Shown in pieces: positions 1 through 39,278 of a DNA stretch of 39,278 bases (positions within the stretch are counted from its first letter, which is position 1; the number at the start of each line of letters is the position of its first letter). The stretch is from an uncultured Oscillospiraceae bacterium (lineage in GTDB: Bacteria > Bacillota > Clostridia > Oscillospirales > Oscillospiraceae): positions 1 through 39,278 of the forward strand of contig CANROF010000023.1 of the NCBI GenBank assembly GCA_947632155.1, read 5' to 3'. Made by a program: the position numbers and the translations under genes. The notes beneath the pieces are model-generated. The model saw only the letters and a program-made list of their open reading frames with translations, searched no databases and had not been told where the DNA came from.

Positions 1-33
1 GACAATCGTATTAGATTGTGATGAAAACGTTTG

Positions 34-132
34 ATCCCGGGGCTTTGACTGCGGAGCCTCGGGATGAGACGCCTTCATCGTCTCACATTCTCCTTTCGGG
101 TTCCGTCATGACCGCGCACGGGTGGTACCGCG
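34..132 (+). promoter_or_regulatory. Structured leader with a T-box-like motif
   Basis: A hairpin at 34-65 has 11-bp arms (ATCCCGGGGCT with AGCCTCGGGAT, one G-T pair). A second follows at 65-85 (TGAGACG with CGTCTCA). At 119-132 lies CGGGTGGTACCGCG, which matches 13 of 14 bases of the T-box antiterminator consensus AGGGTGGNACCGCG. T-boxes sense uncharged tRNA and normally precede aminoacyl-tRNA synthetase or amino acid genes. Here the next gene is an SLH protein about 170 nt downstream, and no hairpin followed by a T-run is seen between them. It may be a relic, the 3' end of a longer leader that starts before the window, or a chance match. The remainder, 133-283, is GC-rich with no gene that I can support. 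Confidence 0.4.
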
Positions 133-300
133 CCCGCGCGCGGGAGTGGCGGACGAAGCACCTGCCTCCGGCGTGAACAACGGCCGCGGCGCGCCTGGAC
201 GCGCGTCCGGACAAGCCGCAGTCTCGCCGCGCGCCGTCCCCTGCCGCGCATAACGGCGGGCGGCAAAAAAATAATGGAATCAAAAAAGGAGTGTAACAGC

Positions 301-3300
301 GTGAAAAAAGCATTATCCATTCTCCTGGCGCTGGCTATGGTCCTGGCGCTGGTTCCGGCAACGGTACTTGCCGCGGACAGCTTCACGGACATAGACAACG
401 CCTACGGCAAGGACGCCGTCCAGCGTTGGACGGCCGAGGGCGTCTTTGCCGGCTTCCCCGACGGGACCTTCAAGCCCGACGCCACGCTCCGGCGCGGCGA
501 GGCCATGGTGGTCTTCAATGCCCTCCTGCATCTGGAGGACGCGGCGGACCTCAGCGGCTTCACCGACATCCCCGAGGGGACCTGGTATTACGAGCCGGCC
601 GCCAAGGCCCTGGCCGCCGGGGTCTTCCTGGGCTATGGCGACGGCACCATGCAGCCGGAGAGGCCGGTTGACCGCCAGACCATCATCACCACCGTGGCCA
701 GCGCCCTGGGCATCCCCGGGGAGGACACCATCAACGAGAACAAATTTGAGGACTACGAGGCCTTCAAGGCCACCAACCCCTGGAGCCTCCGGGCCATCAA
801 CGCCATGTACAACCTTGGCGCTGTGGCGGGCGTCACCGAGGAGCGCCTGGCCCCCACCATGCTCTCCGCGCGCCAGCAGTTCGCCGTCATCCTGGACAAC
901 CTCATCGGCGCGTACATAACGAAGGACGGCAGCGGCAAGGAAATCTCCGGCAAGGACCAGAAGTTCACGCTGGTCGTGGCCAAGGACGTGAAGCTCACCG
1001 GCGCGTACAACGGCTTCCCCGTGGTGCTCTACGGCAAGGGCGGCAAGGTTGACATGAGCGGCGTCAGCGGTACCGCCAAGGTCAACGTGATGGTCCCCAA
1101 CGTCACCGTCACCGGCGCGGCCCCCGGCACCACGTTCATCCAGGGCGCCAACGGCGCCGGCCTGACCGTCAACGGGAGAAAGATCACTGACAAGACCTAT
1201 GTCGTTCCCGACCGGACCTCCGGCGGCTATACCCCCTCCGAGCCCGGCCCCAGCAACATAACCGTCACTTATCAGTATGAGAAAGACGGCACGACGGTCA
1301 CTATGGACACAGATACCAAACCCGCGGGCTCCGAGTTCGAAATCAAAGCTTTCCCGCAGGAAAATGTCCCCGAAAACAGCGAATTCGTTAGCTGGAAGGA
1401 TGCCAACGGCAACGCCTACGCCGCCGGGGAGAAATATACCTTTGATAGTTCCATTACCCTGACCGCTGACTTTATCGAGAAGAAGGACGTCCTCGCCAAC
1501 GCCATCAAGGGCGCTATGGACAAGTTCAACGATTACTTCAAGGACTTTGAGAGCCTGGGCGAAACGGATAAATCCGGCTACACCGCCAATCTTGATCCTC
1601 TTGCGTTCAGTGCAACCGAGTCCGGGACCGACAATGATACCCGCGAACAGCATATCAACTTCAAGGGCACCATCAGCACCAACTTTGCGAACAATATCGT
1701 TGTCGCCGCTTGCGAAATGGCCACCGTTATGCTCACGGAAAAGAAGCTGGATACCTCCGAGGCCAGGAAGCTCGTTGACGAGATTTTCGATGCGCTTGAG
1801 GGTCTTGACATCACCACCTTCCGTGACACCGAAGTGCTCAAGCAGCAGGTGACCGATGCGGTCAAGGCGGCCTCCGGCGAAGTCGCCACGGGCTTCAAGG
1901 CAGCCAACGGCGGCAGCTACTGCTTCGGCACCGCCAAAGTCAAGGTCAACGGCAGCGGCGAGTACACCATCACCGCCAACGGGGCCAGCGCCACGCTGAC
2001 CGGCGCCGAGCGCAACGCGGCGATCAAGGATCTGGCTGTTGCCATCGCCAAGGAGCTCTACAGCGGGCTTGATGATTACACCACGAAATACGCGGAAGAG
2101 GTGAAGCTCACCGCCATGGTGAACGTGACGTTTGACGGCGTCGGCACCTCCAGCAATACCTATCCCACCAAGTACCCCTTTGTTGTCAACCTGACCCTGA
2201 ACGGCGGCGGAATCGTCAGCGCCAAGTGGGTCACGAGTACCCATACTGAGCACGGCGGCGAACTCCACATCAAGGTCAACGGCAAGGCGCTCGCCACCAA
2301 GTACGACAGCGCCGACGGTGCTACCAAGGTCATCAATGAGGCCATTGAGCAGATGAACGATTCTCTCGATAAAGTTGTAGGCGGAATGGTTGAGGAAAAT
2401 GGTCCGTTCAAGCCTCTGATCTCTTCGATTGAAAAGTTCGGAATTGAAACAGATGAAGATGGGAATCCGGAAAAGCAATCTGATGGTACCACGTATGTCA
2501 AGGGCGTACTGACAAAATGGCTTACGGCAAATCTTGCTAATGGCATTAACGGTACCCTTGCTTCAGGAACTACAGTAAATACCGAAATTGAAGAACTTGT
2601 AGATGCTGTTGCCAAGGCTGCTGCAGAGGAACTGGCAACAAAGTTGCGTGAGGAGTATGACAAAACAACAGGATTAGCCCATCAATTAATTGGCAGCGCA
2701 ATTTTGGTAGATTTTGTTCCTGTATTGTCGGAAGGTGATACGGTAAATCATGACGTTGCTGGCCTCGCCGGACTTCTGAAAAGTCTGCCGGATGGTACAA
2801 CAGTAGACTTGGATGTATCGACATTTGATAGTATTGAGAGTAGAGAGCTCAAGTTGTACATCTATTCTGTAATATGTGACACACTGAAAGATGCCTTTAA
2901 TGATCAAGACGGGTACCATGATTACGACTATACGGGACAAAATGGCCAAGCACTTACTAAAGGTGTTAAGGATATAATTGATAAAAAGCTTGAGGAACAA
3001 AAAATTACCAATATTTTTGACCTCCTTAAGAAGCTCACCAAGCTCAGCGGACTGGCGGACACTAAGCTTAAGGACATCGAGACGCTGGTAACGAATGAAA
3101 CCGTGAAGGGCGCTGTGGACAAGGCGATCACGGAGAAGCTCGACAACGCCGCCAGCAAGCTCCCCGAGGCCGTTGACAAGCTCACCGTGAAGTTCACCGT
3201 GGGCGACGATACCTACACCATCGACAGCACCGACTTCGACGCGCTCAAGAATCACACCAGCGGCTGGTCCAAGACCATTGCCGACATGATCGACAACGAG

Positions 3301-3432
3301 AACGGCAACAGCAATCTCTGCCTCAACAGCTTCGACGTCAAGGACGGCAACAAGGTGGAGGTCACCTACAACGGCAGGACCTTTGTCTTCTACCTCTGGC
3401 TGGACATGAACGGCAACGAGGCTGCCAACTAA
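301..3432 (+). CDS. Secreted SLH-domain surface protein
   Basis: This is a 1043-residue exported surface protein. I chose the GTG at 301 because AAAAGGAG (284-291) lies 9 nt before it and because it starts directly with a signal peptide (KK, then a hydrophobic run to VLAA near residue 25). An upstream ATG at 274 would overlap that ribosome site. Three SLH motifs follow (about 27-77, 86-138 and 150-205), recognisable by FxDI, YGDGTMQP and FPDGTFKP. SLH domains bind pyruvylated wall polysaccharide. Next come a small beta domain (about 207-305) that recurs at the end of the PilM/PilN-like protein at 8117, and a repeat of the Flg_new/InlB type (about 322-400). The rest is unrecognised, helix- and coil-rich, and its middle (nt about 2340-3030) is clearly richer in AT. 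It sits just before pilB, so a role at the pilus or wall interface is plausible but inferred. Confidence 0.85.
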   Translation: MKKALSILLALAMVLALVPATVLAADSFTDIDNAYGKDAVQRWTAEGVFAGFPDGTFKPDATLRRGEAMVVFNALLHLEDAADLSGFTDIPEGTWYYEPAAKALAAGVFLGYGDGTMQPERPVDRQTIITTVASALGIPGEDTINENKFEDYEAFKATNPWSLRAINAMYNLGAVAGVTEERLAPTMLSARQQFAVILDNLIGAYITKDGSGKEISGKDQKFTLVVAKDVKLTGAYNGFPVVLYGKGGKVDMSGVSGTAKVNVMVPNVTVTGAAPGTTFIQGANGAGLTVNGRKITDKTYVVPDRTSGGYTPSEPGPSNITVTYQYEKDGTTVTMDTDTKPAGSEFEIKAFPQENVPENSEFVSWKDANGNAYAAGEKYTFDSSITLTADFIEKKDVLANAIKGAMDKFNDYFKDFESLGETDKSGYTANLDPLAFSATESGTDNDTREQHINFKGTISTNFANNIVVAACEMATVMLTEKKLDTSEARKLVDEIFDALEGLDITTFRDTEVLKQQVTDAVKAASGEVATGFKAANGGSYCFGTAKVKVNGSGEYTITANGASATLTGAERNAAIKDLAVAIAKELYSGLDDYTTKYAEEVKLTAMVNVTFDGVGTSSNTYPTKYPFVVNLTLNGGGIVSAKWVTSTHTEHGGELHIKVNGKALATKYDSADGATKVINEAIEQMNDSLDKVVGGMVEENGPFKPLISSIEKFGIETDEDGNPEKQSDGTTYVKGVLTKWLTANLANGINGTLASGTTVNTEIEELVDAVAKAAAEELATKLREEYDKTTGLAHQLIGSAILVDFVPVLSEGDTVNHDVAGLAGLLKSLPDGTTVDLDVSTFDSIESRELKLYIYSVICDTLKDAFNDQDGYHDYDYTGQNGQALTKGVKDIIDKKLEEQKITNIFDLLKKLTKLSGLADTKLKDIETLVTNETVKGAVDKAITEKLDNAASKLPEAVDKLTVKFTVGDDTYTIDSTDFDALKNHTSGWSKTIADMIDNENGNSNLCLNSFDVKDGNKVEVTYNGRTFVFYLWLDMNGNEAAN

Positions 3433-3467
3433 CCCCGCATCCCCAACAACCTAAAGACCCCGCGCGT

Positions 3468-3485
3468 CCCGGGCTTCGGCCCGGG
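3468..3485 (+). other. GC hairpin with TTCG loop between SLH gene and pilB
   Basis: CCCGGGC at 3468-3474 pairs perfectly with GCCCGGG at 3479-3485 around a TTCG tetraloop. No T-run follows, so it is not a standard intrinsic terminator. It could be an RNA-processing or mRNA-stability element between the SLH gene and the pilus genes. Confidence 0.45.
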
Positions 3486-3514
3486 GCGGAGACGGGGGGA
3501 AAACGGAGAGACTA

Positions 3515-5220
<1,706 letters not shown>

Positions 5221-5224
<4 letters not shown>

Positions 5225-6276
5225 CGGAGCTTGACGAACTCATCGCCCTGGCCAGGGCGCGGAACGCCTCCGACATCCACCTGACCGTGGGGCTTCCGCC
5301 GGTGCTGCGCATCGACGGGGCGCTCACCGACGTGGAGGACGCGCCGGTGGACGACGCCTTCGCCGACGCCGCGGCTCTGGCCCTGGCGCCCCGGGAGCAG
5401 ATGGAGATCTTCCGGCGGGACGGGGAGGCGGACATGGCCGTCACCGCGGCGGACACCCGCATCCGCGTGAACATCTTCCGCCAGCAGGGCCACACGGCCC
5501 TGGCCCTGCGGCTCCTGCCGCTGCGGGTCCCCACCGCCCGGGAGCTGCAGCTCCCCGACGTCCTGGTGCGTCAGGCGGAGAAGCCCAGGGGACTGGTGCT
5601 TATCACCGGGCCCACGGGCTCGGGAAAGACCTCGACCCTCGCGGCGCTGCTGGACCACATCAACCACACCGTCCGGCGGCACATCATCACCTTGGAAAAT
5701 CCCATCGAGTACGTCCACGAGCGCGACAGGTGCGTCATCAACCAGCGGGAGGTGGGCGCCGACACCGGCAGCTTCGCCGCGGGCCTGCGGGCCGCCCTGC
5801 GCCAGGACCCGGACGTCATCTTAGTGGGGGAGATGCGCGACCTGGAGACGATCCAGACCGCCATCACCGCCGCGGAGACAGGGCACCTGGTGTTCGGGAC
5901 GCTCCACACCAAGGGCGTGGCCAACACCGTGGACCGCGTGGTGGACGTGTTCCCCGCCCAGCAGCAGGAGCAGATACGGATGCTCTTGGCGGAGGTGCTG
6001 GAGTGCGTCATCGGACAGACGCTCCTGCCCCGGGTGGGCGGCGGGCGGCGGGCCGTGTTTGAGGTCATGGTGGGCACCCCCGCCGTGAAGAGCCTCATCC
6101 GGCAGAACAAGAGCTACCAGCTCGTCACCTCCATCCAGACCGGCCGGAAGCAGGGGATGATCCTTTTGGACGACGCCCTGGCGGCCATGGCCCGGCAGGG
6201 GGAGATCACGCTGGAGGACGCCCTTTCCGCGGCCAATGACCCGGACGCGGTGGCGGGCGCCCAGAGGAAGCAGTAA
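5221..6276 (+). CDS. pilT: PilT-type pilus retraction ATPase
   Basis: This 351-residue hexameric ATPase drives pilus disassembly and retraction (twitching). Walker A is GPTGSGKTS from G130. Typical PilT features follow: an ENPIEYVH Asp-box region, RQDPDVILVGEMRD (Walker B), and AAETGHLVFGTLHT (His box). The C-terminal helical part is present and the length is normal for the family (about 345). It lacks the PilB zinc cysteines, which separates it from the preceding gene. It overlaps pilB by 4 nt and is followed by pilC after 10 nt. Its presence implies a retractile pilus rather than a simple type II secretion pseudopilus. Confidence 0.95.
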
Positions 6277-6286
6277 GGAGCGGCCC

Positions 6287-7507
6287 ATGCCAGTTTACGT
6301 CTATACCGCCGTCAACACCACCGGAAAGCGCGTCAGCGCCTCCATCGAGGCCGCCAGCCCTGAGCTGGCCCGCCACTCCCTCCGGGAGGAGGGCTACACC
6401 GTCTACGAGGTCCGCCCCCAGGGCGTGATGGAAAAGGACTTCAACATCCCGTTTCTGGGCAGGCCCCACGCCAAGGAGATGGCCATCTTCTGCCGGCAGT
6501 TCTCCTCCATCCTCCGGGCCGGCGTCCCCGTGGCAACGGTGCTGGAGATGATGGAGCAGCAGGTGGAGAACAAGCAGCTCCGCCACGCGGTCTTTGAGAT
6601 GAAGGGCGACGTGGAAAAGGGCGACACCCTGGCCGCCGCCATGGGCCGCCACAGGCGGATCTTCCCCCCGATGCTGGTGAGCATGATCGCCGCCGGCGAG
6701 GAATCCGGGAACCTGGAGGACGTCTTCCACCAGATGGAGGTCTACTTCGAAAAGGCCCGGAAGACCCGGAGCTCCGTGACCAAGACCATGATCTACCCCT
6801 GCGTGCTGCTTGTGGTGATGATCGCCGTGCTCATCGTGATGATGACCTTCATCGTCCCCATGTTCACGGAGACGTTCGCCTCCACGGGCACGGAGCTGCC
6901 CGCCATCACCCGCGCGGTGGTGAATTTCAGCTCCTGGATGGGAAAATGGTGGTGGCTGCTGCTCCTGGGCCTGGCGGCGCTTGTGGCGGCGCTTGTCGCC
7001 TTCGGAAGGACGAACCGCGGCCGGCACATTTTCGGCTTCCTCTCCCGCAAGACCCCCGTGCTGGGGAAGCTGGTGGTGCGGTCGGCCTGCGCCTCGCTGT
7101 GCAGGATGCTCTCGCTGCTGCTGGCCTCGGGCCTGACGCTTTTGGAGAGCCTGGACCTGGCGGCGGCCAACATGGCCAACGTCTATTTTGAGGAGGCGGT
7201 CCGCGCCGCCCGGGGCCAGGTGGCCGAGGGCTGGCCGCTGAACGTGGGCCTCCGGGACTGCGGCCTCTTCCCGCCGCTGGTCTACAACATGATCTCCGTG
7301 GGCGAGACGTCCGGCGACCTCCAGGGCTCGGCGGAGAAGCTGGCGGACTTTTACGACCAGGAGGTGTCGGACCAGACCTCCAAGCTCCTGGCCGTTTTGG
7401 AGCCGGCCATGATCCTCATCATGGCGGGATTCGTCATCGCCATCGTCTTCGCCATCTACCTGCCGATGCTGGGCATGACCCACGCTTATGATCAATACTT
7501 AAATTGA
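6287..7507 (+). CDS. pilC: PilC-type inner membrane platform protein
   Basis: This 406-residue polytopic membrane protein (GspF/PilC family) forms the platform on which PilB and PilT act. It has two GspF-like helical repeats (about 55-180 and 260-385), each with CRQFSSILRAGVP-like or CRMLSLLLASGLTL-like starts, and hydrophobic segments near 165-195, 215-240 and at the C-terminus (MILIMAGFVIAIVFAIYLP). I start it at the ATG at 6287 because AAGGAG lies at 6275-6280; an in-frame ATG at 6236 would run deep into pilT. It is the third gene of the pilBTC cassette. Confidence 0.93.
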   Translation: MPVYVYTAVNTTGKRVSASIEAASPELARHSLREEGYTVYEVRPQGVMEKDFNIPFLGRPHAKEMAIFCRQFSSILRAGVPVATVLEMMEQQVENKQLRHAVFEMKGDVEKGDTLAAAMGRHRRIFPPMLVSMIAAGEESGNLEDVFHQMEVYFEKARKTRSSVTKTMIYPCVLLVVMIAVLIVMMTFIVPMFTETFASTGTELPAITRAVVNFSSWMGKWWWLLLLGLAALVAALVAFGRTNRGRHIFGFLSRKTPVLGKLVVRSACASLCRMLSLLLASGLTLLESLDLAAANMANVYFEEAVRAARGQVAEGWPLNVGLRDCGLFPPLVYNMISVGETSGDLQGSAEKLADFYDQEVSDQTSKLLAVLEPAMILIMAGFVIAIVFAIYLPMLGMTHAYDQYLN

Positions 7508-7565
7508 ATATTCCTCCCACGCGGAGAAATAGAATAAAATTTTTACAGGAAGGATATGTTTCAAC

Positions 7566-8012
7566 ATGAAAATCGAAAAAAAGCTCAAGTCTCGTAAGGG
7601 CTTCACTCTCGTGGAGCTGGTTGTCGTCATCGCCGTCCTGGCCATTCTCGCCGGCGTGGGCGGAGCTGCGTATAGCGGATATATAACGAAGGCAAACGAG
7701 GCTGCTGATGTCAGCCAACTCGCGGCAATAAAGACAGCCGCTGATGCCGCTGCCGCTGCCGATGATAATCATTTTACGGTCGGAAAAATTGTTGTTACAG
7801 TGGATGAGTCTTCCGGTAATGCGTCGAGTATTAACATTACCGGCACTGATACTGGTGAAGAAATTAATATTACTTTGACCAATGGGAAAGCCCCCGATGG
7901 GACTGAGTTTGCCACATTCATGACGGGGAACACCGTAACGTTTAAGTCAGACGCTTATAAGAAGGGCGCAAATTGGACTACCGCTAACGGGTGGAAGAAG
8001 GGGACTACCTAA
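7566..8012 (+). CDS. Type IV prepilin, probable major pilin
   Basis: This 148-residue prepilin has a basic leader (KIEKKLKSRK), a class III cleavage site G12/F13, the FTLVE motif with Glu at mature position 5, and the hydrophobic alpha-1 helix (LVVVIAVLAILAGVGGAAYSGY). After processing by the PilD encoded downstream it would be about 136 residues, a usual size for a small Gram-positive pilin. The C-terminal half is a short, Thr/Asn-rich beta domain without cysteines. It has its own good ribosome site (AGGAAGG) 12 nt before the ATG and sits directly after pilC, the normal place for a major pilin. DNA after about 7680 is clearly more AT-rich than its neighbours. Confidence 0.9.
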   Translation: MKIEKKLKSRKGFTLVELVVVIAVLAILAGVGGAAYSGYITKANEAADVSQLAAIKTAADAAAAADDNHFTVGKIVVTVDESSGNASSINITGTDTGEEINITLTNGKAPDGTEFATFMTGNTVTFKSDAYKKGANWTTANGWKKGTT

Positions 8013-8057
8013 TATATTCCCCCGCCCCCTCCCGCGCTTTTGCGCGCTTGGGGCGGA

Positions 8058-8078
8058 GCGGCCTGAGAATCGGGCCGC
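8058..8078 (+). other. GC hairpin after the pilin gene
   Basis: GCGGCC (8058-8063) pairs with GGCCGC (8073-8078) in the 104-nt gap between the pilin and the PilM/PilN-like gene. There is no T-run. It could stabilise the pilin mRNA end or reduce read-through, which would let the pilin be made in excess of the assembly genes. Confidence 0.4.
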
Positions 8079-8116
8079 CCCGCCGTGAGCACACAATACT
8101 TTACCGAGGTACATAG

Positions 8117-11100
8117 ATGAGAAAGAAGCTATCCGGAAAGGGCCTTGTCATACTGCTGGACAGCGCCGCCATGGCCCTGGAGGTCACGCGCCTTGGCAGC
8201 CGCCGCGCCAGAGCCAAAGAGAGAATCGTGCTGGACCTCGCCCCCGGCGCCGTGGCCGACGGCGTCATTGTGGATGTGCCGGGCGTCACGGAGCTCCTGC
8301 GCTCCACCATAGAGGAAAAAAAGCTCAAGGGCATCCGCAAGGCCGTCTTCTGCCTCTGCTCCACGCAAATATTGATGGAGGAGGCCTCCATATCCGGCGT
8401 GGAGCCCAAGTGGCTGGGCAAGATGATCGCCACCAACCGGGACCTCTACTTCCCCGTGAACACGGAGGAATATCAGATTACCTACGCCAAAACCGGCTCC
8501 CAACCCGACGCCGACGGCAAGCCCGCCACTCAGGTGCGCATCTGGGCCACGCCCAAGGAGCTGCTGCGGGGGTATTACCAGGTCGCCAACGACTGCGGCC
8601 TTTCCGTGGCGGCGGTGGATTTCTGCGGCAACAGCTTTATAAGCGCCGCCCAGGCCGCCTACTCCGCGGACCGGGACCGGCCCCGCCGGGGAATCACCCT
8701 GACCGGGCGCGCAAGGCCCAAAAAGGCCGGGGATGGGGACTCCCAGCTCCCCGGGGACGCCGCGGAGCGTCCGGCGGAGGCGGGCACGGAGCTGTACCTT
8801 TTGGCGGAGACGGATTTCCTGCTGCTGACCTTTGTCAGCGCCGGGACCACCGTGATGCAGCGGTATCTGCGGCGCGACGGCGTCTTCACCGGGGAGCTGG
8901 AGGAGGCGCGCCTTGCCGTGGCGCTGTATAACTCCGCCGAGGGCGCCCCGGGCGGGGAGCTGCGCGCCACGCTCCTGGGCGGGATGTCCACGGACGGGGA
9001 ATACGCCGAAAAGCTCCGGAGGACCCTGGGGCTCGAGCTGCGGACGCCCGAGACGCCGGAGGGCGCGGAGAGCGCCGCCGACGCCGCCTGGTATCTGTGC
9101 GACGGCGCGGCGCTCACGACGCTCAACTTCGGCGACCCGGAGATGGACAAGCCAAAGCGCTACAGCGTCGTCTCCCAGGTGTGGCAGTACGGCCTCTTCG
9201 CCGCGGGCGCCGCGGCGCTTATCGGCGGGGTATTCGCCTTCAGCTACCCGTTTTCCGACAAGCAGGCTCAGCTCGAGAGCCTGGAGACGACCCTGCGGAC
9301 GAAGCAGAACGAATTTGCCAGGTCGTCGGACTTCTCCTCCAATTACTCGGCCTATCAGGACGCCTACCTGGGGTATCTCAGCGACTGGCGGACGGTGCTG
9401 GGCTATTATCAGTATGTGACGGACGAGGACGGGAACATCACGGGCCGGGTCTACGTGCCCGGGATTTTGCGAAGCTACAACGACAACCTGCCGCTTTTGC
9501 TGGAGGAGCTGGAGGACGTGCTGCCGAAAAACTCCAGCGTCACCGAGATTCGCATCGAATCCGGCGCCATGGCGCTGCAAATCGCCAGCGAAACCAAGGA
9601 GGACGCGGCGAATCTGCTCTCGGATTTGCGGTATAATTTGACCTATTCCGCCCTCTACCCCGGGTACATAACCAGTCTTTCCCAGGGGCAGGGCGTCAGC
9701 GTCTGGGATACCGGCGTCAGCGGCGCCCTGGCCCAGATTTTAGCAGCCAACGAGGAGCCCCCCACGGAGGGCGGCGTCAACACCGAGGACATCGAGGACT
9801 ACTGGCCCGAAAACGTGGACCGGGAGGCCCTGGAGGCGGCGCTGGCCACTCTGGACCCTGAGCAGCGCCCCGTCATCGAGGCCATGATTCACCGCGGCCC
9901 CGGCGCGGAGTACACTCAGGAAGAGCTGAGCGTCGCCGCCGACGTGGCCCAGGGCCTGGACGCCGGCCAGCGGAAGCTCTTCGCCTCCGCCCTGGGCTGG
10001 GAGGAGGGCTACGGCTATACCCTCAGCGAGCTCCTGCCCGAGGCCGACTTTAATCTCAAGCGCGAGGCGCTGGAAAATATGCTCCACAACCCCATGGCCC
10101 TCTACCGCTTCGGCACCCTGGCCCTGGAGGACATGGGTAAGACGGCGGACCCGGAGACGGGGGAGGTCGGGTCGCTCCTGGCGGCGGCCTACGCCGACGA
10201 CATCGTGTGGCTCATGATAAACGAGGACCTGGACATCTACGCCCTGATGAGCGACGCCACCATGGACGACGCCCAGACCATCATCGCCGTATTCCCCCTG
10301 ATCTCCCGGGTCCCCGTGGATGAGGATGAGAACGTGGAGGCCACCGTCAACCTCATCGGGACGGACCCGGAGCTCAGTGATTACTACGCCTATTATCTGG
10401 CTGTGGCCCTGGATTATCCCCGGCGCGACAGCTCAAATCCCGGCCCCGGCACGGACCCGGGGACCGACCCGGGAACGAATCCCGGTACTGATCCGGGCAC
10501 CGACCCCGGCACCGATCCGGGGACCGATCCCGGCACGGACCCCGGGACCGGGACGGATCCCGGCACCGGAACAAATCCCGGCGGCGGATTTTCTGGTCTT
10601 CTGGACAAAGTGTTGCCCTACCGGTGGGAGAGGGACCCGGAGACGGGTCTTCCAATTAACCCGGAAACAAGCCGCCCGCTGGACCCCGCCCGGGACGAGG
10701 ATGCCTTTTCCCAGCTTCTTCGGAAAACCATGACGGATGCCGGAATCGACCCCAGGGACATCGACTGGACAAAGATAGACTGGTACAGCAACTCGGAAAA
10801 TCCGAAAACATATATGAACAGCCTTATCGAGCAGGTGGGCCTGCTGTGGGCCCAGAGCCAGATTGGCGGCCTTATTCCCGGCGGTGGGGAGTTACCCAGC
10901 GGGGGCGACCGGGACAATATCATCAATGCCCTTCGGAGCCTTGCTTCCGGTATGGGCTTAGATTTGGACAGCCTGGGCATTGATTTGGATTCTATGAGCT
11001 TGGAGCAGCTTCAGAGTATGCTGGGAAGTCTGGGCGGAAGCCTCCCCGGCGGCTTTGACCCCGGGACGCTCCTCCCCGGAGGGGGGAGCCAGGAGCCCGA

Positions 11101-12145
11101 GACGCCCCCGGACACCCGCTATTACCTGACGGTGATTTTAGTCTATAACGAGAGCCTGCTCACCCATGAGCTGCCCCGCCAGGGGCTGGACCCGGACGGC
11201 CTTGTGCCGTTGCTGCGGCCCGACCACGTGGAGGCGCTGGACCGCTGGTCCCAGGCCGGGGTGTTCAGCGGCCGGGACGGCCAGCCCGACGGGGATGCGG
11301 AGCTCACCCGGGCGGACCTCATGGACATTTACGCGTCCCTCTTGGCGCTGGAGGAGGAGGCGGACGTCTCCGCCTACGACGACGTGCCCGCGGACGCGTG
11401 GTACGCCGCCTCCGTGGCGAAGTGCGTGGAGGCCGGCATCTTCTCCGGCTCCGGCGGGAAGCTCACGCCGGAGGAGCCGGTACAGCGGGAGATTTTGCTC
11501 TTCACCCTCTCCCGGGTGCTTGGGATACAGCCGCGCAACGAAACGCCGGTGGAATTTGAGGACGGCGGGGACATCTCCGGCTTTGCCCGGGGGTACATCA
11601 ACGCCCTCACGGACCTTGGCATCGTGGACGGCTATGACGGCGCGGCCCTGGCGCCCAAGGAGGTCGTGACTCTGGGCGAGGCGGCGGAGTATCTGGACCG
11701 CCTCCTGGGCCAGGTCATAACCGAGGACGGCGAGCACGCCATTTCGGACACGGAGAACCTGAAATTCACCCTAATCACCGCCAAAAACGCCTCTCTCACC
11801 GGCTTTTACAACGGCCGGCCCATCGTCCTGTGGTCCCGGGGCGGGACCGTGGACCTGGGCGGCGTTACCGGCGGGGCTATCCTGAACGTAATGGCCCCGG
11901 ACGTAAGCGTAGTCAACGCCGCGCCGGGCACGGTCGTCCGCGCCTCCGCCGCCGCGGAGAATTTGACGGTCAACGGCCAGGCCGTGGACCCGGGCGCCGA
12001 GTACACCGTCCCCGAGCCCGCCCCGGAGGGCGACGATACCCAGCAGCCCCCGGAGGGTGACGACGCCCAGCAGCCCCCGGAGGGTGACGATACCCAGCAG
12101 TCCCCGGATGGGGAGCCCGTGGAGGGCGGGGAGGTCGGGGAATGA
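8117..12145 (+). CDS. PilM-PilN-like fusion with SLH domains
   Basis: This 1342-residue protein appears to join pilus alignment parts that are normally separate. Residues 1 to about 345 resemble a PilM-type actin-like cytosolic domain. A single membrane helix lies near 355-380 (YGLFAAGAAALIGGVFAF), followed by a coiled coil (about 382-410) and a PilN-like extracellular alpha/beta domain (about 440-520, LPLLLEELEDVLPKNSSVTEIRI). Next are an unrecognised helical domain (540-775), about ten PGTD/PGTN repeats (nt 10446-10584), a second unrecognised region, three SLH motifs (about 1030-1206), and the same beta module as in the SLH protein at 301. It ends in three EGDDTQQPPE-like units (nt 12026-12115). 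The start is ATG 8117 with GAGGT 6 nt upstream. Its stop overlaps the PilO-like start (ATGA). The PilM and PilN assignments rest on position, topology and weak pattern similarity; the SLH call is firm. Confidence 0.8.
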   Translation: MRKKLSGKGLVILLDSAAMALEVTRLGSRRARAKERIVLDLAPGAVADGVIVDVPGVTELLRSTIEEKKLKGIRKAVFCLCSTQILMEEASISGVEPKWLGKMIATNRDLYFPVNTEEYQITYAKTGSQPDADGKPATQVRIWATPKELLRGYYQVANDCGLSVAAVDFCGNSFISAAQAAYSADRDRPRRGITLTGRARPKKAGDGDSQLPGDAAERPAEAGTELYLLAETDFLLLTFVSAGTTVMQRYLRRDGVFTGELEEARLAVALYNSAEGAPGGELRATLLGGMSTDGEYAEKLRRTLGLELRTPETPEGAESAADAAWYLCDGAALTTLNFGDPEMDKPKRYSVVSQVWQYGLFAAGAAALIGGVFAFSYPFSDKQAQLESLETTLRTKQNEFARSSDFSSNYSAYQDAYLGYLSDWRTVLGYYQYVTDEDGNITGRVYVPGILRSYNDNLPLLLEELEDVLPKNSSVTEIRIESGAMALQIASETKEDAANLLSDLRYNLTYSALYPGYITSLSQGQGVSVWDTGVSGALAQILAANEEPPTEGGVNTEDIEDYWPENVDREALEAALATLDPEQRPVIEAMIHRGPGAEYTQEELSVAADVAQGLDAGQRKLFASALGWEEGYGYTLSELLPEADFNLKREALENMLHNPMALYRFGTLALEDMGKTADPETGEVGSLLAAAYADDIVWLMINEDLDIYALMSDATMDDAQTIIAVFPLISRVPVDEDENVEATVNLIGTDPELSDYYAYYLAVALDYPRRDSSNPGPGTDPGTDPGTNPGTDPGTDPGTDPGTDPGTDPGTGTDPGTGTNPGGGFSGLLDKVLPYRWERDPETGLPINPETSRPLDPARDEDAFSQLLRKTMTDAGIDPRDIDWTKIDWYSNSENPKTYMNSLIEQVGLLWAQSQIGGLIPGGGELPSGGDRDNIINALRSLASGMGLDLDSLGIDLDSMSLEQLQSMLGSLGGSLPGGFDPGTLLPGGGSQEPETPPDTRYYLTVILVYNESLLTHELPRQGLDPDGLVPLLRPDHVEALDRWSQAGVFSGRDGQPDGDAELTRADLMDIYASLLALEEEADVSAYDDVPADAWYAASVAKCVEAGIFSGSGGKLTPEEPVQREILLFTLSRVLGIQPRNETPVEFEDGGDISGFARGYINALTDLGIVDGYDGAALAPKEVVTLGEAAEYLDRLLGQVITEDGEHAISDTENLKFTLITAKNASLTGFYNGRPIVLWSRGGTVDLGGVTGGAILNVMAPDVSVVNAAPGTVVRASAAAENLTVNGQAVDPGAEYTVPEPAPEGDDTQQPPEGDDAQQPPEGDDTQQSPDGEPVEGGEVGE
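10446..10584 (+). repeat. 12-bp repeats coding PGTD linker
   Basis: About ten 12-bp units encode Pro-Gly-Thr-Asp/Asn, with many synonymous changes between them. They form a flexible linker in the extracellular part of the PilM/PilN-SLH protein. The count could vary between strains and so change linker length through the cell wall. Confidence 0.85.
12026..12115 (+). repeat. Three 30-bp units at C-terminus of SLH fusion
   Basis: Three nearly identical 30-bp units encode EGDDTQQPPE-like decapeptides, acidic and Pro/Gln-rich, at the C-terminal end of the PilM/PilN-SLH protein. Confidence 0.8.
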
Positions 12146-12759
12146 AATTCCTGTCAAAATACTGGAAGGCCCTTGTGGCCATCCTCATGGCCGCGGCCTC
12201 CGTGCCGCTTTTCCTGAAGGCCCAAAGCCGGAGTGAGGAATATGACCGCCAGCAGCAGAACCTGAACACCTCCATCGCTGCCGTGCAGGCCGGAATAGAC
12301 GCCAACAGCAGCTACGCCGGCGTGCAGGGGGCCATCGACGGGGAGCTTGAGCGGCTGGACGCCAGCCGCCGGAGACTCTATGACCGCTTCCCCGCGGCGC
12401 TCCTGGAGGAGGACCAGATCCGGTACATCCTGTATCTGGAGGAGGTCTTCGGCGGGGAGATCAGCTTCGCCTTCGCCCAGGAAATGCCCGTGGCGACGCT
12501 CAGCGACGGCAATTACATCGGCGGCATGACCTTCACGCTGAACTACCAGACCACGTATCAGGGCTTCAAGGACCTGGTGACGTACCTGGCCTCCGACAGC
12601 CGCGTGGCCTCCGTCCGGGTGGCGACGCTGGACTATGTGCAGGAGCAGGACATCGCCGCCGGGACCATCACCCTGACGCTGTATACCGTCTCCGCCAACG
12701 AATACGAGCCGCCCGAGGCCTCGGAGCACGACACAGGCAAGGGCACCATCTTTGAGTGA
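12142..12759 (+). CDS. PilO-like pilus alignment protein
   Basis: This 205-residue protein has the PilO layout: a short cytoplasmic N-terminus, one membrane helix (about 9-26, WKALVAILMAAASVPLFL), a coiled coil (about 30-80, SEEYDRQQQNLNTSIAAVQ and on), and a C-terminal ferredoxin-like domain (about 110-185). PilO pairs with PilN outside the membrane to link the motor platform to the filament. It follows the PilN-like gene with a 4-nt overlap, which matches the usual pilM-N-O order. Sequence similarity is too weak to be decisive, so the call rests on topology and position. No pilP or secretin gene follows. Confidence 0.72.
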   Translation: MKFLSKYWKALVAILMAAASVPLFLKAQSRSEEYDRQQQNLNTSIAAVQAGIDANSSYAGVQGAIDGELERLDASRRRLYDRFPAALLEEDQIRYILYLEEVFGGEISFAFAQEMPVATLSDGNYIGGMTFTLNYQTTYQGFKDLVTYLASDSRVASVRVATLDYVQEQDIAAGTITLTLYTVSANEYEPPEASEHDTGKGTIFE

Positions 12760-12766
12760 GGCCGTC

Positions 12767-13177
12767 ATGAAAAGGAAGATTTTCGGAAATAAAGGGGGCT
12801 TTACCTTGGTGGAGGTGGTGGCCGCCATGGTGGTGCTGGCCATCATCGCTGCCCCCGTGGGCGGGGCCCTGGCCGTGTCCTGGCGCGTCAACGCCTACGC
12901 CGACCGGGTCATGCAGGCGCGCCTGGACGTCTCCACCGCCGCCGAGACGCTGATGGCGAAAGGGATAGACGTCGATAAAATTAATGCAGACAACTACTAC
13001 ACGGAAAGTTTCCCCGGTTCTGAAAAAGTTATAATTCAGGCTAAGTCCGTTACTGAATCTGGCTTAGTAAACAACCTTTACGAAGTCACCATAACCAGCA
13101 ATACCTTAAATTCCGTTAGCGTGACCACACATATTCGCGCCATGGGCGTGGGCGACGGGGAGGGGAGTGGGACATGA
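12767..13177 (+). CDS. Minor prepilin, GspI/PilV-like
   Basis: This 136-residue prepilin has the leader MKRKIFGNKG, cleavage G11/F12, FTLVE with Glu5, and the helix VVAAMVVLAIIAAPVGGALAV. I favour the ATG at 12767 over the in-frame TTG at 12752, which lies inside the pilO-like gene; the TGAGG just upstream is a modest ribosome site. FTLVEVVAAMVVLAI resembles GspI/PilV minor pilins. The middle of the gene (about 12960-13130) is AT-rich. It ends overlapping the next ORF by 4 nt. Confidence 0.82.
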   Translation: MKRKIFGNKGGFTLVEVVAAMVVLAIIAAPVGGALAVSWRVNAYADRVMQARLDVSTAAETLMAKGIDVDKINADNYYTESFPGSEKVIIQAKSVTESGLVNNLYEVTITSNTLNSVSVTTHIRAMGVGDGEGSGT

Positions 13178-13701
13178 GGCTTATAAAAAAGCTCCGTTCC
13201 CGCGGCGGCTACGCCATGGTGTACGTGGTGGTGGCCATGACGCTGATGCTTGCCGTGGTGGGCGGCATCACCGCCACCGCCGCCCGGAACCTCCAGACCC
13301 AGCAGTCCGCCGTCTCCATGATGGTGGACCGGTACGAAGCCGCGGGGGCGGTGGAGGCGAAGTTTGCCGAGATTGCAAAAATCGAAACCGCACCAATTGA
13401 AAGCACGGAAAGCGAATTTGATCCTGAGAGTATGTTACCGTTAGTTTTTGAGAACTTAAATTATATTATTTATTACGGCGATGACGTCAACCGCAGTTTC
13501 ACCGCTAAAATCGAAGGAGGAAGCGATAACACCACTATCACCGCATACATTTTAGTGAGGTACACAGTGACATCAACCGGCGGGACAGAGTCCACCCCGG
13601 CCGCTGATCCGCCGGAGGACCCGAAATACACCTACACCGTTACCGTCACCTCCGTGGAATATCAATCCTATAACGTGGAATACAAGGGGGCGGGGACATG
13701 A
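13174..13701 (+). CDS. Minor pilin-like protein, GspK/PilX-like, without Glu5
   Basis: This 175-residue protein has a leader MRLIKKLRSRGG followed by YAMVYVVVAMTLMLAVVGGITATAA. The G12/Y13 junction fits prepilin peptidase, but mature position 5 is Tyr rather than Glu. The known tip pseudopilin GspK and some PilX-like minor pilins also lack Glu5, which fits a filament-tip role. The C-terminal domain is Thr- and Ser-rich and partly AT-rich (about 13375-13560). It overlaps the previous and next genes by 4 nt each, so it is one unit of a translationally coupled minor-pilin operon. Confidence 0.75.
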   Translation: MRLIKKLRSRGGYAMVYVVVAMTLMLAVVGGITATAARNLQTQQSAVSMMVDRYEAAGAVEAKFAEIAKIETAPIESTESEFDPESMLPLVFENLNYIIYYGDDVNRSFTAKIEGGSDNTTITAYILVRYTVTSTGGTESTPAADPPEDPKYTYTVTVTSVEYQSYNVEYKGAGT

Positions 13702-14663
13702 GGAGCGCGCGGCGGGGATTTACCCTTGTGGAAATGGTCGTGGCGCTGGCGGCCTCGTCCATCGTGGTGCTTGCCGGGACGACCCTGGTGCTGCTGACCC
13801 TCCGGGTCCAGAGCCAAGCCTACGCCGACGTCTCCCGCCAGGACACCGCCCGCGTGGCCCTGACCATGGTGGAGACGCTGGCGGAGCAGGGCAAGCTGGA
13901 CGTCAACGCGGTGGATGACAACGGAATTGATGGCGTTCTCTACACCAGCGGGAGCAACATCTGCATCGGGGGCGGGACAGTCCTCATGACCAAAGCGGCG
14001 CTTTCTGCCGATACCCACGGCGACCGGCTCCTGACGTTGACGCTCACCGACAACGAAAGCTACGAGACATATTCCACCACCGTCTTCTGCCGCAACTGGC
14101 CCCGCCAGCCGGGGCCGTATCTGTTGAACAAGACGGAGATTTTCGCCGATTTTACGCTGCCGGAAGAGGTAATAAGTGCCCGCTACAAGCTCCTGAAAAC
14201 CGCCGTGGGGCAGTTTGGAAGCAAAGGAGAAATCAAGGGGGAAGCCCCTGAAACTACGTTCGCAGAGTGGTACAACACAACTTGGACCCCAGAAACCAAC
14301 CCGGCCTGGTGCGCGTGCTTCGTGTCCTGGTGTATAGAGAAGAATCGAGAAAGCATCCATGGGTATGACCCGACAACATATCGTCTTGGAACTGTTGCTG
14401 CCTGGACGGCGTTGATTGATCCGGACGCTTCACCTACTCCCGGCGACGTTATTATCTTTAACTTTAACAATGACGAAGACACACAGGCGGACCATGTCGG
14501 GTTAGTTTTGCGGGTGGATGGAGACACACTTTACACCGTGGAGGGCAACAACAACGACGAGGTCGTTATCGCACAATACGATAAAACAGCAGACGCAGAC
14601 ATAATCCTTGGCTATGTCGAGCTGCCATGGGATAACTCGGCGGGCACTGTGACCGGAAGTTGA
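13698..14663 (+). CDS. Minor prepilin fused to CHAP hydrolase domain
   Basis: This 321-residue protein starts as a GspJ-like minor prepilin: MRSARRG/FTLVEMVVALAAS with cleavage at G7/F8 and Glu5. Residues to about 150 look like a pilin body. Residues about 160-312 form a CHAP domain (NlpC/P60-like amidase or endopeptidase acting on peptidoglycan). Supporting motifs are AWCACFVSWC with the likely nucleophile C205, a TPGDVIIFNF strand, DHVGLV with H266, and TVEGNNN with E282/N284 as the third catalytic position. All catalytic positions look intact. Gram-positive CHAP enzymes usually carry signal peptides and wall-binding domains instead. Its DNA is AT-richer from about 14200. It overlaps its neighbours in a 4-nt style and lies just before pilD. 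Confidence 0.85.
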   Translation: MRSARRGFTLVEMVVALAASSIVVLAGTTLVLLTLRVQSQAYADVSRQDTARVALTMVETLAEQGKLDVNAVDDNGIDGVLYTSGSNICIGGGTVLMTKAALSADTHGDRLLTLTLTDNESYETYSTTVFCRNWPRQPGPYLLNKTEIFADFTLPEEVISARYKLLKTAVGQFGSKGEIKGEAPETTFAEWYNTTWTPETNPAWCACFVSWCIEKNRESIHGYDPTTYRLGTVAAWTALIDPDASPTPGDVIIFNFNNDEDTQADHVGLVLRVDGDTLYTVEGNNNDEVVIAQYDKTADADIILGYVELPWDNSAGTVTGS

Positions 14664-14665
14664 CT

Positions 14666-15439
14666 ATGTTCTACATCAAACTCTACCTCGCCCTCCTCTT
14701 TTTCGCGTTTGGGGCGGTGCTGGGCTCGTTCCTCAACTGCGCCGCCATGCGCTATGCCGCCGGGGAGAAGCTGCCCCGGGGGCGCTCCCGGTGCCCCAAA
14801 TGCGGCCGGACCCTGGGGGCGGGGGAGCTGGTGCCTGTTTTCAGTTGGCTCCTGCTGCGGGGACGCTGCCGGGGCTGTCACGAAAAAATCTCCCCGCGCT
14901 ACCCGCTGACGGAGCTCATCGGCGGCGGGGCGTACATGGCGGCGTATCTGCGCTTTGGTCTGAGCCTTTACACGGCGGAGCTGGCGGCGCTGCTGGCGGT
15001 TTTGCTGCTGCTGGCGCTCATCGACTACGACACCATGACACTCCCCGGCCCGCCCATGCTGGCCGCGCTCATTGCCTGGGCGGCGTTCCTCCCCACCCAC
15101 GCGGACCTGAAGACCCGGGCGGTGGAGGGCATTCTCACCGCCGCCGCGGTCTTCGCGGTCATCCTGGCCCTGTCCCTTGTGATGGACAAACTTTTGAAGC
15201 GGGAATCCCTGGGGGGCGGGGATCTGAAGCTCCTGGCGCTGGCGGCGCTGTATCTGGGCCCCTGGGGGACGCTGCTGATGCTCATCGTGAGCTGCGCCCT
15301 GGCCCTCCTGTTCGCCGCCGTCACGGGCGCCCGGGAGAGGGCCTTTCCCTTTGGCCCCTCCATCTGCGCCGGAACGGCCCTGACGCTCCTCTTCGGGGGA
15401 CCGGTGATAGGGTGGTACACGGGGCTGTTGAGCATTTGA
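14666..15439 (+). CDS. pilD: Prepilin peptidase and N-methyltransferase
   Basis: This 257-residue membrane aspartic protease cleaves prepilin leaders and methylates the new N-terminus. The N-terminal cytoplasmic domain keeps the zinc-type tetracysteine (C43, C46, C68, C71). The catalytic aspartates are seen in LIDYDTMTLP (D120 region) and GGGDLKL (D186). About seven hydrophobic segments follow. GGAAG at 14655-14659 supports the ATG at 14666 over the TTG at 14660. It is the last gene before a terminator-like hairpin and should process all five prepilin-like proteins of the locus. Confidence 0.93.
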   Translation: MFYIKLYLALLFFAFGAVLGSFLNCAAMRYAAGEKLPRGRSRCPKCGRTLGAGELVPVFSWLLLRGRCRGCHEKISPRYPLTELIGGGAYMAAYLRFGLSLYTAELAALLAVLLLLALIDYDTMTLPGPPMLAALIAWAAFLPTHADLKTRAVEGILTAAAVFAVILALSLVMDKLLKRESLGGGDLKLLALAALYLGPWGTLLMLIVSCALALLFAAVTGARERAFPFGPSICAGTALTLLFGGPVIGWYTGLLSI

Positions 15440-15451
15440 TACGGTTATAAG

Positions 15452-15499
15452 CGGCAGGTCCGGAAACCGGCCCGCCGTTTTATAATAATATTATTTTTT
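15452..15499 (+). terminator. Terminator after pilD
   Basis: CGGC-AGG-T-CCGG (15452-15463) pairs with CCGG-CCC-GCCG (15467-15477) with one mismatch and one bulge. TTTT and an AT-rich tract follow. It would separate the main pilus operon from the prepilin gene at 15514. Confidence 0.65.
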
Positions 15500-15513
15500 A
15501 AGGAGCGATTGTC

Positions 15514-16644
15514 ATGAAATTCTTCAAACTTCCCGACGCGCTCAACCGCAGGACCGAGGCCCGAAAACGGAAAAAACCCGTCTTGGGCTTTACCCTGGTT
15601 GAGCTGGTGATCGTCATCGCCGTCTTAGCCATCCTCTCCGGCGTCGGCGTACTGGGGTACAGCGGGTACATCGAGTACGCCAAACGCGCCGCCGATGAGG
15701 AGCTGATCTCCGCCGTCAACACCGCCTTCGCCGCCGCATGTGAAGAAAACGGGGTGGAACGCATGAGCTTGCGTATAGACGAAGCGAAGCTCGATACCAG
15801 TAATCAGCCCGCAATTAAAGGTATTCTTTCTGTTGCTGGGTTGGAGGGAGATGCATTAACGACTTTTCAGACATCTTTTAGCGACTACTTTGATGGCAAC
15901 GAGACGACTGAACTGGAAGCAATACCTATTAATGATATTCATTTCGCTAACGGAGTTTTTATTGCAGATGAGGCTACGTTGGAGGGTGCGCGGACACAGC
16001 AAGCAATCGGAGATTTCAACAATTCAAATTACCACGATAACATTGAAGGACTTGTGCAAAACGTGGAGGGTGTCACCTCGCTTTTCAGCATGGTTGTTGG
16101 AGCGAATGGTCTACTTGAGGATCGTCTCAGTTCATTGAACAGCATGGTAGATGTTCCCTCAACTGTGGAAGGACTCAAAAAACTCGGAATTACTGACGAC
16201 TCCTCCAGTACAGAGATTGCCAATGCAATGGTGCTGTATGTTGCTCAGGCCACGAGTGCTATGGAAGATACCTCCGTACTGATTGAAGACATCATGTCAG
16301 GAACATTGAACCAGAACAGAGGTCTTATGGAGCTTCCCATGATGATTGGGATGTATTCAGCCTATTACAATTCCAAATACGCTTCGGAACAGTTTAAGGA
16401 GGATTACTCGTCCGCTATGGAGAGCCCTTACGGAGTACTTATGCTTTTGATGAGTGGTGATATAGCCGGTGATTCAGGGTATACGGATTATAAGGATTAC
16501 GAGATGCGCGAAGACCTGGAGGGCTATCTGGGGGCTTTGAGACTGGTAGACCAGAACAAGGCTTCCGTGGACATTAAAGACCCGAATGCATTCTCTAATG
16601 ATGATTTTATGGCTCTCATAAAATCCGTCCTCGGTAGCACTTGA
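15514..16644 (+). CDS. Large type IV prepilin-like protein
   Basis: This 376-residue protein has a long basic leader (MKFFKLPDALNRRTEARKRKK, cleavage G25/F26), FTLVE with Glu5, and a helix LVIVIAVLAILSGVGVLGYSGYIEYAKRAADE very like that of the pilin at 7566. The mature protein (about 351 residues) is far larger than a usual pilin, and its C-terminal 290 residues are mostly helical and unrecognised. TAAGGAG at 15499-15505 precedes the ATG by 8 nt. It lies behind a terminator, so it is probably expressed separately. DNA after about 15750 is strikingly AT-rich compared with its first 200 bp. It could be a second filament subunit or an adhesin-like pilin. Confidence 0.82.
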   Translation: MKFFKLPDALNRRTEARKRKKPVLGFTLVELVIVIAVLAILSGVGVLGYSGYIEYAKRAADEELISAVNTAFAAACEENGVERMSLRIDEAKLDTSNQPAIKGILSVAGLEGDALTTFQTSFSDYFDGNETTELEAIPINDIHFANGVFIADEATLEGARTQQAIGDFNNSNYHDNIEGLVQNVEGVTSLFSMVVGANGLLEDRLSSLNSMVDVPSTVEGLKKLGITDDSSSTEIANAMVLYVAQATSAMEDTSVLIEDIMSGTLNQNRGLMELPMMIGMYSAYYNSKYASEQFKEDYSSAMESPYGVLMLLMSGDIAGDSGYTDYKDYEMREDLEGYLGALRLVDQNKASVDIKDPNAFSNDDFMALIKSVLGST

Positions 16645-16681
16645 GAGGATACAAGTAGTGATACAAGGGGACGGTTCTTTT

Positions 16682-16824
16682 TGATACAAGGGGACGGTTC
16701 TTTTGTATCATTGAGCACAACTGAAATAACATAATTCCAACGCCCTACCGGCGTTTTAGAAAACCGAATCGGAAAAGCTCGCAAGGGCCAGGTACGCGCA
16801 AGGCAATACCTGGCCCTCGTCCAT
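16682..16824. repeat. 143-bp three-hairpin repeat, copy A
   Basis: This copy contains TGATACAA (16682-16689) with TTGTATCA (16703-16710), AACGCC (16739-16744) with GGCGTT (16750-16755), and GGGCCAGGTA (16785-16794) with TACCTGGCCC (16807-16816). A partial copy of its first 22 bp precedes it at 16659-16680. The GGGGACGGTTCTTTTGTATC core resembles palindromic intergenic repeats of Firmicutes that are often linked to REP-associated transposases; no such transposase is in the window. Confidence 0.85.
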
Positions 16825-16849
16825 TCCCCGTAGCGCCCCCGGCGAATCG

Positions 16850-16992
16850 TGATACAAGGGGACGGTTCTTTTGTATCATTGAGCACAACTGAAATAACAT
16901 AATTCCAACGCCCTACCGGCGTTATAGAAAACCGAATCGGAGAATCTCGCAAGGGCCAGGTACGCGCAATGCTATACCTGGCCCTCGTCCAT
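16850..16992. repeat. 143-bp three-hairpin repeat, copy B
   Basis: This direct copy of 16682-16824 differs at 5 of 143 positions, and all five differences lie outside the three stems. The spacing between copies is 168 bp. The rest of 16993-17192 holds no gene that I can support. Confidence 0.85.
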
Positions 16993-17192
16993 CACCCTGT
17001 TAAAAAATTCCTTGAATCTGCTCCGGGCCGTTGTAAAGATGTCTTCCGTCAAGCCCCGAGGCACTGACCGGTCATCCAACGGACTTGCGCATCCTCGTAT
17101 GCGGAAAGTACTCCTCCACGGAACAGAACACCGAAAACGTAAAATTCACCTCGTTTGCCCGCCCCCGACTACTGTTTGACTACTATTTTCGA

Positions 17193-17235
17193 AAAACCTC
17201 CAAATCCCTTGCGCCGCAACGGGTTTGGAGGTTTT
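17193..17235. terminator. Strong bidirectional hairpin
   Basis: AAAACCTCCAAA (17193-17204) pairs perfectly with TTTGGAGGTTTT (17224-17235), with three further CCC/GGG pairs inside. T-rich ends on both strands make it terminator-like. No gene in the window clearly ends into it, so it may belong to a lost element. Confidence 0.5.
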
Positions 17236-17309
17236 CAAAAGGTTTTTCAAATTCACTCAAAACATCAAAAACCCGCACTTTTCAAGGGCTTTTCCTGCTG
17301 ACCTTATAA

Positions 17310-17354
17310 CTCCGACTCATGAGGGCGCAGGTTCGAATCCTGTCGGGCGTACCA
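17310..17354 (+). pseudogene. 3' half of a tRNA-Arg(CCG)
   Basis: The fragment begins at an anticodon loop CTCCGAC (anticodon CCG). It continues through the variable region, a full T arm (GCAGG-TTCGAAT-CCTGT), an acceptor strand CGGGCGT, the discriminator A, and CCA. Upstream sequence shows no D arm, and no 5' acceptor strand that would pair. Fragments running from the anticodon loop to the 3' end are the typical identity block left by tyrosine-recombinase integration into tRNA genes, so this may be an att site. Confidence 0.7.
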
Positions 17355-17356
17355 CA

Positions 17357-17394
17357 AAATAGTCTCCTGTCAGCCGACAGGAGACTATTTTTTT
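17357..17394. terminator. Bidirectional terminator
   Basis: A perfect 15-bp stem (AAATAGTCTCCTGTC at 17357-17371 with its complement at 17376-17390) surrounds an AGCC loop, with a T-run on the plus strand and a shorter one on the minus strand. It ends the tRNA-Arg fragment transcript and the minus-strand gene that stops at 17394. Confidence 0.9.
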
Positions 17395-18026
17395 CACTTC
17401 TTTTCTTTGATTGTTCCCTGCTTCTCAGCCTCGGAAACAATTCTGTCGGAAAACAGAATGTCCAGCATTCCGAGCGTGTCATTCGATACGTCGCCGGGGT
17501 CGCCGAGGCTTATGAGGACCACGGACATCAGGTCGTAGGCCTCCTTCGGGACCTGGATGCTCCCGGTTAGGGTGCTCTGGCTGAGCCGGAGAAGGGAAAG
17601 GGTGTTCCGGTCCTCCTGGGTGAGATTGACACAGATCCAAATTGCGTATACCTTCTGCAAGGGCCCCGTGCCGTTCTGTCGCGAGATAAACTCGGTGCAC
17701 TCGTACATCCCCTGCGAGACAGGTGGAAGCCCGCGTTCTGTGTCCACATGGACAGCAAAGCTTATGATTCCCTTTTTCTCCGGAGCAAGAGTACGGAAGG
17801 AGAGAACGGAACCCTCCCCCGGCAGCGCCCCCGCACCAGCCTGCGGCTCCTCCAGAAAAAGCCGCTCAATTTCCCGGACGTCGCGCCCAACATACTCAGG
17901 CACGCATCCCCTCAGAACTGCGGCCAAGACACCCTTCTCCGCCAGCGCTTTCATGCAATCGCGCCCGGCCATAGAACCACGAGCGATTTCCTGATCTGTA
18001 CTCTCTTTTTTCATGTTTTCGTTCAT
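17394..18026 (-). CDS. Rpn-like PD-(D/E)XK nuclease family protein, short
   Basis: This 210-residue protein resembles the Rpn/PD-(D/E)XK nuclease family transposase group that is abundant in gut Clostridia. Shared pieces are an AVLRGCVPEYVGRDVREIERLFLEE segment, ISFAVHVDTE (nuclease core strand), a YECTEFISRQNGTGPLQKVYAIWICVN segment, and a YDLMSVVLISLGDP segment. Family members are usually about 280-310 residues; here the C-terminal part is missing and the N-terminal part is short, so it may be decayed or a short variant. Minus-strand AAAAGGAG near 18035-18042 supports the start. It lies between two broken tRNAs and ends into the terminator at 17357. Confidence 0.65.
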   Translation of the reverse strand: MNENMKKESTDQEIARGSMAGRDCMKALAEKGVLAAVLRGCVPEYVGRDVREIERLFLEEPQAGAGALPGEGSVLSFRTLAPEKKGIISFAVHVDTERGLPPVSQGMYECTEFISRQNGTGPLQKVYAIWICVNLTQEDRNTLSLLRLSQSTLTGSIQVPKEAYDLMSVVLISLGDPGDVSNDTLGMLDILFSDRIVSEAEKQGTIKEKK

Positions 18027-18495
18027 TTTTGTGTTCTCCTTTTAATGTATTCCCCAAGACTGCTAACCTGATTCCTGGGATTACTTATATAAACGCAAAA
18101 ATTTCGAAAAATATTAATAAAAAAGGGGGGAAATCTAAAAAATTTTTTGAAAAAAGTAAAATCAATCGAAATCCGCATTTGACAACAAAAAATCTGTCTT
18201 TCAACCTTATCGGTCGAAAGACAGAACTCAAAATCAGTATTAAGCTTTCCTGTCGCAATCGGGAAAAAGTAAGAAATTGATAACGGCGCTGTCATTTTAA
18301 GGGTTCTCGTTGTGTGTAAAAAATGTGTATTTGTTAATTTAAATTATGTACTGTTATTTTGCGCCGTTTTGTTCGCTGTACAAAAGCTGTAACACGAGCT
18401 TTTTGAATACAGCCACAATGATTTTTCATAGCATAAAACCGTTGCGTCACAAGGGTTTTGGGATTTCTGAACGCTTGCGTCAACGCGGAGAGCTT
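18027..18495. other. AT-rich stretch without a supported gene
   Basis: This interval is far more AT-rich than the window average and has no ORF with recognisable content. It holds one perfect 9-bp hairpin (CTGTCTTTC at 18194-18202 with GAAAGACAG at 18216-18224) upstream of the Rpn-like gene. It may be the leader of that gene or foreign DNA. Confidence 0.6.
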
Positions 18496-18539
18496 TTGCT
18501 TGTAAGGCAGGCGCTCTAACCAGCTGAGCTATACTCCCC
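18496..18539 (-). pseudogene. 5' half of a tRNA-Val(TAC)
   Basis: Read on the minus strand, this starts with acceptor GGGGAGT, then a full D arm (AGCTCAGCTGGTTAGAGC) and an anticodon arm CCTGC-CTTACAA-GC (anticodon TAC). It breaks within the 3' side of the anticodon stem, and the expected variable loop, T arm and acceptor 3' strand are missing. Its promoter lies intact upstream, at 18575-18604. Confidence 0.7.
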
Positions 18540-18574
18540 TGTCTCCCGTCGCCGCGCTCTTCGCGGCAAGAGCT

Positions 18575-18604
18575 ATTATACTAAAACAAGACATCATTTG
18601 TCAA
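18575..18604 (-). promoter_or_regulatory. Promoter of the truncated tRNA-Val
   Basis: On the minus strand, TTGACA (18604-18599), an 18-bp spacer and TATAAT (18580-18575) match both housekeeping sigma boxes perfectly. It points leftward into the tRNA-Val fragment. Confidence 0.75.
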
Positions 18605-18700
18605 CAGTAATTTTAATTTTTTTTGAGCTTTTCTTTTTGAGGAATAAACGCGCCCTCTCAAGGCAAAATATTCTCATTCACCTAAAAGGAGGCTGCGAAT

Positions 18701-19663
18701 TTGAAAAATACATCCCGAAAGCGCGCCGCCGTCTGGGCGGCGCTGGCCATAGCGCTTTTGCTCTGTCCCTCCCGGGCCGCCGCGGCGCCCGCGGGCGTGC
18801 GGCTCAACTGCTCGCCGGTGGCGGAGAGCATGGAGCTGGAGACTTACCGGGGCGTCAGCGTCACCGGGAGCTTCAAATGTCTGGACCCGGAGGGCGACGC
18901 CGTCACCTACTCCGTCACCAAGGCGCCCAAAAAGGGCACCGTCACCGTGGACGGCGACGAATTCACCTACACCCCCGGGGAGGGCAAGAAAGGAAAGGAC
19001 ACCTTCACCTACGCCGCCGTGGACACCGCCGGGAACGTCTCAAACTCCGCCACGGTGACGGTGAACATCAAAAAGCAGAAGACCGCCGTGGTCTATAAGG
19101 ACATGGCGGGCAGTCCCGCCTGGTACGCCGCCACGGCGTTGGCCGAGAGGGGCATATTCGTCGGGGAGTGCGTGGGCGGCGAGTACCTGTTCCGCCCCGA
19201 ACGGCCGGTGACCCGGGGCGAATTCCTCGTCATGTGCATGAAGGCCGTGGGCGCGCCCATTATGGAGGGCATCACCCGCACGGGCTTTTCCAACGACGAC
19301 CGCATCCCCGACTGGCAGAAGCCCTACGTCACCACGGCCGTGACCTCCGACATCATCCGGGGCGGCGTCAGCCGCGAGGGCCTGCCGGTCTTTTCGCCCG
19401 ACACCGCCGTGACCTTTGCCGAGGCCTCGGTGATACTCAATAACGCCCTGGGGATAACGGACGTGTATATCGAGGACGGCGCGTCCGGCGCCTGGGCGGC
19501 CCAGGCCAGCGCGAATTTGTCCTCCTGCGGGATAATCCGGGACACCGCCGCCGGAGTCTCCGCCCTCGGCGTCACCCGCGGGGACGCGGCGATCATGCTC
19601 AGGCGCGCCATGGATATAGCGGAAAGCCGCACCCGCGACTCCCTCCTGGGCTGGGCGAAATAA
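18701..19663 (+). CDS. Secreted Ig-like and SLH-domain protein
   Basis: This 320-residue exported wall protein starts at TTG 18701, 8 nt after a very strong AAAAGGAGG (18684-18692). A signal peptide covers residues 1 to about 28 (basic head, AVWAALAIALLLC, then AAAA). An Ig/cadherin-like tandem-repeat domain (about 34-127) contains DPEGDAVTYSV, GTVTVDGDEFTYTP and GKDTFTYAAVD. Three SLH motifs follow (about 133-310: FVGECVGGEYLFRPERPVTR, IIRGGVSREGLPVFSPD, and a weaker third). It would bind the secondary wall polymer and expose or space the Ig domain. It is monocistronic, with a terminator behind it. Confidence 0.85.
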   Translation: MKNTSRKRAAVWAALAIALLLCPSRAAAAPAGVRLNCSPVAESMELETYRGVSVTGSFKCLDPEGDAVTYSVTKAPKKGTVTVDGDEFTYTPGEGKKGKDTFTYAAVDTAGNVSNSATVTVNIKKQKTAVVYKDMAGSPAWYAATALAERGIFVGECVGGEYLFRPERPVTRGEFLVMCMKAVGAPIMEGITRTGFSNDDRIPDWQKPYVTTAVTSDIIRGGVSREGLPVFSPDTAVTFAEASVILNNALGITDVYIEDGASGAWAAQASANLSSCGIIRDTAAGVSALGVTRGDAAIMLRRAMDIAESRTRDSLLGWAK

Positions 19664-19685
19664 AAAAGAGAAACCAAAAAAAAAC

Positions 19686-19718
19686 ACCGCGCGGACTGAT
19701 CTCCGCGCGGTATTTTTT
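19686..19718. terminator. Shared convergent terminator (SLH gene and rpmE)
   Basis: ACCGCGCGG (19686-19694) and CCGCGCGGT (19703-19711) form a perfect 9-bp stem. A T-run follows on the plus strand and an A-run precedes it, so it can end transcripts from both sides. Confidence 0.9.
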
Positions 19719-19722
19719 GAGC

Positions 19723-19923
19723 TTATTTCAAGCCGAACTTTTTGTTGAACTTATCAACACGTCCGCTGGTATCGACAAGCTTCTGCTTGCCGGTATAAAA
19801 GGGGTGACACTTGGAGCAGATTTCGACCTTGATGTCACTCTTTGTACTGCCAGTCTCAATGACCTCGCCGCAGGCGCACCGGATGGTGGTCTGCTGGTAC
19901 TTGGGATGGATGCCCTCCTTCAT
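19723..19923 (-). CDS. rpmE: Ribosomal protein L31
   Basis: This 66-residue large-subunit protein starts [16 protein letters not shown] and has the zinc-binding (C+) form: a CAC pair near residues 16-18 and [13 protein letters not shown]. The ATG at 19923 is preferred over a GTG 9 nt upstream because AGAGGT sits 7 nt before it. It is a single gene with its own promoter at 19970-19998. In related bacteria a second, zinc-free L31 can replace this one under zinc shortage; none is seen here. Confidence 0.96.
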
Positions 19924-19969
19924 CGCGTTCACCTCTTTCGTTATTCTTATTGCTTTTCACGCAAAGGCT

Positions 19970-19998
19970 ATTCTACCATGGCATCGGGTCGTTGTCAA
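19970..19998 (-). promoter_or_regulatory. rpmE promoter
   Basis: On the minus strand: TTGACA (19998-19993), a 17-bp spacer, and TAGAAT (19975-19970), about 47 nt before the rpmE start. Confidence 0.75.
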
Positions 19999-20083
19999 CA
20001 ACTTTTTTCAATATTCCTGCCGCGGTCTTTGCCGCGGTCTTTTCCGGCCCGCGGCCTTTGCCGGCTTTTCCCGGGAGGGGCGA

Positions 20084-20093
20084 TTATGGAGCG
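20084..20093. repeat. Left target-site duplication of the IS
   Basis: TTATGGAGCG directly abuts the left inverted repeat and is repeated at 21258-21267. Confidence 0.9.
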
Positions 20094-21257
20094 CACGGCA
20101 ACAGCATTTACTTTTCTGGGAACACAACCCTTCGCAGGACATCATTATCCATTGCGGCACGGTACATCTTCCGGCGGAGGCTGACTCGCTTGCCCATGTC
20201 TGCTTTGCTCAGAAGCGCCAACGCTTGTTTGCGGAGAATATTCAGGTTCAGCGGGGAATTATCTTTCCGCGCCCTGGCTCCGTCCTCCCCAAACGTCACA
20301 TCCAACTGCCAGTGAAGCTGGTTTTCGATGCTCCAATGCTTTCGCACCGCATCCGCGAACTTATGTACATCGGTATGAGACGTCAAAAAATAGCGGCTTT
20401 CCTCGGTATATTCTCCCGTCTTGAGGCTGGTAACGGACGTCTTGACCATCCCAATCCCCTTAAGTCCAGCCCAATCCTTCCGCTGCGCGAGCCAATCAAT
20501 CCCGGTTTCCAGGTAATACTCCCTCTGCTCTATCCGCCCATGGTCCTTCTCAAGGCTTTTGTCACTGTTCTTCGCAATCTCACTTTCAAAATACAGCCTT
20601 ACGTCAGACATCAGGGCCGGCTGGTTGCCTTTCAATCCCAGCACATAATCCGCGCCCTTCTCCCGTATCTTCGCGGCGATCTGCTTCTGGCACCCCATGG
20701 CGTCCACCGTCACTGTGCTGCCTTCAATGTCAAGCATATCTATCAGCTCCGGTATCGCGGTGATCTCGTTACTTTTCGCCTCCGTGGCCAACTGCCCCAG
20801 GGTCATCTGTCGCTCCGCCACCCACGCGCTCACCACGTGGTAGGCGCTGTGTTTTTCATTCCCGCTCCCGCGTATGGTCTTCCCGTCTATTGCCACGGTA
20901 CTGCCCGTGACATCCGTAAGCTCCCCCAGGACTTCTCCCATTTCTTTCGGGTCGATTCGTTCAAAAACCCGGCGGAACGTGTCGCTGTCCGGTATCCCGT
21001 TGGGCAGTTCGAGGTATTGCTTGAACCAATCGAGCTTCCCGTACCCCGTGTCCTCCATGTGCTCGAAATCCGTCCCGCCGCAGATGACGGACACAAGGCC
21101 GATGAACACGATATCCACCAGTTTATGCCTCAGATTCCCCCATTGCCTGCGAGTATCCGTTATCTTTTCCAGCTTCTCAATGATCTTTTCCATGTCAACC
21201 TTCACCTCAGTTGACATAATAGCATAAAGGGGCGGAAAAGTAAATGCTGTTGCCGTG
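20094..21257 (-). mobile_element. Intact ISAs1-family insertion sequence
   Basis: The 1164-bp element is bounded by 23-bp perfect inverted repeats (20094-20116 and 21235-21257) that start CACGGCAACAGCATTTAC. It carries one transposase. The flanks show a 10-bp direct repeat TTATGGAGCG (20084-20093 and 21258-21267), the target duplication. Perfect ends and duplication point to a recent insertion. Confidence 0.95.
20108..21193 (-). CDS. ISAs1-family DDE transposase
   Basis: This 361-residue transposase cuts and inserts the element by DDE chemistry. Family signatures are ITDTRRQWGNLRHKLVDIVFIGLVSVICG at the N-terminus, VAIDGKTIRGS (first catalytic Asp), VTVDAMGCQKQIA (second Asp), and HWSIENQLHWQLDVTFGED (Glu region). 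The reading frame is open far beyond the element, to 21277, so the start must lie inside it. I chose the ATG at 21193 because it follows GAGGTGAAGG; an ATG at 21217 is the alternative. Near-full family length suggests an active gene. Confidence 0.95.
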   Translation of the reverse strand: MEKIIEKLEKITDTRRQWGNLRHKLVDIVFIGLVSVICGGTDFEHMEDTGYGKLDWFKQYLELPNGIPDSDTFRRVFERIDPKEMGEVLGELTDVTGSTVAIDGKTIRGSGNEKHSAYHVVSAWVAERQMTLGQLATEAKSNEITAIPELIDMLDIEGSTVTVDAMGCQKQIAAKIREKGADYVLGLKGNQPALMSDVRLYFESEIAKNSDKSLEKDHGRIEQREYYLETGIDWLAQRKDWAGLKGIGMVKTSVTSLKTGEYTEESRYFLTSHTDVHKFADAVRKHWSIENQLHWQLDVTFGEDGARARKDNSPLNLNILRKQALALLSKADMGKRVSLRRKMYRAAMDNDVLRRVVFPEK

Positions 21258-21267
21258 TTATGGAGCG
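21258..21267. repeat. Right target-site duplication of the IS
   Basis: TTATGGAGCG directly abuts the right inverted repeat and ends 9 bp before the -35 box of the signalling operon. Confidence 0.9.
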
Positions 21268-21276
21268 GCAAAGGCA

Positions 21277-21305
21277 TTGACAGGGGGGGTGGATTATGGT
21301 AAAAT
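21277..21305 (+). promoter_or_regulatory. Promoter of the c-di-GMP signalling operon
   Basis: TTGACA (21277-21282), a 17-bp spacer and TAAAAT (21300-21305) lie 53 nt before the response regulator start. The spacer begins with a run of seven G (21283-21289). It lies just outside the insertion sequence. Confidence 0.75.
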
Positions 21306-21357
21306 TTCAGTATCTGTAATTACTTTTCCACGCGGGGGTAAGGCCCTGGGAGGATCA

Positions 21358-23397
21358 ATGGATAAGGCTAAAATTCTCATCGTGGACGATTCCGAGATGA
21401 ACCGCGCCATTCTCGCGGACATGCTCAGCGAATATGAGATCGTGGAGGCGGAGGACGGCCGGGAGGCGGTGGAGCTCCTGGAGCGGGGCTTTGACGATAT
21501 TTCGCTGATGCTCCTGGACATCGTCATGCCCAACCTTGACGGCTTCGGCGTTCTGGAAACCATGAACGTGCGGGGCTGGATCGAGGACCTGCCGGTGATC
21601 ATCATCTCCGCCGAAAACGGCTCCAAGCAGGTGGAGCGGGCCTACGAGCTGGGGGCCACGGACTTCATCGCCAGGCCCTTTGACAGCATGGTGGTCCAGC
21701 GCCGTGTGGTGAACACCATCATCCTCTACGCCAAGCAGAAGCGCCTCATGCGCATCGCCGAGGAGCAGGTGCGGGAGAAGGAGCGCTACAACGACCTGAT
21801 GATCGACATCCTCAGCCAGATCGTGGAGTTCCGCAACGGCGAGAGCGGCCCGCACATCCAGCACGTGCGGCGGATAACGCAGCTTCTGCTCACGAGACTC
21901 CAGGCCCGCAGCGACCGCTACCCGCTGACGGCGGCGGAGATCTCGCTCATCTGCACGGCCTCGTCCCTTCACGATATCGGAAAAATTGTCATCGACGACA
22001 AGATACTCAATAAGCCCGGGCGCCTGACGCCGGAGGAGTTCGCCATCATGAAGACCCACTCCGCCGCGGGCTCGGACATGCTGAAAAACCTCCACGACCA
22101 CCAGCAGGAGCCCCTGGTGAAACGGGCCATGGAGATCTGCCGCTGGCACCACGAGCGCTGGGACGGCAAGGGCTACCCCGACGGGCTGAAGGGGGACGAG
22201 ATTCCCATCTCCGCCCAGGTGGTGGCGCTGGCGGACGTGTACGACGCCCTCACCAGCAAGCGTGTGTACAAGCCGCCCTTCTCCCACGAGGAGGCCATCA
22301 AGATGATTCTGGGCGGGGAGTGCGGGGCCTTCAACCCGGTGCTTCTGGAGTGCATCTCCGACAACGACGAGCAGCTTGAAAACGCCCGGGACGACTTCCC
22401 CATGGAAAATGCCCAGACCCGGCCGCGCATCATCCTGGACGAGCCCGAGAAGACGGGCATCTCTCAGAGGACCCTTGACCTCATCGACCAGGAGCGCATG
22501 CGCAACAGCTACTTCGCCTCCATGACGGAAACCATCCAGGTGGTGTTCACCCCGGACCCGTCCATGATTCGACTCTCGCCCTGGGGCGCCAAAAAGCTGG
22601 GCCTGGACGAGATCATCATGGACCCCTCCCACGATGAGAAGATCTTCAACGTGGTGGACCGGGATACGTGGAAGCGCATGGGCGAATTCGTCCGCAACGC
22701 CACGCCCAAGGAGCCGGAGGGGCGCATCGAGTGCCCCCTGCACTACGGCAGCGGCACGCGCTGGCACCGCATCATGCTCCGGGTGCTTTTCAGCGAGGAC
22801 AGAAAGCGCGTGGAGAGCGTCATCGGCACCGTGGTTGACATCCACGACTCCCAGACGAAGATCCAGGAGCTGGCCAACCGGGCGATGCTGGACAACCTGA
22901 CGGGGCTTTTGAACAGGGCCGGGGGCCGGGAGCGGATAGAGCGGCTCATGGAGGACCACCCGGAGGGCAATTTCGCTCTGGCGGAGATAGACATCGACGA
23001 TTTCAAGAAGATAAACGACCAGATGGGCCACATGTTCGGCGACAAGGTCCTCCAGGAGCTGGGCGTCCGGATGAAGCGGAGCGTCCGAAGCTCCGATATA
23101 TGCTGCCGGGCCGGGGGAGAGGAGTTTTTCATATTCCTCTTTTACAATACGGACATCGAGCGCACCGTGGAGCGTATCTACAAGGGCCTGTGCTTTGAGT
23201 ACGGCGGGCGGAGCGTCACGGTGTCCATGGGCGTGGCGCTGTCCCAGACCGAGGGCCTGAGCTACGAGGGACTTTACCGGGCGGCGGACATGGCCCTTTA
23301 CGAGGCCAAGCGCGCCGGGAAGAAGCAGTTTAAATTTTATGACCCGCAGGCGGGGAGAAAGACGCCTGAGGATAAGGAAGGGAGCGAACGGCAATGA
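21358..23397 (+). CDS. Response regulator with HD-GYP and GGDEF domains
   Basis: This 679-residue cytoplasmic protein has four domains. REC (about 4-122) has phosphoacceptor D54. HD-GYP (about 150-345), a c-di-GMP phosphodiesterase, keeps H205-D206 and HHERWDGKGYP at 264-274. A PAS domain follows (about 380-505). GGDEF (about 520-665), a diguanylate cyclase, keeps GGEEF at 586-590 and a product-inhibition site RSSD at 577-580, five residues upstream. Both active sites look intact, so phosphorylation could switch between making and degrading c-di-GMP. The ATG at 21358 follows GGGAGG; the frame is open further upstream into the IS end, which I reject. It overlaps the Hpt gene by 4 nt. Confidence 0.93.
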   Translation: MDKAKILIVDDSEMNRAILADMLSEYEIVEAEDGREAVELLERGFDDISLMLLDIVMPNLDGFGVLETMNVRGWIEDLPVIIISAENGSKQVERAYELGATDFIARPFDSMVVQRRVVNTIILYAKQKRLMRIAEEQVREKERYNDLMIDILSQIVEFRNGESGPHIQHVRRITQLLLTRLQARSDRYPLTAAEISLICTASSLHDIGKIVIDDKILNKPGRLTPEEFAIMKTHSAAGSDMLKNLHDHQQEPLVKRAMEICRWHHERWDGKGYPDGLKGDEIPISAQVVALADVYDALTSKRVYKPPFSHEEAIKMILGGECGAFNPVLLECISDNDEQLENARDDFPMENAQTRPRIILDEPEKTGISQRTLDLIDQERMRNSYFASMTETIQVVFTPDPSMIRLSPWGAKKLGLDEIIMDPSHDEKIFNVVDRDTWKRMGEFVRNATPKEPEGRIECPLHYGSGTRWHRIMLRVLFSEDRKRVESVIGTVVDIHDSQTKIQELANRAMLDNLTGLLNRAGGRERIERLMEDHPEGNFALAEIDIDDFKKINDQMGHMFGDKVLQELGVRMKRSVRSSDICCRAGGEEFFIFLFYNTDIERTVERIYKGLCFEYGGRSVTVSMGVALSQTEGLSYEGLYRAADMALYEAKRAGKKQFKFYDPQAGRKTPEDKEGSERQ

Positions 23398-23753
23398 CAC
23401 TTAAGGAGTGCTACGCGGCAATGGGCGGCGACTACGACGACGCCATCGGGAGGCTTCGCAGCGAGAGGCTGCTGTCCAAATTCGTGCTCAAATTCCTGGA
23501 TGACGGGAGCTACAGACTCCTTCTGGACTCCCTGGAAAACGGGAACGGGGAGGAGGCCTTCCGGGCCTCCCACACCATAAAGGGCATGTGCCAGAACCTG
23601 AGCTTCACGGACCTGGGCCATTCCGCCAGCGAGCTGACGGAGGCGCTGCGGGCCGGGAGAACCGACGTGCAGGGGCTCCTCGACCAGGTGAAGGCCGATT
23701 ACGCCAGAGCCGAGGAGGCCATCCGGGCCTTTCAGGCGGGCCTTGCCCAGTGA
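23394..23753 (+). CDS. Free histidine phosphotransfer (Hpt) protein
   Basis: This 119-residue single-domain Hpt protein relays phosphate between receiver domains. The phosphorylated residue is H60 in ASHTIKGMCQNL. The surrounding helices and their length are typical. The hybrid kinases encoded next lack their own Hpt domain, and the preceding gene has a lone receiver, so this protein is the likely bridge. It overlaps the response regulator stop (ATGA) and is followed by the first kinase after 33 nt. Confidence 0.92.
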   Translation: MTLKECYAAMGGDYDDAIGRLRSERLLSKFVLKFLDDGSYRLLLDSLENGNGEEAFRASHTIKGMCQNLSFTDLGHSASELTEALRAGRTDVQGLLDQVKADYARAEEAIRAFQAGLAQ

Positions 23754-23786
23754 CGGCGGAGAAAAAGAGCGAGGGGCGGTGATCTC

Positions 23787-26360
23787 ATGAAAAAAACCGG
23801 CTTCCACCAGAGGAGCCTCACCGCCACGGTGGTCATGATCATCATCGTGGCGACCCTCTTTATCGCCGAGTTCTTCCTGATAAGCGCCAATATCCGGGAG
23901 CGCTCCCTGGGGCGCATGGAGGAGGGCGTCGAGACCGTCATCAGCGAGGTCACGGCGAAGCTTGCCCGGGACAGCCGCATCCTCAACGCCACGGCGGACA
24001 TCATTTCCTCCGCCAACAACTTCGATATCGAGGCCACGCGGGAGGTCATGCGGACCGTGAGCCCGCTTCTGGAAACCATGACCATCCGGGTACTCATGCC
24101 CGACGACACGGTCATCACCCCCGACGGCAGCGTCACCGACGTGTCGGACAACGACAACCTGTCCTTCGCCGCGGAGGCGCCCCTGGGCGAGCACGTGTCC
24201 GACCGGGTGTACAGCCTGAACGGCGATACGCCCATGCTGCGGCACTTCGTGCCCATCATTCAGGACGGGGAGACGGCGGCCCTGCTCTACGGCGTCACGC
24301 GCCTGGACGACCTGGCGGAGGCGCTGAACATAGACAACCTCTATAACGCCTCGGCCAGCGTCTACATCATCGACACCCGCACCGGCGACTTCATCCTGGA
24401 CACCTACCCCACCCACAAGACCCTGGGCAACGTGCGGGACTTCGACACCCCCGGCCGGAAGGTCAAGGGCGGCCAGGACTGGAACGGGTACATCGAGGAC
24501 CTCATGGATCTGGGCACGGGTTATGTCATATACCGCACCGACGACACCAAGGGCTGGGAGTACATGTACTACGCCCCGGCGGGCATCAACCAGTGGTCCA
24601 TCAACGTCTCCGTGCCGGAGCGGGAGGCTTTCGCCAGCGTTTTCGCCGTGCGGGACATCTGCATCCTCCTGGGGAGCCTCATGGCCGCCACCGTGGTCAT
24701 CTACTACATCGTCATCCGCCGCCAGTCGAAGCGCGTGACCAGGGAGGCGGTGGAGCGGGCGGTGCTGGAGGAACGGCTCCAGAAGGCCGAGGCCGCCGAG
24801 CGGGCCAAGAGCGTGTTTTTATCCAACATGTCCCACGACATCCGGACGCCCATGAACGCCATCATCGGCTTTACCACACTGGCGGAGACGAATATCGACA
24901 ACAAGCCCCGGGTACAGGAGTACCTGGCAAAGATCCTGTCCTCCAGCAACCACCTGCTGAGCCTCATAAACGACGTTCTGGACATGAGCCGCATCGAGTC
25001 CGGGAAGCTCAACATCGAGGAGAAGCCCTGCTCCATATCCGACATCTTCCGGGATATGCGGAACATCATCCAGACCCAGATGCAGACGAAGCAGCTCAGC
25101 TTCTTCATGGACACCATGGACGTGTCGGACGAGGAGATATACTGCGACAAGCTGCACCTGAATCAGGTGCTCTTGAACCTCCTGTCCAACGCCATAAAAT
25201 TCACCCCCGCCGGGGGCTCCGTGTCCCTGACCATCAGCCAGAAGCCCGGCGCGCCCGGCGGCTTCGGGGCGTATGAGATACGGGTCAAGGACACCGGCAT
25301 CGGCATGAACGAGGAATTCGTCAAGCACATCTTCGAGCCCTTCGAGCGGGAGCGCAACTCCACCGTCAGCGGCATCCAGGGCACGGGCCTGGGCATGGCC
25401 ATCACGAAGAACATCGTGGACACCATGGGCGGCTCCATCGAGGTACATACCGAGCAGGGCAAGGGCACGGAGTTTATCCTGAAATTCACGTTCCGCCTCC
25501 AGGAGGGGGAGAAGCGCAGCCCCCACATCCGGGAGCTCCAGGGCGTCCGGGGCCTGGTGGTGGACGACAACTTCACCACCTGCGACAGCGTCACCAAGAT
25601 GCTGACCCAGATCGGTATGCGCGCCGAGTGGTCCATGCACGGCCGGGAGGCCGTCCTCCGGGCCAAGCAGGCGGTGGAGATGGGCGACGAGTTTTACGCC
25701 TACATCATCGACTGGGCGCTGCCGGACCTCAGCGGCCTTGAGGTCGTAAGGCAGATACGGGGCATCGTGGGGGACCATGTGCCCATCATCATCCTCACGG
25801 CCTACGACTGGACGGCCTTTGAGGAGGAGGCCCGGAGGGCCGGCGTCACTGCCTTCTGCAACAAGCCCATCTTCTTATCGGAGCTCCGGGACACGCTCAT
25901 CACCGCCATAGGCGGCGGCCAGCGCCCCGCTGAGGCCCCGGCCCAGCCGGACCCGCTGGAGAAGCTCCGCGGCTCGCGCCTGCTTTTGGTGGAGGACAAC
26001 GAGCTCAACCGCGAGATCGCCCAGGAGCTTTTGGAGGAGAACGGCTTCGCGGTGGAGACTGCCGGCGACGGCAGCCAGGCTGTGGAGAAGGTCAGCGCGT
26101 CGGCTCCGGGCTACTACTCCCTGGTGCTGATGGACGTGCAGATGCCCGTCATGGACGGCTACCAGGCCTCCATGGCCATAAGGTCCCTGGAGAATAAGGA
26201 GCTTGCGTCCGTGCCCATCATAGCCATGACCGCCAACGCCTTCAGCGAGGACCGCCAGAGGGCCCTGGACAGCGGCATGAACGACCACGTGGCAAAGCCC
26301 ATAAACGTAGAAAAGCTCATTCAGGTGATGCTGAAATATCTCAAAGCCCAGGGAGAATGA
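23787..26360 (+). CDS. Hybrid histidine kinase with dCache-like sensor
   Basis: This 857-residue membrane kinase has one helix at about 13-34, an extracellular dCache-like sensor (about 40-285), and a second helix at about 288-310 (ICILLGSLMAATVVIYYIVI). HisKA follows with H350 in NMSHDIRTPMNAI. The HATPase has DTGIGM and GTGLGMAI boxes (to about 570). Two receivers carry D642 (IIDWALP) and D783 (LMDVQMP). It has no Hpt domain. Its signal is unknown; dCache domains often bind small molecules directly or through a binding protein. The C-terminus meets a 15-bp tandem duplication before the next gene. Confidence 0.93.
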   Translation: MKKTGFHQRSLTATVVMIIIVATLFIAEFFLISANIRERSLGRMEEGVETVISEVTAKLARDSRILNATADIISSANNFDIEATREVMRTVSPLLETMTIRVLMPDDTVITPDGSVTDVSDNDNLSFAAEAPLGEHVSDRVYSLNGDTPMLRHFVPIIQDGETAALLYGVTRLDDLAEALNIDNLYNASASVYIIDTRTGDFILDTYPTHKTLGNVRDFDTPGRKVKGGQDWNGYIEDLMDLGTGYVIYRTDDTKGWEYMYYAPAGINQWSINVSVPEREAFASVFAVRDICILLGSLMAATVVIYYIVIRRQSKRVTREAVERAVLEERLQKAEAAERAKSVFLSNMSHDIRTPMNAIIGFTTLAETNIDNKPRVQEYLAKILSSSNHLLSLINDVLDMSRIESGKLNIEEKPCSISDIFRDMRNIIQTQMQTKQLSFFMDTMDVSDEEIYCDKLHLNQVLLNLLSNAIKFTPAGGSVSLTISQKPGAPGGFGAYEIRVKDTGIGMNEEFVKHIFEPFERERNSTVSGIQGTGLGMAITKNIVDTMGGSIEVHTEQGKGTEFILKFTFRLQEGEKRSPHIRELQGVRGLVVDDNFTTCDSVTKMLTQIGMRAEWSMHGREAVLRAKQAVEMGDEFYAYIIDWALPDLSGLEVVRQIRGIVGDHVPIIILTAYDWTAFEEEARRAGVTAFCNKPIFLSELRDTLITAIGGGQRPAEAPAQPDPLEKLRGSRLLLVEDNELNREIAQELLEENGFAVETAGDGSQAVEKVSASAPGYYSLVLMDVQMPVMDGYQASMAIRSLENKELASVPIIAMTANAFSEDRQRALDSGMNDHVAKPINVEKLIQVMLKYLKAQGE

Positions 26361-26374
26361 GCCCAGGGAGAATG
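26345..26374. repeat. 15-bp tandem duplication at gene junction
   Basis: AGCCCAGGGAGAATG occurs twice in a row, the first copy ending in the stop codon region of the first kinase. It lengthens the gap before the second kinase. Confidence 0.85.
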
Positions 26375-26394
26375 AGCACAGGGGGGACGCGGCT

Positions 26395-29328
26395 TTGAAG
26401 GAAAAAATCGAGAGGATGCTTCCCAAGCTCGCCGCGGCGCTTATCGTCGTGGCGGCGGTCCTTGTGGGCGTATTTTACTTCCGATACATCTCCGACCGCA
26501 TATACGAGGACAGCACCGGGCACCTTCAGGAGATCTACGGCCAGGTCAACCGCTCCTTCGGCGCGTTTGTGGAGCGGAACTGGGAGCTCCTGCGCAGTTG
26601 GGGCGAGGCCGTCGCCCTCTCCGGAGACAGCGACAGGGGAGACGTGGAGGCATTTATCGGCCGTGAGCGGGAGCGCTGGGGCTTTTCGCGGTTTTACTTC
26701 CTGTCCCCGGACCAGACCTACATGACCGTGGACGGCGCGGAGCGCCAGATCGACCTGGGCGACGCCTGGGGGACGCTCCTGGAGGACGGCGAGCCCATTA
26801 TGGCCGGGGAGAACACGGCCACGGGCCAGGCCGTGACGGTCTTTGCCGTGCCCACGGAGCCCGGGACCTACCGGGGCTTTGATTACGTGGCCATGGCCGT
26901 CAGCTATACCAACGAGGACCTGACACATTCCCTCAACGTGGACGCCTTCCAGGGCCAGGCCCAGTGCTTCGTCATCAACGGCGACGGGAGCGTCCTCCTC
27001 TCCACAAATTCCGGGGGCAGCGTATTCGGGAATTATTTAAAGTATCTGGACGCCGCCTCGGACCTCAGCGACTGGGAGCTGGCGGATGTGAGGGCCGATT
27101 GGGTCCAGGGCGTCCAGGGGCTCCGCCGGTGCGTCATAAACGGCAAGGAGAGCTGCATACTCTATCAGCCCGTGAACTACCGGGGGTATATCCTTTTGAG
27201 CGTCGTGCCCCTGGACGCCCTGGGCCAGGGGCTCATGCAGGTCCAGAAGGTCACCATGGGCTTTTTGGCCGTCATATTCCTGCTGCTGCTGGCGGCGGGG
27301 GTGTGGGTGACCGTCGCCCGGGGGCGGCGGGTGTCCCGCAGGAACAGGACCGAGCTTGCCTATCGCGAGCGCATGTTCGACGTCCTGTCCAACAGCGTGG
27401 ACGATATATTCCTGATGCTGGATTCCGGGGACTTCCGTGTGGATTACGTCAGCCCCAATATCCAGCGGCTCCTGGGCATACCCGTAAAGGACGCCCGGGA
27501 GAACATAAGCGTCATGAGCAAGTGCGCCGTGGACTTCGACGTGGTGATACCGGTGGAGAGGATGCGCTCCATCCCCTTGAACGGCAGCATCCATCAGGAG
27601 TGCGAGTACCTGCACCAGATAACCGGCGAGCGCCGCTGGTACCGCCAGACGGTGTACCACATGAGCATCCAGGGGATGGAGAAGTACATCGTCGTGCTCT
27701 CCGACCGCACCCAGGAGCGCCAGATGAACAGGACCCTCCAGGAGGCCCTGACCACCGCCAAGAGCGCCAACGAGGCCAAGAGCAACTTCCTCTCCAACGT
27801 CTCCCACGACATCCGGACGCCCATGAACGCCATCATCGGCTTCTCCACGCTCCTGGAGCGCGATTACGGGAACCCCGAGAAGGTCCTGGAGTACACAAAA
27901 AAGATAACCGCCTCAAGCCAGCACCTTTTGAGCCTCATAAACGAGGTGCTGGACATGAGCAAGATAGAGAGCGGCAAGACGTCCCTCAACTCCGACGTCT
28001 TCAGCCTCCCGGAGCTTTTGGAGGAGCTGGGCTTCATCATGCTCTCCCAGGCCCGGGCGAAAAAGCAGACGCTGAATGTGCGCGTCCACGGCTCGCCGCC
28101 GGAGCGGCTTATCGGCGACAAGCTTCGGCTCAATCAGATCCTGCTCAATCTCCTGTCCAACGCCGTGAAATACACGCCGGAGGGCGGGAGGGTGGACTTC
28201 ACCGTGACGGAGCTGGCGGCCTCCGCGCCGCAGTATACCAAGCTGCGCTTTGTGGTCCGCGATAACGGCATCGGCATGAGCGAGGAATTCCTGGGCCATA
28301 TTTTCAGCCCCTTCAGCCGGGAGATCAACTCCGTCACCAACAAGATCCAGGGCACGGGCCTTGGAATGGCCATAACGAAAAACCTCATCGACCTCATGGG
28401 CGGCATCATCCAGGTGGAGAGCGCCCCCGGGGAGGGCAGCACTTTCACGGTGGAGCTGTCTTTCGCCCTGCCGGAGGAGGAGAAGATCGAGGCCGCCTAC
28501 CGCCAGAAGGTCCGCCGAATCTTGGTGGCCGACGACGAGCCGGACGTGGGCGACACCATCCGGGAGATGCTGGCCGATACCGGCATCGCGGTGGACGTCG
28601 TCTCCGACGGCGCCGCCGCGGTTGAGGCCGCCATAAGCGCCCATCAGGAGGACCGGGGCTACGACGTCATCCTCCTTGACTGGAAAATGCCCGGGATGGA
28701 CGGCATCGAGGCCGCCCGGAGCATCCGCCGGAGCGTGGGCGAGACGGTGCCCATCCTGGTGCTGACCTCCTACGACTGGGGCGAGATCGAGGAGGAGGCG
28801 CGCAATGCCGGCATACACGCCTTTATGCCAAAGCCCTTCTTCGTCTCCACCTTCTGGAACACCGTAAAGCCGTTTTTACAAGCCGGCGAGGAGGAGCCCG
28901 CCGCCGCGCCGGAGAGCCGGGAGCGGGGCGTCCCCATGGAGGGCCTGCGCTTCCTCATCGTGGAGGACAACGAGCTCAACGCCGAGCTTTTGACGGAGCT
29001 TCTCGCCATGGAGGGGGCCGAGAGCGAGCTCGCCGTAAACGGCAAAGAGGCCGTGGAGATGTTTTCCGCCTCCCCGCCGGGCCGGTTTGACCTCATACTC
29101 ATGGACCTCCAGATGCCCGTTATGAACGGCTACGAGGCCACACGGGCGATACGCGCCCTCCCGCGGCCCGACGCCGCCGTTATCCCCATCGTCGCCATGA
29201 CGGCCAACACCTTCGCCGAGGACGTCCGCCGGGCCCTGGACGCCGGTATGGACGGGCATCTGGCAAAGCCCATCGACATGGACGCCGTCCGGGAGACAGT
29301 GGCGAAGCTCACCCGCCGGGAAGCGTGA
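26395..29328 (+). CDS. Hybrid histidine kinase with dCache-like and PAS sensors
   Basis: This 977-residue membrane kinase starts at TTG 26395 with a G-rich site (26381-26386) 8 nt before it. A helix lies at about 10-32 (LAAALIVVAAVLVGVFYF), then an extracellular dCache-like sensor (about 35-285), a second helix at about 286-308, and a PAS domain (about 325-440). HisKA has H471 in NVSHDIRTPMNAI. The HATPase has DNGIGM and GTGLGMAI boxes. Two receivers carry D762 (LLDWKMP) and D904 (LMDLQMP). It also lacks an Hpt domain. It is a paralogue of the preceding kinase with an added PAS, so two inputs may feed one Hpt protein. Confidence 0.93.
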   Translation: MKEKIERMLPKLAAALIVVAAVLVGVFYFRYISDRIYEDSTGHLQEIYGQVNRSFGAFVERNWELLRSWGEAVALSGDSDRGDVEAFIGRERERWGFSRFYFLSPDQTYMTVDGAERQIDLGDAWGTLLEDGEPIMAGENTATGQAVTVFAVPTEPGTYRGFDYVAMAVSYTNEDLTHSLNVDAFQGQAQCFVINGDGSVLLSTNSGGSVFGNYLKYLDAASDLSDWELADVRADWVQGVQGLRRCVINGKESCILYQPVNYRGYILLSVVPLDALGQGLMQVQKVTMGFLAVIFLLLLAAGVWVTVARGRRVSRRNRTELAYRERMFDVLSNSVDDIFLMLDSGDFRVDYVSPNIQRLLGIPVKDARENISVMSKCAVDFDVVIPVERMRSIPLNGSIHQECEYLHQITGERRWYRQTVYHMSIQGMEKYIVVLSDRTQERQMNRTLQEALTTAKSANEAKSNFLSNVSHDIRTPMNAIIGFSTLLERDYGNPEKVLEYTKKITASSQHLLSLINEVLDMSKIESGKTSLNSDVFSLPELLEELGFIMLSQARAKKQTLNVRVHGSPPERLIGDKLRLNQILLNLLSNAVKYTPEGGRVDFTVTELAASAPQYTKLRFVVRDNGIGMSEEFLGHIFSPFSREINSVTNKIQGTGLGMAITKNLIDLMGGIIQVESAPGEGSTFTVELSFALPEEEKIEAAYRQKVRRILVADDEPDVGDTIREMLADTGIAVDVVSDGAAAVEAAISAHQEDRGYDVILLDWKMPGMDGIEAARSIRRSVGETVPILVLTSYDWGEIEEEARNAGIHAFMPKPFFVSTFWNTVKPFLQAGEEEPAAAPESRERGVPMEGLRFLIVEDNELNAELLTELLAMEGAESELAVNGKEAVEMFSASPPGRFDLILMDLQMPVMNGYEATRAIRALPRPDAAVIPIVAMTANTFAEDVRRALDAGMDGHLAKPIDMDAVRETVAKLTRREA

Positions 29329-29351
29329 GAGCCCATCCAAAGGAGAACACT

Positions 29352-30596
29352 ATGAAAAAAATCATCGCGGCCCTCCTGGCCGCCGCGCTGACGCTTGCTC
29401 TTGCCGCCTGCGGCGGCGCGGAGGAGAAATTCGACCTCACGGTCATGGGCAAGCGCAGCGATATGGAAAAGCCCTATATGACACGGGTCTTTGACCGCTA
29501 CGAGAGCGCCGCCGGCGGAAAGCTCAAGATCGTCGCCGTGGAGGACTCCGAGTTCGAGGCCGCGGCCCGGGAGACCTTTGAAAAAGGGGAGGGCCCGGAC
29601 ATCCTCATGCACTTCAATAACGCGGACCTCAACCGCTTTGACCTCCCGGGGAGCTTTCTCTACCTCGACGACCAGCCCTGGGTCGGCGAGCTCACCGACA
29701 GCGCCCTGGCCTACTGCCTGGACGGGGAGGGGAATTTGCTGGGCCTGCCGTTCTGGGAGAGCTCCGTCTCCGGCTGTTACTACAATAAGACGCTCCTGGA
29801 GGAGCTGGGCCTTCGGCCCGCCGCCACCCAGAGCGAATTTGACGTGCTGTGCCGGGTCCTGACGGAGATGGGCCGCACGCCCATCTGCTGGCCCGGGGAC
29901 GGGTGCTCCTGGATGCTCCAGTTCGCCCTGGACCCCGTCTTTGCCGACGACCGGGAGCTTCTGGACCGGCTCAACGCCGGGGAGGCCGCCTATACCGACA
30001 TCCCCGCCGTCACCGACGCCGTGGCGTGGATCGACGGCGCCGCCAAAAGCGGCTGGTTCGGGGACGATTACATGAAGACCGGCTGGGACGGCATCAGCGC
30101 GGCCCTGAGCTCCGGCGAGGCGCTGATGACCTTTATCTGGGACACTTGGTTCTACACCGACTTCACCCCGGGGAAGTACACCGTTGACGACTTCGCCCTG
30201 ATGCCGGTCTTCATGGGCACCGCCGAGGAAGGGACCTATGAGGGCGGGAATCTCAACATGATGATGGTGAACAGGAACAGCCCCAGAGTGGAGAAGGCCC
30301 TGGAGTTCCTGAGCTTCTGCGCCCGGCCGGAAAATTACAACGCCGCCTTTGAGGGCATCTCCACGGTGAGCTGCTTCACCCACGAGACGACCAACGTCCA
30401 GTCCGCCATGGTCACCGACGCCGCGGCCTCCATCGCCCAGTACGAGCGCGTCTCCACCGCCTCCACAAGGGTCGTGGGCTACAGCGCCGACGAGGCCCAC
30501 TCCGCCCTGAACGAAATGCTCCGCGGAAGGCTCACGGTGGGGGAGTGCGTGAAGCTCATGGACGAGTACCGCCGCGACGAGCTGGCAAGGGAGTAA
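29352..30596 (+). CDS. Extracellular solute-binding lipoprotein (family 1)
   Basis: This 414-residue lipoprotein starts with MKKIIAALLAAALTLALAAC; the lipobox LAAC places the lipidated Cys at residue 20. The body is of the sugar-type ABC solute-binding class (family 1), with GPDILMHFNNADL, LPFWESSVSGCYYNKTLLEELG and an FIWDTWFYTDF ligand-cleft stretch. AAGGAG at 29340-29345 supports the ATG at 29352. No permease or ATPase gene follows; a terminator does. Placement at the end of a kinase operon suggests it acts as a co-sensor that presents a ligand to the dCache domains, but a transport role with distant partners is possible. Confidence 0.88.
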   Translation: MKKIIAALLAAALTLALAACGGAEEKFDLTVMGKRSDMEKPYMTRVFDRYESAAGGKLKIVAVEDSEFEAAARETFEKGEGPDILMHFNNADLNRFDLPGSFLYLDDQPWVGELTDSALAYCLDGEGNLLGLPFWESSVSGCYYNKTLLEELGLRPAATQSEFDVLCRVLTEMGRTPICWPGDGCSWMLQFALDPVFADDRELLDRLNAGEAAYTDIPAVTDAVAWIDGAAKSGWFGDDYMKTGWDGISAALSSGEALMTFIWDTWFYTDFTPGKYTVDDFALMPVFMGTAEEGTYEGGNLNMMMVNRNSPRVEKALEFLSFCARPENYNAAFEGISTVSCFTHETTNVQSAMVTDAAASIAQYERVSTASTRVVGYSADEAHSALNEMLRGRLTVGECVKLMDEYRRDELARE

Positions 30597-30626
30597 ATTT
30601 AAAATAAGACGTCGAAATCAAAAACC

Positions 30627-30662
30627 AGCCGTGAAGCTTGGTGGCTTCACGGCTGTTTTTTT
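30627..30662 (+). terminator. Terminator of the signalling operon
   Basis: AGCCGTGAAGC (30627-30637) and GCTTCACGGCT (30644-30654) form a perfect 11-bp stem followed by G and seven T. Confidence 0.95.
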
Positions 30663-30891
30663 ATAAATTTCCCCTTTGCCGGAAAGACGAAAGCCCCTCC
30701 GGCAAACCCGACCCTCGTCAAACGGTCAATGCCGCGGTAGTGCAAAATATGGATGCTCTGTGCCCGTGTGCGCTGTGGGGGCTTATTTGTGCGCCGGGAT
30801 TCGGACCCGACCCCGCCCTGGGGCACCAACTCATCAGCCTTACGGCTATAAATTTGACATTCGCCCCGCCGACTACCTGCCAAAAAACGTA
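30663..30891. other. Intergenic stretch without a supported gene
   Basis: A minus-strand frame of 78 codons spans 30647-30883, but it runs into the terminator stem, lacks a clear ribosome site, and shows no recognised domain. I see no promoter or structured RNA that I can defend here. Confidence 0.5.
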
Positions 30892-31344
30892 TTACAGAAG
30901 CTCCGTGGACCAGTTGGCGGCCTGGATGACGTTGTCCAGCTCACGAAAATCCCGGGAGAGGTCGTCGCAGCGCTTTTGGACCTCCCGGGCGCTGACGGTG
31001 GCCACGGTCTTGATCTCGCTTCGCGTCATGCGGAAATTGTTCACCGCGGCGCGGTCGGCAAGCTCCCGGTAGGCCTCGATGCGCGTTTTCAGCACGTCCC
31101 GCCGGGCCAAAAGCTCCGTGAGGGGCCTGCCCTCCGCCTTGACGGCGGTGTTGGTGAGGTTGATGCGGCAGATAAGCTCCTCCAGCCTGTCGGCGCAGCG
31201 GTCAAACTCCGCCATCAGCTCCTTGGGATCCTCCGGGGGCTCCTCCCCGTCCTGCACCTGGGTGTTGGCGCTCATGCGCGACCGGAGCTGTCCCAGCCGC
31301 CTTATGAGGTCCGCCCGCTCCTGAAGTGCCTCCGCAAGCTTCAT
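30892..31344 (-). CDS. DIP1984 family protein
   Basis: This 150-residue soluble, largely helical protein matches the DIP1984 (septicolysin-like) family in length and pattern: MKLAEALQERADLIRRLGQLRSRM at the start, EEPPEDPKELMAEFD, INLTNTAVKAEGRPLTELLARRDVLK, and RELDNVIQAANWSTEL at the end. The function is not established. It has a strong promoter at 31375-31403 and is transcribed away from the DUF6442 operon. Confidence 0.85.
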   Translation of the reverse strand: MKLAEALQERADLIRRLGQLRSRMSANTQVQDGEEPPEDPKELMAEFDRCADRLEELICRINLTNTAVKAEGRPLTELLARRDVLKTRIEAYRELADRAAVNNFRMTRSEIKTVATVSAREVQKRCDDLSRDFRELDNVIQAANWSTELL

Positions 31345-31374
31345 TTTTCATCCCATCCTTTCTCGTTTTTCCCA

Positions 31375-31403
31375 ATTATATACCACGCGTATGCCTATGT
31401 CAA
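31375..31403 (-). promoter_or_regulatory. Promoter of the DIP1984 gene
   Basis: On the minus strand: TTGACA (31403-31398), a 17-bp spacer, and TATAAT (31380-31375), about 30 nt before the start codon. Confidence 0.8.
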
Positions 31404-31429
31404 CGGGCCGCGTTTTTTTCATAAACCTC

Positions 31430-31458
31430 TTGACAAGTAAACTTGGCAGTAGTATATT
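31430..31458 (+). promoter_or_regulatory. Promoter of the DUF6442-XRE operon
   Basis: TTGACA (31430-31435), a 17-bp spacer, and TATATT (31453-31458). Candidate operator copies overlap the spacer and lie just downstream. Confidence 0.8.
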
Positions 31459-31481
31459 CATACTGTCAAGAAAACTTGGCA
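31434..31481 (+). promoter_or_regulatory. Paired operator-like sites
   Basis: CAAGTAAACTTGGCA (31434-31448) and CAAGAAAACTTGGCA (31467-31481) differ by one base and lie 33 bp apart, about three helical turns. Each contains a short inverted repeat CAAG-N4-CTTG. The first overlaps the promoter spacer; the second lies downstream of the -10 box. The XRE regulator encoded last in the operon is the natural candidate binder. Confidence 0.65.
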
Positions 31482-31501
31482 AAACCTTGGGAGGTGTTCG
31501 C

Positions 31502-31831
31502 ATGGAGAGAGAAGAGATTCTTAAAAAAAGCAGAAAGGAAAATCGCGGCGGGGACGAGCGGGAGGCCCAGATCACCGCGAAGGCGTGGCAATTCGGCGCG
31601 GCGGTGGGAATCATGATCTGCGGGGCTTGTATGATGGTCTATGGGCTGGTGCTGGGCGAGCCCATGAAATACACGGCCGACAACATGATGTTCTATATGG
31701 GAATGCTGGCCGCCGTCTATACCTACAAGGCGGTGAAGCTGAGAGCGCGGCTGGACATCCTTTTCGCCGCCGTCTTCTGGGCTTTTTTCGGGTGCTTCAC
31801 AGCGATTTTTATTGTGAGCGTTATAGGATGA
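31502..31831 (+). CDS. DUF6442-type small membrane protein
   Basis: This 109-residue protein starts MEREEILKKSRKENRGGDEREAQ, the typical DUF6442 head, then has three predicted membrane helices (about 30-50, 58-75 and 84-107). The function is unknown. GGGAGGTG at 31489-31496 fixes the ATG at 31502; the open frame reaches further upstream through the promoter, which I reject. It is the first gene of a three-gene operon with a paralogue and an XRE regulator, an arrangement often seen in clostridia. Confidence 0.8.
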   Translation: MEREEILKKSRKENRGGDEREAQITAKAWQFGAAVGIMICGACMMVYGLVLGEPMKYTADNMMFYMGMLAAVYTYKAVKLRARLDILFAAVFWAFFGCFTAIFIVSVIG

Positions 31832-31844
31832 ACGGAGGGTCACT

Positions 31845-32165
31845 ATGGACAAAGAAGAGATTCTGGAAAAAAGCAAGGGCGAATATAAAAACAGCGACCC
31901 CTACAGCGCGGATGTGCGAAAGACGTACCTGCAAAGGGGGATGGGGGCCGTCCTTGTCCTGTCATTTGTGTTCTTTATAACGGAGCTGATCGTCAAAAAA
32001 AGCTTGAATTTCGGATTTTTGGCGATAAACATCGTGAGCGGCGCGGCTCTGAATTGGGCCGAGTATAAGCTAAACCCCCAAAAATCGCGGCTTGTCATCG
32101 CGCTTATCGCCTCGTTTGCGGTGGCGCTGGCGGCGGTTGGATATATCCTCTCTCTTTTTATCTGA
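31845..32165 (+). CDS. Second DUF6442-type small membrane protein
   Basis: This 106-residue paralogue of the previous gene starts MDKEEILEKSKGEYKNSDPYSADVRKTYLQR and has three predicted membrane helices. GGAGGG at 31834-31839 precedes the ATG. The charged EILEKSK head is shared by both copies and may face the cytoplasm. The function is unknown; the pair may form a membrane complex, which is inference. Confidence 0.8.
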   Translation: MDKEEILEKSKGEYKNSDPYSADVRKTYLQRGMGAVLVLSFVFFITELIVKKSLNFGFLAINIVSGAALNWAEYKLNPQKSRLVIALIASFAVALAAVGYILSLFI

Positions 32166-32189
32166 ATTTTAAGCAAACGGAGAGAAGCT

Positions 32190-32396
32190 ATGGACGACAG
32201 ATTGATTCTGAAAAACCGCCTGAGGGAGGCCCGGCGGGAGCGGGGCCTTTCCCAGCAGGAGCTGGCGGACACGGTGGGGGTATCGCGAAATACCGTGAGC
32301 TCCATCGAGACAGGCCAATTTAACCCCACCGCCAAGCTGGCGCTGGTGCTGTGCATCGCGTTGGATAAGAAATTCGAGGAGCTGTTCTACTTCTGA
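32190..32396 (+). CDS. XRE/Cro-type small DNA-binding regulator
   Basis: This 68-residue protein is a single helix-turn-helix domain: LREARRERGLSQQELADTVGVSRNTVSSIETGQFNPTAKLAL. Regulators of this size (YozG/Cro-like) usually repress their own operon as dimers. It is the last gene after the DUF6442 pair, with CGGAGAG before the ATG, and a terminator follows at once. The paired CAAG-N4-CTTG sites at the operon promoter are its likely operators. Confidence 0.92.
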   Translation: MDDRLILKNRLREARRERGLSQQELADTVGVSRNTVSSIETGQFNPTAKLALVLCIALDKKFEELFYF

Positions 32397-32403
32397 AAGA
32401 CAC

Positions 32404-32440
32404 AAAAATCCCGCCCCATTAAAAATGAGGCGGGATTTTT
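32404..32440. terminator. Bidirectional terminator
   Basis: AAAAATCCCGCC (32404-32415) pairs with GGCGGGATTTTT (32429-32440). The A- and T-runs make it usable from both sides, by the XRE operon and by the convergent M48 gene. Confidence 0.92.
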
Positions 32441-32449
32441 CATCTTTGG

Positions 32450-33664
32450 TCACTTGCTCCCCTCGATGGCGGCGATGCGCTGGCTCAGGGTGGGGTGGGA
32501 GTAGTAGAGCTTCACCTGGATGGGGGAGGGGGAGAGATTTGTGAGGCTGTCGCGGCTGAGCTTTTTGAGGGCCGATATGAGCTCCGGCCCATAGCCCTCG
32601 CTGACGGCGTGGGCGTCGGCGCGGTACTCCGCCCGGCGCGTCAGGCCGCTGGAGAGGAGGGAGAAGACGGGCATTATGATGGGAAGCTCGATGACCGACG
32701 CCAGGAAAAAGGCAAAGCCGTAGTTGACCCCCTCAAAGCCGAAATCCGGGTAGATGGCCCCGGTGCGCACGGTGAGCCACACCGCCAGGACTATGAAAAC
32801 CACCTGGAGCGCGGAGAGGGGCATGGTCTTCAGCGTGTCCTTGTGCAGTCCGTGGCCCAGCTCGTGGGCGAAGACCGCCACGATCTCGTCCGCGGTCATG
32901 GTATCTAAGAGCGTGTCGTAGAGGACGATGGTCTTCGTCTTCCCGAAACCGGAAAAATAGGCGTTGGCCCGGGTGTCGCGCCGGGAGCCGTCCATCACCT
33001 GGATGGCCCGGACGGTGTAGCCGTTTTTCGTCAGAAGCGCCGTCAGCTTGTCTCGGAGCTCGCCGTCGGGCAGGGGAGTAAACTTGTTGAAGACCTTGGA
33101 AAGAAACGGGTAGAGCGCCGAAACGGCCGCCAAAATGACAGCCACGATGGCGGAGAAGAGCACCAGCGTCCAGTCCCCCAGCGCCCTGTATATCGCCGCG
33201 AAGCCGCAGACCAGCGCCACGGTGACGCCGGAGGATATGACGTAGGACTTGATCTGGTCCACCACAAAGACCTTCACCGTCCGCTTGTTGAAGCCGTACT
33301 TTGTGTCGATGACCATGGAGCTTATGTACGAGAACACCGCCCCCGCCAGGGCGTCCAGCGTCATGATGAACATCAGAAGCTCGATGGCGGCAAGGTAGGG
33401 ATTCTCAGACGGCGCGACCCTCGGCAGTACGTCCAACAAAAGCAGCGCGAGATAGATAAGGAAGCTGACCACGGTGCTGATAAGGTCCACGGCGCAGTTT
33501 TCCCCGTGGTAGCGCAGCCACGTGGCGTAGCGCTCCGCGTCGTAGACGTCCCGGACGTTCTCCGGCACCGGGTTGTCCTTGGACCGCCAGTCGAGAAACT
33601 GCATCAAAAGCTCATATACGAAGCTCACGGCGTAGAGGATGAGCCCTAAAAGCTTGAAGTTCAT
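32450..33664 (-). CDS. M48 family membrane metalloprotease (Ste24-like)
   Basis: This 404-residue polytopic membrane zinc protease resembles CAAX protease Ste24/HtpX. The zinc site HELGH is at 267-271, and the third ligand is the Glu of RRAEYRADAHA downstream. The C-terminal SHPTLSQRIAAIE motif is typical of the family. Several membrane helices flank the catalytic domain (about 60-80, 95-120, 140-180, 285-300 and 310-335). The Ste24-like N-terminus (YGFNKRT after the loop) is present. In bacteria it is thought to help membrane-protein quality control; the substrate here is unknown. It has a likely promoter at 33702-33730. Confidence 0.92.
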   Translation of the reverse strand: MNFKLLGLILYAVSFVYELLMQFLDWRSKDNPVPENVRDVYDAERYATWLRYHGENCAVDLISTVVSFLIYLALLLLDVLPRVAPSENPYLAAIELLMFIMTLDALAGAVFSYISSMVIDTKYGFNKRTVKVFVVDQIKSYVISSGVTVALVCGFAAIYRALGDWTLVLFSAIVAVILAAVSALYPFLSKVFNKFTPLPDGELRDKLTALLTKNGYTVRAIQVMDGSRRDTRANAYFSGFGKTKTIVLYDTLLDTMTADEIVAVFAHELGHGLHKDTLKTMPLSALQVVFIVLAVWLTVRTGAIYPDFGFEGVNYGFAFFLASVIELPIIMPVFSLLSSGLTRRAEYRADAHAVSEGYGPELISALKKLSRDSLTNLSPSPIQVKLYYSHPTLSQRIAAIEGSK

Positions 33665-33701
33665 GTTTTGGCCCCCTTACGGTGTGTTTTCCAATAAAAC
33701 A

Positions 33702-33730
33702 CATCATACACGCTTTTACGCGCAAAAACA
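33702..33730 (-). promoter_or_regulatory. Likely promoter of the M48 protease gene
   Basis: On the minus strand: TTGTTT (33730-33725), a 17-bp spacer, and TATGAT (33707-33702), about 40 nt before the start codon. A small hairpin of GTGTTTT with AAAACAC lies in the leader. Confidence 0.5.
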
Positions 33731-33758
33731 AGAGGAAAATGGGATTTATTGAAAGCTT

Positions 33759-34874
33759 TTACCCCTGAAAGTAGATGCCGATGTCGCCGGAGACGGTCTT
33801 GACACGCACGGTGTTGGCGCCGGAGAAGGCGCCGCCGTCGATGTGGACGGCGCCGGAGTTGGTGCGGGTCACGGCGGTGTAGAGGCTGTCGGGCCCGGCG
33901 AGGACCAGCGCCACGTCGCCGCTGACGGCCTCCACGGACGTCTCCCGGCAGGGGACCGTGAGCGGGAGCGTCATGTCCCCGCTGACGCTCCCGGCGGTGA
34001 GACGCTGGGTGACGGCAAGCTCCGAGGCGTTCACGTCGCCGGAGACGGATTTGAGGGCGAGACTGGCGGCGGAGAGGTCCTCCAGCGTCAGATCGCCGGA
34101 GATGGTGTTGACCGTCAGCTCCGGGGCGGAGAGGCCCCGGGCGTACACGTCCCCGGAGACGGAGACGAGGCTGATTTTCCCGTCCGCGGCGGTGTCCTCC
34201 GCCGTCACGTCCCCGTCCGCGATCTTCACGAAAAGCGCCTCCAAGGACACGTCCCGGCACTCCACATTGCCGGAGGTGGCGTTGACGCTGACGGTGACGG
34301 CGGAGACCCGGGGGATGTAGAGCTTTAAATTGAGCTCGTCCGTGAATAGTCCCCCCAGCGCCGGGGTGGAGAAGCTGAAGACCTTTCCGAAAAGGTTGAT
34401 GTGCGTCCTGGGCACGGCGCCGTTGCGCGCTCGGCGGATGGTGACGGTCCGCTCGCCCGAAACGTCGTAGCGCCACTCGTCCGTGACGGTGTACTCCGCG
34501 TGGAGCTGCCCGTCCGGGGAGGGGAGCAGCTCGATGTCGCCGGTGGTGTCATAGACGTCGATCCGTGTGACCTCCCCGGCGTCCCAGGAGCGGCGCACCT
34601 GACCGGGCCGTGCCTTCTCGCCGTCCCAGCGGTCGCCGTCTTCGTTCTCATCCGTCTTCTCCCGGCCCTCTTCCTGCCGCCAGGAGCTCCGGGCCTCCCG
34701 GATGATGTCGTTAAGATTCCCCATGGCCGCCACGGCCTCGGCCTCCGTCTGGCCGTCCTCCATGCGGTCGTCGATGGCCTCGGAGTAGAACATCACGATT
34801 TTTTGTATGTCCTCGGCGCTTGAGTGAAAGCTCAGGCCCTCACAGAGCCTGTCCAGGAATTCAGCCTTTGTCAT
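33759..34874 (-). CDS. DUF1700/DUF4097-type protein
   Basis: This 371-residue protein has a short helical DUF1700-like head (MTKAEFLDRLCEGLSFHSSAEDIQKIVMFYSEAIDDRMEDG) and a long DUF4097-type beta domain made of repeated SGDV units (VSVSGDVYARGL, NTISGDLTLEDL, KSVSGDVNASEL, GSVSGDMTLPL, EAVSGDVALVL). Such proteins usually form a right-handed beta-helix and sit with PadR regulators; the ligand is unknown. No membrane segment is clear. The ATG at 34874 overlaps the end of the padR gene by 14 nt, so they are coupled; an upstream in-frame start at 34952 lies deep in padR and is rejected. Confidence 0.85.
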   Translation of the reverse strand: MTKAEFLDRLCEGLSFHSSAEDIQKIVMFYSEAIDDRMEDGQTEAEAVAAMGNLNDIIREARSSWRQEEGREKTDENEDGDRWDGEKARPGQVRRSWDAGEVTRIDVYDTTGDIELLPSPDGQLHAEYTVTDEWRYDVSGERTVTIRRARNGAVPRTHINLFGKVFSFSTPALGGLFTDELNLKLYIPRVSAVTVSVNATSGNVECRDVSLEALFVKIADGDVTAEDTAADGKISLVSVSGDVYARGLSAPELTVNTISGDLTLEDLSAASLALKSVSGDVNASELAVTQRLTAGSVSGDMTLPLTVPCRETSVEAVSGDVALVLAGPDSLYTAVTRTNSGAVHIDGGAFSGANTVRVKTVSGDIGIYFQG

Positions 34875-35184
34875 TTTTCCAGTCCCCCTTAATAAATTCG
34901 TAGGCCCGCGTGACCTCCTCCCACTCGGTGAGGAACGCGCCGATGCGCGCAAGCCCCACGGGCGTGACGGAGTAGTATTTCCGGAGCCGCCCGTTGTGCT
35001 CGCGGCTTTCCACCGTCAGAGCTCCCGACGCCTCCAGCCGCTTCAAGATGGGGTAGAGCGTGGATTCGCTCATGGCCACGAAGGGCGATATGTCCTTGAT
35101 GATCTGATACCCGTAGGACTCGCCGCCTGAGAGCGCCTTCAGCACGCAGACCTCCAATATCCCGCGGCGCAGTTGAATATCCAA
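34861..35184 (-). CDS. PadR family transcriptional regulator
   Basis: This 107-residue winged-helix regulator starts (L)DIQLRRGILEVCVLKALSGGESYGYQII and continues SESTLYPILKRLEASGALTVESREHNGRLRKYYSVTPVG, the PadR signature. I chose the TTG at 35184 because AGGAGGTG lies 6 nt upstream and because the usual PadR start MDIQL aligns there; an ATG at 35220 is inside the promoter. It is co-transcribed with the DUF4097 gene, whose expression it probably controls along with its own. Confidence 0.93.
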   Translation of the reverse strand: MDIQLRRGILEVCVLKALSGGESYGYQIIKDISPFVAMSESTLYPILKRLEASGALTVESREHNGRLRKYYSVTPVGLARIGAFLTEWEEVTRAYEFIKGDWKNDKG

Positions 35185-35206
35185 GGCGTACACCTCCTGT
35201 CGTTCA

Positions 35207-35227
35207 ATACTATACAACACATAGTAT
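35207..35227. promoter_or_regulatory. PadR operator-like palindrome
   Basis: A perfect palindrome ATACTAT-N7-ATAGTAT overlaps the -10 box of the padR promoter, as expected for autorepression by a dimer. Confidence 0.65.
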
Positions 35228-35237
35228 CACGTGTCAA
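35209..35237 (-). promoter_or_regulatory. Promoter of padR-DUF4097
   Basis: On the minus strand: TTGACA (35237-35232), a 17-bp spacer, and TATAGT (35214-35209), 25 nt before the TTG start. Confidence 0.8.
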
Positions 35238-35280
35238 GTGGTATTTTTCATTTTTCTCCCGCAACACGCGGCACAAGCTG

Positions 35281-35309
35281 TCATATCCGTAAGACAAGGT
35301 CCATAGAAT
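35281..35309 (+). promoter_or_regulatory. Sigma-E-like sporulation promoter for spoIVA
   Basis: TCATATC (35281-35287), a 14-bp spacer, and CATAGAAT (35302-35309) resemble the mother-cell sigma-E boxes KMATATT and CATACAHT, and lie about 40 nt before spoIVA, a known sigma-E gene. Confidence 0.6.
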
Positions 35310-35350
35310 ACATCAGACCGCGGATTATTTTAGAAATCTGTAAGGGGGAA

Positions 35351-36835
35351 ATGAGCTTGGAAAACGAGACTTTGTATGAGGATATCGCCAGGAGGACTGG
35401 CGGTGACATATACCTTGGCGTGGTGGGCCCGGTGCGCACGGGCAAATCCACCTTTATCAAGCGCTTCATGGAGACGATGGTCATCCCGAAGATCGAGAAC
35501 GTCTACATGCGGGAGCGGGCCCGGGATGAACTGCCCCAGTCCGGCTCCGGCAGGACCATCATGACGGCGGAGCCGAAATTCGTCCCGGAGGAGGCCGTCA
35601 GCGTGGCCCTGGATGACAAGACGGCCATATCCGTGCGGCTCGTGGACTGCGTGGGGTACATGGTGGACGGGGCCCTGGGCGACACGGAAAACGGCGCGGA
35701 GCGCATGGTCACCACCCCCTGGTTCGAGGAGGAGATACCCATGCGCCGCGCCGCCGAGATCGGCACCCGGAAGGTGATAGCCGAGCACTCCACCATCGGC
35801 GTGGCCGTGACCACGGACGGGTCGGTGACGGACCTGCCCCGGGAGGCGTATGTGGAGGCGGAGGTGAGGGTGGTCAATGAGCTCCGGGAGCTGGGCAAGC
35901 CCTTCGTCCTCCTGTTAAACTGCGCGGACCCCGGGAGCGGCGAGGCCCAGGCGCTGCGGGATAAGCTGGCGGAGGACTACGGCGTCACGTGCCTGGCCGT
36001 CAATTGCATGACGCTCTCGTCCCAGGACGTGACGGAGATCATAAGGGCCGTCCTGGTGCAGTTCCCGGTCTACGAGGTGGGCGTATACCTCCCGGCGTGG
36101 CTGGGGGCGCTGGAGCGGGGCGACCCCCTGAAGGAGGCCGTGTACACGGCCCTCCGGGAGGGCTACGGGGATACGGTGCTCATCCGGGACCTGGATGGCC
36201 TCATCGAAAAGCTCCGCCAGTGCGACAAGGTCAGCGGTGCGGAGCTCAAAAGCCTCGACATGGGCGCGGGGCTGGCCTCCGTGGAGCTCTCCATGCCCCG
36301 GGCGCTCTTTTACGAGACGGTGGGGGAGATGTCGGGCTTCTCCATCGGAGACGACGGGGACCTCATCGCGCTTTTGAAGGAGCTCGGGAAAATAAAGCGG
36401 GAGTACGACAAGGTGTCGGAGGCGCTGCGGGAGGTCCGGGAGCGCGGCTACGGCGTGGTGATGCCGGATATTTCGGAGCTGACCCTCCAGGAGCCGGAGA
36501 TCGTCAAGCGCGCCGGGAAATACTCCGTGCGCCTGAAGGCCAACGCCCCGTCCATACATATGATCTCGGTGGACACCGTTACGGAAGTCTCCCCGGCGGT
36601 GGGCGGCGAGCGGTCCGGCGAGGACGTCATCAACTTCCTCTTGCAGGAGTTCGAGGGCGACACCGGGAAAATATGGGAGTCCAACCTCTTCGGCAAGTCC
36701 CTCCACGAGATCGCGGCTGAGGGCCTTCAGACCAAGATACGCAAAATGCCCCCGGAGGTCCAGACGAAGCTCCGCGGGACGGTGACGAGAATCATAAACG
36801 ACGGATGCAGCGGCCTTATCTGCCTCATCCTGTGA
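35351..36835 (+). CDS. spoIVA: Stage IV sporulation protein A
   Basis: This 494-residue ATPase polymerises on the forespore surface to form the base of the spore coat. The N-terminal domain has Walker A GPVRTGKST (about 25-33) and the switch-like RLVDCVGYMV; the middle and C-terminal domains follow. The extreme C-terminus, INDGCSGLICLIL, matches the conserved SpoIVA tail that binds SpoVM. The length is normal (about 492). The ATG at 35351 follows AAGGGGGAA. It is a single gene, and it shows that the organism can form spores. Confidence 0.97.
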   Translation: MSLENETLYEDIARRTGGDIYLGVVGPVRTGKSTFIKRFMETMVIPKIENVYMRERARDELPQSGSGRTIMTAEPKFVPEEAVSVALDDKTAISVRLVDCVGYMVDGALGDTENGAERMVTTPWFEEEIPMRRAAEIGTRKVIAEHSTIGVAVTTDGSVTDLPREAYVEAEVRVVNELRELGKPFVLLLNCADPGSGEAQALRDKLAEDYGVTCLAVNCMTLSSQDVTEIIRAVLVQFPVYEVGVYLPAWLGALERGDPLKEAVYTALREGYGDTVLIRDLDGLIEKLRQCDKVSGAELKSLDMGAGLASVELSMPRALFYETVGEMSGFSIGDDGDLIALLKELGKIKREYDKVSEALREVRERGYGVVMPDISELTLQEPEIVKRAGKYSVRLKANAPSIHMISVDTVTEVSPAVGGERSGEDVINFLLQEFEGDTGKIWESNLFGKSLHEIAAEGLQTKIRKMPPEVQTKLRGTVTRIINDGCSGLICLIL

Positions 36836-36842
36836 ACGCAAG

Positions 36843-36869
36843 AGCCTCCCGGCGAATAACCGGGAGGCT
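36843..36869 (+). other. Hairpin downstream of spoIVA
   Basis: AGCCTCCCGG (36843-36852) and CCGGGAGGCT (36860-36869) form a perfect 10-bp stem without a T-run, just before a second hairpin. Confidence 0.6.
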
Positions 36870-36877
36870 TAGGTTAT

Positions 36878-36905
36878 CGGAAAAAGCCCTGTCGGGCTTT
36901 TTCCG
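36878..36905 (+). terminator. Terminator after spoIVA
   Basis: CGGAAAAAGCCC (36878-36889) and GGGCTTTTTCCG (36894-36905) form a perfect 12-bp stem around TGTC. The T-run lies inside the stem, so it works best as part of the two-hairpin pair with 36843-36869. Confidence 0.7.
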
Positions 36906-36939
36906 ACAAGGGGAAAAACGTGCGGGCGGTTCCTGCGCC

Positions 36940-36968
36940 TTGACAATTGCGCGAATGTGTGTTAAAAT
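36940..36968 (+). promoter_or_regulatory. Promoter of the RNase J gene
   Basis: TTGACA (36940-36945), a 17-bp spacer and TAAAAT (36963-36968). It leaves a leader of about 185 nt before the start codon. Confidence 0.8.
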
Positions 36969-36983
36969 CAGCCTTACATGGAT

Positions 36984-37006
36984 AAAATCCCTTCGGGTGG
37001 ATTTTT
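36984..37006 (+). promoter_or_regulatory. Attenuator-like hairpin in the RNase J leader
   Basis: AAAATCC (36984-36990) pairs with GGATTTT (36999-37005), possibly capped by a C(TTCG)G loop, and ends in a T-run. It would lie about 10-15 nt after the transcription start and could end transcription early. The rest of the leader (37007-37159) has no clear structure. Confidence 0.45.
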
Positions 37007-37159
37007 GTGCCTTTTCAAGGGCGCTTAATTTATACATACATATATTGGAACGTCAGTTCATCGGGAGCTCTCTTGCCGGCGATTCAGGGCCGTCAAGGCT
37101 TCCCCGTTGAGCTTTATATGTGTGTGTCTACATACTTACTTTCAAAGGAGAAATACCGC

Positions 37160-38827
37160 GTGTCAACAAAGGAAAAACTGAAGATCGTGGCCCTGGGGGG
37201 CCTCAATGAGATCGGCAAAAACATGTATGTCTACGAGTACGGCCAGGATCTCCTGGTGGTGGACTGCGGAATCGGCTTTCCGGACGACGATATGTACGGC
37301 ATCGACTCCGTCATACCGGACATCACCTACCTTGTGAAGAACAAGACCCGGGTCCGGGGCATCGTCCTCACCCACGGGCATGAGGACCACATCGGCGCCA
37401 TGCCTTTCGTCATGGACGAGCTCATGCAGGTGCCGGTGTACGCCACGCCCCTGACGAACGCTTTGGTGGAGATCAAGCTTTCCGAGCACGGCATCGCCGA
37501 CAAGGTGAAGCTCAACACCGTGAGGGCGGGGGAGAGCGTGAAGATCGGCTGCTTCAAGGTGGAGTTCATCCACGTCAACCACTCCATCCCCGATTCCGTG
37601 GCCCTGGCCATCAAGACGCCGGTGGGCGTCGTGATACACACCGGCGACTACAAGATCGACACCACCCCCATCGACGGCGGGATGATTGACCTTGCGAGAC
37701 TGGGGGAGCTGGGCAAGCGCGGCGTGCTGGCGCTGGTATCCGACTCCACCAATGTGGAAAACCAGGGCTACTCCCTTTCCGAAAGCGTGGTGGCCGCCAA
37801 CTTTGAAAACCAGTTCAAGGACTGCCACGAGCGCATCATCGTCACCACCTTCGCCTCCAACGTCCACCGGCTCCAGCAGGTCATCAACTGCGCCAAAAAA
37901 TACGGCCGCAAGGTGGCCGTCACGGGCCGCAGCATGGAGAACGTCATGCGCGTGGCCACGGAGCTGGGCTACATGGACATCCCCCAGGGGATATTGGTGG
38001 ACATAAACCAGATAAAGGGCCTGCCAAAGGACCGGGTGGTGATCATCTCCACCGGCAGCCAGGGGGAGAGCATGAGCGCCCTCCACCGCATCGCCTTCAA
38101 CGAGCACAAGCAGGTGGAGATCATGCCCGGGGACAAGATCATCATTTCCGCCTCCACCATCCCCGGCAACGAGAACTCCATCACCGAGGTCATAAACGAG
38201 CTCTTCCGCAAGGGCGCCACGGTGGTGTACGAGCGCTCGGCGCTGCTCCACGCCTCCGGCCACGCCTGCCGGGAGGAGCTGAAGCTGATGCTGGCGCTGG
38301 TAAAGCCCCGCTTTTTCATCCCCGTCCACGGGGAGTACAGGCACTTGAAGCTCCACGCGGACTTGGCAAAGCAGATGGGCGTCCCGGCCAAGAACGTGGT
38401 CATCTCTGACCTTGGCAAGGTCATCGAAGTCTCCGCCCGCAGCATCAAGCTTGGCGGCGTGGTCCCCGCGGGGAAGGTCTTTGTGGACGGCACCGGCGTG
38501 GGGGACGTGGGCAGCGTGGTGCTCCGGGACCGCAAGCACTTAGCGCAGGACGGGATGCTGGTGGTGGTGGTGAGCCTCTCCAGCTACGACGGCTCCCTGG
38601 TGTCCGGCCCCGACATCATCACCCGCGGCTTTGTCTACGTCAAGGAGGCGGACGACCTGATGCAGGAGATGAAGGATGTGGCCCTGGAGGCCATCGAGTA
38701 TTGCAGCGCCCGTCGCATCAAGGACTGGACCGGCATCAAGGGCACCATGAAAACGCGCCTGTCCGATTACCTCTATAAAAAGACCAAGCGCAGCCCCATG
38801 GTGCTCCCGGTCATCATGGAGGTATGA
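37160..38827 (+). CDS. rnj: Ribonuclease J
   Basis: This 555-residue metallo-beta-lactamase/beta-CASP nuclease degrades and matures RNA (5'-3' exo- and endonuclease). The zinc motif HGHEDHIG is near residue 73, HTGDYKID follows, and the beta-CASP domain spans about 210-350. The C-terminal VHGEYRHLKLHA region is typical. I start at GTG 37160 (VSTKEKLKIVALGG) because AAAGGAG lies 9 nt before it; the open frame upstream to 37007 crosses the leader. The length equals known RNase J. It is followed by the ArsC-like gene after 1 nt. Confidence 0.97.
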   Translation: MSTKEKLKIVALGGLNEIGKNMYVYEYGQDLLVVDCGIGFPDDDMYGIDSVIPDITYLVKNKTRVRGIVLTHGHEDHIGAMPFVMDELMQVPVYATPLTNALVEIKLSEHGIADKVKLNTVRAGESVKIGCFKVEFIHVNHSIPDSVALAIKTPVGVVIHTGDYKIDTTPIDGGMIDLARLGELGKRGVLALVSDSTNVENQGYSLSESVVAANFENQFKDCHERIIVTTFASNVHRLQQVINCAKKYGRKVAVTGRSMENVMRVATELGYMDIPQGILVDINQIKGLPKDRVVIISTGSQGESMSALHRIAFNEHKQVEIMPGDKIIISASTIPGNENSITEVINELFRKGATVVYERSALLHASGHACREELKLMLALVKPRFFIPVHGEYRHLKLHADLAKQMGVPAKNVVISDLGKVIEVSARSIKLGGVVPAGKVFVDGTGVGDVGSVVLRDRKHLAQDGMLVVVVSLSSYDGSLVSGPDIITRGFVYVKEADDLMQEMKDVALEAIEYCSARRIKDWTGIKGTMKTRLSDYLYKKTKRSPMVLPVIMEV

Positions 38828-38828
38828 G

Positions 38829-39161
38829 GTGAACATACAGATATTCGGCAAGGCCAAGTGCTTTGACACGAAGAAGGCCCAGCGGTATTTCAAGGAGCGG
38901 CGGATAAAGTTCCAGTCCGTGGACATCCTCCGCTATGGGCTGAGCCCCCGGGAGTTTGACTCCGTCCGGCGATGCGTGGGCCTGGAGGCCCTCATCGACG
39001 AGAAGGCCCCGGGCGCGGAGGTCCTGAAGTACCTGGCGTATGACGAGGACAAGGCCGAAAAGCTCTTGGAGGACCAGCGCCTCATCAAAACCCCCGTGGT
39101 CCGCAACGGCAAACAGGCCACCGTAGGCTACTGCCCGGAGGTCTGGAAGACCTGGGAATAA
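38829..39161 (+). CDS. ArsC/Spx-like thioredoxin-fold protein
   Basis: This 110-residue protein of the arsenate reductase family starts at GTG 38829, with GGAGG 5 nt upstream inside the end of the RNase J gene. It begins MNIQIFGKAKCFDTKKAQRYFKERRIKFQSVD, with a single N-terminal Cys at residue 11 (no CxxC), and ends TPVVRNGKQATVGYCPEVWKTW, the ArsC/YffB signature. It may be a thiol reductase or a redox regulator; a true arsenate reductase is not shown. It is co-transcribed with RNase J. Confidence 0.9.
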   Translation: MNIQIFGKAKCFDTKKAQRYFKERRIKFQSVDILRYGLSPREFDSVRRCVGLEALIDEKAPGAEVLKYLAYDEDKAEKLLEDQRLIKTPVVRNGKQATVGYCPEVWKTWE

Positions 39162-39169
39162 ATAATTTA

Positions 39170-39201
39170 CCGCCCTCCCGGTTTGGGAGGGCGGATTTTT
39201 T
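39170..39201 (+). terminator. Terminator after the RNase J operon
   Basis: CCGCCCTCCC (39170-39179) and GGGAGGGCGG (39185-39194) form a perfect 10-bp stem followed by A and a T-run. The final 77 nt of the window hold nothing that I can support. Confidence 0.95.
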
Positions 39202-39278
39202 GTAACCGCTCAATAACCTCCCGCCTCCCAAAAGGCCCCCAGGTGTGAGATAATAAGCTCAAAAACTGCAATTGCAGA

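Follow-up and report, generated by a model that had tools for sequence, protein, structure and literature searches.

The modular pilins of Streptococcus sanguinis, PilB and PilC, consist of a class III signal peptide followed by a small pilin module, a short linker, and a general-purpose domain (PMC8179133). The same paper counts 264 such architectures in InterPro; the grafted domains mentioned in its main text include predicted S74 and M26 peptidases, the words CHAP and hydrolase occur there zero times, and an accompanying Dataset S1 may list CHAP. A second system of S. sanguinis is the CHAP hydrolase LytF (PMC13192262): i) with LytF the ratio of extracellular to intracellular competence pilin is reported as three times that without it; ii) its catalytic Cys is required for efficient transformation, the enzyme is not replaceable from outside, and no sign of fratricide is described; and iii) LytF is not essential for pili, and homologues in other streptococci behave differently. 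How type IV pili cross the monoderm wall is stated to be open in a 2019 review (PMC6916266) and again in the 2026 LytF paper (PMC13192262); PMC10191384 uses the word peptidoglycan zero times. Nor could any pilin with a wall hydrolase be found in the open full-text literature, judged mainly from titles and the first lines of abstracts, although a database listing may exist.

A pilin-CHAP fusion and its pilus operon

Such a protein is predicted in the window, by which we mean the whole stretch of 39,278 nucleotides analysed here (contig CANROF010000023.1 of the uncultured Oscillospiraceae bacterium assembly GCA_947632155.1), where its gene comes third and last in a row of minor-pilin-like genes within a pilus operon:

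3515 to 5224, plus strand: PilB-type extension ATPase (T2SSE E 4.8e-134, MshEN)
5221 to 6276, plus strand: PilT retraction ATPase (TIGR01420 438 bits, cut-off 319.1)
6236 to 7507, plus strand: PilC-type platform protein (T2SSF E 2.7e-61)
7566 to 8012, plus strand: PilA1, pilin of major-pilin type (N_methyl 33.9 bits)
8117 to 12145, plus strand: PilM/PilN-like fusion with SLH tail, 1342 aa (SLH above cut-off)
12142 to 12759, plus strand: PilO-like protein (named from its place, with homologues at the same place; no Pfam match)
12752 to 13177, plus strand: minor pilin, PilV/GspI position (N_methyl 29.8 bits)
13174 to 13701, plus strand: minor pilin-like protein, PilX position (non-canonical GYAMVYVV start; no Pfam N_methyl match)
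13698 to 14663, plus strand: pilin-CHAP fusion gene, 321 aa (ORF; Pfam N_methyl and CHAP above cut-off)
14660 to 15439, plus strand: PilD prepilin peptidase (A24_N_bact and Peptidase_A24 above cut-off)
15514 to 16644, plus strand: PilA2, second larger pilin, 376 aa (N_methyl 26.6 bits)

The core of a type IVa pilus is present, with extension ATPase, PilT, platform protein, and prepilin peptidase; the best NCBIfam model for the extension ATPase is PilB, at 538.6 bits and below its cut-off of 675.65. The PilM/PilN-like protein is so called from matches to PilN (E 1.2e-3) and PilM_2 (E 0.038) that both lie below the Pfam cut-off, and has a long Pro-Gly-Thr-Asp repeat linker with SLH near the outer end; the SLH tail might anchor the base of the pilus in the wall. 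Such anchoring is not a general trait of these proteins, since SLH was found in two of the six scanned (those of the window and of genome G017) and not in the other four, also from relatives. Two more SLH-domain proteins flank the operon (274-3432 and 18701-19663). Just behind the second pilin gene (16658-16997) lie two direct 148-nt copies, 95% alike at a spacing of 168, together with three 24-nt copies; at 17193-17235 there is a 21-nt inverted repeat whose arms are 90% complementary and 1 nt apart, and farther downstream of the operon a DDE transposase (20108-21277; DDE_Tnp_1 and associated domain). Elsewhere in the same genome, at 39568-42255 of contig 11 (G000; L126, L156), a PilC-like and a PilD-like protein, 32% and 45% identical, form a second pair that probably belongs to a separate type IV filament system. 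The host is probably a spore-forming monoderm: Omp85 and secretin gave zero matches in the whole genome of the window, whereas the controls matched in 7 of 14 and 6 of 14 genomes, and a full-length SpoIVA is encoded in the window.

The fusion itself divides as follows:

13698 to 13718, plus strand: prepilin leader MRSARRG, cleavage expected after Gly7 (N_methyl match; Gly7 invariant in 15 of 15 copies)
13719 to 14093, plus strand: pilin module, residues 8-132 (AlphaFold2 models; unfused relatives)
14094 to 14174, plus strand: variable linker, about residues 133-159 (drop in pairwise identity)
14175 to 14639, plus strand: CHAP / NlpC-P60-fold module, about residues 160-314 (Pfam; structural matches)
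14310 to 14312, plus strand: predicted catalytic Cys205 (invariant in 15 of 15 fused copies)
14493 to 14495, plus strand: predicted catalytic His266 (invariant in 15 of 15 fused copies)
14541 to 14549, plus strand: Glu282-Gly283-Asn284, predicted third active-site position (Gly283 and Asn284 in 15 of 15, Glu282 in 14 of 15)

A preliminary description of this DNA had proposed a prepilin N-terminus joined to a CHAP domain, and had suggested a domain search of residues 160-321. Both modules do lie in one uninterrupted frame of 321 codons plus stop, from ATG 13698 to TGA 14661-14663, and both score above the Pfam cut-off: N_methyl over residues 2-26 (29.3 bits, cut-off 21.2, E 5.5e-7) and CHAP over residues 201-284 (42.9 bits, cut-off 26, E 7.1e-11). 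These two are the sole Pfam matches above cut-off, with no separate wall-binding module and no Bsp or choline-binding repeats. The prepilin site MRSARRG/FTLVE, with Gly7, Phe8, and Glu12, has the charged leader, Gly at -1, Glu at +5, and hydrophobic stretch of a class III signal peptide. NCBIfam adds the prepilin motif TIGR02532 and, below cut-off, TIGR02594 over residues 166-297; the suggested GspJ-like character of the N-terminus is not supported, the gspJ model reaching 12.2 bits against a cut-off of 64.85. Cys205 (in WCACF), His266 (in DHVG), and Glu282-Gly283-Asn284 are in place as described, and are predicted to be catalytic, as the Cys, His, and third polar residue are in CHAP families. 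The translational coupling claimed with the minor pilin upstream also holds, the ATG at 13698-13700 overlapping the upstream TGA at 13699-13701; at the other end, pilD starts either at a TTG at 14660, which the stop overlaps, or at an ATG at 14666, 2 bases behind the stop.

Both AlphaFold2 models place a long helix at residues 10-63 and beta strands within residues 80-130, a region of low to moderate confidence (mean pLDDT 73.0 in the pilin-only model), and among the PDB matches listed for the pilin-module model by Foldseek and VIA-align there is no pilin. The structural matches of the CHAP module span residues 154-314 and are to peptidoglycan endopeptidases and phage lysins, including Ly7917 and LysK structures. 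A single-sequence search of PDB with the fusion returned no match, and a profile search returned weak matches alone, to wall hydrolases and pilins. Having a pilin motif and a C-terminal domain that is not specific to type IV pili, the protein is a modular pilin as defined in PMC8179133.

Distribution, descent, and conservation of the fusion

The fusion recurs at full length in at least 14 genomes (15 copies) from five genera of one family, with identity down to about 30%. Specifically, i) when the window protein was compared with 149 related genomes, open frames matching both ends were confined to the genus, where a nine-copy profile searched against 34 genomes finds nine full-length copies in 8 genomes; ii) these same 8 are the genus genomes whose PilC is at least 59% identical to that of the window, the remaining PilC matches listed for the genus being 24-32% identical; iii) outside the genus, 400 genomes drawn from the family gave nine PilC sequences at 52-60% identity, and six of those nine genomes, from four genera, carry the full fusion (G620, G630, G560, G707, G718, and G754), two have a pilin without CHAP (G619 and G074), and one, whose PilC contig is only 3.8 kb long, gave no match (G629); and iv) in six genomes with PilC at 38-42% identity (G570, G723, G644, G751, G799, and G797) the minor pilins of the operon lack CHAP. 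The family and class runs, both on samples, scored at most five candidates per genome, and their counts are thus lower bounds: at least 9 of 400 family genomes, and at least 2 of 391 class genomes, both of the window's own genus, in a class run that used the profile of genus copies alone. In one set of 18 family loci the fusion is present in four. A scan of named genomes returned seven loci, all matching the pilin end alone, and among the CHAP frames then examined a prepilin start was found in known fusions only, the motif match in L062 lying far inside the protein. Two of the nine genus copies belong to one genome, G020, on contigs 70 and 59 (L040 and L041), where two diverged minor-pilin blocks bear two different CHAP pilins, either by true duplication or from mixed strains.

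Gene neighbours are shared as well. A PilV-like gene lies upstream in 13 of the 14 other copies (the G718 locus is too short) and a PilX-like homologue beside the fusion in 10 of the 14; downstream the genes vary, PilD and the second pilin switching place among copies. In G560 (L194) the sole PilT match lies within PilB and there is no PilT gene between PilB and PilC, although the CHAP pilin is present, and retraction may therefore not be common to all such pili; in G630 (L192), also with a CHAP pilin, the only PilT match again overlaps PilB, in a shorter stretch. The window's genome is a many-contig assembly, in which a hydrolase gene could have been joined to an unrelated pilin gene by chance or in error, but recurrence in 14 genomes, the shared neighbours, and the single CHAP clade described below refute this reading, and we regard its probability as negligible. 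The preliminary description had judged the fusion unlikely to be an accident and proposed looking for it in related genomes; its occurrence in 14 genomes, each time with Cys205, His266, and Asn284 in place, agrees with that judgment.

In a tree with 85 other CHAP domains, the 15 fused ones form one separate clade (bootstrap 99, SH-aLRT 100); the bootstrap is not fully settled, the comparison domains had been selected with the profile of the fusion itself, and the tree has no established root. These sequences are best explained by a single ancient fusion that was then inherited and sometimes lost, and not by many independent fusions. CHAP proteins with KT-rich N-termini, which look like those of mobile elements, are among the best-scoring relatives and were considered as ancestors of the fused domain, but the tree keeps the fused clade outside them. 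The border of the graft is visible in unfused relatives: the pilins of G619, G662, and G602 stop 5 to 9 residues past the Cys131-Arg132 pair, and that of G074 ends at the same border without the Cys. G602 and G662 have more distant PilCs (44 and 42%). In G619 (L216), from position 1994 onward, where the CHAP graft is absent, the genes that follow resemble those for a SipW-type signal peptidase and for a small secreted protein.

N_methyl exceeds its cut-off in seven of eight further fused copies scanned (L195 reaches 20.6), as does Pfam CHAP (L191, at 23.1, falls below). Trp204, Cys205, His266, Gly268, Gly283, and Asn284 are invariant in the alignment of all 15 copies, and Glu282 is conserved in 14 and replaced by Asp in one. 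Loss of the catalytic Cys or His in close relatives, which the preliminary description named as evidence against its reading, is seen in none of the 15. Even the most diverged copy, that of G620, retains the three active-site residues, despite a Pfam CHAP score of 23.1 bits, below cut-off, and a Leu in place of Cys207. Mean pairwise identity over the 15 copies is 0.34 in the pilin module, 0.17 in the linker (residues 134-159), and 0.43 in CHAP, which is the more alike of the two modules in 94 of 105 pairs. This is apparently the look of an enzyme in use. The CHAP domain could also be a non-cutting adhesin or anchor that binds the wall or some other ligand, much as the grafts with a described role in PMC8179133 bind ligands; yet Cys205, His266, and Asn284 are all invariant where 21 of 152 positions are, for which random placement gives a probability of 0.002 as a rough measure, and we consider a binder that does not cut improbable.

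The pilin module bears on another alternative, in which the prepilin segment serves to anchor the hydrolase in the membrane at assembly sites, and the enzyme would thin the wall from inside without entering the filament in quantity. Processed pilins do reside in the membrane before assembly (PMC8179133), and PilD is encoded next door. Conservation extends beyond the helix into the pilin head, however, where all 15 fused copies keep Cys131 and Arg132 (as they do Gly7 and Glu12), and the same head occurs without CHAP at the same gene place, as expected for a true pilus subunit. The head Cys is absent from the unfused G074 pilin. On the whole we think a mere anchor distinctly unlikely.

Proposed passage of the pilus through the wall

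With moderate confidence we propose that the fusion is a modular minor pilin at the pilus tip or in the priming complex, and that its hydrolase clears a way out for the pilus through the cell's own wall. The CHAP-type peptidoglycan hydrolase would be attached by the variable linker to the outward end of the pilin head. After cleavage of the leader by PilD, the pilin would enter the membrane pool with CHAP facing the wall. Because its head is bulky (an argument made for modular pilins in PMC8179133), the protein would be incorporated only at the tip or priming complex, presumably together with the pair of minor pilins whose genes lie immediately upstream. From the tip, local cutting of the cell's own thick peptidoglycan would yield a pore for the growing pilus. 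More tentatively, the pilus may be self-drilling: with the hydrolase on the leading subunit, cutting would be confined to the site and moment of pilus extrusion. Against the own-wall reading, G619 and G074 share the pilus type yet have a pilin without CHAP; given such pilins in G619, G074, G602, and G662, the hydrolase is therefore not needed for every such pilus. The six more distant operons without CHAP, the dispensability of LytF for pili, and the differing behaviour of its homologues in other streptococci also count against this reading.

The preliminary description left open whether the enzyme would act on the cell's own wall or on neighbouring cells, and we would rank the former higher. 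A tip hydrolase might lyse neighbours on contact, much as streptococcal fratricide does, whether to release their DNA, to compete, or to prey on them: a pilus tip does meet other cells, the CHAP-bearing LytF frees DNA from susceptible oral streptococci (PMC13192262), and DNA uptake is possible, ComEC being found in 30 of the 34 genus genomes including all 8 with the fusion. But ComEC is nearly as frequent in genomes that lack the fusion (22 of 26), and therefore no link to competence shows; having found that its presence does not track the fusion, we rejected such a link. Nor was any immunity-type gene recognised among the operon genes scanned, the fusion lacks a separate wall-binding module, and the pilus-tied CHAP enzyme of S. 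sanguinis gave no fratricide (PMC13192262). An attack on neighbours, the chief alternative to the own-wall reading, thus seems to us unlikely.

We wish to stress that, if the own-wall reading is correct, the fusion would bring a wall-cutting graft to a kind of pilin in which the grafts of described role bind ligands (PMC8179133). Modular pilins are an already known kind of protein; the wall-hydrolase graft is apparently new, unless already listed in a database. With a conserved, apparently intact predicted hydrolase, the fusion is a candidate answer to how type IV pili cross the wall. A single change at Cys205 could separate pilus assembly from wall cutting, and a self-drilling pilus, if real, would offer a direct, genetically separable test of type IV pilus passage through a thick wall. 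It would also be, to our knowledge, the first type IV pilus with a built-in wall-crossing enzyme.

Comparison with known systems

The fusion shares with the GspJ-type minor pilins its membership in a set of three encoded next to PilD, but differs from them in scoring far below the gspJ NCBIfam cut-off. It has the fold of the CHAP phage endolysins and tail lysozymes, the latter being hydrolases on a wall-crossing device, but those are phage proteins without a pilin module. With S. sanguinis PilB and PilC it has in common a modular architecture, a monoderm type IV pilus, and a tip place argued from that architecture (PMC8179133); their vWA and lectin grafts are adhesive, whereas the graft here is a predicted wall hydrolase. 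The strongest outside support for the own-wall reading comes from LytF of S. sanguinis, likewise a CHAP hydrolase: its catalytic Cys is important to a function that depends on the pilus, and it helps the pilus to exit through the wall (PMC13192262). LytF and CbpD carry extra repeats (Bsp and choline-binding, respectively) that the fusion does without; and LytF is secreted as a free protein, whereas the CHAP domain here is part of a pilin encoded in a pilus operon, so that the fusion would do the same job in cis.
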